This document shows, one piece after another, positions 1 through 54,791 of a stretch of 54,791 nt of DNA (position 1 is its first letter; every line of letters begins with the position of its first letter). The stretch covers positions 1 through 54,791 of the forward strand of contig JAKACX010000010.1 in NCBI GenBank assembly GCA_021821055.1, given 5' to 3'. This DNA comes from Bacillota bacterium. GTDB lineage: Bacteria; Bacillota; Bacilli; Alicyclobacillales; SLC66. Below the pieces are notes generated by a model. The model made no database searches and was not told where the DNA came from. It saw nothing but the letters and a program-made list of their open reading frames with translations. Position numbers and translations under genes: made by a program.

Positions 1-94
1 CAACGAGAACCCTGTTCCCTTTCGCTGGCGATACAAGATGGAGTCGGCAGCACGACGGGAGCAGGTATAATAACATTATTTACGAATCGATCTA

Positions 95-2359
95 CTAGTT
101 CGAATTGTCGCTAGTTCCCAGCGTTGTATCAGTTTGGCTGCTCTGACCATCTCCGCCGCTCTGGCCAGCGCCGCTGCCCACAGAGACAGATGCGCCTGTG
201 TCCGTCCCACCAGAACCAGCGCTCACTGAGGCTCCGGTGCGAGGACCTTGCGAGCCGCTGCTTCCGTCGCCGGAGCCGCTCTGTTGCTGCTGGTTGCCCT
301 GTTGCTGATTCCCGTTCTGTTTTTGTTGATGGTCGCCCTGATTCTGCTGTCTGTCGCCCTTTTTCCGCTGCTGGTCGCTTTTTTTCTGTTGGCGCTTGCT
401 TTTTTTCTTCTGGTCGCCCGGATTCTGAGATCCACCGCCGCGCTGGCCGGCCTGTGAAAGCTGGTGCTTGTGGTGCCTATCTTCTTTATGACCGTTTGAA
501 TTCGTATGATTCGCGCGTTGTATGATCTGTGTATGGTCCTCGTGCTTCGTCTTCGTTGCGGAGTCAACAGTCACCTTCACCGATCCGGCGACCTTGCCGG
601 AGGTGGACTGACCGCTGGTCTTCGAGCCGTCAGCCGCCGAAGACGCACCCGTCCTGTCGCTCGCCTGCACCGCGACGCCACTCGCGCTCCCCGTGTTCAC
701 GACGCTCCGACCACCTTCGGCACCACGCGTCGCTCGATGTTGCTGCAGGACCTCATGCCCGGAGCCGGAGCCGACCCGTGACGCCTGCCCCTCAGACGTG
801 CCTTGCTGGCCGTCGCCCTCCTGGCCGTGGCCCTGCTGGCCACCGTCCTGGTTGTCGCCCTGCTTGCCGTCGCCACCCGCAGACGCGGACGCTCCCGGCG
901 TGGTGACGCGCACGGACGGAATAGGCTTGCCGCCTTTCGCGCCTCGCTCGCCGTTTCCCTGCTTGTCACCGCCCTGCTTCCCGTTTCCCTGCTTCCCGGA
1001 AGCGCCGTCGCCGTGCTTCTTGTCGCTCCCGCCGCCATGGCCCGTCGGATGATCGCCCCCGACCACCGCGCTGACCATCCCCTTACCCACCAACCCGCGC
1101 CGATCGGCGCCTCCCCCACCGTGCTGTCCATGGTCGGACGCGGCTCCGGGAACCAGTGGAGGCGATGGAACCTCGCCTTCCGCATGCACGCCGTCAGCGC
1201 TCTTTGGCGCGGCGCCAGCCTTAGTCGCAGCTTCTCCCTCCTGTGCGGAAGCGGGCGCTCCGCCGCCAACCTGCTGCGTGCTCACGATGTGCACGTTCAC
1301 CTTCGCCTTGGCCGTCACCGGCGGCTTGCTCGCCGCGCCGCGCACACCCGACTTGCCGCCCGCTGCTCCGGCAGTTCCGCTCTCACCCGCGGCGCCGCCC
1401 TTGCCAGCCGCGCGGTTCGGCGCGCCCGCGCCGACGTCGCCCGGCTTCTCTCCGTTTCCGGCGCCTTGTTCAGCCTGCGCCTCGACGACGCGCAACAACT
1501 GCCGCATGCTCTGCTTGACCGCACCCGGGCTCTGCGGTTCGATCCGGCTGAGTTCCAGGGCGAGCAACTGGTTGCCCTGCATTTGTTTTACAACGCTTGC
1601 CAACTGTTCCTCGCCGCCAACCGCCCGCGTCAGGTGTCCGTATACAATGTCCCGCCAGTTCACCGTCACACCCATGCGCTTCGCCTCCACGTACAGCGCC
1701 AGTCTGCCCGGCGAAACATGATAGGACAGCGCGCTCCTGAGCACGCCTTCCGGAACGACCAGCGACGCAATCTGCACATTGGCGCCCCTGAAGGTGCGCT
1801 GCACGGCCTCCTGCACATCGGCGCTCACGGCGCTGGACAACTGGCCGTTTCCGGCCGGAGCCGTCGCCACAATGATCGCGGCTCTTCCCCGCTTCATGTA
1901 CCCCTCGGCTACAAGACGGGCCACATAGCGTTTGAGCGCCCGGTGAATCGTCAGCCCTTCGAGTTGCAGTCCCTGCACCGTCCTCGCGCTTGAGGCGTCA
2001 AGGACCGCGACGCCAACCACGCGATCCGCTGAATTGAGCGTCAACTCCACGCTGGGATTGACGTCGAGCGACACGTAGGCGTACGGTTTTGCCCAAGCCG
2101 AGCGAACCTGCATCGTGGTGAGCGCAGTCGCGGCGATCAGGCAGGCAGCCGCCACCGCCGGCCACGAAAACCGCCGCCGCCCCGTGAAAAATCCGCGTTT
2201 CCCCACGGGCCGCCCCGGACTCGCCCATGGCGTCTCCACGTCCACCTCCGCACCGATCACCATCCCGGGAAGACGCGGCACGCGCACGTACCCAAGGTCG
2301 TTCGTGAGGACGACCGCAGTCCGCTCATCGACTATTTCCAGGACAATTCCCCGGCTCAT
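95..2359 (-). CDS. rsgI: RsgI-family membrane anti-sigma factor with long low-complexity C-terminus
   Basis: Predicted partner and inhibitor of SigI, which is encoded immediately upstream. The first ~55 residues match the RsgI N-terminal sigma-binding domain (GIVLEIVDERTAVVLTNDLG). A single membrane helix follows at about residues 65-90, then an external domain of about 110 residues with AYVSLDVNPSVEL, typical of RsgI proteins. From about residue 290 to the end (754 aa in all) the protein is low-complexity: Gly/Ser/Ala-rich, then Lys/Gln-rich with His, with repeated KQG and QQ tracts. I see no carbohydrate-binding module, unlike clostridial RsgI proteins. The ATG at 2359 is preferred over the in-frame GTG at 2365; a GGGGG-containing site lies 9 nt before it. 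The sigI stop codon abuts, so translation is probably coupled. The RsgI identity is firm; the function of the tail is unknown. Confidence 0.88.
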   Translation of the reverse strand: MSRGIVLEIVDERTAVVLTNDLGYVRVPRLPGMVIGAEVDVETPWASPGRPVGKRGFFTGRRRFSWPAVAAACLIAATALTTMQVRSAWAKPYAYVSLDVNPSVELTLNSADRVVGVAVLDASSARTVQGLQLEGLTIHRALKRYVARLVAEGYMKRGRAAIIVATAPAGNGQLSSAVSADVQEAVQRTFRGANVQIASLVVPEGVLRSALSYHVSPGRLALYVEAKRMGVTVNWRDIVYGHLTRAVGGEEQLASVVKQMQGNQLLALELSRIEPQSPGAVKQSMRQLLRVVEAQAEQGAGNGEKPGDVGAGAPNRAAGKGGAAGESGTAGAAGGKSGVRGAASKPPVTAKAKVNVHIVSTQQVGGGAPASAQEGEAATKAGAAPKSADGVHAEGEVPSPPLVPGAASDHGQHGGGGADRRGLVGKGMVSAVVGGDHPTGHGGGSDKKHGDGASGKQGNGKQGGDKQGNGERGAKGGKPIPSVRVTTPGASASAGGDGKQGDNQDGGQQGHGQEGDGQQGTSEGQASRVGSGSGHEVLQQHRATRGAEGGRSVVNTGSASGVAVQASDRTGASSAADGSKTSGQSTSGKVAGSVKVTVDSATKTKHEDHTQIIQRANHTNSNGHKEDRHHKHQLSQAGQRGGGSQNPGDQKKKSKRQQKKSDQQRKKGDRQQNQGDHQQKQNGNQQQGNQQQQSGSGDGSSGSQGPRTGASVSAGSGGTDTGASVSVGSGAGQSGGDGQSSQTDTTLGTSDNSN

Positions 2360-2365
2360 CCTCAC

Positions 2366-3100
2366 TCACCCCCTATGGACAAACGCCTGCAGCAGCTCAT
2401 AGTCCCCGAGCAAGAGGACCGTCACAGCAACGATGTAGCCCCGCTGGCGCTCCAGCGTCTTGCGGCTCACCGCCACCCTGGACTGCAACTGTTTGAGCGG
2501 CAGACTGCGCGACTTGAGGAACAATTGTCGCAGTTCCGCGTCCGAAGCGATCAGACGGGCCACTTCAATCGCATGCTCGCGCGCGTCCGCGTGTTTCGGC
2601 GACACCTCCACGAGCTCCAGAAACGACAGTCCAAATCGCTCCAGTTCCTGCGAGTACAATGCGATCTCCTGCGCCCGCGCGGTCGCCTCTTCGTCCTCCG
2701 AGTACGCGCGCACGGCGGTGGCATTCTCCACGGCATTCTGGATGTTGCCCTCGCCGTCCTCTTCGTCGAACGTCGTGAACGGCACTTCCCGCACGCGCAC
2801 CCCGCGGAAGGAATCGATCAAGCGCCTGCGCATGACCGTCTCCGCAAATCCGACAAAACTGCCGCGACCGGCCTGATAGGCGTCGATCGCTTCATTCATG
2901 GCCATGAGCGCAATCTGGAATTCATCGTCCGTCCGGGTCACGGGCCTCCGGCACGTGTCGCGCGCAACGCGCTCCACAAACGGGAAGTAATCCCGCAGAA
3001 GCTGCTCGCGCGCGTCTCCGTTTCCTTCCCGGGCTTGCGCGAGCAATGTTTCCAGCGTATCCGACGCAGCAGTAAGCTTGCGGCGAAAGGACAGTCGCAT
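2366..3100 (-). CDS. sigI: RNA polymerase sigma factor SigI
   Basis: SigI is an alternative sigma-70-family factor that in Bacillus responds to heat and envelope stress and in clostridia to polysaccharides. The protein has a region-2-like segment (LLRDYFPFVERVARDTCRR, then DDEFQIALMAMNEAIDAYQAGRGSF at about residues 60-85) and the SigI-specific C-terminal part with KTLERQRGYIVAVTVLL instead of a normal region 4. The chosen ATG at 3100 gives 244 aa, close to the family's usual ~250; an upstream ATG at 3148 is in frame but adds 16 residues without support and has no ribosome site. Its stop codon touches the start of rsgI, the usual sigI-rsgI arrangement. SigI operons are commonly autoregulated, but I could not define a promoter here with confidence. 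Confidence 0.9.
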   Translation of the reverse strand: MRLSFRRKLTAASDTLETLLAQAREGNGDAREQLLRDYFPFVERVARDTCRRPVTRTDDEFQIALMAMNEAIDAYQAGRGSFVGFAETVMRRRLIDSFRGVRVREVPFTTFDEEDGEGNIQNAVENATAVRAYSEDEEATARAQEIALYSQELERFGLSFLELVEVSPKHADAREHAIEVARLIASDAELRQLFLKSRSLPLKQLQSRVAVSRKTLERQRGYIVAVTVLLLGDYELLQAFVHRG

Positions 3101-3217
3101 AACTCGCGCAACCCACCCTTCTACAGAGATTCGTTGCCAGTCAAGCATTTATGACGCAGAATCCGGCACGCACGTGAAAATACCATCCGACTTCCCACCG
3201 ACCCGTCCGCCTTCATC

Positions 3218-4225
3218 TCACGGGGCCCCGCCGCGCAGAAAAGGCCGGCCAAAGTGGCGGTACGCCAACTCGGTCGCCTCTCTTCCCCGCGCCGTGCGCT
3301 GAAGCAGACCCATCTGCATCAGATACGGTTCGTAGACGTCCTCGAGCGTCCCGGCGTCCTCCCCGACCGTCGCGGCAAGCGTGTCGAGTCCCACGGGACC
3401 CCCGGAGAACTTGTCCATGATGGCAAGCAGGAGGCGGTGGTCGATTTCGTCAAGACCGTGCTCGTCCACGTTCATGCGGACCAAGGCGTCGCAGGCGACA
3501 GCACTGTCGATCACTCCGTCCCCGAGCACCTGGGCAAAATCGCGCACGCGCCTCAACAGTCGGTTTGCGATACGCGGCGTCCCGCGCGAGCGGCGCGCGA
3601 TCTCATGCGCTCCCGTACCTTCAACGGGCACCCGCAGGATGCCCGCCGCCCGCCTCACGATCAACTCCAGGTCGGACACCGGGAAGTAGGTCAGATGCTG
3701 CACCACGCCGAACCGATCGCGCAGCGGCGCCGAGAGCAGACCTGCGCGCGTCGTGGCGCCAACGAGCGTAAACTTCGGCAGGTCCAGCCGCAGGGACCGC
3801 GCGCCCGGCCCTTTGCCGAGAATGATATCGACCGCAAAGTCCTCCATCGCCGGGTACAGGACCTCTTCCACAGTCCGCGGCAGCCGGTGGATCTCGTCGA
3901 TGAACAGCACGTCGCCCTCTTCGAGATTGGTCAAAATGGCAGCCAAATCTCCCGCCCGCTCGACGGCGGGGCCGCTGGTCACGCGGATATTGACCCCGAG
4001 TTCATTTGCGATGATGTGTGCCAGGGACGTCTTTCCGAGCCCCGGGGGACCGTAGAACAGGACGTGGTCCAGAGCCTCGCGCCGCAACCGGGCGGCGTCG
4101 ATAAAGACGCGCAGGTTTTCCTTGACCCCGTGTTGGCCTACGAACTCGTCGAGCAGTCTCGGGCGCAGTGAATCTTCCTTCTCGTCCTCCTGGCGATATG
4201 CAGCATCCACGACCCGTTCCACCAT
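3218..4225 (-). CDS. ruvB: Holliday junction branch migration helicase RuvB
   Basis: Hexameric AAA+ motor that drives branch migration of Holliday junctions together with RuvA. Visible motifs are Walker A ([19 protein letters not shown], about residues 57-75), Walker B ([10 protein letters not shown]), the sensor/arginine-finger stretch ([18 protein letters not shown]) and the C-terminal winged-helix end ([18 protein letters not shown]). The 335 aa length is normal for the family. The ATG follows GGGGGTGA at 6 nt spacing. It lies downstream of ruvC and ruvA on the same strand, but a gap of 218 bp separates it from ruvA, more than in a tightly packed ruvAB pair. That gap (4226-4443) holds no gene I can support. 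Confidence 0.97.
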
Positions 4226-4443
4226 CGATCACCCCCAAACGGCATCGGCGCCGCGCGTGGCGGTCTACCCGGGAAATGCGAGTCAATCGGCCCGGCGCCA
4301 TCGAAGGCGCCCTATCGAATTCGCTTGCCCGCCCGTGATCCGCTTTCGCGCCGGCGCGCCGCACATGGCCTTCCGGGCGCTTCCACAGCGCTTTTTGTTC
4401 CTCTTTGCTTTGACGCGGGCGCGCCGCACACGGCGGTCTGCCG

Positions 4444-5067
4444 CTAGCGCGCGAGGCGGCGGAGGGCCTGGCGCACGATGTCCGCCGTGGGCAGAGCCTG
4501 CTCGGCGAACACCGACAGCGCGTCTATCACTTCGCGTTCCTGGAAGCCCAGTGCGAGCAGTGCCTCACGCGCCTCCACAAGGTGCGGCAGGACGTCCGGC
4601 CCCGGACTCTGCGCAGCCCGCGCCGCGTTCTTGCGCCCCTGGCCGGGATCGGGGAGGACCTGCGCCAGATCGTCGATCCGGTCGCGCAATTCCAGCGCGA
4701 TGCGCTTGGCAATCTTCGCTCCGATGCCCGGCACTGTCGTCAGCGCTTCCACGTCTTCCGTCTGGATCGCGCGTACAATCTGCGCCGCAGACAGCCGGCC
4801 AAACATCTGCAGGGCGAGTTTCGGCCCGACGCCCGTCGCGCTTTGCAGCCGCACGAACAGCCTGCGCTCCTCGTCACTGGCAAAACCGTATAGCAGTATC
4901 GCATCTTCGCGCACATGTTGGTAAGTAAAAAGGCGTAGCGCAGCGTCGCGTTCGGCCGACAGCCGCACGGATTCCGCGGTGAACACGCGGTAACCCACGC
5001 CGCCGACATCCAGCACAAGGGCATCGTCCTCAATCAGCGCCACCGTACCCGACAGAAAGGCGATCAT
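4444..5067 (-). CDS. ruvA: Holliday junction DNA-binding protein RuvA
   Basis: RuvA binds four-way junctions and loads RuvB. The protein begins MIAFLSGTVALIEDDALVLD, the family's characteristic OB-fold N-terminus. It has the two helix-hairpin-helix motifs (VRLQSATGVGPKLALQMFG and LTTVPGIGAKIAKRIALEL) and the C-terminal RuvB-contacting domain (VIDALSVFAEQALPTADIVRQALRRLAR). The open frame continues 43 codons upstream, but family alignment and a GGGGGAA ribosome site put the start at the ATG at 5067, giving 207 aa. ruvC ends 28 bp upstream, so ruvC and ruvA are probably one transcript. Confidence 0.96.
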   Translation of the reverse strand: MIAFLSGTVALIEDDALVLDVGGVGYRVFTAESVRLSAERDAALRLFTYQHVREDAILLYGFASDEERRLFVRLQSATGVGPKLALQMFGRLSAAQIVRAIQTEDVEALTTVPGIGAKIAKRIALELRDRIDDLAQVLPDPGQGRKNAARAAQSPGPDVLPHLVEAREALLALGFQEREVIDALSVFAEQALPTADIVRQALRRLAR

Positions 5068-5095
5068 CCTAACCCGTTCCCCCAGACCGTGCCAT

Positions 5096-5647
5096 TCAGA
5101 GTAGTCGGCGCGATCCGTCTTTGGCGGCGCCGCTTTGCGCCTCGTGCGCCGCCGCAACTTGGGCGATGCGCTGCCGCTGCAATCCCAGACAGGCATGCGC
5201 CAGCGCGACGGCCAGGGCGTCGGCGGCGTCGTCCGGTTTTGGACGGACGGACAGCCCGAGCAAAACCCGCACCATCTCCTGGACCTGCTGCTTGTCCGCG
5301 GCGCCGTAGCCCGTGACCGCCTTTTTCACCTGCACTGGCGTGTAGTCGAACTGCGGAATGCCCGCGATCTCCGCGGCCAGTACGACCACTCCCCGCGCTT
5401 CGGACGCAACGAGCGCCGTCGTGACATTGCGGCTGAAAAACAGTTGCTCGATCGCCATCACGTCCGGCCTGCGCTCACGGATGACGTCGCTCACGCCCTC
5501 ATGGATCCGCATGAGCCTGACGCCCGTCGGGGTGTGCGGCACCGTCTCGATGCAACCGTATTCGACGGCCGTATGCCGATTCCCTTTCGCGTCGATCACG
5601 CCAAAACCGAGTCTCCCGAACCCGGGATCAATACCCAATATCCGCAC
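5096..5647 (-). CDS. ruvC: Holliday junction resolvase RuvC
   Basis: Endonuclease that cuts Holliday junctions symmetrically, completing RuvAB processing. It has the N-terminal RILGIDPGFGRLGFGVID with the first catalytic Asp, then IEQLFFSRNVTTALVASEARGV with the catalytic Glu, QVKKAVTGYGAADKQQVQEMV, and DDAADALAVALAHA carrying the C-terminal Asp pair. The start is taken as the GTG at 5647, because GGGGAGG sits exactly 6 nt before it and the resulting protein begins at the conserved RILGIDPG block (183 aa). The ATG 12 bp upstream at 5659-5662 overlaps that ribosome site itself and is less likely. Confidence 0.95.
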   Translation of the reverse strand: MRILGIDPGFGRLGFGVIDAKGNRHTAVEYGCIETVPHTPTGVRLMRIHEGVSDVIRERRPDVMAIEQLFFSRNVTTALVASEARGVVVLAAEIAGIPQFDYTPVQVKKAVTGYGAADKQQVQEMVRVLLGLSVRPKPDDAADALAVALAHACLGLQRQRIAQVAAAHEAQSGAAKDGSRRLL

Positions 5648-5675
5648 TTCGCGCCTCCCCATGCCCGAGTCCGCC

Positions 5676-6407
5676 TCAGTCGGCGAACTCGGCGTTCGTA
5701 TAGACACTCTGCACGTCATCGTGTTCTTCAAGAAGAGTCAAGAGGGCCGAAGCGCGCTCCTCGTCCTCCTGCGGCACCGTCAGCATCGTCGACGGAACGT
5801 ACGCCACGCGCGCGCCCTCGAATGTCGCGCCCGCCCCGCGCAACATCTCTTCGAGCCCGGACGCCGCTTCCAAGTCGACGTAAAGCAAGAACTCCTCGTC
5901 CGTCTCCTCCACGTCATCGGCTCCGCCCTCGAGGGCGAGCAGGGTCAGGTCGTCCGCAGACAGACCCAAAGACTCTTTGGCCACGGTCAAAAGCCCTTTG
6001 CGCGCAAACATCCATGCCACACAGCCCGTCTCGCCGAGGTTTCCGCCGTGCCTCGCGAACAGGTGGCGCACTTCCGCCGCCGTGCGGTTGCGGTTGTCGG
6101 ACGACAGTTCCAGCATGACCGCAAACCCGCCTGGCCCGTAGCCTTCATAGATGAATTCCTCGTAGGCGACGCCCTCCACATTGCCCAAAGCCTTGCCAAT
6201 CGTGCGCTGCAGCGTGTCGTTCGGCACACTGCCTGCGCGCGCCTTCTCCAGCGCGACCTTGAGCGCGTAATTCACATCGGGATTCGCGCCGCCGCGCCTC
6301 ACGGCCACGTACACGTCGCGGCACAGCCGCGTGAACATGTGGCCGCGCGAGGCGTCCTGTCTGCCCTTGCGGTGAGCGATGTTCTTCCACTTGGAATGTC
6401 CGGACAA
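5676..6407 (-). CDS. YebC/PmpR-family transcriptional regulator
   Basis: YebC/PmpR family proteins are three-domain cytoplasmic proteins described as DNA-binding regulators and, for some members, as factors helping ribosomes through proline stretches. The N-terminal block GHSKWKNIAHRKGRQDASRG is the family signature, and GVAYEEFIYEGYGPGGFAVMLE is the conserved central segment. The start is a TTG at 6405-6407: a perfect AGGAGG at 6415-6420 lies 7 nt upstream, and the product then begins LSGHSKWKN as in homologues. The in-frame ATG at 6431 precedes that ribosome site and is rejected. Length is 243 aa, normal for the family. It sits between nadE and ruvC, a common neighbourhood for this gene. 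Confidence 0.94.
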   Translation of the reverse strand: MSGHSKWKNIAHRKGRQDASRGHMFTRLCRDVYVAVRRGGANPDVNYALKVALEKARAGSVPNDTLQRTIGKALGNVEGVAYEEFIYEGYGPGGFAVMLELSSDNRNRTAAEVRHLFARHGGNLGETGCVAWMFARKGLLTVAKESLGLSADDLTLLALEGGADDVEETDEEFLLYVDLEAASGLEEMLRGAGATFEGARVAYVPSTMLTVPQEDEERASALLTLLEEHDDVQSVYTNAEFAD

Positions 6408-6463
6408 ACTCCCGCCTCCTGACTTCGCCACGCCGTCTCATGGCGGACGCATATCTCCCGCCG

Positions 6464-6533
6464 CGTCCCATCCCCGTCGTCACATGTCCGCCGCGTCACA
6501 TGCTTGCCGTCCCATCCCTGCCGTCACATGCCC
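6464..6533. repeat. Imperfect 26-bp direct repeats downstream of nadE
   Basis: Two 26-bp copies at 6464-6489 and 6508-6533 agree at 23 positions, and a related partial copy lies between them. On the minus strand the shared core is CATGTGACG, present three times. The second copy overlaps the nadE stop codon at 6524-6526. The core is shared with inverted repeats at 12112-12231 and 40304-40352. No function is known to me. Confidence 0.6.
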
Positions 6534-7504
6534 CAGTCCCGCGGATAGCGAAAGTCAATCCCGATCGTGCGGCTAGACAGTTTCGCGATCACCGGCATGC
6601 GCCGCTTGAAGTGATTCTGCCGCATCCTGCGCTCCACGAGACGCACCACGGCTTCAGAAAAACCGAGTTCCACGACGCGCGGGGCCGGCAGCCGTTCGTC
6701 GACCAACAGGTGCAAGATGGCGTCCGCCTCCCCATAGGTGAAGCCGAGTTCATCCTCGTCGGTCTGGTCCGCCCACAGGTCGGCCGACGGCGGCTTCTCC
6801 CGGATGCTTTGCGGCACGCCGATCACTTCCGCCACCGCCCTCACCTGCGTCTTGTAGAGGTCGCCGACAGGATTGAGGGCCGACGCCAGGTCGCCGAACT
6901 GCGTGCCGTACCCGAGCAGAAGTTCCGTCTTGTTACTCGTGCCGAGCGGCAGCGCGCGAAAGACCGCCGACTGGTCGTACAGGATCGACATCCGTTCGCG
7001 CGCCATCTTGTTGCCGCGCCGCAGCGCCGATGCGTCCGTCGCCCGCGCAAAATACGCGTCGATCTGGGGAGTGATGTCCACGACAAGCTCGGGCAGGCCA
7101 AGATCGGCCAGCACCTTGCGGGCGTCCGCCAGACTCTCCGGGTTGCTCGCGCGGTACGGCATGATGACCGGGTGCACGCGTTCCCTGCCCAGCGCCTCGA
7201 CCGCCAGGTAGGCCACCACCGCGCTGTCAATACCGCCCGACAGTCCGAACACCACGTCCGCGTACCCGGTCTTGCGCACTTCCTCCCGCAAGAACGCGTG
7301 CAGGATGGGAACCGCCCGGCCGACATCCGTCGCCAGCCTGGCTCCGATGCGACCGACCTCCCGCGCCCCTTCCTGTGGACCTGCCTGCTCCGCGCCCCCC
7401 GGACCTGCCTGCGCCGCCGCGCGCGCATCGCCGTGCGCGTCGTTCGTCGGCCCGCCACGCGAGATGTCCGTCACAGCCTCCTGCATTGCCGCCACCTCTC
7501 TCAC
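6524..7504 (-). CDS. nadE: NAD(+) synthetase, ammonia-dependent type catalytic subunit
   Basis: Catalyses ATP-dependent amidation of nicotinic acid adenine dinucleotide, the last step of NAD synthesis. The N-type ATP pyrophosphatase loop is clear ([23 protein letters not shown], about residues 84-106), as are [34 protein letters not shown] and [23 protein letters not shown]. The first ~55 residues are Ala/Gly-rich and probably disordered. The GTG start at 7504 overlaps the stop of the upstream amidase gene (GTGA) and has GGAG 5 nt before it, so the two are translationally coupled. In frame, an ATG at 7486 is an alternative start. Together with the adjacent amidase this looks like a two-polypeptide glutamine-dependent NAD synthetase. 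Confidence 0.93.
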
Positions 7505-8352
7505 CTCCGCTCCGCCAATTTGGCCAGTGTGCGCAGCGTCAGATGCACGTCCTCGTCGCGCAACAGCGGCGTGCGATAACGTTCGCGCCGCACGGACTCA
7601 AGATCCAGTTCCACCACGCACAGCGCCCGCTCGTGGGAATCCGTGCCGCCGACGATCTCTCCGTCCGGCGCAACAACAAACGAATGCCCGAAAAAGAACA
7701 GTCCGTCCTCGAACCCCACCCGATTGACAAACACGATGTAGCAAGAGAAGAGCTGCGCGTATGTGCGCAGCATCCGCTCCCAGAACGCCTGCGCGCCCGA
7801 GTTTGGGTCGCCGCCCAAGGCCCGTCCCGGTCCGGACGCGGGGATCAACAGCACGTCCGCTCCCGAGAGGGCGAGCAGATACGGAACCGAGGGATGCCAC
7901 GCGTCTTCGCAGATCATGACCCCCGCCCGCGCCTCGTCGCGAAAGTCGAACGTCTCGACGGCTCCGCCCCGCGCGACGTGTCTGCCCTCCTCGAAGAGCC
8001 CGTACGTCGGCAGGTAGAGCTTGCGGTGCACGTGCGCGATGCGCCCGCCAGCGGCGTAAGCGGCGGCGACGTAAAAACGGTGGTCCGGCCCCTCCTCGAT
8101 CATGCTGAACAACACATCGATGTCCTCGCTGGCCTTGATCAACGGTTCGAGCACGGGGTCGGTCAGGCTGCAGGCCACCTCATACGTCAGGTCCTTGAGC
8201 AGATAGCCGGTCAGTCCGAGTTCCGGGAAGACAACAACGTCCGCACCCTGCGAAATGGCCTGCGCGATGGCCGCCATATGCGTCTGGACATTGGCCGAAA
8301 CGTCCCCGAGAACAGGAGAGACTTGTCCCAAAGCAATGCGAATCGATTGCAC
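7501..8352 (-). CDS. Nitrilase-superfamily amidase, probable glutaminase subunit for NadE
   Basis: Carbon-nitrogen hydrolase with the full Glu-Lys-Cys triad: Glu44 in [11 protein letters not shown], Lys111 in [19 protein letters not shown] and Cys148 in [11 protein letters not shown] (numbering from the chosen GTG). The [10 protein letters not shown] and [11 protein letters not shown] blocks are those of the glutamine amidotransferase domain of NadE-type NAD synthetases. Its stop overlaps the nadE start, so I infer it hydrolyses glutamine and supplies ammonia to NadE as a separate subunit. The start is uncertain: the GTG at 8352 has GGGGGAG 11 nt upstream, a GTG at 8364 abuts that site, and an ATG at 8397 has no ribosome site. 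A general amidase role is the alternative. Confidence 0.85.
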
Positions 8353-8412
8353 GAACGTTTTCACTCCCCCAACCCATTTCGGACTCGCACCATACACGTT
8401 GCAGCCAGTATA

Positions 8413-9375
8413 TCACGCCCGCGCGCCCGCGCGCCTCGCCTCGATCGTCGCCGCGTACCGGACGCGCGTCGCCGCCCTCGTTCGGGAACGCGCCGACACC
8501 GCCCGCGAACTGTCGCCCACCTCGCGCAGCAGCTGCGCCGGGTAGCCGCGCAGCGCCGAGAGCACCGCGATGTGCTGGTCGCTCAGGTCCGCCACGCGCA
8601 CGTAGGCGTCGATCATGTCGGCAAATGCGCGTTCCTCGCGCGGCGCGCTGTATGTCATGTGGCCGTACAATTGAAACAGGTCGTACAATGGGGAATCGCA
8701 CCCCGCCAGATCGAAATCGATCAGGCGGGCGGGCGCCCCCGCGTCCATCAGGATGTTGTGCGGCGCCAGATCGCGGTGGCAGACGATTCCCTCGCTGCGG
8801 TCCCGCGCGGTGAGACGGCCGATTGCCTCCGCGGGCAACTCGCGCAAAGCGTGCGCAGCCGCATCGCGCCAACGCCGCCACTCAGCGCGCGACAGCCCCG
8901 GAACGCCGCCGTCCCGGGCGGCTTGGCTCGCCTCGTCGAGCCGGTGGGCGAGTTTTTGCATCAGCGTGGGGGGGTGCCGCAGGGCGAACGGCAGGCGCAC
9001 ACGCACCTTGTGCAGGCGCGCGACGGCTTGCGCCGCCGCCCTGCGTTCACCCGCATCGCGAAAGTCCGCGTGGCGGCCCCTCTGCCAAGGCTCGACCGTC
9101 ACGAGTCCCCCGGGGACCGGCTGCGCGAGCCGGCCGTCCACCGTCTCGCGCAGGGCAGGGCAGATCCCCTGCGCGGCAAGCTCCCGCTTGAGTTCGCCTA
9201 TGGCCAGCAGGTGGTCGGCGGACAGGCCGTCGGCCGCGTCATAGCGCTTGCACATAAACCTTCCCTGGTCCGTCAACAACCCGACAACACTGCGCAGCGG
9301 GAGCACCGCGCGCACGTCCAGCCGATACGTCCTGCCGAGCAGCGAAACGGCGTCCGGCGTCATCCACTTCTCCAT
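8413..9375 (-). CDS. CotS/CotI-like spore coat kinase (APH fold)
   Basis: Protein-kinase-like fold of the aminoglycoside phosphotransferase/HSK2 type. The catalytic loop VCHRDLAPHNILMD (HxDxxxxN) lies near residue 208 and the metal-binding DFD in ARLIDFDLAGCDSPLYDLFQ follows. The layout, with an N-terminal segment containing RFMCKRYDAADGLSADHL and LYDLFQLYGHMTYS, resembles the CotS/CotI/YutH coat-associated kinases of spore formers. It neighbours a LysM coat-like protein, which supports that reading. Length (320 aa) is typical. The substrate is unknown; a small-molecule kinase is a possible alternative. The start ATG has GGGTGA 4 nt upstream. The last ~35 residues are Arg/Ala-rich. Confidence 0.75.
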   Translation of the reverse strand: MEKWMTPDAVSLLGRTYRLDVRAVLPLRSVVGLLTDQGRFMCKRYDAADGLSADHLLAIGELKRELAAQGICPALRETVDGRLAQPVPGGLVTVEPWQRGRHADFRDAGERRAAAQAVARLHKVRVRLPFALRHPPTLMQKLAHRLDEASQAARDGGVPGLSRAEWRRWRDAAAHALRELPAEAIGRLTARDRSEGIVCHRDLAPHNILMDAGAPARLIDFDLAGCDSPLYDLFQLYGHMTYSAPREERAFADMIDAYVRVADLSDQHIAVLSALRGYPAQLLREVGDSSRAVSARSRTRAATRVRYAATIEARRAGARA

Positions 9376-9420
9376 AAGCTCACCCGTTCCGTGCGCGGCG
9401 CAACTCGCCCCCGCGGATTG

Positions 9421-10257
9421 TTACGAGTCCCGCAGCCAGGAAGAGTCAGTCAGCCAGACGGACGAACTCTCCTTGATTTTGTGCTTTGTCACGTATCCCG
9501 ACGGACCGACGAAGCCCGGCCCTGCGACAAACGGCGGAGTCGCGTACGGCACGGGCATCACCGGCCCCTCAAAGACCGGGCCTTCCGGCGGCGGACATGC
9601 CGGGTCCCAGCATATGATCTGTTCGCCGATCGGCTGCTTGATCTCGTTTGTGACGATTTCCTCCTTGTGAACATGAATCTTGGTTACGGAAGGCGGACTC
9701 GGCTTCATCTTCGGCGCCTGGTGCTCCTCCTTGATGTTCATGAACTGGAAATTCGCATCCACGTGCAACGGGGGCGCGGCCGGAGGCATAGGAGGTTGCG
9801 GAGCGACGGGCTTTGGCGCCGTGAGTTTCTCCTTGGGCGCCGTCATGACTTCCTTCCACGCCACCGAGCCGGACGGCGAGCCGCCAAGACCCGCTGAACC
9901 GCCGGGGCCCGGGACCCAGATCGCCTGACCGGGATAGATGTGATTGGCGTTCGCGATTTGCGGGTTCGCCGCCGCCAGCGCCTGAACGGTCAATCCCGCC
10001 CGCTGCGCGATTTTCCACAGCGTGTCGCCCGGCTTCACGATGTACTGGTGAGCTCCCGGCGGTCCCTGCGCGGCCACCGCCGCGGACCCTGGCCCGACCA
10101 TCACCCCGCCGGCGGGCACGTTGATCTGTTGCCCGACGTTGAGGACATTCGGATTGCTCAATTGCGGATTGGCGGTGATCAGCGCGTCCACGGGCACGCC
10201 GAAACGCTGGGCAATCTTCCACAGCGTGTCGCCTTGTTTCACCACATATACATTCAC
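9421..10257 (-). CDS. Double-LysM protein, SafA-like spore coat/cortex protein
   Basis: Two LysM peptidoglycan-binding modules are plain: YVVKQGDTLWKIAQRFGVPV at about residues 4-48 and YIVKPGDTLWKIAQRAGLTV at about 70-115, each ending in a GQ.I.VP strand. The rest is Pro-rich, with MPPAAPPLHVDANFQFMNIK and a C-terminal FVGPSGYVTKHKIKESSSVW. There is no signal peptide, as in the spore morphogenetic protein SafA, which is made in the mother cell and targeted to the cortex-coat interface by LysM. The start is the GTG at 10257, preceded by GGGAGG at 10 nt; the longer frame to 10440 has no support. Assignment to the SafA group rests on LysM layout, lack of a signal and the spore-gene neighbours; the C-terminus itself is not diagnostic. 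Confidence 0.75.
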   Translation of the reverse strand: MNVYVVKQGDTLWKIAQRFGVPVDALITANPQLSNPNVLNVGQQINVPAGGVMVGPGSAAVAAQGPPGAHQYIVKPGDTLWKIAQRAGLTVQALAAANPQIANANHIYPGQAIWVPGPGGSAGLGGSPSGSVAWKEVMTAPKEKLTAPKPVAPQPPMPPAAPPLHVDANFQFMNIKEEHQAPKMKPSPPSVTKIHVHKEEIVTNEIKQPIGEQIICWDPACPPPEGPVFEGPVMPVPYATPPFVAGPGFVGPSGYVTKHKIKESSSVWLTDSSWLRDS

Positions 10258-10518
10258 TAGGATTCGACCTCCCGGATCCCATGTGAGCCGCGGACCGTCA
10301 CGCAAGCGTCGCCGCGCGTGCGATGGCGTCCCAGCGGCCGACGGGTGTTGTTCCGTAGCAATATATGCGCCCGTGGGCATTTTGACAGGGCCTACCCAGA
10401 ACTTGGGCGTCCGCACAGAAGGGCGCTGCGCGCCCGGCAAGCGCCCGACAAGCGTCGCACCTCGCCTGCGGCGCGTCTTTCTGACCGCATGGGAGCGAAC
10501 GCTCTGACCGCCCCGCGG
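10258..10518. other. Intergenic gap between pheA and the LysM gene
   Basis: 261 bp without a gene I can support. The only clear structure is a 7-bp perfect inverted repeat (TGACCGC, 3-nt loop) at 10505-10521 that includes the pheA stop codon on the minus strand. No U-run follows it, so I do not call it an intrinsic terminator. The LysM-gene promoter should lie here but I could not identify convincing -35/-10 boxes. Confidence 0.5.
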
Positions 10519-11376
10519 TCACGCCAGCGCGAAACAGGGATACGAGCCGAGCATTCGCATCGTGAAGCCGGGAATCGTCGCAATCTCGTCGAGCGCCGCG
10601 GCGACACCGCGGTCCCGCGGCCGTCCGAGCAGGTCGATGTAAAAGTGGTAGCTGCCGAGTCCCCGCCGCGTCGGCCGCGATTCCAGGCGCGACAGGTTGA
10701 CCCCGTTTGTCGCGAACACGCGCAACACCTCGTACAGTGCCCCGGGATGGTCGTCGCCAAGATGCATCAGCACAGACGTCTTGTAGCGGGCGTCCACGTC
10801 CGCAGGGATCTCCACGCGCCGGTCGGACGTCGTGATGAGGCCGAAGCGCGTCACATTGTCAGCGACGTCCTGGATGTCCTCCTGCAGCACACAAAGCCCG
10901 GCGTCCACGCCCGTTTGCAGCGCGCCGACGCAGACGACCCGCGGGTCTCCGGCGTGCGCCGCGTAGGCGATCGCGCCAGCCGTGCTCTCCATGTCGATGT
11001 GCGCCGCGGCAGGAAAGATCCGGTGCAGGTTCTCCCGGCACTGCGCCAGGGCCTGGGGGTGCGAACGGACTTCCGTGACCTGCAAAAAGTCGATCGGCGC
11101 CACGGCAAACGCGGCGTGCCGGATGGGTTGGGTCACCTCGGCGCAGATCTGCAGCGGCGCCGAGGCAAGCCGGTCCAACGTGACGAGCACCGAGCCCTCC
11201 AGCGAATTCTCCAACGCGAGCACCGCCTGCTGCACCTCGCCGCTCTCCAGGGCGTCGAGCACCCGAACGTGCGACGCGTACGCGCGCGCCTCCTGCCCCG
11301 CGAGCGGGCCGTGCTGCACAAAAAACCGGGCGGGTCGCTCCGAGTGGGTTCCGCGCGGTCCAAGAAACCCCAGCAT
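10519..11376 (-). CDS. pheA: Prephenate dehydratase
   Basis: Converts prephenate to phenylpyruvate in phenylalanine synthesis. The N-terminal MLGFLGPRGTHSERPARFF, the SHPQALAQCRENL motif and the catalytic DNVTRFGLI (Thr-Arg-Phe) stretch are all visible. The last ~75 residues form the regulatory ACT domain, with the ESRPTRRGLGSYHFYIDL phenylalanine-binding motif, so feedback inhibition by phenylalanine is expected. The second of two in-frame ATGs (11376) is chosen because GAGGGAG lies 7 nt before it, while the ATG at 11382 is only 1-2 nt from that site. Length is 285 aa, normal for a monofunctional PheA. It lies just after yunB on the same strand. Confidence 0.95.
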   Translation of the reverse strand: MLGFLGPRGTHSERPARFFVQHGPLAGQEARAYASHVRVLDALESGEVQQAVLALENSLEGSVLVTLDRLASAPLQICAEVTQPIRHAAFAVAPIDFLQVTEVRSHPQALAQCRENLHRIFPAAAHIDMESTAGAIAYAAHAGDPRVVCVGALQTGVDAGLCVLQEDIQDVADNVTRFGLITTSDRRVEIPADVDARYKTSVLMHLGDDHPGALYEVLRVFATNGVNLSRLESRPTRRGLGSYHFYIDLLGRPRDRGVAAALDEIATIPGFTMRMLGSYPCFALA

Positions 11377-11388
11377 GGTCATACTCCC

Positions 11389-12066
11389 TCATTTCGAATT
11401 TACGGCGAGTGGATACCCACTCCCGGTGATGGTCGTCCGCGGCACGGACCCCACAAAGACGACGTAGGCAATCGGTATCCGCGTCTCAACCCGCACGGGC
11501 TGCGTGATGAACGGCACCACAACGCTGACTTGGGCCGTGATGTGCAGGTAGAGAATGTGTACGGTCTGATTGATGCCGGCGCTATGCACCACAGGCTGCA
11601 CCTCACTCTGGGCGGATCCGATCGGCACGATCCGCACGGGAACGGACGGGCCGAACGTCGCCAGAATGGCGCTGCCCATGCCCTGCAGCGCCGGAATATA
11701 GATCGTGCGCGCCTCCAGGCGCGTCAGGACGTGCTGCACGCGCAGCGTAGTCAGGCTCTCGATCCGCGCGACCTGCGCAAAATTGAAATGGGCCGACGTG
11801 ACCCGTCCCGAGCGGTCCTTGTCAAGCATGACGAGCCTGGCGTACTCCGCGTCTTCCCCGATCCGCTTGGTCAGCGCGTCGTTGATCGCCTGCGTCGCCA
11901 TCTGTCTCGCGACGCCTGTGGCCAGGGCCATGAAAGGCGGCCGCAGGCTGCGGTCGAGCAAGAGAACGCTCTGGTACAGGAACAACAGAGAGACAAACAG
12001 GAATACCGCGCTGAACCACGCCGCCCGCCGCAGCCGCGACGGTCTTCTCTTCGCCCGAAAACGCAC
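11389..12066 (-). CDS. yunB: Sporulation protein YunB
   Basis: YunB is a mother-cell (sigma-E controlled in B. subtilis) protein needed for normal spore formation, of unknown biochemical activity. This protein has one N-terminal membrane helix (RRAAWFSAVFLFVSLLFLYQSVLL), then the family body with MATQAINDAL, ILYLHITAQVSVVVPFITQPV and the ending TRIPIAYVVFVGSVPRT. The start is the GTG at 12066: GGGGAG lies 9 nt upstream, and longer frames would translate the palindromic element at 12112-12231. Length is 225 aa against about 250 in Bacillus. The stop is 12 bp before the pheA start, so the two genes are probably cotranscribed. Confidence 0.85.
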   Translation of the reverse strand: MRFRAKRRPSRLRRAAWFSAVFLFVSLLFLYQSVLLLDRSLRPPFMALATGVARQMATQAINDALTKRIGEDAEYARLVMLDKDRSGRVTSAHFNFAQVARIESLTTLRVQHVLTRLEARTIYIPALQGMGSAILATFGPSVPVRIVPIGSAQSEVQPVVHSAGINQTVHILYLHITAQVSVVVPFITQPVRVETRIPIAYVVFVGSVPRTTITGSGYPLAVNSK

Positions 12067-12111
12067 CGCCACCGTCTCCCCGCAAAAGCGCCGTGACACG
12101 CGCCCGGCTAG

Positions 12112-12231
12112 GGGACATGTGATAAAGTCCACTGGGCAGGCGACTAAATCCCACATATAGTGTTTGAGGTATTAGTCAAACACTATATGTACCGTCAGTC
12201 GCCTGCCGAAATTTGGTTTATCACATGTCCC
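12112..12231. repeat. 120-bp nested inverted repeat (three perfect arm pairs)
   Basis: Three nested arm pairs match perfectly. The outer pair is 15 bp, GGGACATGTGATAAA at 12112-12126 with its complement at 12217-12231. The middle pair is 11 bp, GGCAGGCGACT at 12135-12145 with 12197-12207. The inner pair is 15 bp, ACATATAGTGTTTGA at 12153-12167 with 12176-12190. An 8-nt loop lies at the centre and the asymmetric bulges are 6-9 nt. It is AT-richer than its surroundings and lies 46 bp upstream of yunB. It could be a MITE-like insertion, or a cruciform/RNA hairpin element. It encodes no protein. Confidence 0.9.
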
Positions 12232-12359
12232 GCAGGAGTCAAGCGCGTGCGTCACCCCGTCGTTGCACCGCCCGATGCGGCGCCGCTATCTTCATCCTAT
12301 GCGACGGGGGACGGCCGGCAGGACAGACCGTAACAGGTTCGTCGGAATGCCCGTCCGGC

Positions 12360-12422
12360 GGGTTGCCGGCGGGTTGCCGGCGGGTTGCCGGCGGGTTGCC
12401 GGCGGGTTGCCGGCGGGTTGCT
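12360..12422. repeat. 11-bp tandem repeat array, five full copies plus one partial
   Basis: The unit GGGTTGCCGGC is repeated without error at 12360, 12371, 12382, 12393 and 12404, with an 8-nt partial copy at 12415. It lies between the tyrS stop and the palindromic element, outside any supported gene. The 11-bp period is close to one helical turn and not a multiple of three. Slippage-prone arrays like this usually vary in copy number between strains. Confidence 0.95.
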
Positions 12423-12463
12423 CGCGCGGACTGCGAACGCCTGTCATTGGGGGCGTCCCGCGC

Positions 12464-13681
12464 TCAACGCACGGACAGCCGCAGGAAGCGGCGCTTTCCC
12501 ACCTGGACGACCATGCCGTGGCGCGGCGCGACGTCAAGCTGGCTGTCTGCGACCACGACGCCGTCGATCCGCACGCCGCCGCCGGCAATCAGGCGGCGGG
12601 CCTCCGAATTGCTCGGCGCAAGCCGGGCGCCGACCAGCAGCGGGACGATCCCGATTGGCGCCGCAGAGAGCTCGTGCTCCGGCATCTCGTCGGGCAGCGC
12701 GTGGTTTTGAAACACGCGCACGAATTCCCCCTGCGCCGCGTCGGCCTCCGGCGGACTGGCAAACCGCGCCGCAAGCGTGTGGGCAAGCCGCATCTTGGCG
12801 TCCCGCGGATGCAGGGCGCCCGAGGCCAGATCGTCTCTCATGCGCCGGAGTTCGTCGTCCGAAACGCTGGTCAATAACTCGAACCAGCGCAGCATGAGCG
12901 CGTCGGGAATCGACATGGCCTTGCCATAGATCTCGCGGGCGGGCTCGCTTACCCCAATGTAATTGCCGAGGCTCTTCGACATCTTCTTGACGCCGTCGAG
13001 ACCCTCGATGAGCGGCATCGTGACGGCCACCTGCGGCGCCATGCCGAAGTCTCGCTGCAGCGTGCGGCCAGCCAGCAGATTGAACGTCTGGTCGGTGCCG
13101 CCAAGCTCCACGTCCGTCTTTAGCGCGACGGAATCGTACGCCTGCATCAACGGATAGAAGAACTCGTGAATGCTGATCGGCTCGCCCATGTTGAAGCGCT
13201 TCCTGAAGTCATCGCGCTCGAGCATGCGCGCGACCGTCATCGTCGCGGCGAGCCGCACCACGTCGGCAAACTGCAGCGGCGACAGCCACTCGGAGTTGAA
13301 GCGCACCTCCGTCCTTTCCGGGTCCACGACCTTGAACACCTGCTCCTGGTAGGTCTGCGCGTTGGCCTGCACCTGCTCGGGCGACAGTTGGCGGCGCGTC
13401 TCCGACTTGTCCGTGGGATCGCCGATGCGTCCCGTGAAGTCGCCGATGACAAGTTGCACCACGTGACCGAGTTCCTGAAACTGGCGCAGCTTCTCCAGCA
13501 CCACCGTATGCCCGAGATGGATGTCCGGCGCCGTCGGGTCGAGCCCCAGCTTCACCTTGAGCGGCGTCCCCTGTTCGAGGCTGCGCCGGAGCTTGTCCGC
13601 GAGGTCCTCCTCCGGAATAATCTCGACGACGCCTCGGCGAATCACCGCCAACTGCCGCTGCACCTCCCGCTCGATTGTCAA
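12464..13681 (-). CDS. tyrS: Tyrosine--tRNA ligase
   Basis: Class I aminoacyl-tRNA synthetase charging tRNA-Tyr. Motifs present are HLGH in [20 protein letters not shown], the KMSKS loop in [15 protein letters not shown], and a C-terminal S4 RNA-binding domain ([21 protein letters not shown] to the end). The [18 protein letters not shown] and [17 protein letters not shown] blocks fit the TyrZ-like branch rather than the classic TyrS branch of Bacillus. The start is the TTG at 13681, with AAAGGAG 8 nt before it, giving 405 aa; the frame reaching 13903 runs back through the T-box leader and is rejected. Expression is controlled by the T-box upstream. Confidence 0.96.
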
Positions 13682-13708
13682 CCTGCCCACTCCTTTCTGC
13701 CTGCACGC

Positions 13709-13987
13709 AAAAAAAAACCTGTCCCGGAAAAGGGACGAGGCTTCGCTCGCGGTACCACCCTTATTGGCTGCGCATGGCGCAACCCGCTTGAACGGTCGAT
13801 AACGGCAACCGGCCGGCGCCCTGAGACGCATGGCTCCCGCTGTGTACATTCGCCGTCCACGACGGCCGGCTCGCACCAAGCGCCGGCTCTCTGCGCGTCC
13901 CATGTACGGCTGCTGCAGCGTTCAACGCCGCGATCCGCCCGCAACCCGCGCCCGCAAACCGCGGCAGGGTCGCGCGATCGCTTCCTG
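13709..13987 (-). ncRNA. T-box leader riboswitch controlling tyrS
   Basis: The T-box sequence AAGGGTGGTACCGCG is present (minus strand, 13748-13762). It is followed by an intrinsic terminator: a hairpin at 13718-13740 whose 3' arm GGGACAGG is followed by nine U residues (13709-13717). Upstream, a stem-I-like region contains CGAATGTACAC, in which TAC would be the tyrosine specifier codon. T-box RNAs pair with uncharged cognate tRNA to favour an antiterminator. The TAC specifier and the position before tyrS agree. The 5' end is set from the promoter at 13994-14023. Confidence 0.93.
13718..13740 (-). terminator. T-box attenuator terminator before tyrS
   Basis: Minus-strand hairpin with arms CCTCGTCCC and GGGACAGG around a short U/C loop, followed by T9 at 13717-13709. 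The 5' arm overlaps the sequence just after the T-box bulge, so pairing of the T-box with the upstream strand would exclude it. Confidence 0.9.
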
Positions 13988-13993
13988 CCTGTC

Positions 13994-14023
13994 ATTGTAG
14001 CCAGCGGGCCGTCGCATTGTCAA
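13994..14023 (-). promoter_or_regulatory. Sigma-A type promoter for the tyrS T-box transcript
   Basis: Minus strand: TTGACA at 14023-14018, an 18-bp spacer, and TACAAT at 13999-13994. The predicted transcription start near 13987 gives a leader of about 280 nt ending in the T-box terminator, a normal length for T-box leaders. Confidence 0.85.
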
Positions 14024-14053
14024 ATCGACGGCCGGCCGACGTCCTATGCGCCC

Positions 14054-14383
14054 TTATACACTAACGATTTTCAACGGCATGGCGACCGCATTTATGAAGG
14101 AAGGATGGTTTGTCGTTTGTCCATCGAGAGAAAAAAGAAGGCGCAGATCACGCGATGCTGTTGCTTCCCAAACGTTCTTGCGGCCCATCGTTCTTTGCAC
14201 GCGAAGACTGCGTTCCAGACCTTCTTCCCATTCGCGGTCGGTCATATACTGTTTTCCGGCCTCGATCATCCATTTGCCACCGCGACGGGTCCAGGAGATG
14301 GAATCCCCTTCACGCAGTCCCAAGGACTCCAGAACGTCTTTCGGCACTGTCGTTCTTCCGCGCACAATTTGGGTTTTCGCCAT
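14054..14383 (-). CDS. AbrB/MazE/SpoVT-fold DNA-binding protein
   Basis: The first ~45 residues (MAKTQIVRGRTTVPKDVLESLGLREGDSISW) form a swapped-hairpin AbrB domain, found in transition-state regulators and in antitoxins. The remaining ~60 residues (DREWEEGLERSLRVQRTMGRKNVWEATASRDLRLLFSL) are charged and not recognised. The start is the ATG at 14383, after a GGGGGG-containing site. The 109 aa length is longer than a typical MazE antitoxin (~80) and no toxin gene lies beside it: on one side is the tyrS promoter, on the other a divergent penicillin-binding protein gene. It may be a stand-alone repressor. Confidence 0.75.
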   Translation of the reverse strand: MAKTQIVRGRTTVPKDVLESLGLREGDSISWTRRGGKWMIEAGKQYMTDREWEEGLERSLRVQRTMGRKNVWEATASRDLRLLFSLDGQTTNHPSFINAVAMPLKIVSV

Positions 14384-14642
14384 CCTCAACCCCCCTTCCA
14401 TCGCCCTCATACCATCTATTTTACACGAATCCGGGGGCCGAAAATATGACGATTTGTCCCATGATGGCGTGAAGCAATTCCCCGCGTTCCGGCGTCCCGT
14501 ACGCCCTCCCGTCGCGAGAATACTCCGTGCGACGGATAGAACATACTACTGGACACGGCGTCAAGCCGCCAGTCGACACCTTGCACGATTGCATGTCTTC
14601 GAACCGCACATCGAGGTGACAGCCAATGAGACGGTGCAACTC
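14384..14642. other. Divergent intergenic region between the AbrB-fold gene and the PBP gene
   Basis: 259 bp. On the minus strand a TAAAAT lies about 30 bp before the AbrB-fold gene but lacks a convincing -35. On the plus strand the last 30 bp hold a strong ribosome site (GAGGTGA, 14613-14619) and a six-codon open frame (ATG at 14626, TGA at 14644-14646). That frame overlaps the PBP start codon as ATGA. Nothing else is recognised. Confidence 0.5.
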
Positions 14643-17120
14643 ATGATACGGAGCCGCCGCGCATCCGGGCAACCGCACACTCCGCCTGCCCCCCGGTCTG
14701 CCCCTGCATCTCGCCGGCGCAGGACTGCCGCGCGCAGGCGCCGCAGGACCGCCTACACACTGGCCGCGGCGGCAGCCGGGCTCGCGATCGCGCTTGGCGG
14801 AGCCCTTGGCGCCGTCGCGTCGCTGGCGCAGCGCCTGCCGCCGCTCGATCTTTCCGCCTTCACGGACCTTTCCGCCGCGTCGCTCGTGTTTGACGGCGCA
14901 GGCAATCTGATCGGGCGCTTCGCATCGCAAGGCGACAGACGTCCGCTGCGCCGCCTCGCCGATTCCGGCGCAAACCTGCAGCATGCTCTCTTGGCGGCGG
15001 AAGACAAGGACTTTTACCGTCACTTTGGCATCGCCCCCGCCGCGATCGCGCGTTCAGCGTGGAACAATCTGCGCCGGCGAGCCATTACCAGCGGCGCGTC
15101 CACGATCACGCAACAGACAGTCAAGCTCGCCCTGTTCCCCCGGCAGGAGCGCACGTGGCGGCGCAAGGCCCAAGAGATGGTCCTCGCAGTCCTGCTCGAA
15201 CGCAGGCAGTCGAAGGACCAGATTTTCCTCGAGTACATGAACGCCATTTACTTCGGGCGCATGCACGGCGTTCCGGTTTACGGGGCGCAGAGCGCCGCAC
15301 TGCACGCGTTTGGCGTTCCGGCGCGCAGGCTGACGGTCGCGCAGGCCGCGCTGCTCGCCGCATTGCCAAACAACCCCGCGGGGCTTTCGCCCTGGGGCCA
15401 CCCGCGGCGCGCCATCGCGCGCCAGCGCTGGATACTCGCGCGCATGCGGGACACCGGCATGATCGACGCGGAGCGCTACCGCCAGGCGCGGGCGGAGCGC
15501 GTCCTCGCCGAGCTCACGACCAACCCGCTGCTGACCGCGCCATACGAGAGCAAAACACCGTACATCGTCGCGGCCGTCAGCCGCGCCGCGCCCGCGCTGA
15601 TCGCACGCGCCCTCGGCACATCGGAATTGGCAGCGCAGGCCGGGTTGCAGACAGGCGGATACCGCATCCACACGTCCATCGATCCCGGCATGGAGGCCGC
15701 CGTGACCCGGCTGCTGGAGGATCCGCACTTCTTTCCCCCGCCGCAGTCATACGTCTACGCTGCCCGCGGCGGGCCGCGCCTCGCGCCGCGCGCGGACGAG
15801 CAAGCCGGCATGGTCGCGATCGACAACCTGACGCGCCGCATCGTCGCCTTGGGCGGAGGCCGCAACTTTCGCCGCGACCAGGTCGACCATACGGTCATGC
15901 GGCGGCAGCCGGGGTCCGCGCTCAAACCGCTGATCGTCTACGCGCCCGCCATCGAGCGCGGACTGCTCACGCCCGGCTCCATCGTGGACGACGAACCGCG
16001 CCACTACTACGACCCGCATTCCCGAGACCACGACTGGTTCCCGCAGAACTGGGACGGGCGGTTCCACGGCCTCATGACCGTGCGCGACGCCGTGATGCAG
16101 TCCTATAATGGACCGGCCATCGAGGTGCTGCAGGAACTCGGCCCGCGCACAGCAGCCGAGTACGGCTGGTCGCTCGGCTTGTCCGGCGTCACCGGCGAGG
16201 ACGCGCAGAGCCTCGGCCTCGCCATTGGCGGCATCCGCGGCGGGGTCAGCCCCCTCGAACTGGCGCAGGCGTACGCAACGCTGCCAGGCGGTGGGCTGTA
16301 CGCGCCGGCCACCCTGATCGACAGCATCGAGAACGCCGACGGGAGGGTCATCTACAGCGCGACGCACGATCTGCGCCGCGTCTTCTCGCCGACCACCGCC
16401 CACCTGACGACGCGCATGCTGCAGTCGGTCATCGCAAGCCCGTACGGCACCGCGCACCTGCTCGCCGCCCTGCAAAAGACGGTCGACATCGCGGGCAAAA
16501 CGGGGACGACCGACGACAACCGCGACGCGTGGTTTGTCGGCTACACGCCGCGCTTCACGGTCAGCGCGTGGGTGGGATACGACATTCCCCACTCGCTCGG
16601 AACCAGCTCCCACGAGAGCAGCCGACCGCTCCGGCTCTTTCGCGAACTCTGCCGCACAAGCTCCATGGCGGACAGTGGACGGTTTTCCGCTCTTCCCGCG
16701 GCCCGAAGGGTGAAAATTTGCACAAAGTCGGGCGAGTTGGCGGGCCCTCTGTGCGACGCGGCGGGGGCCGCGGAGTGGGACGCGTTCGCCGCCGGAACCG
16801 AGCCGCACAGCGTGTGCCGGTTGCACCGCATCGCGCTGACCACCCTCGCGGGCGGCAGGCGCGTGCTGGCAACCGAACTCACGCCGGCGGCGCAAATCCG
16901 GCGCGAGATCGTGCTCGATCGCCGGCCCACCCCGCTCGAGGAGCGCGACATGCGGTTTGCCCCCGACGACGAGCGGCAGTGCATGCCGGACAGCCCTGAT
17001 CCCCGGGGCGGGGCGCCGCTGTCGGAAGACGGGTCGGACGCACCCTTTCCGGGCCCTCCCGCCGCGGACGCGACGCCGCAGGGCCTGCCCCCCGCCGTCA
17101 ACCGAGCGTCACCACCGTGA
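14643..17120 (+). CDS. Class A penicillin-binding protein (transglycosylase/transpeptidase)
   Basis: Bifunctional peptidoglycan synthase anchored by one helix at about residues 37-60, after an Arg-rich cytoplasmic tail. The GT51 domain has the catalytic Glu120 in AAEDKDFYRHFG and GASTITQQTVKLALFP at 151-166. The transpeptidase domain has SALK at 425-428 (active Ser425), SYN at 487-489 and KTGTT at 619-623. Length is 825 aa including a Pro-rich tail. The ATG at 14643 has no good ribosome site of its own but overlaps the stop of a six-codon frame that does, suggesting reinitiation. GTG codons at 14617 and 14632 are alternative starts. Its 3' end overlaps the 3' end of mutS2 by 23 bp, tail to tail. 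It resembles PBP1a/PbpG-type enzymes; the subgroup is not resolved. Confidence 0.9.
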   Translation: MIRSRRASGQPHTPPAPRSAPASRRRRTAARRRRRTAYTLAAAAAGLAIALGGALGAVASLAQRLPPLDLSAFTDLSAASLVFDGAGNLIGRFASQGDRRPLRRLADSGANLQHALLAAEDKDFYRHFGIAPAAIARSAWNNLRRRAITSGASTITQQTVKLALFPRQERTWRRKAQEMVLAVLLERRQSKDQIFLEYMNAIYFGRMHGVPVYGAQSAALHAFGVPARRLTVAQAALLAALPNNPAGLSPWGHPRRAIARQRWILARMRDTGMIDAERYRQARAERVLAELTTNPLLTAPYESKTPYIVAAVSRAAPALIARALGTSELAAQAGLQTGGYRIHTSIDPGMEAAVTRLLEDPHFFPPPQSYVYAARGGPRLAPRADEQAGMVAIDNLTRRIVALGGGRNFRRDQVDHTVMRRQPGSALKPLIVYAPAIERGLLTPGSIVDDEPRHYYDPHSRDHDWFPQNWDGRFHGLMTVRDAVMQSYNGPAIEVLQELGPRTAAEYGWSLGLSGVTGEDAQSLGLAIGGIRGGVSPLELAQAYATLPGGGLYAPATLIDSIENADGRVIYSATHDLRRVFSPTTAHLTTRMLQSVIASPYGTAHLLAALQKTVDIAGKTGTTDDNRDAWFVGYTPRFTVSAWVGYDIPHSLGTSSHESSRPLRLFRELCRTSSMADSGRFSALPAARRVKICTKSGELAGPLCDAAGAAEWDAFAAGTEPHSVCRLHRIALTTLAGGRRVLATELTPAAQIRREIVLDRRPTPLEERDMRFAPDDERQCMPDSPDPRGGAPLSEDGSDAPFPGPPAADATPQGLPPAVNRASPP

Positions 17121-19449
17121 CCCCGCTGCCGCCTTCGCGTTCGCCGCCCGGCCGCATCTGCTGCACGTGGGGGTGGCTGCGCAGGTAGGTCTCGAGGGCG
17201 CCGCGCAACGCCCCCGTCCCCTTGCCGTGGATGATCGTCACGAGCGGATACCCCGCCACGAGCGCCCTGTCGAGGTAGCGGTCGACCTCCGCGATCGCCT
17301 CTTCGACCCTCGCCCCGCGCATGTCGAGGCTCGGCTTGACGTCCTCCGTCGCCCGCTGGAAGAGCGCCCTCGCCTGCGGCGCCTTGGCCGCTTTGCGCAC
17401 CAATTCCACGCCCTCGCGGCCGATCTTCATCTTCATCGCCCCGAGCGCGACCAGCAGGTCCGACCCGTCCTGCCCGAGTTCGACGACCGTGCCCTGTTGC
17501 CCCGCAAGGGGAAGGACCCGCACCTCGTCCCCGGGTTCGATTCGCTGGCCGGATCCGCGCTGCTTCGCCTGGCGGTGCAGATTCTGCGCCGGGACCAGGT
17601 CCTCCATGCGCCGTCGCACGTCCGACAACTCGTGCTCCTTCACCGCTTCGGAGCGCGCGCGCAGCGCCCGCAACTCCGCCAGCAAATCGTCCGCTTCCCG
17701 TTGCGAACGCCGCAGGTACGCGCGCAGTTCATCGTCCGCGCGCCGCTTGCGCGCCGCGCGCTCTTCCTGTTCCACGCGCTGCCGCTCCAGCCACTGCGCC
17801 TCCACGCGTTCAGCCTCGCCGCGCGCCGCGCGCAGCGCCCGTTCCTCCTCGCGCGCCGCGCTCACACTCTCCTGCAGGCGCCGGATCAGGTCCTCCACGC
17901 GGATCTCCTGCGTCGTCAGGAGGGACTTCGCATGGTCGATAATGCCCTCGGGCAGTCCCAGCCTGCGCGCGATCGCGAAGGCGTTCGACCTGCCCGGCAC
18001 CCCCATCAGCAGCCTGTAGGTCGGCGCCAGCGTCTGCACGTCAAATTCGACGCTGGCGTTGGCGACGCGAGGCGTCGTATACGCGTACGCCTTGAGTTCA
18101 CTGTAGTGCGTCGTCGCCAGCGCGCGCACCCCAAGCTGGCGCAGTTGATCCAGGATCGCCATCGCAAGCGCGGCGCCTTCCGTCGGGTCTGTGCCCGCGC
18201 CGACCTCGTCGAGCAGGACCAGCGAACGGTCGTCCGCCGCCCCCAGGATGCCGACGATCTTCCCCATGTGGCTCGAAAAGGTCGACAGACTGTGCTCGAT
18301 GCTCTGCTCGTCCCCAATATCCGCATACACTTCGGTAAAAAAGCCGATCTCCGTGCCCTCCGCCGCCGGGACAAAAAAGCCGGACAACGCCATCACCGTG
18401 AGCAGGCCGACCGTCTTTAGCGCAACCGTCTTGCCCCCGGTGTTCGGTCCCGTGATGACCAGCAGGGCCGCCTCGTCGCCGATCGCCAGATCCAGCGGCA
18501 CCGCGGTCGCCCGGTCGAGCAGCGGATGGCGTCCGCCGTGGATGCGGATGTGCGGGCTGTCCGGCAGCGCCGGTCGCACGCTGTCCGTCCGGCGGGCGTG
18601 GCGTCCGCGGGCCGTCGCGTAGTCGATCAGGCCCAGGGCCCGGACCGCATCCATATATGCGCGCTCGTGCTCCCCGACGCGCGCGGACAGCTGCGCCAGG
18701 ATGCGCTCGCACTCCCGCTCTTCCTCGGCGCGCAGGCGCTGTATCTCATTGGCCGCCGCAAGGACGCGTTCCGGTTCAACAAAGACTGTCTGTCCCGACG
18801 CCGACTGGTCGTGCACCACGCCGCGAACGTGCTTCTGGTGTTCCGCCTTGACGGCCAGGCAGTAGCGGTCGCCGCGCACGGTGACGATACTGTCCTGCAG
18901 CCAGCGTTGCGCCTGCGCAGACCGGAGCAACTCGTCGAGCGTCCGCTTCATGCGCGCGCGGGCCCCGGAGATCGCGCGCCGCAGCCGATGCAACTCCGGG
19001 CTTGCACTGTCGCGCAACAATCCGTCCTCGTCGAGACACCGCAGCACTTCATCCTCGACATCCCGCGGCGTGGCAAGGCCCTGCGCGTGCGCGTGCAGCC
19101 GAGGCAGGTCAGCGCGTTCCGCCGCGGCTGCAAGCGCGCGGGAAATCCGTCGCGCCGCGCCCGACGTGACAGCGACCGCAAGCAGTTCCGCCGCCGCCGC
19201 GGTCGCCCCGCGCGCGGCGCGCCCCACCGCCGGACGAATGTCCTGCGTATGCGCGAACGGCAGGTCGCCGATGATGCGTTGGATGGCGCCGCCCTCCTCG
19301 GCTTCGTCCAACGCCTCCTGCACGGCTTCGCGCGTCGCAAGCGGGTGCGCCCGCGCGGCCAGTTCCCGCCCGTAGGGCGTCGCGCACTCCTCCCGCACCC
19401 GCGCGGCTATCTTGTCGAATTCCAGCAGCGCCAACACGCGCTCATTCAC
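17098..19449 (-). CDS. mutS2: Endonuclease MutS2
   Basis: MutS-family ATPase with a C-terminal Smr nuclease domain. It is known to suppress homologous recombination and, in Bacillus, to act on collided ribosomes. Walker A is LLVITGPNTGGKTVALKT and the Walker B region is RSLVLLDEVGAGTDPTEGAALAMAI. After the ATPase comes a long charged coiled coil (LRAARGEAERVEAQWLERQR), then the Smr domain with LDMRGARVEEAIAEVDRYLD and HGKGTGALRGAL. The GTG at 19449 gives 783 aa, matching the ~785 aa family length and the usual NERVLALLEFDKI start. The frame runs upstream to 19968 but through the divergent membrane-protein gene, so the longer form is rejected. Confidence 0.95.
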   Translation of the reverse strand: MNERVLALLEFDKIAARVREECATPYGRELAARAHPLATREAVQEALDEAEEGGAIQRIIGDLPFAHTQDIRPAVGRAARGATAAAAELLAVAVTSGAARRISRALAAAAERADLPRLHAHAQGLATPRDVEDEVLRCLDEDGLLRDSASPELHRLRRAISGARARMKRTLDELLRSAQAQRWLQDSIVTVRGDRYCLAVKAEHQKHVRGVVHDQSASGQTVFVEPERVLAAANEIQRLRAEEERECERILAQLSARVGEHERAYMDAVRALGLIDYATARGRHARRTDSVRPALPDSPHIRIHGGRHPLLDRATAVPLDLAIGDEAALLVITGPNTGGKTVALKTVGLLTVMALSGFFVPAAEGTEIGFFTEVYADIGDEQSIEHSLSTFSSHMGKIVGILGAADDRSLVLLDEVGAGTDPTEGAALAMAILDQLRQLGVRALATTHYSELKAYAYTTPRVANASVEFDVQTLAPTYRLLMGVPGRSNAFAIARRLGLPEGIIDHAKSLLTTQEIRVEDLIRRLQESVSAAREEERALRAARGEAERVEAQWLERQRVEQEERAARKRRADDELRAYLRRSQREADDLLAELRALRARSEAVKEHELSDVRRRMEDLVPAQNLHRQAKQRGSGQRIEPGDEVRVLPLAGQQGTVVELGQDGSDLLVALGAMKMKIGREGVELVRKAAKAPQARALFQRATEDVKPSLDMRGARVEEAIAEVDRYLDRALVAGYPLVTIIHGKGTGALRGALETYLRSHPHVQQMRPGGEREGGSGVTVVTLG

Positions 19450-19617
19450 ACGGATCGCCCGCTTTCCATAATGCCAAAGGCTCACTGCAATAATCTCGCC
19501 GTGAGTGGAAACACTAACGCGTAAATCCCCGCCAACGCATCGGCTGTACGGCGGCGAAGTACAGTATCCGCCAGCGCATGGCCCGACATGCTCTGGCGTA
19601 ATGGAGGTGTGCCGCAC

Positions 19618-19959
19618 ATGTTGGGAGCAATCGTGCGATTCGTCGTATCCGCCCTGGTCTTGATGTTCGTGGGGCTGGTGGTTCCCGGATTTTACATCGC
19701 GGGATTCTGGACAGCCGTCCTGGCAGCCATCGTGATCGCTGCCATCGGATGGGTTATCGAACAACTCTTTGGCACCCGAGTGTCTCCTTATTCTCGCGGT
19801 GTTGTGGGATTCATCGTCGCAGCCATCGTGATCTTCGCCGCACAGGCGATTGTCCCCGGCATGCGCGTGACGGTCCTCGGCGCGCTGCTGGCGTCGCTGG
19901 TCATCGGCATCATCGACCTGTTCGTGCCGACGACCATCCGGTCGGACATGCACGACTGA
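19618..19959 (+). CDS. Small four-helix membrane protein (phage holin-like family)
   Basis: 113 aa with about four closely packed hydrophobic segments: AIVRFVVSALVLMFVGLVV, FWTAVLAAIVIAAIGWVI, GVVGFIVAAIVIFAAQAIV and LGALLASLVIGIIDLFV. This pattern fits the Phage_holin_4_2/YvlD-type superfamily, whose members are mostly chromosomal and of unknown role; no phage genes are nearby. The start is the ATG at 19618, with GGAGGTG 8 nt upstream; ten further in-frame codons upstream are rejected. It runs opposite to its neighbours mutS2 and cvpA. Confidence 0.75.
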   Translation: MLGAIVRFVVSALVLMFVGLVVPGFYIAGFWTAVLAAIVIAAIGWVIEQLFGTRVSPYSRGVVGFIVAAIVIFAAQAIVPGMRVTVLGALLASLVIGIIDLFVPTTIRSDMHD

Positions 19960-20182
19960 CGCCGTCATCCCACCGCAGTGACCGGATCCATCATGGACAG
20001 GGTGCGCAAAGGCGCAGGCAAGCCTGCCGCGACGAAGCTTCGGGCCAACTCGCTGCAGGCGTCTGCGTCGCTCCCGCCTGTCTTCTAAGAGTCACTGACT
20101 GCCGCTGCGCCGTCCGGGAATCCGCTGTCATATTCCGCCCACGACCCCTCCGGGCCGCCGGATCCATGCGCGCAATCCGGAC

Positions 20183-20788
20183 TTATGCCGCGCTCCCAGT
20201 ATGGATCGGAGTCCCGCTGCGGATCGACACATGCGGCAGGTTGCCCTCAAGTTTCTGCAGTTCGTGCACCGGAGCCTGAAAGAGCGGCGCCAGGGCCGAG
20301 TTGTGCACCTGTTGGCGCACGGGCGCGTACGGAAGAAACATGGACACGTTGATCAGCACCGCGATGAGCAGAAACGCCACCACGACGCCCGCAACCAGCC
20401 CGGCCATGCGATTGATCAGGGAGAGCACGGGCAGCGACATGACCGCTCCAAGCAGATGGCCGGCGTAACGAATCACGATCAGCGCCAGATAAAACACGAT
20501 CGCGAAGGCGATTACGCCCGAGATCGCCGTCGAAGCGCGCGAAACGGCCGCTGCGCCGCCGAACAGCCGCAGGAGCGGTGCGTTTTGCACGGCATGGCCG
20601 CCGCTAAGCAGGGTGTGCCGGACAAATCCTTCGATCGCCGGCGTCAACAGCCCATGAAACTGCCACGCCGCGATATACGCGACAATCGTGCCGAACAGGC
20701 GGACCAGTTGCGCCACAAAGCCCGTGCGGTAGCCGTCAAAGGCGCTGAACACCAGCACGCCCAATATGATGTAATCCGCTATATCCAC
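20183..20788 (-). CDS. CvpA-family membrane protein
   Basis: 201 aa with four predicted membrane segments: DYIILGVLVFSAFDGYRTGF, LFGTIVAYIAAWQFHGLL, AISGVIAFAIVFYLALIVIRYAG and RMAGLVAGVVVAFLLIAVLINVSMF. The YRTGFVAQLVRLFGTIVAY start is the CvpA signature. CvpA was named for colicin V production and in Bacillus sits between zapA and mutS2, as here; its molecular role is unclear. The start is a GTG at 20788 with only a weak ribosome site. It follows zapA by 41 bp on the same strand. Confidence 0.85.
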   Translation of the reverse strand: MDIADYIILGVLVFSAFDGYRTGFVAQLVRLFGTIVAYIAAWQFHGLLTPAIEGFVRHTLLSGGHAVQNAPLLRLFGGAAAVSRASTAISGVIAFAIVFYLALIVIRYAGHLLGAVMSLPVLSLINRMAGLVAGVVVAFLLIAVLINVSMFLPYAPVRQQVHNSALAPLFQAPVHELQKLEGNLPHVSIRSGTPIHTGSAA

Positions 20789-20829
20789 CGGGAAGACTGC
20801 ACCATCCTCGCCTTGTCGAAGGCCCTGTT

Positions 20830-21108
20830 TCAGTCGCCGTCGCCGTCGTCGGTTTCCAGCGCACGCAACAGCGCATCGTATTCCTGCGCGATCACATCGT
20901 ACTCCTCGGCGAAATTCAGCGCAGTCAATATCGCCAGGGTATTCACATCCAAGCGCCCATTTTGCGCAAACAACTCGTCCATTTTATCGTCCACAAGTTT
21001 CGCTATGCGAGTGAGCCGGTCCGGCGCGCCGGACCCGCGCAACGTGTACTGCCTGCCGAAAATATCCACCTTGACGCGGAACTGCTCATCGCTCACCCGC
21101 TCCACCAC
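20830..21108 (-). CDS. zapA: Cell division protein ZapA
   Basis: Small FtsZ-ring-associated protein that promotes FtsZ bundling. The N-terminal part, RVKVDIFGRQYTLRGSGAPDRLTRIAKLVDDKMDEL, is the ZapA dimerisation domain, followed by a helix (NTLAILTALNFAEEYDVIAQEYDALLRAL) and an acidic DDGDGD tail. Length is 92 aa. The GTG at 21108 is used; no strong ribosome site is visible, and a GTG at 21096 is an alternative. The order pheT-zapA-cvpA-mutS2 matches Bacillus. Confidence 0.9.
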   Translation of the reverse strand: MVERVSDEQFRVKVDIFGRQYTLRGSGAPDRLTRIAKLVDDKMDELFAQNGRLDVNTLAILTALNFAEEYDVIAQEYDALLRALETDDGDGD

Positions 21109-21167
21109 CGATACGATTGGTTCCGTCTCCTACTTCTTCGCGACGGTCGTACAAAATCCTGCATGCC

Positions 21168-21202
21168 GCGGCGCTTGACTCCGCCCGGATTTCCATCGTC
21201 CG
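21168..21202. repeat. 35-bp dispersed repeat, copy 1
   Basis: Matches 29414-29448 at 30 of 35 positions; the first 16 bases (GCGGCGCTTGACTCCG) and a later ATTTCCATCG are identical. Both copies are intergenic and in the same orientation. This copy lies between the zapA start and the pheT stop, beside a perfect 8-bp hairpin at 21203-21224 (GCGCCGGA arm). Confidence 0.75.
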
Positions 21203-21224
21203 GCGCCGGATGGACGTCCGGCGC
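21203..21224 (-). terminator. Hairpin downstream of pheT
   Basis: Perfect 8-bp stem (GCGCCGGA/TCCGGCGC) with a 6-nt loop, 11 bp beyond the pheT stop. There is no U-run, so it may be an mRNA-stabilising stem or part of the adjacent dispersed repeat rather than a true terminator. Confidence 0.4.
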
Positions 21225-21234
21225 AAGCTAGTCC

Positions 21235-23685
21235 CTACTGCGCCCGCAGTTCGGCCCCGACGTCTCGCGCGGCGCCCGCCAAAGCCGCCGCAACCGACCC
21301 GTTAATCTCGTCATCCGTAAGCGTCCGGTCGTCTGCCTGAAACACGAGCCGCAGTCCGATACTGCGCCGCCCGTCGCCTGTGGCGCCGCCAGAAAACACG
21401 TCGAACACCCGCACATCCGCCAGGAGGGGTCCGGCCGCCTTGCGCACGGCGGACAGCAGTTGTTGCGCCGTGACGGCGTCCGCCACGACCAGCGCCAGAT
21501 CGCGCTCACTCGCCGGATGGCGCGGCAACCGCTGAACGTGCAGTCTGGTTCGCGCTAGGGAGTCGAGCGCGTCGAAATCAACCTCAAAGTAGTACGCCCT
21601 GTGCAGGTCGAAACGCTCCGCCACGGTCGTGCGCACCTGTCCGAAAAGCGCGATCTGCAACCCTCCGATGGTGAACATCGCCGCCTGGCCCGGCTGGAAA
21701 TACGGCGACGTGTCCGGCGCGGCCTCAACCGCCCGGCGAGAGACTCCCGCACAGTCCAGAATGTCTTCCACCATGCCCGAGACGTCAAAAAAGTCGAACG
21801 CGCGCGCCGCTCCTTGCCATCCTCCCGCGTCTGCCCGGCCAGAGAGCAGCCCCGCCAGCATGCGCGCTTCGCCCGGCTGTTCCTCGACCGGCAGGCGCAG
21901 CGGATAAAAGACGGCGCCCAGTTCGAAGATGCGGATGTCCGGTGCGCGCCGGTTCGCATTGTACTGCGCCACCTCCAGCAGCGACGGCAGCATCGTTGTG
22001 CGCAGGACCGCGCGCTCTTCGGACAGCGGATTGTCGAGAGCGGCAGCCTGGCGCAGCGGGTGCCCCTCGACGATGGCCGCCTTCTCCAATTGCGCGTGGG
22101 ACGTCAGCGTGTAGGTCCACACTTCCTGCAGTCCGCGGGACAGCAGAAAATGGCGCAGGCTTCGCTGCAGGTGCTGGCGCGGCGTGAGTCCGCCGGCGGT
22201 GAGTTCTCCCTCCATCAGCGTCGCCGGAATGCGGTCGTATCCCGCCAGCCGTGCAAACTCTTCCGCGACGTCCTCCTGCGCCGCCACGTCCGCCCGGCGC
22301 GACGGCACCGAGACGCGCAACCTGTCCCCGCCCGGCGCACCGTCCGCGCGCACGGCAAAACCGAGCCGCCCGCACACCATCGTGAGTTCTTGCGCCGTCA
22401 CCTCGTAGCCGAGCAGACCGCCGATGGCGGCAGGCGACACGACAACCTCGACCGCGGTTTCGTCCGCATCGGGCAACGCTCCGGCAAACACGGGCGCACC
22501 CGCCCGTCCGGCGGCGTGGCGCTCCAAGAGCGCAACAGCGCGGGCCAGGGCGGGTTTGACGACGGCAGGGTCGACGCCGCGCTCAAACCGCTGTTCCGCC
22601 TCCGAACGCAGTTGCAGCGCCTTCCCCGTCTTTCTCGTCTGCAGCGGATCGAAGCGCGCCGACTCAATCACCACCGTGCGCGTCGCGCCGGTCACCTCAC
22701 TGTCGCGGCCTCCCATGACGCCCGCCAGCCCCAGCGCCTTGCGCCCATCCGCGATCAGGGTGACGTCCGGCCACAGTCTGCGCGTCTGGCCGTCGAGCGT
22801 CGCGACCTCCTCGTCGTCCCTCGCCTGGCGCACGACAATCCCGCCATCCGCGATCGCGTCGTAGTCAAACGCGTGCAGCGGTTGTCCCCACTCGTACATG
22901 ACGTAGTTTGTGATATCGACAATATTTCCCGTCGGACGCACGCCGACCGCCAGCAGCCGCATCTGCATCCAGATCGGCGCAGGTCCCGGAACCACGCCTG
23001 CCACCACCTGCGCCGCGTACCCCTGGCACAGGTCCGTGTCGATGCGCACCGACAGCGGGAACTCACCGGCGCGAAGCCGCGGGCTCTGCGCGTCGTCCGG
23101 CATCCGCACCGCGCGGCCGTACAGCGCCGCCACCTCGTAGGCCACGCCGCGCAGCGAAAGACAGTCTCCGCGGTTGGGCGTGAGTTCCAGTTCCAGCACC
23201 ACGTCGTCAAATCCGAGGTAGGCGGCGACAGGCTCGCCGACTCGCGCGTCGTCTTGCAGCACGAGGATGCCGGACGTCTGTTCCTTTGGCAAAAGCTTCG
23301 TGTTCAGGCCGATTTCGGCCGCCGAGCAGACCATGCCCTCGGACACGACGCCCCGCAACTTCGAGCGTGTGATCGCTCCACCCGGCAGCACCGCGCCGTC
23401 GCACGCCACTGGCACCTTCTGGCCTGCGGCGACATTTGCCGCGCCGCACACGATCGCAAGCGGCGACGCCGCCCCCACGTCGACCGTGCACACCCGCAGA
23501 CGGTCGGCGTCCGGATGCGCCGCGACCGACAGGACACGGCCGACCACCACGCCCGGCAAAGACGGCCCGAGACGCTCCATCCACTCCACGGGGATGCCTG
23601 CGTTCGTCAGGTCCGACGCCGTCTGCTCCGGCGTCAGGCCCGACAGGTCCACGTACTCAGCGAGCCAGTTCCACGTGATTTTCAA
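21235..23685 (-). CDS. pheT: Phenylalanine--tRNA ligase beta subunit
   Basis: Beta subunit of the (alpha-beta)2 enzyme; it contributes tRNA binding and editing. Domains in order: EMAP/tRNA-binding domain (VVVGRVLSVAAHPDADRLRVC, about 45-150), B3/B4 editing domain (ELTPNRGDCLSLRGVAYEVAALYG), B5 domains, a catalytic-like core, and a C-terminal ferredoxin-fold anticodon-binding domain (LPRHPASERDLALVV to the end). Length is 816 aa, normal for the family. The start is a TTG at 23685, 6 nt after AAGGGGGG, and lies 12 bp from the pheS stop. Confidence 0.97.
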   Translation of the reverse strand: MKITWNWLAEYVDLSGLTPEQTASDLTNAGIPVEWMERLGPSLPGVVVGRVLSVAAHPDADRLRVCTVDVGAASPLAIVCGAANVAAGQKVPVACDGAVLPGGAITRSKLRGVVSEGMVCSAAEIGLNTKLLPKEQTSGILVLQDDARVGEPVAAYLGFDDVVLELELTPNRGDCLSLRGVAYEVAALYGRAVRMPDDAQSPRLRAGEFPLSVRIDTDLCQGYAAQVVAGVVPGPAPIWMQMRLLAVGVRPTGNIVDITNYVMYEWGQPLHAFDYDAIADGGIVVRQARDDEEVATLDGQTRRLWPDVTLIADGRKALGLAGVMGGRDSEVTGATRTVVIESARFDPLQTRKTGKALQLRSEAEQRFERGVDPAVVKPALARAVALLERHAAGRAGAPVFAGALPDADETAVEVVVSPAAIGGLLGYEVTAQELTMVCGRLGFAVRADGAPGGDRLRVSVPSRRADVAAQEDVAEEFARLAGYDRIPATLMEGELTAGGLTPRQHLQRSLRHFLLSRGLQEVWTYTLTSHAQLEKAAIVEGHPLRQAAALDNPLSEERAVLRTTMLPSLLEVAQYNANRRAPDIRIFELGAVFYPLRLPVEEQPGEARMLAGLLSGRADAGGWQGAARAFDFFDVSGMVEDILDCAGVSRRAVEAAPDTSPYFQPGQAAMFTIGGLQIALFGQVRTTVAERFDLHRAYYFEVDFDALDSLARTRLHVQRLPRHPASERDLALVVADAVTAQQLLSAVRKAAGPLLADVRVFDVFSGGATGDGRRSIGLRLVFQADDRTLTDDEINGSVAAALAGAARDVGAELRAQ

Positions 23686-23697
23686 GCCGTTCCCCCC

Positions 23698-24738
23698 TTA
23701 CAGGACCACGCCGGCAAACTGGCGCAGAAAACGCAGATCATTCACATAAAAATCCCTTATGTCCTCCACGCGGTAGAGCAGCATGGCAATCCGCTCCACG
23801 CCCATGCCAAACGCGAATCCGCTCACCTGCGCCGGGTCGTAGCCGTTCATGCGCAACACGTTGGGGTGCACCATGCCGCAGCCCAGGATCTCGATCCAGC
23901 CCGTCTGCTTGCACGTCGCGCAGCCCGCGCCGCCGCAGTGAATGCAGCGCACGTCAAGTTCCGCGCTCGGTTCGGTGAACGGAAAGAAACTCGGCCGCAA
24001 CCTGACCTGCTGGTCGCCGCCGTACATCGCGCGCGCAAAGGCGAGCAGCGTGCCCTTGAGATCGCTCATGCGCACCCCCCGGCCGACGACGAGCCCCTCG
24101 CACTGCGTGAAGGCGTGCGAGTGCGTCGCATCGTCGTCGTCACGCCGGTAGACGCGTCCGGGGACGATGATGCGCAGCGGCGAATTCGGCGCGCTGCGCT
24201 CCAGCGTGCGCGCCTGCACAGGAGACGTGTGGGTGCGCAGCAAGAGGTCCCCGGTGAGGAAAAACGTGTCCTGCATGTCACGCGCGGGGTGTTCCGGCGG
24301 AAAATTGAGCGCGGTGAAGTTGTAGTGGTCCAGTTCCACCTCTGGACCGTCCGCCACGGTGAACCCGAGTCCGACGAAGATGTCCTCAAGACGGCGGATC
24401 ACCCTTTGCAATGGATGCTCGGCGCCAGGCGGGTTGCGTCTCCCCGGCAGCGTGACATCCACCGCCTCGGCGCGCTCGCGCGCCTCATCCGCGGCGCGCG
24501 CCGCCAGTTCCCGCTGCGCCGCGTACCCGGCTTCCAGCGCATCGCGCACGCGGTTTGCGACCATCCCCACGGCGGGTCGCCGGTCTGCAGGCAACGCGCC
24601 CATGCCGCGCAGGACTTCCGCGAGTTCACCCTTCTTGCCGAGGAACGTGATCCGCCAGTCTTCCAGCGGCCCCGCTCCATCGAGCCTGGCCAACTCCGCC
24701 AACGCCCGTCGCTGCAGATCCTGCAGGCGCTCTTCCAC
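23698..24738 (-). CDS. pheS: Phenylalanine--tRNA ligase alpha subunit
   Basis: Catalytic subunit. It has an N-terminal coiled-coil tRNA-binding arm (about 1-90). The class II motifs include motif 2 (SPVQARTLERS and IIVPGRVYRRDDDDATHSHAFTQ) and motif 3 (VSGFAFGMGVERIAMLLYRV). A Cys-containing stretch (CIHCGGAGCATCKQTGWIEILG) is normal for PheS. The GTG at 24738 is chosen (346 aa) because AGGGGG lies 7 nt upstream; the adjacent GTG at 24741 is equally in frame. The open frame to 24942 crosses a terminator and is rejected. No T-box precedes this operon. Confidence 0.96.
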   Translation of the reverse strand: MEERLQDLQRRALAELARLDGAGPLEDWRITFLGKKGELAEVLRGMGALPADRRPAVGMVANRVRDALEAGYAAQRELAARAADEARERAEAVDVTLPGRRNPPGAEHPLQRVIRRLEDIFVGLGFTVADGPEVELDHYNFTALNFPPEHPARDMQDTFFLTGDLLLRTHTSPVQARTLERSAPNSPLRIIVPGRVYRRDDDDATHSHAFTQCEGLVVGRGVRMSDLKGTLLAFARAMYGGDQQVRLRPSFFPFTEPSAELDVRCIHCGGAGCATCKQTGWIEILGCGMVHPNVLRMNGYDPAQVSGFAFGMGVERIAMLLYRVEDIRDFYVNDLRFLRQFAGVVL

Positions 24739-24810
24739 CACGCCGCCCCCTCTTGAACACAGGATATGTACATGATGCCAACGAGCCAAGCGCCACTTGT
24801 TCCCACTAAT

Positions 24811-24838
24811 AAAAAAAGCCTTCCGGCCCACCGGAGCG
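24811..24838 (-). terminator. Intrinsic terminator after the TrmH-family gene
   Basis: On the minus strand a short GC stem (TCCGG/CCGGA with a TGGG loop and flanking G-C pair) is followed by T7 at 24817-24811. It separates the methyltransferase gene from pheS. Confidence 0.7.
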
Positions 24839-24883
24839 CACGCCCGAAGTGTGGACTCATCAGACGTGTCCAAGCCAAGTCCG

Positions 24884-25750
24884 TCAGAGCACCCGTTGCC
24901 GCAGCGCCTCATACAGCACCACAGAGGCGGCAATGCCGGCATTGAGCGACTCGGCGCCGCCCGGCATGGGCAAAGCGAACGTCCCCGCGCAGCGGTCCAT
25001 CAGCTCCGCCGACAGTCCGTCGGCCTCCGCTCCGACCGCCACCGCCACCCGGCCCTGCAGTGGCGTCTGGAACAGCGTCGAGACTGCGCGCGCGTCCGCC
25101 CCGAGGAGCGTGAACCCGTCCGCAAGCAGTTGTTCCGCCGCCGCTTTGGCGGGCGCCTGCACCACGGTCAGGTGCGCGAGAGCGCCCATCGAAGCCCGTA
25201 CGACCTTCGGATTGTATGGATCGACAGAACCGTCCGTGACGATCGCCGCCCGACAGCCGACCGCGTGGGCGGTGCGGAGCATCGCGCCGAGGTTTCCCGG
25301 ATCGCGGACGCCGTCCGCGACCAGCACCACATCCGCGCATCCCGCCGCGGCCACGCTCCTCGGCCCTTCCATCGCAGACAAGTCCGCCCCTGCTGCAGGC
25401 CGAATCGCCTCCCGCAGAGCCGACGCAAGCGTCGCCGACGCCGTGCGCACGATCGCAAGCGCCCCCTGCGGGTGATCCGTGTCAGCCACGCACGCGAAGA
25501 CGGACGACGTCAGTTCCACAACCGGGATCCCGCGCGCCTGCGCGCGCTCGGCCAGTTCCAGAGCCGCCTCGCCCTTCGCTCCGAACGTGTCAAACAAGAC
25601 CGTCTGAATCGCGGCGCCAGCGTCGAGGTACTCCCTGACGAGCAAGACGCCTTCGGCAGCGTACAGACCGGTCTTCTCCCTCTGCCTGCGTTCCTTGAGG
25701 GCCGCCCACCGCTTCACGCGGGGATTGTGCGGCGAAGTCAACAATTCCAC
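24884..25750 (-). CDS. TrmH/SpoU-family RNA 2'-O-methyltransferase
   Basis: SPOUT-fold methyltransferase. The three motifs are visible: VLVADGVRDPGNLGAMLRTAHAVG, VAVAVGAEADGLSAELMDRC and ALPMPGGAESLNAGIAASVVLYEALRQ, which together form the SAM-binding knot. The N-terminal domain (PHNPRVKRWAALKERRQREKTGLYAAEG) is the L30e-like RNA-binding part seen in YsgA-type proteins. It sits between rplT and pheS, the usual position of ysgA in Bacillus. The precise rRNA target is not known to me. The start is a GTG at 25750 with a weak site; 288 aa is slightly longer than YsgA (~250). Confidence 0.88.
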   Translation of the reverse strand: MELLTSPHNPRVKRWAALKERRQREKTGLYAAEGVLLVREYLDAGAAIQTVLFDTFGAKGEAALELAERAQARGIPVVELTSSVFACVADTDHPQGALAIVRTASATLASALREAIRPAAGADLSAMEGPRSVAAAGCADVVLVADGVRDPGNLGAMLRTAHAVGCRAAIVTDGSVDPYNPKVVRASMGALAHLTVVQAPAKAAAEQLLADGFTLLGADARAVSTLFQTPLQGRVAVAVGAEADGLSAELMDRCAGTFALPMPGGAESLNAGIAASVVLYEALRQRVL

Positions 25751-25823
25751 TTTGGCACCGCCGTCATCGTGTTACCGCGAAGGGGTCCGCACAGCGCCGC
25801 CTTCCCGCGGCACAGGGCAGCCG

Positions 25824-26183
25824 TCAGGCGTCCAGTTTCGCCTTGGCGGCAACCGCGAGTTCGCGAAACGCGTTCATGTCCGTAACAGCCAGATCGGCGA
25901 GCATCTTGCGATTGACCTCGATACCCGACTGCTTCAGGCCGTACATCAGCCTGCTGTAGGAAAGCCCGTTCATGCGCGCCGCGGCGTTGATCCGCTGGAT
26001 CCACAGACGGCGAAAATCACGCTTGCGCACCCGCCTGTCCCGGTACGCGTACATCAGGGACTTCATGACCTGCTGGTTGGCGGTGCGGAAAAGACGGTGC
26101 TTGGAGCCATAGTAGCCTTTGGCCAATTTCAGGATCTTCTTGTGCCGGCGGCGGGTGACCGTTCCGCCCTTGACTCTTGCCAT
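25824..26183 (-). CDS. rplT: 50S ribosomal protein L20
   Basis: Binds 23S rRNA early in assembly and in Firmicutes also represses the infC-rpmI-rplT operon. [23 protein letters not shown] and the [23 protein letters not shown] block are typical. The length of 119 aa is standard. The ATG at 26183 has GGGAGG upstream; the 28-codon extension in frame is rejected. Confidence 0.98.
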
Positions 26184-26335
26184 CTCAATAATCCTCCCAC
26201 AGCGGTGAATCCGCATGGTCCGGCAGACGCCGGGCAACATGCCCACCGCACATCGTCTCTGCTGCACAATCCGTCAAAGTATACGGTGTCGTCGCGCTGT
26301 CCGCTCAATGGCGGCGTCGCCAGAAAAACATCATT

Positions 26336-26533
26336 TTACAGATATGCCAACAACTGCTTCAGACGCCTGACATCGCCCGGCGCCATCGTCGTGGAGCGCC
26401 GCAACTGGCGTTTTTGTTTCGGCGACTTCGCGGAGAACATGTGATTCCGAAACGAGTGGCTGCGCTTGATCTTGCCCGAGCCCGTCTTGGAAAAGCGCTT
26501 CGCCGCGCCGCGGTGTGTTTTCATCTTTGGCAT
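26336..26533 (-). CDS. rpmI: 50S ribosomal protein L35
   Basis: 65 aa, beginning [24 protein letters not shown], the family signature. It lies between infC and rplT in the conserved order. The 152-bp gap to rplT is larger than usual; on the minus strand it contains TATACT at 26283-26278 with a TTGAGC 19 bp upstream, a possible weak internal promoter that I do not call. Confidence 0.98.
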
Positions 26534-26600
26534 GTTTTTGCAAACCTCCATCTGTCTGGACCAGTCGACGGCGGCCGTCGACGGGCGACCCATGGCCGCG

Positions 26601-27134
<534 letters not shown>

Positions 27135-27498
27135 CTGACAACACCCCCAACAGATCATATCGGTTCCGGGGAGACGGTGACGAAACCCGCTCCTCCGGGC
27201 AAACACAGAGTTTGACACAAATAAAAAGCGCGAGCTGTCCGCGCCCGCACTACACCCACACCGTCGCCAAAACCACTGCTGCGCCATCACGTGTGCAGTG
27301 ACCTGTGGATACCGCGTGCAAGCGGATCGCGAGGTGAGAAGCGGGACGCTTCTTCTTGCCTGCCAAAGACTGAGCCGTCAATGCCATCATAGCAGGAAAC
27401 GCCCGCCGTCGCAAGCGGGTGAAAAGCGCCCCCGCCCCTGCGCACACGCAGAGACGAAAGCGCTGGTGGTTGACACTGTACTGCCAGACCCGATGTTA
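27135..27498 (-). ncRNA. infC-rpmI-rplT leader with attenuator (L20-type)
   Basis: About 360 nt of untranslated leader between the promoter and infC. It contains an intrinsic terminator at 27221-27244 roughly 90 nt before the ATT start. In Bacillus this operon is controlled by L20-dependent premature termination in a long leader. Position, length and terminator agree, but I have not verified the L20-binding fold. Confidence 0.7.
27221..27244 (-). terminator. Attenuator terminator in the infC leader
   Basis: Minus strand: GCGCG, 7-nt loop, CGCGC, then TTTTTAT (27227-27221). Confidence 0.8.
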
Positions 27499-28395
27499 CT
27501 GGGTAGTATAGAGAGTCGCGTGCGCATTGTCAATTGCCTCCATCAAATGGTCACATTGGACACGTTCCGTCCACAATTCCGCCCTCCCGGCAAAGATCCG
27601 CATGAGCGTGTACGCGAACGCGTTCTCCGCTTCGGGCAGGCAGATGACCAGTTGCTCCGGCGCGCGCGTGATGAGTTCGCTCATGAGGACGTCCTGCGGG
27701 TGGAGGTCATTCGTCTCGGCCTGCATGGCGATCCGCTCCATGCGTCCGAGGTCGAGCGGCTGCAGGCGGTCGTCAAAGCCGGCGACCGTGTTGTCGCCCC
27801 TGCACAACACGTAGACGGTCCCCGGGGTCACGGGCGTTGTGTAAAGGAAATGGCGCAGGATGTCGAGAAACTGCTCGTACTCCAGACTGACCAGATACTC
27901 GTCGGTCGCCCGGCGGATGGCGTCGTCTATGTCCGCAAGAAACGGCCGGCAGCGAAAGTGAAGGAATCCGTCCACATTGATCTCGCGGTTCTCCTTGAGC
28001 AGGGAGCGCAGCGCCCGTTCCATCCACCGCCGTTCGCGCTGCCGGACGCTCCCGGCGCGCGGCCCGAACGCGGTCATGCGCAGATAGGCGGCCGTGGCGA
28101 GAGCGTCCGCTTCCTCCTCCGCGAACGCCTCCGGCGCGTCGGCAAGACGCCGTCTGATGCGCCTGTACTGCCATGGGCCGTACAGGTAGCGCGTCAATTT
28201 CCCGGCCAGCAGGTGTTCAGACGGACAGGTTTCGGCGAGTCCCTCAAAGTCCAGATCGATGTAAGCCGGACCCGCCGGGTCGTCCACCTGCATGAAAAGC
28301 AAGACGCCGCGGTGTGCCAGCGGCGCCGCCAGCCCCTGAAGCCAGAGCAGCAGGTCGTGCAGGTCCAGCGGTGCCCCCATGCGCAATCGATGCAT
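27496..28395 (-). CDS. ytxC: Sporulation protein YtxC family
   Basis: 299 aa with no membrane segment. ALRSLLKENREINVDGFLHFRCRPFL and DIDDAIRRATDEYLVSLEYEQFLDILRHFL match the YtxC core, where a Leu-rich helical segment follows an INVDGFL motif. The gene commonly lies just upstream of thrS or infC in spore formers, as here; its molecular function is unknown. The ATG at 28395 follows GGGGGAC; the longer frame to 28914 overlaps the transporter gene and is rejected. The last codons contain the infC promoter. Confidence 0.82.
   Translation of the reverse strand: MHRLRMGAPLDLHDLLLWLQGLAAPLAHRGVLLFMQVDDPAGPAYIDLDFEGLAETCPSEHLLAGKLTRYLYGPWQYRRIRRRLADAPEAFAEEEADALATAAYLRMTAFGPRAGSVRQRERRWMERALRSLLKENREINVDGFLHFRCRPFLADIDDAIRRATDEYLVSLEYEQFLDILRHFLYTTPVTPGTVYVLCRGDNTVAGFDDRLQPLDLGRMERIAMQAETNDLHPQDVLMSELITRAPEQLVICLPEAENAFAYTLMRIFAGRAELWTERVQCDHLMEAIDNAHATLYTTQ
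27505..27533 (-). promoter_or_regulatory. Sigma-A promoter for infC-rpmI-rplT
   Basis: Minus strand: TTGACA at 27533-27528, a 17-bp spacer, and TATACT at 27510-27505. It lies inside the 3' end of ytxC. The predicted start is near 27498. Confidence 0.87.
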
Positions 28396-28460
28396 TCGTG
28401 AAGTCCCCCTTCTCGAGGCGAAAGCAACACTACGCACAGTATGCTGATTAGCCGGCCGCC

Positions 28461-29330
28461 CTATGCCTTGCTCCTCATGCGCGCGAACTCCCGAGCGAAA
28501 GACACTGTCGCGACGCCGAACACGATGCCCACGGCAAGCACGGTCCCCACGCCGATGGTGTGCAGGTTGTGGACGTGCAGCGGTGTCTCGATTCCCCAGC
28601 GCGACAGCGGGGTCCAGATTTCCAGACCGCCCGCCGCGACAAACGCGAGCCCGCCGTACAGCAGCACATTGGCCGCGATGCGCCGCGCCATGACGGGCAG
28701 AAGCGCCGGGTCCACGCGCATTCGTCCGACAAAGTGTCCCACGGCGGCGCCGATGGCCATCTGGGTGAGCATCGTCCCCACTCCGAACAGCAGTCCGGGC
28801 AGAAACCCGAGCGCCGCCGACGGCATCTGCGGCGTCAACACGGTGTAGACGATGAGAGCAAACGCTCCTGTGCCCCAGCCCGCGACAAACCCGTGCACAG
28901 ACGCCATTTTCCACGACAGCGGGCGCACGGCCGGCGCGGCGCCGGAGTCCGGCCGGCGCGAAAACCGCCGGAAAAACGGCTGCAGGAAGTGGATGTGGCG
29001 CCCCAGGCGCAGGATGTAGACGGCAGAGCCGCTCATGATCAGCCCGATGACGACGTACAGGTACGCCTGCGCCGATTGCAGCGCCAGCACGGACCCGAGC
29101 AGGAGATAGGCAAGCTCCGCCGCGATGGCGCGCTGCAGCGTGAACGCCGCCGAGAAAGCAAAACCGCTGCGCATGCCGCCGCGCGAACTGTAACTGCCCA
29201 CGGAATAGCTGAACGTGATCGGCCAGGTGTGTTCGTCAGGCGTAATCCCGTGCAGGACGCCGAGCAACGCCGCGGTGAGCAGGGCAATCACGAAGCCAAG
29301 GTGGGCGGACGGATCCCACAGGTTTAACAC
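28461..29330 (-). CDS. NicO/UreH-like metal transporter
   Basis: Polytopic membrane protein (289 aa) with about seven hydrophobic segments in two halves. The first half carries VLHGITPDEHTWPITFSYSV, comparable to the His/Asp metal motif near the N-terminus of NicO/UreH/RcnA-type nickel-cobalt transporters. A second conserved segment is VHGFVAGWGTGAFALIVY. A cytoplasmic His-containing loop (GRHIHFLQPFFRRFSRR) joins the halves. The start is a GTG at 29330, with GGAGGG 6 nt upstream. A Zur-like palindrome lies 17 bp before the start, so zinc is a possible substrate or signal; nickel or cobalt remain alternatives. Confidence 0.7.
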   Translation of the reverse strand: MLNLWDPSAHLGFVIALLTAALLGVLHGITPDEHTWPITFSYSVGSYSSRGGMRSGFAFSAAFTLQRAIAAELAYLLLGSVLALQSAQAYLYVVIGLIMSGSAVYILRLGRHIHFLQPFFRRFSRRPDSGAAPAVRPLSWKMASVHGFVAGWGTGAFALIVYTVLTPQMPSAALGFLPGLLFGVGTMLTQMAIGAAVGHFVGRMRVDPALLPVMARRIAANVLLYGGLAFVAAGGLEIWTPLSRWGIETPLHVHNLHTIGVGTVLAVGIVFGVATVSFAREFARMRSKA

Positions 29331-29346
29331 CGTCATCCCTCCGACT

Positions 29347-29367
29347 AAAACGAAATGATTACGTTTT
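29347..29367. promoter_or_regulatory. Zur-like 7-1-7 operator
   Basis: A 21-bp palindrome: ten base pairs flank one central base and only one pair is mismatched. On the minus strand it reads AAAACGTAAT-C-ATTTCGTTTT, close to the Bacillus Zur consensus TCGTAAT-N-ATTACGA. It lies 17 bp upstream of the transporter start and a few bases downstream of a TACAAT (29385-29380), a position suited to repression. Confidence 0.7.
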
Positions 29368-29413
29368 GTATCTGAGATGATTGTATCATACGGTGTCAAT
29401 TCCCTGTCTCCCA

Positions 29414-29448
29414 GCGGCGCTTGACTCCGTTGGCATTTCCATCGCCCG
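29414..29448. repeat. 35-bp dispersed repeat, copy 2
   Basis: Second copy of the element at 21168-21202 (30 of 35 identical). It lies between the malic enzyme stop and the metal-transporter promoter. Confidence 0.75.
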
Positions 29449-29479
29449 CTTCCGTGCGGATGCGCAGCGGACGGCCGTC

Positions 29480-30904
29480 TCAGGCGGGCGGCTGCGCGCG
29501 CTCCCGGCGGGCCACGCCGCTTGCCGCGGCGGCCTCCGCGACAGCACGGCTCACGGCGCCGCTCACCTCGCGATTGAAGACGCTCGGAATGATGTAGTAC
29601 TCGTTCAATTCCTCGTCGCCCACAATGGACGCGATGGCCTTTGCCGCCGCCAGTTTCATCGCTTCATTGATCGTCACCGCGCGCGAATCGAGCGCGCCGC
29701 GAAACATTCCGGGAAAACACAGGACGTTGTTGATCTGGTTCGGATAATCCGACCGTCCGGTCGCCATCACGCGCACGTACGGCTCCGCCACCTCCGGCTC
29801 GATCTCCGGTGACGGGTTGGCCATGGCAAACACGATGGGATCGTGCGCCATTGCCTGGATGTGTTCGATCCGCAAAACGCCCGGTCCGGACAGCCCGACA
29901 AACGCGTCCGCTCCCGCGATCGCGTCGTCGAGCGACCCTTCGAGTTGCGCTTCGTTTGTGTGCTCCGCGTACCACGCCCAGACCGGGTTGTCATATGCCC
30001 GCCTGCGGGTGATGACGCCCTCGCGGTCCACGCCGACAACCTCGCGCACACCGGCCGCCAGAAGCATCTTCGTGCAGGCCACGCCCGCCGCGCCGATGCC
30101 GGTGACGACGACGCGCATGTCCGCAAGCTCCTTGCCGACGAGCTTGGCCGCGTTCATGAGACCCGCGAGCAAAACCACCGCCGTGCCGTGCTGATCGTCG
30201 TGAAACACCGGAATGTCGAGCTCTTCGCGCAATCTGTCTTCGATCTCGAAACAGCGCGGCGACGAGATGTCCTCGAGGTTGATTCCGCCAAAGATCGGCG
30301 CGATCGCCTTGACGGTGCGCACGATCTCATCCGTGTCCTTGGTGTCCAGGCAGATCGGGAACGCGTCTACCCCGGCAAACTGCTTGAACAGCATGGCCTT
30401 CCCTTCCATGACGGGAATGGCCGCCGACGGCCCGATGTCGCCGAGTCCGAGCACCGCCGTTCCGTCGGTCACGATCGCCACGGTGTTGCGCTTGATCGTC
30501 AACTGAAAGGCTTTTGATTCGTCCTCGTGGATCGCCATGCAGACGCGAGCGACATCCGGGGTGTACACCCGGGACAGGTCGTCGCGATTTTTCACCGGGA
30601 TCCGCGAGTGAATCTCGATCTTTCCGCCCAAGTGAAGCAGAAACGTCCGGTCCGAAACATTGACGACCTTGACGCCAGGCTGCGCCCCGAGCGCGTCCAC
30701 AATGCGCTTGCCGTGGACCGCGTCGGCCGCCTGGATGGTGACGTCGCGCACAGCGACAGACTTCAACACCTGAATGACGTCGACAGCCACGATGTCGCCG
30801 CCGGCCTCGCCGATCGTCTTGGCCACCTGGCCGAACGTCGCGATCGAGTTCGCCAGTTCCAGGCGGACGATCAGACTCGCCGCCGCCGCGCTTCCCATGC
30901 TCAT
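29480..30904 (-). CDS. NAD(P)-dependent malic enzyme with N-terminal ACT domain
   Basis: Oxidatively decarboxylates malate to pyruvate. Residues ~10-85 form an ACT domain (SLIVRLELANSIATFGQVAKTIGEAGGDIVAVDV), seen in some Firmicute malic enzymes. The catalytic part has YTPDVARVCMAI, TDGTAVLGLGDIGPSAAIPVMEGKAML, the acidic FGGINLEDISSPRCFEIE and HDDQHGTAVV, and a dinucleotide fold (VVTGIGAAGVACTKMLL). Length is 474 aa. Cofactor preference cannot be read from sequence. It follows the pyruvate dehydrogenase operon, but a hairpin and a TATAAT lie between, so it may be transcribed separately. Starts at GTG/ATG codons near 30904 and 30898 are both possible. Confidence 0.92.
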   Translation of the reverse strand: MSMGSAAAASLIVRLELANSIATFGQVAKTIGEAGGDIVAVDVIQVLKSVAVRDVTIQAADAVHGKRIVDALGAQPGVKVVNVSDRTFLLHLGGKIEIHSRIPVKNRDDLSRVYTPDVARVCMAIHEDESKAFQLTIKRNTVAIVTDGTAVLGLGDIGPSAAIPVMEGKAMLFKQFAGVDAFPICLDTKDTDEIVRTVKAIAPIFGGINLEDISSPRCFEIEDRLREELDIPVFHDDQHGTAVVLLAGLMNAAKLVGKELADMRVVVTGIGAAGVACTKMLLAAGVREVVGVDREGVITRRRAYDNPVWAWYAEHTNEAQLEGSLDDAIAGADAFVGLSGPGVLRIEHIQAMAHDPIVFAMANPSPEIEPEVAEPYVRVMATGRSDYPNQINNVLCFPGMFRGALDSRAVTINEAMKLAAAKAIASIVGDEELNEYYIIPSVFNREVSGAVSRAVAEAAAASGVARRERAQPPA

Positions 30905-30923
30905 ACCCGCACCCCCCCGCTAC

Positions 30924-30929
30924 ATTATA
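30924..30929 (-). promoter_or_regulatory. Possible -10 box for the malic enzyme gene
   Basis: Perfect TATAAT on the minus strand, 20 bp before the start codon. No good -35 lies at standard spacing, where the upstream hairpin sits. Low certainty. Confidence 0.4.
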
Positions 30930-30934
30930 ACCAA

Positions 30935-30965
30935 GCGCCCGCTCCGAAACATCCGGAACGGGCGC
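30935..30965 (-). terminator. Hairpin after lpdA
   Basis: A 12-bp stem with one G-U pair (GCGCCCG arms extended by TCCG/CGGA) and a short loop. It is followed by TTGGTT rather than a clean U-run. It probably marks the end of the pdh operon or reduces read-through into the malic enzyme gene. Confidence 0.55.
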
Positions 30966-31011
30966 GCGCGAAGCCGGTCGCGGTCGCTGCTGTCTCGCGG
31001 ACACGCCGGGT

Positions 31012-32421
31012 CTATTTGCCCACAACGTGAATCGGGCGCCCGAGCGCCACCTCCGCCGCCTCCATGGTCATCTCGCCGAGCGTGGGGTGCGCGTGGATGG
31101 TCAAGGCCACGTCTTCCAGCGTCGCGCCCATCTCAATGGCCAGCGCCAGTTCGGCAATGAGGTTCGACGCCTCCATGCCGACCACCTGCGCCCCCGCCAG
31201 CACTCCGCCCTCGCGCTGCGCCACAAGCTTGACGAAGCCCGCATCCGCCGCGAGCGCGACCGCCCTGCCGTTGGCCCCGTAGTTGAACCGTCCCACAACC
31301 ACTTCTCCGTACTTCGACTTGGCCTCTTCCTCCGTCAGGCCGACAGTCGCAATCTCCGGATCGGAAAAGACCACCGCCGGGATGCAGCGGTAATCCACGG
31401 CGGACGCTTCGCCGGCAATCGCCTCGGCCGCGACCTTGCCCTCATACGACGCCTTGTGCGCCAGGGCCAGCCCGGGCACAATGTCGCCGATCGCGTAGAT
31501 GTTCGGCGCGCTCGTGCGACACTGCGCATCCACCTCGATCAGGCCCTTTTCGCCGACCTTCACGCCGGCGGCCTCAAGGCCGAGTTCGTCCGTATTCGGA
31601 CGGCGTCCGACCGTGACGAGGATGTATTCGGCGGTGACGGAATGCTCCGCATCACCCGCCGTGTAGACCAATTCGACGCCGTCCTTCGTCTCTTTTGCGC
31701 TCTTGGCGAACGCATTCACCACGACGTCGACGTCGTATTTCTTCAGGCTGCGCTGCACCAGACGCGTCAGTTGCGCCTCAATGGTGGGCAGCAGTGAACC
31801 CGTCCCCTCGATGATCGTCACCTTCGCGCCAAATTTCGCGAACGTCTGACCCAGCTCGACGCCGATGTACCCGCCGCCGATCACGATGAGGCTCTTCGGC
31901 GCCTCTTCCAGGGCGAGCGCTTCGCTGGAGGAGAGGATCCGGCCGCCAAACGGCAGGCCCTTGAGTTCAATCGGCCGGGAGCCGGTCGCCACGATGCAGT
32001 GCTCGAACCGGTAATTGTGCCCCTCCGTCTCGGTCATCACACGCGCCTCGCCGGCCCGCGAAAAGAACGCCTCGCCTTTTATGACGGTCACCTTGTTGCC
32101 TTTTAACAGCGTCTTCACGCCGCCTGTCATCTTGTCCACGACAGTCTGCTTCCAGCGCTGCACCTTGGGATAATCCAGCTCCGCCGTGGTCGAAATGCCC
32201 GGGTAGACGCTTTCGCTCGCCGCCTCGTAGTGGTGCGCGGCCGAGATCAACGCCTTGGACGGAATGCACCCTCGGTTCAGGCAGACTCCACCCAGGTCCT
32301 CCTTCTCCACCAGCGTGACCTGCCGGCCCAGTTGCGCCGCGCGAATCGCGGCCACGTACCCGCCCGGCCCGCCGCCGATGATCAGTACATCCGTTTCTTC
32401 TGTAAGTTCGCCGACAACCAT
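31012..32421 (-). CDS. lpdA: Dihydrolipoyl dehydrogenase (E3 of pyruvate dehydrogenase)
   Basis: FAD enzyme that reoxidises dihydrolipoamide with NAD. The FAD fold (VLIIGGGPGGYVAAIRAAQLG), the redox disulfide GGVCLNRGCIPSKALI, the NAD fold (SLIVIGGGYIGVELGQTFAKFGAKVTIIE), the second FAD motif (IYAIGDIVPGLALAHKAS) and the C-terminal catalytic HAHPTLGEMTMEAAE are all present. Length is 469 aa. GGAGG in the last codons of the E2 gene precedes its ATG; the spacing of four bases between genes shows an operon. Confidence 0.97.
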   Translation of the reverse strand: MVVGELTEETDVLIIGGGPGGYVAAIRAAQLGRQVTLVEKEDLGGVCLNRGCIPSKALISAAHHYEAASESVYPGISTTAELDYPKVQRWKQTVVDKMTGGVKTLLKGNKVTVIKGEAFFSRAGEARVMTETEGHNYRFEHCIVATGSRPIELKGLPFGGRILSSSEALALEEAPKSLIVIGGGYIGVELGQTFAKFGAKVTIIEGTGSLLPTIEAQLTRLVQRSLKKYDVDVVVNAFAKSAKETKDGVELVYTAGDAEHSVTAEYILVTVGRRPNTDELGLEAAGVKVGEKGLIEVDAQCRTSAPNIYAIGDIVPGLALAHKASYEGKVAAEAIAGEASAVDYRCIPAVVFSDPEIATVGLTEEEAKSKYGEVVVGRFNYGANGRAVALAADAGFVKLVAQREGGVLAGAQVVGMEASNLIAELALAIEMGATLEDVALTIHAHPTLGEMTMEAAEVALGRPIHVVGK

Positions 32422-32425
32422 CGCC

Positions 32426-33880
32426 TCATACCTCCATCAGAAACAACCGTGGATTCTGCAGCAGACGCTTGATGTCGTTCAGAAAGTGTTGCGCCGTGGC
32501 GCCGTCGATGATCCGGTGGTCGAAGCTGAGCGACAGGGCCATCATGTGCGCCCCGGCGACCTGCCCATCGCGCATGACCGGCCGTTCGGTGATGCGCCCG
32601 ACGCCAAGAATGGCGACCTCGGGGAAGTTGATGATCGGCGTGAAGAACATCCCGCCCGCTGATCCGATGTTGGTAATCGAGATCGTGCTGCCCTTCATCT
32701 CGGCCAGCGCGAGCTTGCCCGCGCGCCCGCGCACCGCCAGGTCGTCAATCTCGCGCGCGACGGCCAGCAGGCTCTTGCGGTCCGCGTCGCGCACCACAGG
32801 CACGATCAGCCCGCGTTCTGTGTCGGCGGCGATGCCGATGTGGTAGTCGCGCTTGACGACGATCTCCTGGCGCTCCTCGTCGAACACGGCGTTTAGCACG
32901 GGGTGTTCGCGAACCGCCGCCACCAGGGCCTTCACGATGAACGGCAGGTAGGTGATCTTCACGCCGCGCTCGGCTGCCAGCGGTTTCAGTTCCGCGCGCA
33001 GTTCCACGAGCGCGCTCACGTCCGCCTCGTCCATCAGGGTGACGTGCGGCGCCGTGTAGGCAGACTTGACCATCGCCTGCGAGATCGCCTTGCGGATTCC
33101 CGTCAGGGCGATGCGCTCCTCTCCCTGCGCGCGTCCGGACGCCGCGGCGCCCACCGCGCTCGCCGCCGCACCCGTCGCGGCGCCATCTCCAGCCTTGCCG
33201 GACCGTTGTTCAGCCGGCCCGGGCGATTCCCCGGACGGGGCAGCCTGTCCCGCCTGCCCCGGCGCGGCGTCCCCGTCGGCCTGCGCACCATCGCCGGACG
33301 CAGCGCCAGCGGCGCCGCCCGCGCCAAAGCGCTCCACGTCGTCGCGCGTAACTTTTCCGCCCGCCCCCGTTCCCGGGACCAGGAGGATGTCCACACCGCT
33401 CTCGCGCGCATACTTGCGCACGCCTGGCGTCGCGAGCACTTCCCGCGCCGGAGCGCCCGCGCCGGACTTCCCGGCCGCATCCACAGATGGCTGCGCCGAC
33501 TCGGGCGCCGATGCCTTCTTTGCAGTCGATTGCGCCGCTCGCGGCTGCTGCGCAGCCTCGGCGTCAACCGCCTCGGCCACACTCTCCAGGCCCGCCTGTG
33601 CGACGCCGTCCTTCGCGGCAGCACCCGCTCCGTCCTCGCCCGCGACCTCGAACGTGATGATCAGATCGCCGACCACCGCCGTGCTGCCAGCCTCCAGCCT
33701 GATCTCGGCAACCGTCCCGTCCACCGGGCTGGGCAACTCCACCATGGCCTTGTCGTTCTCAACCTCGGCGATCGCGTCGTCTTCCTTCACCTGGTCGCCC
33801 GGCTTGACCAGCCACTTGTCGATCCGTCCCTCGTGCAGGCCCTCGCCCAGTTCCGGAAAGCGAAATTCAAAAACGGCCAT
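32426..33880 (-). CDS. pdhC: Pyruvate dehydrogenase E2, dihydrolipoyl acetyltransferase
   Basis: Core enzyme of the complex. Residues ~1-80 form one lipoyl domain, with the lipoylated Lys in VENDKAMVELPSP. An Ala/Pro-rich linker follows, then the E3-binding domain (ATPGVRKYARESGVDILLVPGTGAGGKVTRDDVERF), a second Ala/Gly/Pro linker, and the catalytic domain with the active-site His in SLSFDHRIIDGATAQHFL. The ATG at 33880 has GAGGTG 9 nt upstream; the GTG at 33892 overlaps that site. Length is 484 aa. Linkers are unusually Ala/Gly-rich, in line with the GC-rich genome. Confidence 0.95.
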   Translation of the reverse strand: MAVFEFRFPELGEGLHEGRIDKWLVKPGDQVKEDDAIAEVENDKAMVELPSPVDGTVAEIRLEAGSTAVVGDLIITFEVAGEDGAGAAAKDGVAQAGLESVAEAVDAEAAQQPRAAQSTAKKASAPESAQPSVDAAGKSGAGAPAREVLATPGVRKYARESGVDILLVPGTGAGGKVTRDDVERFGAGGAAGAASGDGAQADGDAAPGQAGQAAPSGESPGPAEQRSGKAGDGAATGAAASAVGAAASGRAQGEERIALTGIRKAISQAMVKSAYTAPHVTLMDEADVSALVELRAELKPLAAERGVKITYLPFIVKALVAAVREHPVLNAVFDEERQEIVVKRDYHIGIAADTERGLIVPVVRDADRKSLLAVAREIDDLAVRGRAGKLALAEMKGSTISITNIGSAGGMFFTPIINFPEVAILGVGRITERPVMRDGQVAGAHMMALSLSFDHRIIDGATAQHFLNDIKRLLQNPRLFLMEV

Positions 33881-33948
33881 GCTCTCTCGCACCTCGCTAG
33901 CTTAACTGCATGTAGAACCGACCGCGCCAAACTCTGCAGCTTCACGCA

Positions 33949-34929
33949 TCACAGCGTCAGCACGCGGTCGAGGCCCGCGCCGACACGTTCGGCGGAGGGC
34001 AGCCAGTCTTCCTCCAGCTGCGCAAACGGGTAGACCGTGTCCGGCGGCGAAATGCGGATCACGGGCCCCTCCAGGTGGTAAATCGCGTGTTCCGTGATCT
34101 GCGCGACCACCTCCGCCGCCACCCCGGCGCTGCGCTGCGCTTCCTGCAACACGACCGCGCGGTGCGTCTTCTTCACCGACGCGACAACCGTCTCGACGTC
34201 AAGCGGAGACACCGTCCGCAGGTCGATCACCTCCGCCTCGACTCCCTTGTTCTTGCTCCACTGGTCGGCCGCCTTGATCGCCGTGTGCACCATCGCCCCG
34301 TACGTCACGATCGTGACATCCCGGCCCTCGCGAACGACGTTTGCCTGACCCAGGGGGATCGTGTAGGCTTCCTCCGGCACTTCCTGGCGCAACGAGCGAT
34401 ACAGTTTCATGTGTTCGAGAAACACCACGGGGTCGTCGTCGCGAATCGCGCTGATGAGCAGCCCCTTGGCGTCGTATGGATTTGATGGTATCACAACCTT
34501 CAGTCCCGGCGACTGCGCGAGCAAGCCCTCCAGGCTGTCCGCGTGCAGTTCCGGCGTCTTCACGCCGCCGCCAAACGGCGAACGGTACACGACGGGGCAA
34601 TGAAACCTGCCGCCGGAACGGAACCTCATGCGCGCCGCCTGCCCGATGATCTCATCCATCGCCTCAAAAACAAAGCCGAAGAACTGGATCTCCGCGATCG
34701 GCCGGAACCCCTCGATCGCCAGTCCCGTCGCGAGACCGCAGATTCCCGACTCGGCGAGCGGCGTGTCAAACACGCGCTCCTGTCCGTACTTCGCCTGCAG
34801 ACCATCCGTGGCGCGGAATACCCCGCCGCTGTGACCCACGTCCTCGCCAAACAGGAGCACACTCGGATCGCGCCCCAATTCCAGGTCGAGCGCCTGCGTG
34901 ATCGCCTGGATCATCGTCAACTGCGCCAT
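33949..34929 (-). CDS. pdhB: Pyruvate dehydrogenase E1 beta subunit
   Basis: Forms the alpha2-beta2 thiamin-diphosphate E1 with PdhA. It has [59 protein letters not shown] and the C-terminal transketolase-like domain with [26 protein letters not shown]. Length is 326 aa, matching Bacillus PdhB. The ATG follows GAGGGGTG and lies 3 bp from the pdhA stop. Confidence 0.96.
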
Positions 34930-34932
34930 CGT

Positions 34933-36890
<1,958 letters not shown>

Positions 36891-36961
36891 CAGAGCGGAC
36901 GCCCCTTGCCGTGCGGCGGGCTGGGCCGCTCTGCGCCCTGCGCGGGACCGCCGCTTCCCGG

Positions 36962-37381
36962 TCAGCGCAGGGCCGGCGCTCCGTCTGGCCCCTCGCCGTG
37001 GCCGAGCAGAGCGCGCCGGATGCCGGCAGGCAGAGGCAACGCCCCGCCCGTTGTGTAGTCAAAGTGGATCAGCACGGCCTGCCCGCGCGCCACCCAGAGC
37101 CCCGCCGCACTTTGCAGCGCGTGCTCCACCGTGAAGCTCGAATTGCCGACGTGCCCGATCCAGGACGCTGCCGTGAGCGTGTCCCGATAATTTGCCTGCA
37201 GGATGTAATCGCACCGGGCCGAACCGACAATGATGTTCCACGTCGTTACATCCATGGAGGGATTGAAGAGTTCAAACACCTCGCGGCGCGCCTCTTCCAT
37301 CAGATGAAAGTACGACGCGTGGTTCATGTGCCCGAGAGCGTCGCAGTCACTGAAACGAACCTGAAGACTGGTGAAGAACAA
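36962..37381 (-). CDS. Acyl-CoA thioesterase, 4HBT hotdog fold
   Basis: The block VRFSDCDALGHMNHASYFHLMEEARREVF holds the catalytic Asp of 4-hydroxybenzoyl-CoA-type thioesterases, and SARCDYILQANYRDTL is the following conserved strand. The start is a TTG at 37381, 6 nt after GAGGTG (139 aa, the family size); a GTG at 37390 is the alternative. Its ribosome site overlaps the stop of the upstream ABC1-kinase gene, so the two are coupled. The substrate is unknown. Confidence 0.82.
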   Translation of the reverse strand: MFFTSLQVRFSDCDALGHMNHASYFHLMEEARREVFELFNPSMDVTTWNIIVGSARCDYILQANYRDTLTAASWIGHVGNSSFTVEHALQSAAGLWVARGQAVLIHFDYTTGGALPLPAGIRRALLGHGEGPDGAPALR

Positions 37382-37391
37382 CGCGCCCACC

Positions 37392-39032
37392 TCATCCCAG
37401 TTTGCTGACCCGCCTGTATTGCGCGATTGAAAAAACGGCTCCGACGCACAGGCCGGCCAAGGTTCCCGCCCCCGCGGCATACGCGAGTTGCGGCCTGCCG
37501 AGAAATACGGCGCCCCAGAGCGCGGCAAGACTGATTCCCCCGCCACTGTAGCCGAAGACCGCCAGCCGCGCAAAAAACCGGATCGCTTCGCGCGCGGCGT
37601 CGCTCTGCCGCTGCGCCTCGAGCTGTCTGTCCGGGTGCTCCAGATAGTGCGTCAGCATCTCCGGATAGCGCCGCAGCGGCGCGCTCCACTCGCGCAGCCA
37701 GCGCAGGGCGCGCCACTCTGTGGTTTCCTCGGCGCGGTGTTCGGATATCCAGTCCTTGACGACCGGTTTGCCAATTTCAATCAGGTCAACGCCAGGGTCG
37801 AGAATGTGCAAAACCCCGACAACGGTGGAAAGGGCGCGCCCCAGAAAGGCGAATTCACTGGGCAACTGGATCGGCTGCTCGCGCGCCATCTCCTGGATGT
37901 CCGTCAGCAGCTTCTCCAGCATCTGCTCGTCGAATTTCACCGGTCCCTTGCGGCGGTACGCGCGAATGACGAACAGAATCGACTCCTGCAGCGGACCGTA
38001 ATCCGCCCCTGGCAGCAGGAAACGAAGTCGTTCCAGACTGTGAATAATCTTTTCGACATCCTCGAACACGATTCCTTCAATCAATCCGCGGATGTGCTCT
38101 GCGTCCTGCGGACGTATCACCCCGACCATTCCGAAATCGATCCAGACGATGGTCCCGTCCGGCTTGAGCAGGATATTCCCGGGGTGGGGATCGGCGTGAA
38201 ACCTGCCCCCGCCGAACAGCTGCGCGGCGTAGGAGCGGACGAGCGTCGCGGCGAGCCGTTCCCGCCTCAGCCCGTGTTGCGCGATGAACGCCAGGTCCGT
38301 GACCCGCGCGCCTTCCATCCATTCCATCACGAGCACATTGTCACTGGACAGTTCAGCGAAAAAACGCGGTACGTAGACATCCGGATTCTGTTCATACTTG
38401 CCCTGGAAGTAGCGGCCGTTTCTCAGTTCCTGCACAAAGTCCAGTTCATCCCCGATGACGGCCGCCATCTCGCGGTAGAGAGCGGGAAGGTTCGCCTTTT
38501 TGCCCAGCGAACTGAACCGGCGCGCAAGCCACAGGACAATGCGCAGGGCGCGGAAATCAGCCCGGATGATCCGCTCGATGCCGGGTCGCCGGATCTTCAC
38601 CGCGACCTCCTGTCCGTCCTTGAGCCGTCCGCGGTACACCACCCCGATGGAGGCCGACGCCACGGCCTCGTCGCCAATCTCGGCCAGCACGTCCGGGATT
38701 CGACCCCACTGCCCCTCGAGCTTGCGCCGCACCTGCGGCCACGGCACCGGGGACACCTGGTCGACCAGCGTTTCGAGTTCGCGCAGAAACGCGCCGGGAA
38801 GAAGGTCGGCGCGCGTGCTGAGAAACTGCCCGTATTTGATCAGCAGGCCCTGGAGGCGAACCGCGTTGCGGCGGTACTCGCGCGCCTGGCGCACGATCAA
38901 CTCCTCCCACGCCTCGGCCGAGCGGCGCGTCCAGGGACGGGGGTGCCTGCGGTTGAACCTGTTCACCTGGAGGAAAAAGCGCACCGCCATCGTGACGATC
39001 ACGGCAATCCTGTAGAGGGAAAACCGTCTCAC
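37392..39032 (-). CDS. ABC1/UbiB-family atypical kinase
   Basis: Protein-kinase-like family with the inhibitory KxGQ motif (GLLIKYGQFLSTRADLLPG). The Ala-rich nucleotide loop is VASASIGVVYRGRLKDGQEVAVKIRRPG, and the catalytic HADPHPGNILL and metal-binding WIDFGMVG follow. Two C-terminal hydrophobic segments (FGYSGGGISLAALWGAVFL, YAAGAGTLAGLCVGAVFSI) suggest membrane anchoring. Family members influence isoprenoid-quinone or lipid metabolism, but the target here is unknown. The GTG at 39032 has GGAGG 8 nt upstream. Length is 546 aa. Confidence 0.9.
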   Translation of the reverse strand: MRRFSLYRIAVIVTMAVRFFLQVNRFNRRHPRPWTRRSAEAWEELIVRQAREYRRNAVRLQGLLIKYGQFLSTRADLLPGAFLRELETLVDQVSPVPWPQVRRKLEGQWGRIPDVLAEIGDEAVASASIGVVYRGRLKDGQEVAVKIRRPGIERIIRADFRALRIVLWLARRFSSLGKKANLPALYREMAAVIGDELDFVQELRNGRYFQGKYEQNPDVYVPRFFAELSSDNVLVMEWMEGARVTDLAFIAQHGLRRERLAATLVRSYAAQLFGGGRFHADPHPGNILLKPDGTIVWIDFGMVGVIRPQDAEHIRGLIEGIVFEDVEKIIHSLERLRFLLPGADYGPLQESILFVIRAYRRKGPVKFDEQMLEKLLTDIQEMAREQPIQLPSEFAFLGRALSTVVGVLHILDPGVDLIEIGKPVVKDWISEHRAEETTEWRALRWLREWSAPLRRYPEMLTHYLEHPDRQLEAQRQSDAAREAIRFFARLAVFGYSGGGISLAALWGAVFLGRPQLAYAAGAGTLAGLCVGAVFSIAQYRRVSKLG

Positions 39033-39086
39033 CGCAACCACCTCCGCAAAGGGCCATCATTCCGGCAGCGCGTCCGCAAAGCAGCG

Positions 39087-40286
39087 TCACGCGTCCGCAA
39101 ACGCCGCCTCCCTTGCGTCCAGTTCGCGCGCTCCGCCGCCGACGCCGCTCTTGTAAAACGTCGCGCAATGCCCGACGGCGCGCTCGTACGCCGCCTGCAC
39201 CTGCGCCGTAAAATCCGCCATCGCCGCACTGTCCACCACGGCGACGGCGCATCCGCCAAAACCCGCGCCCGTCATACGCGCCCCAAGGCACCCCGGCGCC
39301 CGCTGCATGGCGTCGACCAGCGCGTCGAGCTGCGGTCCCGTCACCTCGTAGTCACGGCGCAACGAATCGTGCGAAGCGTTCAACAGACTGCCGAACTGTT
39401 CCATCCGCCCGGCGCGCAAAGCCTCCACCGCGTCGGCGACCCGCGCGTTCTCCGTGATGACGTGTCGCGCCCGCCGCCGCAACGATGGCTCGTCCACCAC
39501 AGCCTGCAGCTTGTCCCACTGCGCAACGGACAATTGAGCCAGTTGCCGCACATCGGGGCGGACGGCCCGCAGCCTTGCAAGCGCCTGTTCGCACTCGGCG
39601 CGCCGCTCGTTGTACCGGGAATCCGCCAGTTCCCGGCGCACATTGGTGTTCACGACAACCAGGCGCCTCTCCCCCAAGTCCAGCGGCACGTATTCGCCGA
39701 CAAGCGTCGCTGTGTCAAGCAGCATGGCGAACCCCGCGCGCCCCATGCCCACCGCGTACTGATCCATGATCCCTGAGCGGACGCCGACGAATTCGTTCTC
39801 CGCCCGCTGGCAGGCGAGGACCAGGTCGAGCGGCGCCAGTCCGGCGCCCGACAACGCATTGACGGCGACGGCGGTCGCCAGTTGCACCGACGCGGAGCTT
39901 GACAGCCCCGCGCCGTCCGGGAGGTCGCCGGCAAAGAGAAAATCCGCCCCGGCAAAGCCCACGCCGCGCTCGCGCAGGGCCCACAGGACACCCTTTGGAT
40001 AATTTGCGAACCCGTCGGCCGCGTCAAAGCGCAGACCAGAGACCGGCGCCGTGGGCCGGCCGGGAAACCCCGTCGAGGCAAACCGCGCCAGTCCGTCCGC
40101 GCGCGGCCGCACAAGCAGGTAATTGCCCAGTGTGAGCGCGGCGGGAAATACGCGGCCGCCGTTGTAGTCGATGTGCTCGCCGATGATATTGACCCGTCCA
40201 GGCGCAAAAAACAGCCTCACATCGTTCGCCGGACCCGGCGAAAAGGCCAGAAACTCGCGCCACGCGCCCGCAACCAACCCCCTCAT
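39087..40286 (-). CDS. galK: Galactokinase
   Basis: GHMP-family kinase, phosphorylating galactose at C1. The galactokinase signature GRVNIIGEHIDYNGGRVFP, the ATP loop GAGLSSSASVQLATAVAV, and the C-terminal MTGAGFGGCAVAVV are present. The ATG at 40286 has a perfect AGGAGG 9 nt upstream; the 8-codon extension is rejected. Length is 399 aa. It follows galT on the same strand, with an inverted repeat of unknown role in the 99-bp gap. Confidence 0.96.
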   Translation of the reverse strand: MRGLVAGAWREFLAFSPGPANDVRLFFAPGRVNIIGEHIDYNGGRVFPAALTLGNYLLVRPRADGLARFASTGFPGRPTAPVSGLRFDAADGFANYPKGVLWALRERGVGFAGADFLFAGDLPDGAGLSSSASVQLATAVAVNALSGAGLAPLDLVLACQRAENEFVGVRSGIMDQYAVGMGRAGFAMLLDTATLVGEYVPLDLGERRLVVVNTNVRRELADSRYNERRAECEQALARLRAVRPDVRQLAQLSVAQWDKLQAVVDEPSLRRRARHVITENARVADAVEALRAGRMEQFGSLLNASHDSLRRDYEVTGPQLDALVDAMQRAPGCLGARMTGAGFGGCAVAVVDSAAMADFTAQVQAAYERAVGHCATFYKSGVGGGARELDAREAAFADA

Positions 40287-40303
40287 TGCGCACAACCTCC
40301 TTT

Positions 40304-40352
40304 GGGACATGTGACAAATTCCTTGCCTTGATTTCGATTATCACATGTCTCC
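40304..40352. repeat. Imperfect inverted repeat between galT and galK
   Basis: The left arm GGGACATGTGACAAA (40304-40318) pairs with a right arm at 40337-40352 containing TTATCACATGTCT. It shares the GGACATGTGA core with the outer arms of the 120-bp palindrome at 12112-12231. A third GGGACATGT starts at 40356. It ends just before the galK ribosome site. Confidence 0.7.
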
Positions 40353-40385
40353 TTCGGGACATGTACGGCTCCAGGGCACGGTCAA

Positions 40386-41357
40386 TCAGCCGCGCAACCC
40401 GGAAGCGGCGATCGCGGCCCGCAGCACGGCGGCCGTATCCTCGACGGCGGCCGTGTTGCACGGCGCCCAGGCTCCCGTCTCCGAAGACGCGAGAAACTTG
40501 AGACGCTCGCGGTCCCGCAGTGGTGGATAGAACTCAATATGGAAATGATAGTAGGGTTCCGCGTCCGGCCCGTTCACAGGGCGCTGGTGCAGCGCCATCA
40601 TATAGGGAAAATCACGGGCGTACAGGCTGTCCATCCCGGCCGTAAGATCGCGCAGCGTCTTGGCCAGATCGTCCCGTTGCACGCCGGTCAGATCGGTCAC
40701 TGCCGTGAGATGCCGCTTGCTTGTGATGAAGGCGCCAAACGGGTAGTCCGTGAAAAACGGCAGGAACGCCATGAAATGCTCCGTCTCAAACAGCATGCGC
40801 CGACCAAACGCGCGTTCTTCGCGATTCATGTCGCAGATCAGGCAGCGCCCGGTCTGGGCGTGGTGTTCCGCGCACGCCTCAAGTTCCATGCGAACCTTTT
40901 GCGGCACGTACGGGTAAGCGTATATCTGCCCGTGAGGATGGGGCATCGTGACCCCGACTTCCGGACCGCGGTTTTCAAAGATAAAAACGTAGCGATGCCG
41001 CGGATCGGCAGCCAGCTCCGCGAAGCGTTCCGCCCACAGATCCACGACTTTTCGGACCTGTCCCACAGACAGGCGCGGCAACGCGGCCGTGTGGTCGGGC
41101 GAATAGAGAATGACCTCGCACTTGCCAACCGCCGGCGCCGTGCGATACGGGCCGCCCGCGACGGCGTCCGGTTCGGGCGCGGATGGCGACAGAGCGGGGA
41201 AGTCATTGTCGTACGCCAGCACGTCGTACTGTTCCGGCACTCGGCCTGAACCAGGGCAGAACGGACAGTCTCCGACGGGCAGGTGAGGGCGGGCCTGGCG
41301 GTTTGACGCCACCATGGTCCAGTCCCGCAACAGTGGATTATAGCGCAATTCGGCCAA
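40386..41357 (-). CDS. galT: Galactose-1-phosphate uridylyltransferase
   Basis: Transfers UMP between glucose and galactose 1-phosphates (Leloir pathway). It has ELRYNPLLRDWTMVASNRQ, CPFCPGSGRVP (zinc Cys pair), the active-site HPHGQIYAYPYVP (nucleophilic His), and the second half with FPYMMALHQRP and YHFHIEFYPPLRDR. This is the HIT-fold GalT class 1. The TTG at 41357 is chosen because GAGGTG lies 5 nt upstream; the ATG at 41372 has no ribosome site. Length is 323 aa. galE is not in this window. Confidence 0.93.
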   Translation of the reverse strand: MAELRYNPLLRDWTMVASNRQARPHLPVGDCPFCPGSGRVPEQYDVLAYDNDFPALSPSAPEPDAVAGGPYRTAPAVGKCEVILYSPDHTAALPRLSVGQVRKVVDLWAERFAELAADPRHRYVFIFENRGPEVGVTMPHPHGQIYAYPYVPQKVRMELEACAEHHAQTGRCLICDMNREERAFGRRMLFETEHFMAFLPFFTDYPFGAFITSKRHLTAVTDLTGVQRDDLAKTLRDLTAGMDSLYARDFPYMMALHQRPVNGPDAEPYYHFHIEFYPPLRDRERLKFLASSETGAWAPCNTAAVEDTAAVLRAAIAASGLRG

Positions 41358-41418
41358 AGGGACACCTCGCATCGCATGGAGTCAACCGTCAATCGTGAAC
41401 GGGGGAGCGATCCCTGCC

Positions 41419-41424
41419 ATCATA
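41419..41424 (-). promoter_or_regulatory. Possible -10 box for galT-galK
   Basis: TATGAT on the minus strand, about 60 bp before galT. The -35 is weak (TTCCCC at 16 bp). Confidence 0.35.
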
Positions 41425-41499
41425 CCACTTTAGCACTTTGGGGGAACTGTGATTCCGATGGCCGGAACCCGCGCGCGACGGGCGCAAACCGGCCGACAG

Positions 41500-41529
41500 G
41501 TGACCGCGGCGCAAAGAGTTGTGTATGAT
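41500..41529 (+). promoter_or_regulatory. Candidate promoter of the glucan locus
   Basis: GTGACC at 41500-41505, 18-bp spacer, TATGAT at 41524-41529. The GH15 gene starts about 80 bp downstream. Confidence 0.5.
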
Positions 41530-41608
41530 ACATAGCAGGCGCCGTGAGCGGCAGGACCGCACGACACCGGACGCTCGCACGACCAAAATCCTCCAGGGGT
41601 GATGACCG

Positions 41609-44600
41609 TTGTCAAGCTTGGCTGATACCATACCGGGAAAGGCACTGCGCGAAGCGCTGGCAAGCCCCGCGACGTGGAGCACCGCCGCCAAACAGGGTGT
41701 CGGCACCGCCTTTTTCGACGGTGCGGGGACGAGCCTGTCCAACGTATGGTACACCCTCGCCGACGGCGTGTTGACCGAAGTCTACTACCCCACCATCGCC
41801 TGCGCCAACCTGCGCCGTCTGGAGTTCGCCGTCACCGATCGGGAGAGCTTCTTTGACCGCGAGAGCACGGATACCGTGCACGAAATCAATCTGCCCCACC
41901 CTGACGCCCTGGTCTACAGGCAGGTCAACAGGGCAAAAAACGGCTGCTACACCATCAGCAAGACCTTCATCACGGATCCTGTACGCCACGCCGTGCTGGT
42001 GAACGTGACGCTGCGAACGCTGATCGGCAATCTGGAAGACTACGAGTGGTACATGCTGGTGCATCCCGCCGCAGGCAATTCGGCGCTCGGCAATCGCGGC
42101 CGCGCGACACACCACGGCGAGGGCACCTGGTTGACCGCCCAGGGAGGCGACGTGGCGCTGGCCGTCGGCTGCACAATTCCCGTCGTCGCGCGCAGTTTCG
42201 CCGAAGCGCCGGACGCCCGCCGCTTCGAAGAGGCCTTTCTCGAAGCCAATCCGGATGCGCGCTCACAGAGTCCGTCGGCCGGGCGACAGGCGCACGACCA
42301 CCTACCGCCGGTGCGCGTTCAGGCGGCGCGCCTGCTCCTCGGGAGCGCCGCGCAGGGCAAGGAAGTCCAGTTCACGCTGACGGTGGCATTCGCCGACAAC
42401 GAACAGACCGCTCTGGAGACGGGCGCAGCCGCGCTTGCCGCTCCGTTTCGCGCAGCGCTCGCACAGTACCGCGAGGAGTGGCGCGCGTATGCCGGCGCGT
42501 TGCGGCGCCCCATCATCGGCGAACAGAGGCGCCACCAGGCCTCGGCCATGATTCTCAAGGCGCACGAGGACAAGCTGTTTCCCGGCGCTGCGGCGGCGTC
42601 ACTGTCCATTCCCTGGGGCGATTCCAAGTCAGCGGGCGATCCCCTGACAGGCGGCTATCACTTGATCTGGCCGCGTGATCTGTACCACATCGCATCGGCG
42701 CTCGCCATCGCGGGCGATCCATCGCTGGCGCTGCGCTCCCTGCGCTACCTGCAAAACACACTGCAGCGCCCTGACGGCTCGCTGGCGCAAAACACCTGGC
42801 CGAGCGGCGAAGCGTACTGGCACGGCATTCAGTTGGACCAGACAGCATTCCCCATCCTGCTCGCCGAACTCGTCGGCGCAGGCGCGGAATTCTGGCCGTT
42901 GGTCCGTGGCGCCGCGGACTTTCTGGTCGCTTACGGACCGTACAGCCCGCAGGAGCGCTGGGAGGAAAACGCCGGCTACTCCCCATCCACCCTGGCCGCC
43001 ATCATCGCCGGCCTGGCCGTCGCCGGCAACATTGCGCGCAACGTGGGCGAGCCCGGGTGCGCCGCATTGTACCTTGCGACGGCGGACCGGTACGCGCGGC
43101 ACGTCGAACGGTGGACCGCCGTCACCCGCGGGCCGCTGTCCGACCGCCCTTACTACATTCGGGTCAGCGATACGCCGGACCCGGACGACGGACACTGGAT
43201 CGAGCTGAAAAACGGCGGCGGCTGGCATCCAAAGGCGGAGATTGTCGACGGCGGGTTTCTCGAACTGGTCCGCCTCGGCGTGAAGGCGGCCGACAATCCC
43301 GTGATCATAAACTCGCTCGACGTGATCGACCGCCATCTGTTGTATGAGGGAAAAGGCGGGCCGGCGTGGTACCGCTACAACCACGACGGGTACGGCGAGT
43401 ACGCCGACGGCGCGCCGTACGACGGCCGAGGCGTTGGCCATCCGTGGCCACTTCTGGCAGGTGAGCGCGGAGAGTACGAGATCGCCCTGGCGAAGCTTGA
43501 CGCAAGGGCGCGGCCTGCCCGCTTCTTCGGACCGCTGCGCCTGTTGCGCGCGATGTGCGGCGATGAGGCGGGCGGCTGGCTGATCGCCGAACAGATCTGG
43601 GACGGACGGCCCATCGTCGGCCGTTCGCTGCGGCCCGGGCGGGGGACGGGATCTGCGACGCCGCTCGCTTGGGCCCTGGCGCAGTACATCCGGCTCGCCG
43701 AAGCGATTCGCAGAGGAGACAACCCGGAAACGCCGCAGGTCGTGCTGGCGCGCTATATCACAAACCCGCCGCCGCAGGGCCCGCCCCTGCAGATCGAACC
43801 GTCTGCCGGCGACTGGATCACCACGCGCGACGGGTTCATCACGCTGCGCGGGGTCACCGCGCCGGACGCCACCGTCGTGCTCGCGTCGCGCGGACGGTAC
43901 ACGTGGACGCGGGCGGACCGGCACGGCGTGTTTTGCGCCACGGGCCGACTGCCGATGGCGGGGCCAAACGACGTTTTGGTCATCGCGTACGACGGACTGC
44001 GCTCCGTGACTGAGCGAACCGTTCCAGCGCACTACCGTCCGCCCGTGCGCTTCTCCAGCCCAAACGTCAACCCCCTGTCGCGCGGTTACGGGCTGTTCGA
44101 ATATCCGAAACACCCGGATTTCAAACCCGGTGATTTTGCCCTGACGCACACGTCCATCGGCACCGACGGCGAGTGGGTCTACCTGTCGATCGGACTCGGT
44201 CACCTTGACAATCCCTGGGGCGGACCGACCGGCCTGTCCAAGCAGATCATCGACGTCTATCTGTCGCGTCCCGGAACCAAGCACGCCGGCCAGGACTGGA
44301 CGATGGGCCTGCGGGCGCGCTTCCGGCCGGGGGACACGTGGCACCGGCTCATCCGGGTCACCGGGAACTGGCACGGCGAAGCCGGCGTGTACGACAGCGA
44401 CTGGACATACCTCGACAGTGTCGTCGTGGCGCCGCAGTACGCGGAAAACACGGTTCACGTGGCCGTCTCGGCGGCGGCCCTGGGCGGTGTGCCGTCCACC
44501 GGATGGGGATTCATGGTGGTCGTCGCCGGAGAAGCTGGCGGCGCCCCGCGTTCCGTCCGCCGCCAGGCCGACGAGTGGACATTTGGCGGGGCGCCAGACA

Positions 44601-44713
44601 CCGAGCAGGCGCCGCTCCTGCTCGACTATCTCGTGACGCCGGAATTGCTGAACACGGCGCTGGAACTGGCGCGCGACAAGGAATTCCTGCTTCCCATGGT
44701 GCGGCTGCCGTAA
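41609..44713 (+). CDS. GH15 glucodextranase/glucoamylase-like enzyme with C-terminal glucodextranase domain, no signal peptide
   Basis: Exo-acting alpha-glucosidase of family GH15. The N-terminal ~270 residues form the supersandwich domain (GTAFFDGAGTSLSNVWYTLADGVLTEVYYP). The (alpha/alpha)6 barrel follows, with HLIWPRDLYHIASALAIAGD near 354, a candidate general acid in ERWEENAGYSPSTLAAI near 452, and a candidate general base in LLAGERGEYEIALAKL near 619-622. From about 740 a beta domain and a glucodextranase C-type domain (WVYLSIGLGHLDNPWGGPTG, VYDSDWTYLDSVVVAPQ) complete 1034 aa. Such C domains usually bind the cell surface or carbohydrate in secreted enzymes, but no signal peptide or TM helix is visible here. 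The TTG start follows AGGGGTGA at 6 nt. Substrate is inferred to be alpha-1,4/1,6-glucan. Confidence 0.88.
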   Translation: MSSLADTIPGKALREALASPATWSTAAKQGVGTAFFDGAGTSLSNVWYTLADGVLTEVYYPTIACANLRRLEFAVTDRESFFDRESTDTVHEINLPHPDALVYRQVNRAKNGCYTISKTFITDPVRHAVLVNVTLRTLIGNLEDYEWYMLVHPAAGNSALGNRGRATHHGEGTWLTAQGGDVALAVGCTIPVVARSFAEAPDARRFEEAFLEANPDARSQSPSAGRQAHDHLPPVRVQAARLLLGSAAQGKEVQFTLTVAFADNEQTALETGAAALAAPFRAALAQYREEWRAYAGALRRPIIGEQRRHQASAMILKAHEDKLFPGAAAASLSIPWGDSKSAGDPLTGGYHLIWPRDLYHIASALAIAGDPSLALRSLRYLQNTLQRPDGSLAQNTWPSGEAYWHGIQLDQTAFPILLAELVGAGAEFWPLVRGAADFLVAYGPYSPQERWEENAGYSPSTLAAIIAGLAVAGNIARNVGEPGCAALYLATADRYARHVERWTAVTRGPLSDRPYYIRVSDTPDPDDGHWIELKNGGGWHPKAEIVDGGFLELVRLGVKAADNPVIINSLDVIDRHLLYEGKGGPAWYRYNHDGYGEYADGAPYDGRGVGHPWPLLAGERGEYEIALAKLDARARPARFFGPLRLLRAMCGDEAGGWLIAEQIWDGRPIVGRSLRPGRGTGSATPLAWALAQYIRLAEAIRRGDNPETPQVVLARYITNPPPQGPPLQIEPSAGDWITTRDGFITLRGVTAPDATVVLASRGRYTWTRADRHGVFCATGRLPMAGPNDVLVIAYDGLRSVTERTVPAHYRPPVRFSSPNVNPLSRGYGLFEYPKHPDFKPGDFALTHTSIGTDGEWVYLSIGLGHLDNPWGGPTGLSKQIIDVYLSRPGTKHAGQDWTMGLRARFRPGDTWHRLIRVTGNWHGEAGVYDSDWTYLDSVVVAPQYAENTVHVAVSAAALGGVPSTGWGFMVVVAGEAGGAPRSVRRQADEWTFGGAPDTEQAPLLLDYLVTPELLNTALELARDKEFLLPMVRLP

Positions 44714-44739
44714 GTGCGCACCGGACAACCCCGGCCATG

Positions 44740-44766
44740 GGCAGGGTGCGCGACAAGCACCCTGCC
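44740..44766 (+). terminator. Hairpin terminator after the GH15 gene
   Basis: Perfect 10-bp stem GGCAGGGTGC/GCACCCTGCC with a 7-nt loop, 26 bp after the stop, followed by AATTTGCG. The U-run is short, so efficiency is uncertain. Confidence 0.65.
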
Positions 44767-45146
44767 AATTTGCGTGCTTTGAACCAAATTGTCTATCAAG
44801 CTCACGGGTTGGGGTAGTATACTGGAAGAAAGCCCTCCATGGCGCCAGCGCGGCATCCCGAGCAGGATGAAAGTGCGCTGCGTCACGGTCGCACGCCACA
44901 AGCCAGGGCTGGAATGAAGGCTTGCTCGGTCGCCCGCCTCCCTTTGCCCGTCTTGAGTTTCGCGACAGCGTTGTCGAGTGGGAGCAAAGAGATCCGGGCG
45001 GCGGGCGCACACCCGTCGGCTGGCGCAGACCTGTTTTCCGGGTGAACGCCGTCTCGTGTACTAGTCTGCGAGACGAATGAATAGACTCGGCATGAACGTC
45101 TTCCCCCGATCACCCGAAGAACATGAAATTTCGGGTTCATCAGGAA

Positions 45147-45209
45147 GCCGGTCATCCGGCAGCGCGGATCGCCCCGCATTCTCAAAGCGGATCATCCCGC
45201 ATTTTCAAA
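45147..45209. repeat. Three 14-bp GC-armed palindromes, two in a 23-bp tandem duplication
   Basis: GCCGGTCATCCGGC at 45147-45160, GCGGATCGCCCCGC at 45164-45177 and GCGGATCATCCCGC at 45187-45200. The last two begin a 23-bp unit repeated in tandem (45164-45186 and 45187-45209) with 20 identities. They lie 35-97 bp before the DUF4912 start codon, a position suited to an operator or mRNA-level control. Confidence 0.75.
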
Positions 45210-45243
45210 ATGGACACAGTTTCGCGACAGGACGGTGATCAAC

Positions 45244-45771
45244 ATGAATCCACACGGGCCATGGCGGCAGGAGCCGCGGGAAGACCGCCTCTTCGCAGCC
45301 GCGCGGGAACCGTCTGCCATATTCGTCTGCTGGCAAATCGGAGCGTCGCGAAGACGCCTGACGGAACAGCACTTCGGGCAGCCATGGGAACGACTGCCGC
45401 TGTTTTTGCAGGCCTACGACGTGACCGACATTGTGTTTGACGGCGACAACGCCCACTCCGTGCAGCGCACGGCCATCCCGTCCCACGCCGGAAACTGGTA
45501 TTTGACGGGACTCGCGGAGGGCCGGTCGTATATGGTGGATTATGGCCTGCTCACACCGGAAGGCCGCTTTTTCTGCCTCCTGCGCAGCGCCGCCGTGGCT
45601 ACGCCGCCGCGCATGCCGGAAGAGCTCTTCGCCCCGCGGGCGCGTTTCGTTCGGCTGCGTTCGGGAGCCCCGCCGCGCGCCGCCCGGGCGGCGGTCAGCG
45701 CCGACTTTCCGGAAACTCCCTACGAGCATGAGTTCGATGGTTACTCCGCTGTCGAGAGGCCGGTGATGTAA
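45244..45771 (+). CDS. DUF4912-domain protein
   Basis: 175 aa, cytoplasmic. The DUF4912 core is visible: IFVCWQIGASRRRLTEQHFG near the start, a central RLPLFLQAYDVTDIVFDGDNA, then IPSHAGNWYLTGLAEGRSYMVDYGLLTPEGRFFCLLRSAAVATPP, ending in a short variable tail. The Trp-x-x-(aromatic) and Y.V.YG pattern suggests a small beta domain, perhaps glycan-related, but no activity is known. The ATG at 45244 follows GGTGA at 5 nt; the GTG at 45235 is an alternative. It ends 3 bp before the GH57-GT4 gene, so it belongs to that operon, which is the only functional clue. Confidence 0.82.
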   Translation: MNPHGPWRQEPREDRLFAAAREPSAIFVCWQIGASRRRLTEQHFGQPWERLPLFLQAYDVTDIVFDGDNAHSVQRTAIPSHAGNWYLTGLAEGRSYMVDYGLLTPEGRFFCLLRSAAVATPPRMPEELFAPRARFVRLRSGAPPRAARAAVSADFPETPYEHEFDGYSAVERPVM

Positions 45772-45774
45772 TCC

Positions 45775-48603
45775 ATGCACGCGACCGGCAGCCTCTCGTT
45801 TGTGTTGCATGCGCATCTGCCTTACATCCGTCATAGAGAGACCGACCACGCGCTCGAAGAGCGCTGGCTGTACGAGACCATCACCGAGAGTTACATTCCC
45901 CTGCTCGAGAGTTTCCTCCGCCTCGAAAAGGACCGCGTTCCCTTCACGGTGACCGTGTCGCTCTCGCCGACGCTCGTCGCGATGCTCGCGGACGCGGACC
46001 TCCAGGACCGCTTCGCGCGCCACATCGGGCGCCTGATCGAGTTGACGGACAGGGAACTGGAACGGACGGCGCGCGACCCCGCGACCCATCACGTCGCCGT
46101 GTACCACGCCGCCCGCTTGCGCCGCGTTCAGGAATTCTTCCTGTCCCGGTCGGGAAATCTGCTCGGGGCGTTTGCGGATCTCGGCAAAAGCGGGCGCCTC
46201 GAATTGATCACCTGTTCCGCGACTCACGCGTTTATTCCCCTATTGCACACAAAAGAAGCCATGCGCGCGCAGATCATGACCGCCGTCCTCGCGCACGAGC
46301 GCGTGTTTGGCGCACCGCCGCGCGGTTTCTGGCTGCCCGAGTGCGGATATGTTCCGGCGGTCGACGAGGTGCTCGACGAGGCTGGCGTCGAGTACTTTTT
46401 CATCAGCAGGCACGGGCTGCAGTCCGCCGACCCCGTTCCCGTGTTCGGCGACCTGTCGCCCGTGCTCACACCGCGCGGCGTCGCCGCCTTTGCGGGCGAC
46501 TCGGAAGCCGCCAGGCAGGTGTGGAGTTCCAAGGAAGGCTATCCCGGAGACCCCGAATACCTCGAGTACTACCGCGACGTGGGCTTCGACCTGCCGCTCG
46601 ATTACGTGCGGCCTTACATCCATCCGGAAGGCATCCGTATCAATACAGGGATCAAGTATCACCGCGTCACCGGCGCCGGAGACCACAAGGAACTGTACAG
46701 CCCCGAGCGGGCGGGCGGGCGCGCCGCCGCGCACGCGGCCCACTTCCTGGCCGCGCGCAGGGAGCAGTTGCGGCGCGGCGCCGCGGCCATCGGCCGCCAA
46801 CCGGTGACTGTCGCCGCATTTGACGCGGAACTGTTCGGACACTGGTGGCACGAGGGACCGCTCTGGCTGGAAAACGTACTGCGCAAGGCGGCGGAGGACG
46901 CGGTTCGGGTCTCGTCCCCCGGCCAGTACCTGGAACTGTACGACGAGTGGCAGTCCTGCGACCTGGCGATGTCGTCCTGGGGTCGCGACGGCTATGCGCA
47001 GGTCTGGGTGAATGAGCGCAACGACTGGATCTACCCGCAACTGCACACAGCGGAATTGCGCATGCGTGAACTTGCCGGCAAAACGGCGGGGCCCGACACC
47101 GCCCCCGCGGTCCGCCGGGCCGGCCGCCAGGCCATGCGCGAGTTATTGCTGGCGCAGGCGAGCGACTGGGCGTTCATGATGGACAACGGTACGACGGTCG
47201 AGTACGCCAGGCGCAGAACGGCCGCTCACCTCGAACACTTCACGCGCCTGTACGACATGATCCGCGACGGCGCCGTCGAAGCCGCTTACGTCCGGCGCCG
47301 CGAACAGGAAACACCGCTGTTTGCCGCCGTGGATCCGGGACTCTACCTCGATCCTGAAGCCGCCTGGCGCCGTTCGGCGGCACTGCGCGCAAACGATGCC
47401 GGTCAGCCGGACGGGCTGCGCATCGTCATGCTGTCCTGGGAATTCCCGCCGCTGACCGTCGGCGGATTGTCCCGGCATGTGTACGATCTGACGCGCCGGC
47501 TGGCCGACCTGAACTGCGAGGTGCACGTGATCACCGTGAGCACTCAGGACGCGCCCGCACACGAGGTCGTCCAGGGAGTGCACGTCCACCGCGTGACGGT
47601 GCGCAGGCCGGATGGCGGAGAATTCATCCATTGGACGCTCGCGCTCAATATGGCCATGGTCGACGCCTGCCGCAAACTGGTGGAAGAAGACGGACTCGCC
47701 TTCGACCTGATCCACGCGCACGACTGGCTCGTCGGCTACGCGGCGAGTGAACTGGGACGCCTGTACGGCCTGCCCTTGGCCACGACGATCCACGCGACGG
47801 AGCACGGGCGCAACGACGGCATCCACACCGATCTTCAGCGGCGCATCAGCGACATCGAATGGCGCCTGACGTATGACGCCCGCGAGGTGATCGTCTGCAG
47901 CACCTACATGAAGCGCGAGGTGGAGGATGTGTTCACGCTTCCGCCGGAGAAGGTCAGCGTGCTGCCAAACGGCGTCGATCCCGCCGCCCTGCAGGTTGCG
48001 GGCGCCCCCGGCCGACGCCCGGCCGGCGAAGAGCGGATCGTCGTTTTCCTCGGGCGCCTCGTGCGGGAAAAGGGCGTCCAGACGTTGATCGAGGCGACTC
48101 CGGCCATACTCGCCGGCCAGCCGGATGCGCGCATCGTGATCATTGGCAAGGGGCCCATGCAAAACGACCTTCAGCGTCAGGCGCAGGTCACCGGCGTGGA
48201 GCACCGCGTGCACTTCGCCGGCTTCGTGACGGACGACGAGCGCAATGAATGGCTGCACCGCGCCTCCGTGGCCGTCTTTCCGAGCCTCTATGAGCCGTTT
48301 GGCATCGTTGCGCTTGAGGCGATGGCTGCCGGAGTGCCCGTTGTCGTGTCCGATGTGGGCGGCCTTGCGGACGTCGTCGAGCACGGCCGCACCGGCTACC
48401 GGATGATTCCGGGCGACGCGCGGTCACTCGCGACATTCGTCGTCAAACTGCTCGGCGACGCGGAGCACGCCGGCGTGCTGGCGCAGGCCGCCCGACAGGA
48501 CGTGGAGCGGTTTGACTGGACGCGCATTGCCCGGGAAACGATTGATGTCTATCGCAGATGCATCGCCGCAGCCATTCGGGAGACGGGGGGCGTTCCACAA
48601 TGA
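45775..48603 (+). CDS. GH57 branching-enzyme-like domain fused to GT4 glucan-synthase-like domain
   Basis: Single 942-aa polypeptide with two enzymes. Residues 1 to ~530 form a GH57/DUF1957-type glucan branching enzyme: FVLHAHLPYIRH at the start, the likely nucleophile Glu189 in GFWLPECGYVPAVDEVL, the likely acid/base Asp350 in AAFDAELFGHWWHEGPLWLE, and a helical C-part with NDWIYPQLHTAELRM. From Leu548 a GT4 glycosyltransferase begins: SWEFPPLTVGGLSRHVYDL, HAHDWLVGY, LPNGVDP, VVFLGRLVREKGVQTLIEA and the donor-binding Glu840/Glu848 in PSLYEPFGIVALEAMAAG. The two parts could extend and branch the same alpha-glucan, as glycogen synthase and branching enzyme do. It ends in an ATGA overlap with the next gene. 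Domain assignments are firm; donor and product are inference. Confidence 0.9.
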   Translation: MHATGSLSFVLHAHLPYIRHRETDHALEERWLYETITESYIPLLESFLRLEKDRVPFTVTVSLSPTLVAMLADADLQDRFARHIGRLIELTDRELERTARDPATHHVAVYHAARLRRVQEFFLSRSGNLLGAFADLGKSGRLELITCSATHAFIPLLHTKEAMRAQIMTAVLAHERVFGAPPRGFWLPECGYVPAVDEVLDEAGVEYFFISRHGLQSADPVPVFGDLSPVLTPRGVAAFAGDSEAARQVWSSKEGYPGDPEYLEYYRDVGFDLPLDYVRPYIHPEGIRINTGIKYHRVTGAGDHKELYSPERAGGRAAAHAAHFLAARREQLRRGAAAIGRQPVTVAAFDAELFGHWWHEGPLWLENVLRKAAEDAVRVSSPGQYLELYDEWQSCDLAMSSWGRDGYAQVWVNERNDWIYPQLHTAELRMRELAGKTAGPDTAPAVRRAGRQAMRELLLAQASDWAFMMDNGTTVEYARRRTAAHLEHFTRLYDMIRDGAVEAAYVRRREQETPLFAAVDPGLYLDPEAAWRRSAALRANDAGQPDGLRIVMLSWEFPPLTVGGLSRHVYDLTRRLADLNCEVHVITVSTQDAPAHEVVQGVHVHRVTVRRPDGGEFIHWTLALNMAMVDACRKLVEEDGLAFDLIHAHDWLVGYAASELGRLYGLPLATTIHATEHGRNDGIHTDLQRRISDIEWRLTYDAREVIVCSTYMKREVEDVFTLPPEKVSVLPNGVDPAALQVAGAPGRRPAGEERIVVFLGRLVREKGVQTLIEATPAILAGQPDARIVIIGKGPMQNDLQRQAQVTGVEHRVHFAGFVTDDERNEWLHRASVAVFPSLYEPFGIVALEAMAAGVPVVVSDVGGLADVVEHGRTGYRMIPGDARSLATFVVKLLGDAEHAGVLAQAARQDVERFDWTRIARETIDVYRRCIAAAIRETGGVPQ

Positions 48604-50999
48604 AAGCAGTCATCATGGCCGGCGGAAGAGGCACACGTCTGCGTCCGCTGACGTGCTACGCGCCAAAGCCGATGGTTCCTCTGCTGGACCGGCCCTGCAT
48701 GGAGTACATCATCGAGCTGCTGAAGAAACACTCCTTTACGGACATTGCCGTCACTGTGCAGTACCTGCCGCAGGTCCTGCAAAACCATTTTGGCGATGGA
48801 CACGAATGGGGCGTGAATCTGCAGTTCTTCGAGGAATCGGTGCCACTTGGCACGGCGGGCAGCGTCAAGAACGCGGAACGCTTTCTTGACGAGACGTTCC
48901 TTGTGATCAGCGGCGACGGCCTGACTGATTTTGACCTCGGCGCCGTCATGGACTTTCACCGCAGGCGGGGGGCCAAGGCGACGGTTGTCCTCACGAAAGT
49001 CGACGTCCCGCTCGAGTACGGCGTCGTCATGACCAGCGAAGACGGAAAGATCGTGCGTTTCCTCGAGAAGCCGAGTTGGAGCGAAGTGTTCAGCGACACC
49101 GTCAACACGGGCATCTACGTGCTGGAACCGGATGTGCTGCAACTGTTCGCGGCGGACGCCGAGTTTGACTTCAGCAAGGACCTCTTTCCGCGCCTGCTTG
49201 CCCTGCAATGGCCCCTGTACGGCTACGTGGCGGACGGTTACTGGTCGGACATCGGCAATCTCGCGCAGTACCGGCAGACGCAGTTCGACATGCTCATGGG
49301 CCTGGTCGACGTGCGCATTACCGGCAGCGAACAGGCGCCGCGCGTGTGGATCGGCGAGGATGTCCAGGTCGCGCCCGGAGCGCGTATCCAGGGGCCGTCG
49401 TTTATCGGCTCCGGGTCGGCCGTGTCGGCGGACGCCGAGATCGGGCCGTACGCCGTCATCGGACGCAACAACCAGATCGACGGCAGGGTGTCTGTCGAGC
49501 GCACCGTATTGTGGAACGGAAACTACATCGGCGCCTCGACAACGCTGACGGGCGCCACCATCTGTGACAATTGCCAGATCGGGAAGGGCGTGGACGTCTA
49601 TGAAGGCGCGGTGATCGGCGACAAGAGCCGAATCGGAGAATTTGCGGCGATTCGCCCAGGCGTGAAAATCTGGCCGGAGAAGACCATCGGCCAGGGAACG
49701 ATCCAGCAGACCTCGCTCATCTGGGGACACTCCGTCTTTCACAGCCTGTTCGACGAGGACGGCATCAGCGGCCTGCCGAACATCGAACTCATTCCGGAAT
49801 TGGCGGGTCGAATAGCGGCGTCGTACGCTTCAAACCTGCGCAAGGGCTCCACGGTGTCGGTCAGTTGCGACGAATACCCGTATTGCAGCATCCTCAAGTT
49901 TTCCGTCATCTCCAGCCTGCTTGCCGCGGGCGTCCAGGTGCGGGACATCGGCGTCATGCCCGTTCCGGTGGTGCGCTACGAAATCCGCCGTTCGAACAGC
50001 GTCGGGGGCATCCACATCCGCAGCGCGGAAGACGGGGAGGACAAACCGATCGTCATCCAGTTCTTCGACGCGGAGGGACTGCCCATCGAAAAGGCGACCG
50101 AGCGCAAGATCGAGAACGCATTTTTGCAGGAGGACTTCTCCCGGCCTGATCCGCGCAGCATCGGAAGCCTCGAACAGGGAACGCAGATCGCCGACCTGTA
50201 CATCTACGAGGTGCTGTCGCGCATCCGCACGGAAGCCATCGTCCGGCGCCGCTTCAAGGTTGTGTTCTGCTGCGAGAGCCAGCCCGTCCTGTCGATCATG
50301 CAACCGATTCTCGAACAGCTCGGATGCGCGGTGACGACGGTGTCCACCAGCGGGTCAAACATAGGAGAGACGGTCGTGGCCGAGGGTGCGGACATCGGCA
50401 TCAAGCTCGACACAAGCGGACAGAAGTTCCTCTTTTACACCGAGCGCGGCTACTGCCTGACGCGCAACGAAGTGATGATTCTGCAGATGTTGATCGCAGT
50501 CAAGGAGAACACCCCCATGGCCGTGCCGGTCACGGCCCCGTCCGTGATCGAGGAGATGGGCGGCCAGACGGGAATTCCCGTCGTGCGCACCAAGACGCTG
50601 ATTCGCTCCATTCTTGAAGTGGGTCGCGACAATCCGCTGCAGGTGCACTACGACGGTTTTTATTCCGTCGTGTCGCTGTTTCAGTTTCTTGCGGAAGAGA
50701 ACATGTCCCTGCACACGCTGATCGACCAGTTGCCGCGGTTCCACATGCGGGCGGAGACGGTGCCGTGCCCGCCGCGCGCAAAGGGGCGCGTGATGCGCAT
50801 GCTGATGGAGGAAATGAAGGGCCAGGAGCTCGAATTGATCGACGGAATCAAGGTGCTGTCGGACGACGGGTGGGCCTTGATCATGCCGGACGCGGAGAAG
50901 GCGATGTTCAAGATCGTCGCGCAGGGAAATTCGCATGCGGATGTCGATCAGATCATCGACCTGTACAAGTCCAGAATCGCGCATTACCGGATGGCCTGA
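48600..50999 (+). CDS. Sugar-1-phosphate nucleotidyltransferase fused to a degenerate phosphomannomutase-like domain
   Basis: 799 aa. Residues 1-230 form the nucleotidyltransferase: MKAVIMAGGRGTRLRPLT, APKPMVPLLDRPCMEYII, GDGLTDFDL, EKPSW and GYWSDIGNLAQY. A left-handed beta-helix (about 250-370; IGSGSAVSADAEIGPYAVIG) follows, then a phosphohexomutase-like region (about 380-799). In this last part the usual DGDGDR metal loop is replaced by LDTSGQKF (Asp604 region) and no TASHNP serine loop is seen; the matching place reads GGIHIRSAEDGEDK. The mutase is therefore probably inactive or altered. The ATG overlaps the previous stop. The nucleotidyltransferase could make the activated sugar for the GT4 partner; GDP-mannose synthesis is the family's annotated alternative. 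Confidence 0.85.
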   Translation: MKAVIMAGGRGTRLRPLTCYAPKPMVPLLDRPCMEYIIELLKKHSFTDIAVTVQYLPQVLQNHFGDGHEWGVNLQFFEESVPLGTAGSVKNAERFLDETFLVISGDGLTDFDLGAVMDFHRRRGAKATVVLTKVDVPLEYGVVMTSEDGKIVRFLEKPSWSEVFSDTVNTGIYVLEPDVLQLFAADAEFDFSKDLFPRLLALQWPLYGYVADGYWSDIGNLAQYRQTQFDMLMGLVDVRITGSEQAPRVWIGEDVQVAPGARIQGPSFIGSGSAVSADAEIGPYAVIGRNNQIDGRVSVERTVLWNGNYIGASTTLTGATICDNCQIGKGVDVYEGAVIGDKSRIGEFAAIRPGVKIWPEKTIGQGTIQQTSLIWGHSVFHSLFDEDGISGLPNIELIPELAGRIAASYASNLRKGSTVSVSCDEYPYCSILKFSVISSLLAAGVQVRDIGVMPVPVVRYEIRRSNSVGGIHIRSAEDGEDKPIVIQFFDAEGLPIEKATERKIENAFLQEDFSRPDPRSIGSLEQGTQIADLYIYEVLSRIRTEAIVRRRFKVVFCCESQPVLSIMQPILEQLGCAVTTVSTSGSNIGETVVAEGADIGIKLDTSGQKFLFYTERGYCLTRNEVMILQMLIAVKENTPMAVPVTAPSVIEEMGGQTGIPVVRTKTLIRSILEVGRDNPLQVHYDGFYSVVSLFQFLAEENMSLHTLIDQLPRFHMRAETVPCPPRAKGRVMRMLMEEMKGQELELIDGIKVLSDDGWALIMPDAEKAMFKIVAQGNSHADVDQIIDLYKSRIAHYRMA

Positions 51000-51015
51000 G
51001 ACTCCGGGACAGAGC

Positions 51016-51069
51016 AAGGCGGGGCAGGGAGGGGTGATCGGGCGTCCTCCGCCCTCGCGCCCCGCCCTT
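51016..51069. terminator. Bidirectional terminator-like hairpin between convergent genes
   Basis: AAGGCGGGGC (51016-51025) pairs with GCCCCGCCCTT (51059-51069) with one bulged base; inner AGGGAGGG/CCCTC pairing extends it. It lies between the + strand nucleotidyltransferase stop and the - strand SLH gene stop. Only short A and T flanks are present. Confidence 0.5.
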
Positions 51070-51113
51070 CGACTGCGCCCCGCCGTGCGATCGCACCGCG
51101 TCCGCCCGGCGGC

Positions 51114-52499
51114 TCAGGCCTTCTTCGCCAGCGAGGAGAGCAGGCTGGCCGGAGGCAGAACGGGTGTGTTGCTGTACGTGTATGTTGTGGCCACTGTCTC
51201 TTGGATCACGATGCCCTGAATCTCCTTCATGACGCGCTGTACGGTGGGACTCTGCGGAGCGCCCTGACCGGCGAGCAGCTTGGACGGCAGGACGAATCGC
51301 ACGTTGATGGTGTCGCCCGTGACGACATCCTGGCCCTGGACGCTGGCCGTATTGATCGCGATGGAGGATTTCGCCGTCTTCATGATGGCCTGATTCACGG
51401 TTGCCATTGCGGAAGTGGGGATCTGCATCGCCGTGGACACCTGCGAGGCAAATACGGTGAGGCCCGTGGTGCTCAGCGCTCCGCGGTAGACGCTCCCCGA
51501 TCCCGTCTGCGCGACACTGACGCCCGTCAGGCCGTCGGTTGAAAGGTAGTTGCCCGCCTGCAAATCCTGCTGGATGAGCGACAGAATGCCCTGGCCGCCG
51601 GGAAACGCCTGCCATCCGGTGCCCTGATTGATATAGACGGCGTCCCCGTTGATGTACTCCTGCATTTTCACGTTCGATGACTGTCCCGCCTGCGAGACCG
51701 TCCCGCCGATCTGCTCCATGACGGACGACAGTCCGTCCCAGCGGCCGCGCTGCACGACAAACAGCATCTTCGACGCGAGTTGCAACTGGCGGGCGATGGC
51801 CTGCGCCTGGAAGTCCTTCTTCCCGGACGGCGTCAGAATCAGTGCGCGCGACACGTTCATCTGCACGTGCTCCTGGGTGAAAACAGACTGGTTGCTGCGG
51901 ACCATCGCGCCAATCAGGCTGTTCGCGTCCTGATTGGATACCTTCCATCCGGCCGGGGTCGGCTGGATCCCAACGTGATACCCCTTGAGACGTTGCAGAA
52001 AGCCCAGTTCGTTGCCAAGGGTCAGGGCGTTTGCGTTCTGCACGCCAGCAAACAACCCGAGACTGTTCGCCCATGCCGTCGGTGTCTCCTGGCTCTTGAG
52101 CGGCACGTGAAAGTACTGCACCGCCATCGCAGCGGCCTCCGCCTCGCTGACAGGAGCGTTCGCGCCGAAGGTGGAGTTTGACACGGGCGCAACGATTCCC
52201 AGGTCAAGCGCCTGGTGCACCCAGCCCCACGCCCAGGACTTCGTCGGCACGTCCGTGAACGGCGAATGCTGCGCCGGATTCGGGCGCGCTCCGAGCACGA
52301 AGAGGAAATTATAGATAAAGTCGGCCTTGGGTTCGACATACGGTGAACCCGACGCGGTCGCGGCGTTCGCCAGGACTGGTACGCCCAGCGTGAGCAGGAT
52401 AGAACTTGCGGCGGCGATTCGCGCGGTTCTCCCGAATATGCGGCTGCGGAAACGCCGCCGTCCGTCCGTACCGCGATCGTGGAACGAAGGCAAGGTCAT
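51114..52499 (-). CDS. Secreted SLH-domain protein
   Basis: 461 aa. A signal peptide is plain (FGRTARIAAASSILLTLGVPVLANA, cleavage near residue 40). It is followed by one recognisable S-layer homology motif (FTDVPTKSWAWGWVHQALDLGIVAPVSNSTFGANAPVSEAEAAAMAVQYF), which may extend to a second, weaker one. The C-terminal half (MQEYINGDAVYINQGTGWQAFPGG) resembles lipoprotein/DUF6612-like beta sheets, but I cannot name the family. Attachment to secondary cell-wall polymer through SLH is expected, although a single clear SLH is fewer than the usual three. The ATG at 52499 follows AGGAGA at 9 nt. Confidence 0.75.
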   Translation of the reverse strand: MTLPSFHDRGTDGRRRFRSRIFGRTARIAAASSILLTLGVPVLANAATASGSPYVEPKADFIYNFLFVLGARPNPAQHSPFTDVPTKSWAWGWVHQALDLGIVAPVSNSTFGANAPVSEAEAAAMAVQYFHVPLKSQETPTAWANSLGLFAGVQNANALTLGNELGFLQRLKGYHVGIQPTPAGWKVSNQDANSLIGAMVRSNQSVFTQEHVQMNVSRALILTPSGKKDFQAQAIARQLQLASKMLFVVQRGRWDGLSSVMEQIGGTVSQAGQSSNVKMQEYINGDAVYINQGTGWQAFPGGQGILSLIQQDLQAGNYLSTDGLTGVSVAQTGSGSVYRGALSTTGLTVFASQVSTAMQIPTSAMATVNQAIMKTAKSSIAINTASVQGQDVVTGDTINVRFVLPSKLLAGQGAPQSPTVQRVMKEIQGIVIQETVATTYTYSNTPVLPPASLLSSLAKKA

Positions 52500-52639
52500 C
52501 GTCTCATCTCTCCTATACACTAAATGCGCCAATATACGGCGCGCCATCCATCCCGTCAGCCCTCAGCAGTCTACCATTCTCTTACTGTCATAGCAAGAGG
52601 AACTGAAGAGAGTCCGCCCGACCGTCGGATGTCCCGGCG

Positions 52640-54370
52640 TCACGCCTGACCCGTCCGTGCGAGCGGCAACCGGACGACAACCTGCGTCCCCTTTCCGAGA
52701 TCACTCTGAATGGCCATCGATCCGCGGTGATTTTGGATAATGTTGTAGCTCACCATCAGTCCAAGCCCCGTTCCGCGTTCCTTTGTCGTATAGAACGGCT
52801 CTCCCAGGTGGGGGAGCCGTTCGGGTTCGATGCCTCCCCCCGTGTCAATGACCCGCACCACGAGCCACTTCTGCTGTTCCACGACCATCTCGATACGGGC
52901 CTCTCCGCCGTGCGGCATCGCTTCGATCGCGTTTTTCAGGATATTGACAAACACCTGGCGGATCTGCCCCTCCTCACAGTACACCGGGGGCGGAATCGCC
53001 GGACAGGAGACTTCCAGGCGCACATGCGACATGACCGCCTGCGGTTCCATGAGATTGACCACATACGCGAGCAGGTTGTGCATGTCGACCAGCCTGTAAG
53101 TGAACGCCTGCGGTTTGGCAAGCAACAGGAACTCCTCGACAATCGATTCGATGTCCACAATCTCCGCTGCCATGATCTCAAAGTAGTGCCGCTGCGCGTC
53201 GCTGCTCCCCTGCTGCAGCAGTTGCAGGAAGCCCTTGAGCGCTGTCAGGGGGTTGCGGACTTCGTGCGCAACCCCCGCGGCGAGTTGGCCCACCACGGCG
53301 AGCTTGTCCGACTTGCGCAGGAGTTCCTGCGCCTGCTTGCGCTCCGTGATGCTGCGGGCGACCGCGGTCACCATGGTGTTGCAGTCGTCGGACGCCACCG
53401 GCGACAGACTGACTTCGGCCTGCAGCCACTCGTCGGATTCCTCCCGGTCTGCGCAACGCACCTCAAACGGCGCAGGACAACGCGTCCCGATCGCCTCTTG
53501 CAGCGCCTCCTGGAACATCGGACGGTCCGCCTCGTGGATGAATTGCCCAAGCGGACGGCCCATGCACTTGGCGCCCAGCCTGCTGAAGGCGGTGCGGTTT
53601 GACGGGGAGGCGTACTTGACCACGCCGGAGGAGTCCAGCAGGAGGATGAGGTCCGACGTGTTTTCCGCGATCAGGCGGTACTTGCGCTCTGCTTCACGGC
53701 GCTGCTCGTCAGATCGCGCGTAGGCCTCCGAGAGCAGAATGAGGGCGCCGAGAATCACGGCCAGGTACAGCGTTTCCAGCGCGAGGCCGGCAACCGTGCT
53801 GTGGGCCAGCAGGCGGACCAGGATCGCAGAAAACACCGGGATGGCGACCAGGACGATGCGGACATGCCGCCACAGGTCTGCCAGAGCGTAGGATAGTCCG
53901 AGAGATTTCTGGATGCCCGCGAGCGCCAGCGCGTTTATCATGTCGAAGGCGGCCACACTGCACAGGATGGAGAACACGTTGTGCGGAAGCCAGTCGCGGA
54001 CAAGGCTGGCGGCGAGAATGCTGAAGGCATACATGCCGCAGGTGGCGACAATGCGATAGATGCGCGGACGTTGGTGATGGCGCAGATAGTAAAGGAATCC
54101 CGCCGCGACCGCGGACAGGGAGGTCACGATGATCGCATCGCTGTAACCGAAGCGGACGAGAATGAAGAAAAAACCGATCTCGCCCGGACTGTACGTCGCT
54201 CCATCCGGAAGTTTGATCGGGAACAGGCTGAACACCACCGAGGCGACAAGCACCACGCCGATGTACGGCCAGTGCTGGGGGCGATGGTACAATGTATTGG
54301 CCGTTTCATACAGTGCAAAAAGTCCAAGCGCAAAAAAGAGAGCGGTGAAGCCGTTGATGTCGCGCGTCAT
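52640..54370 (-). CDS. KinB-like membrane sensor histidine kinase with PAS domain
   Basis: 576 aa. About seven membrane helices occupy residues 8-225 (FTALFFALGLFALYE, IGFFFILVRFGYSDAIIV and others). A PAS domain spans about 231-345 (AENTSDLILLLDSSGVVKYASPSN), and the HisKA H-box GVAHEVRNPLTALKGFLQLL puts the phospho-accepting His at 369. The HATPase part has NILKNAIEAMPHGG (N box), VIDTGGGIEPERLPHLGEPFYTTKERGTGLGLMV (G1/F/G2). Layout and H-box match sporulation kinases such as KinB/KinE; the PAS domain may sense metabolism. No response regulator is adjacent, consistent with feeding a phosphorelay. The ATG at 54370 has TGAGG at 9 nt. Confidence 0.85.
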   Translation of the reverse strand: MTRDINGFTALFFALGLFALYETANTLYHRPQHWPYIGVVLVASVVFSLFPIKLPDGATYSPGEIGFFFILVRFGYSDAIIVTSLSAVAAGFLYYLRHHQRPRIYRIVATCGMYAFSILAASLVRDWLPHNVFSILCSVAAFDMINALALAGIQKSLGLSYALADLWRHVRIVLVAIPVFSAILVRLLAHSTVAGLALETLYLAVILGALILLSEAYARSDEQRREAERKYRLIAENTSDLILLLDSSGVVKYASPSNRTAFSRLGAKCMGRPLGQFIHEADRPMFQEALQEAIGTRCPAPFEVRCADREESDEWLQAEVSLSPVASDDCNTMVTAVARSITERKQAQELLRKSDKLAVVGQLAAGVAHEVRNPLTALKGFLQLLQQGSSDAQRHYFEIMAAEIVDIESIVEEFLLLAKPQAFTYRLVDMHNLLAYVVNLMEPQAVMSHVRLEVSCPAIPPPVYCEEGQIRQVFVNILKNAIEAMPHGGEARIEMVVEQQKWLVVRVIDTGGGIEPERLPHLGEPFYTTKERGTGLGLMVSYNIIQNHRGSMAIQSDLGKGTQVVVRLPLARTGQA

Positions 54371-54381
54371 GCATGTGAACC

Positions 54382-54791
54382 TCACTTGGCGGAACTTGCG
54401 TACAAAAACCGCACCAACCCGGACCCGACCAGAAGATCGCCTGGACTGAGCACGAAATGCGGGAAGGGAATCCAGTCGCCCAGCCACCAGAGAATGGACG
54501 GGTTCATGAACTGATGGCGCGAGCTTCCCGCAAACGCCTTCACGGATGCCGACAGTCCGGCCAGCCGCATGGCTGTGGGCGAAACTGGCATGAGTCCGCC
54601 GTGGACCAGGAGCGCCAGAAAGTTCGCCAAAGCGCCCCCCAAAATCAGCGGCAAGCCGGGCAAGCGGCGGTTTGCCCAGAGACCGTACAAAACGAAAATG
54701 AAGGACAGCTCCAATAGTATGGGTTCGTTCTTCCAGCCAAAATCAGCGCCGATAGCCAGCAGCAACTGGCCGGCAAAGCCCGTGAGCAGAA
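54382..54791 (-). CDS. DUF5317-family membrane protein (5' end beyond the window)
   Basis: Partial: the frame is open to the window edge. The visible 136 residues contain LELSFIFVLYGLWANRR, LPLILGGALANFLALLVHGGLMPVSPTAM and FVLSPGDLLVGSGLVRFLY, the pattern of the DUF5317 family, which is often next to sporulation kinases and HD-domain proteins in Bacillales. Its role is unknown. It ends 11 bp before the KinB-like kinase start, so they are likely cotranscribed. Confidence 0.75.
   Translation of the reverse strand, partial: LLTGFAGQLLLAIGADFGWKNEPILLELSFIFVLYGLWANRRLPGLPLILGGALANFLALLVHGGLMPVSPTAMRLAGLSASVKAFAGSSRHQFMNPSILWWLGDWIPFPHFVLSPGDLLVGSGLVRFLYASSAK

Follow-up and report, generated by a model that had tools for sequence, protein, structure and literature searches.

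A DUF4912-associated GH57–GT4 fusion locus of Bacillota as a candidate operon for glycogen-like storage

Classical bacterial glycogen metabolism relies on GlgC, GlgA, GlgB and GlgP, which respectively supply a nucleotide sugar, elongate, branch and mobilise the polymer. A 2024 review noted that GT4 genes found among glycogen genes where GT3 and GT5 synthases are missing may encode uncharacterised glycogen synthases, a question raised for archaea (PMC11046441). Here we ask whether a gene set of a Bacillota bacterium (Alicyclobacillales; SLC66; assembly GCA_021821055.1, contig JAKACX010000010.1, positions 1-54,791; this whole stretch of 54,791 nucleotides is the window) makes and mobilises such a polymer by other means. 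An earlier note on the window had proposed that a GH15 hydrolase, a DUF4912 protein, a synthase/branching fusion and a sugar nucleotidyltransferase form a non-canonical, glycogen-like route. We conclude that the locus is probably an operon for the synthesis and mobilisation of a cytoplasmic α-1,4/1,6-glucan that dispenses with GlgC, GlgA, GlgB and GlgE. What we observe are the identities of the domains, their catalytic motifs, the order of the genes, their co-occurrence and a gene fusion; the donor nucleotide, the polymer, the direction of flux and the function of DUF4912 are inferred.

A recurring gene set in genomes without GlgC, GlgA and GlgE

The four genes lie on the forward strand, with the open reading frames and domains that the earlier note described. 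A 1,034-residue GH15 exo-glucosidase (41609-44713), made up of Glucodextran_N, the GH15 catalytic domain and Glucodextran_C, is followed after 521 bp without a convincing gene (44714-45234) by the 178-residue DUF4912 protein (45235-45771; 93.9 bits to PF16258, cut-off 29.4). Only 3 bp separate the DUF4912 stop from the start of a 942-residue fusion protein (45775-48603). Its GH57 half (45775-47406), of AmyC type and with a BE_C domain, is assigned by domain match and catalytic motifs, and its GT4 half (47407-48603) is, by domain match, a retaining glucosyltransferase and putative glucan synthase. The ATG of the last gene, at 48600, overlaps the fusion stop as ATGA; its product (48600-50999) joins a sugar-1-phosphate nucleotidyltransferase to a left-handed β-helix and a phosphomutase-like half (domain at 49746-50972), the latter two parts being absent from the earlier description. 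The term ‘compact set’ used there fits the tightly packed DUF4912, fusion and nucleotidyltransferase genes, but not GH15, which is set off by the 521-bp gap; the corresponding spacing is about 100 bp in the relative L031. The gap may harbour a second promoter. Scans for sigma-70 promoters and terminators returned sites no more numerous than expected by chance, so we make no promoter claim. A crude hydropathy check found no hydrophobic N-terminal segment of signal-peptide type in the proteins of the set, in agreement with the proposal that none is exported.

Divergent from the set are galK (39087-40310) and galT (40386-41372), both on the reverse strand, which the earlier note had grouped with it. 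The arrangement is real but incidental: in the relatives’ loci, galK and galT are both consistently missing from the vicinity of the system, and we rejected the link for this reason. An RsgI-like anti-sigma factor is paired with a sigma factor elsewhere in the window (95-3148), and an SLH-domain protein (51114-52547) and a PAS histidine kinase (52640-54487) are encoded downstream of the set.

The fusion protein was matched in 28 of 41 genomes, namely the source genome (73.87% complete) and 40 relatives, 35 of the 41 being at least 90% complete; 27 matches are full-length and one covers GT4 only. In the neighbourhood survey suggested in the earlier note, the gene immediately upstream of the fusion encoded DUF4912 in 26 of 26 assessable loci of the relatives’ set (L055 with a weak match), and the core of DUF4912, GH57–GT4 and nucleotidyltransferase recurs among the relatives. 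In a second set of named loci, the fusion is carried by Alicyclobacillus fastidiosus, Brevibacillus, Paenibacillus, Fictibacillus, Moorella, Thermincola, Pelotomaculum and Heliophilum; a third type of GH15 protein (661 residues) or an α-glucan phosphorylase frequently accompanies it. Ten named loci, chiefly of Bacillota, have an unfused form in which DUF4912–GH57 faces GT4 and the nucleotidyltransferase/pseudo-mutase. At the Pelotomaculum-type loci L063 and L065 the fusion is present and DUF4912 undetected; a protein of about 150 residues occupies that position and may be a divergent form of the partner or a replacement for it. A scan of viral contigs with the fusion protein gave no match, and a mobile-element origin was dropped on this ground. 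The system singled out as the window’s best candidate for something undescribed is supported as a non-canonical route, but it is not particular to the window, because the fusion and DUF4912 are widespread.

No canonical glgA, glgB, glgC or glgP lies within the window, as had been noted, and family (profile) searches with curated cut-offs took the question to whole genomes, a check that the earlier note had called for. None of the 41 genomes holds a GlgC over the TIGR02091 cut-off, a GT5 GlgA over that of TIGR02095 or a GlgE over that of PF11896; the best TIGR02091 score in the source genome, 119 of 425 bits, belongs to the nucleotidyltransferase of the locus itself. Neither GT35 nor a CBM48 protein was found in the source genome at its 74% completeness, and the complete classical glg operon that the earlier note had named, with glucan loss on its deletion, as contrary evidence did not turn up. 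Across the 41 genomes, GT35 occurs in three (one genus, adjoining the fusion in at least two) and CBM48 in eight. A maltose-1-phosphate (GlgM/GlgE) route was rejected because GlgE is missing from all 41. In contrast to the classical pathway, then, the window has GT4 in place of GT5, GH57 in place of GH13 and GH15 in place of GT35, the GlgC, GlgA and GlgP families being absent by curated cut-offs, and the logic proposed for its gene set is the same.

Enzymes for making and degrading the glucan

The GH57 half is nearest to Thermotoga maritima AmyC (2b5d; 471 bits in a PDB sequence search), a branching enzyme by biochemistry, and fingerprints for GH57 branching enzymes have been described (PMC6616209). 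With AmyC, TK1436 and TT1467 it shares similarity over the full N-terminal half, the catalytic Glu and Asp, the Cys fingerprint and the gatekeeper Trp. Nucleophile E189, fingerprint residue C190 and acid/base D350 are invariant in 15 aligned homologues, in line with the branching-enzyme fingerprint; W402 and W411 (gatekeeper Trp), S463 and D464 are also invariant. The window protein differs from these enzymes in its fusion to GT4, in the DUF4912 gene upstream and in an active-site Arg (R237 in AmyC, R261 in TK1436), which is Gly241 here. Three sister genera (L031, L045 and L056) likewise have Gly, or else Ser, at this position, and Arg stands there in the 11 other relatives of the alignment and in all 58 further matches. 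By this alignment the replacement is a lineage-specific change, and it places the branching activity of the window protein in doubt.

The GT4 half is modelled as a retaining GT-B fold (model confidence 93.6), closest by fold to MshA, GlgM, BshA, sucrose-phosphate synthase and the Pyrococcus glycogen synthase; its best PDB sequence match is GlgM (6tvp, 116 bits). No curated family is reached over its cut-off, the best being TIGR02149 at 155 of 302 bits; the fold is GT4/GT5-like, yet by this test the protein falls outside the GlgM/GlgA_Coryne type that the model describes. With GlgM, sucrose-phosphate synthase and MshA all among its nearest solved relatives, likeness does not fix the acceptor or the donor. 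The pairing of GT4 with GH57 is shared with GlgM/GlgA_Coryne-type GT4 enzymes and with mycobacterial Rv3031/Rv3032; unlike these, the window has a single fused polypeptide, accompanied by DUF4912, the nucleotidyltransferase and GH15.

For the nucleotidyltransferase, the best PDB match is a UTP–glucose-1-phosphate uridylyltransferase (UDP-glucose pyrophosphorylase; 8x7s, 225 bits) and the best NCBIfam model is mannose-1-phosphate guanylyltransferase-like (259 of 440 bits). This likeness extends to nucleotidyltransferases of the CugP and mannose-1-phosphate types that have phosphomutase-like domains, 8x7s being the best match. The C-terminal half of the window protein aligns with phosphohexomutases from end to end, yet the TASHNP (catalytic Ser), DGDADR (metal site) and RASGTEP (phosphate loop) motifs are gone and it falls outside the active family, with RSAEDG and DTSGQK standing where TASHNP and DGDADR are expected. 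TASHNP is missing from 31 of 31 aligned homologues, which makes this half a conserved pseudoenzyme and sets the family apart from the CugP-type and mannose-1-phosphate-type fusions. An active mutase supplying glucose-1-phosphate was ruled out by the loss of the catalytic motifs. Some relatives (for example L039 and L046-L051) encode a nucleotidyltransferase of about 250 residues that lacks the pseudo-mutase half.

The large GH15 protein belongs to its family by domain score (103.9 bits, PF00723), reaches 627 bits against TIGR01535, under the cut-off of 742, and matches glucodextranase 1ug9 (532 bits) and glucoamylase 1lf6 (436 bits) in the PDB. Aligned with these two it retains the QERWEE and EQxWD catalytic motifs, and it shares with 1ug9 the order of N-terminal, GH15 and C-terminal modules. 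Characterised glucodextranase and glucoamylase relatives are extracellular. The window enzyme differs from 1ug9 and 1lf6 in having no visible signal peptide and in adjoining biosynthetic genes; its sequence and setting suggest that it is probably an intracellular mobilising enzyme. Full-length orthologues occur in six relatives, every one next to a GH57–GT4 gene.

Degradative neighbours of several kinds (large GH15, small GH15, the 661-residue GH15 or a GT35 phosphorylase) stand beside the fusion. Counted by locus, the large GH15 is found in seven, including the window, and a short GH15-like protein in nine; one genus has GT35 and a CBM48 protein, and some fusion loci have no degradative neighbour within the stretch examined. 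The fullest version of the system among the loci seen is the run of nucleotidyltransferase, CBM48 protein, GT35 phosphorylase, DUF4912 and GH57–GT4 at L039 and L040 (G001:C9 and G014:C143). Two further observations concern this part of the neighbourhood: spore germination genes of gerA/gerAC type lie directly 3′ of the small GH15 gene in L046-L048 (three genomes, one genus), and a stand-alone Glucodextran_C protein with a hydrophobic N-terminus is encoded near a DUF4912–GH57 pair at L141:1082-1954 (G157:C11).

DUF4912 as the partner of GH57

The earlier note had called DUF4912 an unknown partner, and the wider survey shows whose partner it is. Of 80 named loci drawn from over a dozen phyla, 76 could be judged, and in 68 of these DUF4912 lies next to GH57. 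Among 348 genomes of the phylum, with GH57 counted at E <= 1e-80, 164 have both genes, 3 DUF4912 alone, 13 GH57 alone and 168 neither (phi 0.91), a near one-to-one co-occurrence among genomes that are related rather than independent, so that a Fisher P value is not to be taken literally. The constant partner of DUF4912 is GH57, rather than GT4 or GH15.

A search of open-access journal literature found no paper on the function of DUF4912. No solved structure is similar to it by sequence, and no catalytic site was recognised in it. Its structure model, with confidence near 97 in the core, finds matches among fibronectin type III (FN3) domains, with an FN3-like β-sandwich predicted at residues ~17-128; DUF4912 is therefore probably non-catalytic. 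One genome encodes a 782-residue protein (L140:3836-6184; G339:C62) in which GlgA (GT5) is joined to a ComEA-like helix–hairpin–helix and DUF4912, followed in the operon by GH57 and GlgC; both GlgA and GlgC there exceed their curated cut-offs. A related genome has the same genes adjoining and unfused, and in several genomes of another order the DUF4912–GH57 module lies beside a bona fide GlgA. The GlgA and GlgC of the classical pathway thus adjoin the same module in other genomes, and because the module is coupled to either GlgC and GlgA or the nucleotidyltransferase and GT4, the latter pair appears to substitute for the former.

On the basis of the FN3-like fold, the GlgA fusion and the Glucodextran_B-like domains on some homologues, a glucan-binding scaffold is favoured over a regulator. 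The regulatory reading, in which DUF4912 would be mainly an FN3-like sensor of glucan or another ligand with nucleic-acid-binding domains, concerns this protein only and is compatible with storage; we consider it rather unlikely. It draws on weak N-terminal helix–turn–helix matches in two close relatives (L036:13138-14031 and L044:7448-8314) and on Rho_N domains over cut-off in homologues from other phyla (L104, L121 and L139), one of which also has Glucodextran_B over cut-off. However, such domains would not fit into the short window protein or into most of the DUF4912 proteins that adjoin the fusion, the sole clear fusion joins DUF4912 to GlgA and not to a regulator, and constant adjacency to and co-occurrence with GH57 suit a physical partner equally well.

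A probable storage route and its alternatives

In the storage route that we propose, the nucleotidyltransferase would activate glucose-1-phosphate, yielding NDP-glucose, and its inactive mutase half would have a regulatory or structural part. Within the fusion protein, GT4 would elongate α-1,4 chains and GH57 would branch them. Intracellular GH15 would release glucose, and in some loci GT35 would mobilise the polymer. DUF4912 would be an FN3-like accessory working with GH57, probably by binding glucan or by keeping the synthase/branching complex attached to the particle. The non-canonical GH57/GT4 route of the earlier note is supported by the absence of GlgC, GlgA and GlgE from 41 genomes, by the recurring α-glucan-degrading neighbours, by the co-occurrence of DUF4912 with GH57 and by the GlgA–DUF4912 fusion. 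We count against it the GT4 half that is under every cut-off, the ambiguous nucleotidyltransferase, the lost GH57 Arg, the 74% completeness of the genome and the Rv3032 precedent. A fuller claim can be framed for GlgC-, GlgA- and GlgE-independent bulk branched α-glucan, made by GT4 and GH57 in one polypeptide with a nucleotidyltransferase carrying a dead-mutase sensor and with DUF4912 as the scaffold and general partner of AmyC-type GH57 across bacteria; this we hold tentatively, at slightly short of even confidence.

The gene set might instead make a specialised oligosaccharide or lipopolysaccharide precursor, or another short α-glucan, rather than a bulk store. Mycobacterial GT4 Rv3032 and the putative GH57 branching enzyme Rv3031 are tied to (methylglucose) lipopolysaccharide synthesis (PMC4981310; PMC6629080), Rv3032 accounts for a small share of bulk glucan and its deletion barely alters that pool (PMC4981310), and AmyC-type GH57 enzymes have high hydrolytic activity that yields short branched products (PMC6616209). 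Given these precedents, the GH57 half may combine trimming with branching, and bulk glucan need not be the product of such a GT4. However, the annotated neighbour clusters include no glucosylglycerate synthase, methyltransferase or acyltransferase, and hold GH15, GT35 and a CBM48 protein instead; elsewhere, moreover, the DUF4912–GH57 module stands beside GlgA and glgC. We regard such a product as improbable. Still further from the evidence is a degradative maltodextrin set in which GH57 would be mainly an amylase, GH15 a glucosidase, and GT4 and the nucleotidyltransferase would serve an unrelated glycoconjugate. GH15 is purely degradative, AmyC was first reported as an α-amylase, with hydrolysis making up at most 30% of its activity (PMC6616209), and the window lineage has lost the active-site Arg. 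Yet GT4 is covalently joined to GH57, usually with the nucleotidyltransferase at hand, and a nucleotide-sugar fusion is ill-suited to pure degradation; the fingerprint residue Cys190 is invariant, and the annotated clusters that recur beside the fusion genes include no recognisable sugar importer. This makes a purely degradative role very improbable, and storage remains our preferred reading.

Bacterial α-glucan storage is known as a general kind, and what the locus adds is a partner, DUF4912, that is uncharacterised and surprisingly general. As an almost obligatory companion of the GH57 branching enzymes across many phyla, once fused to a glycogen synthase, DUF4912 acquires a concrete, testable role. 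The situation raised for archaea, with GT4 among glycogen genes, has a comparable form in a large bacterial group; there GT4 is fused to the branching enzyme, so the question can be tested with a single recombinant protein. Our literature search returned nothing usable on storage glucan in carriers such as Moorella, Desulfotomaculum and Pelotomaculum. Inventories of storage polymers that are based on glgA and glgC alone would class such organisms as glycogen-free.
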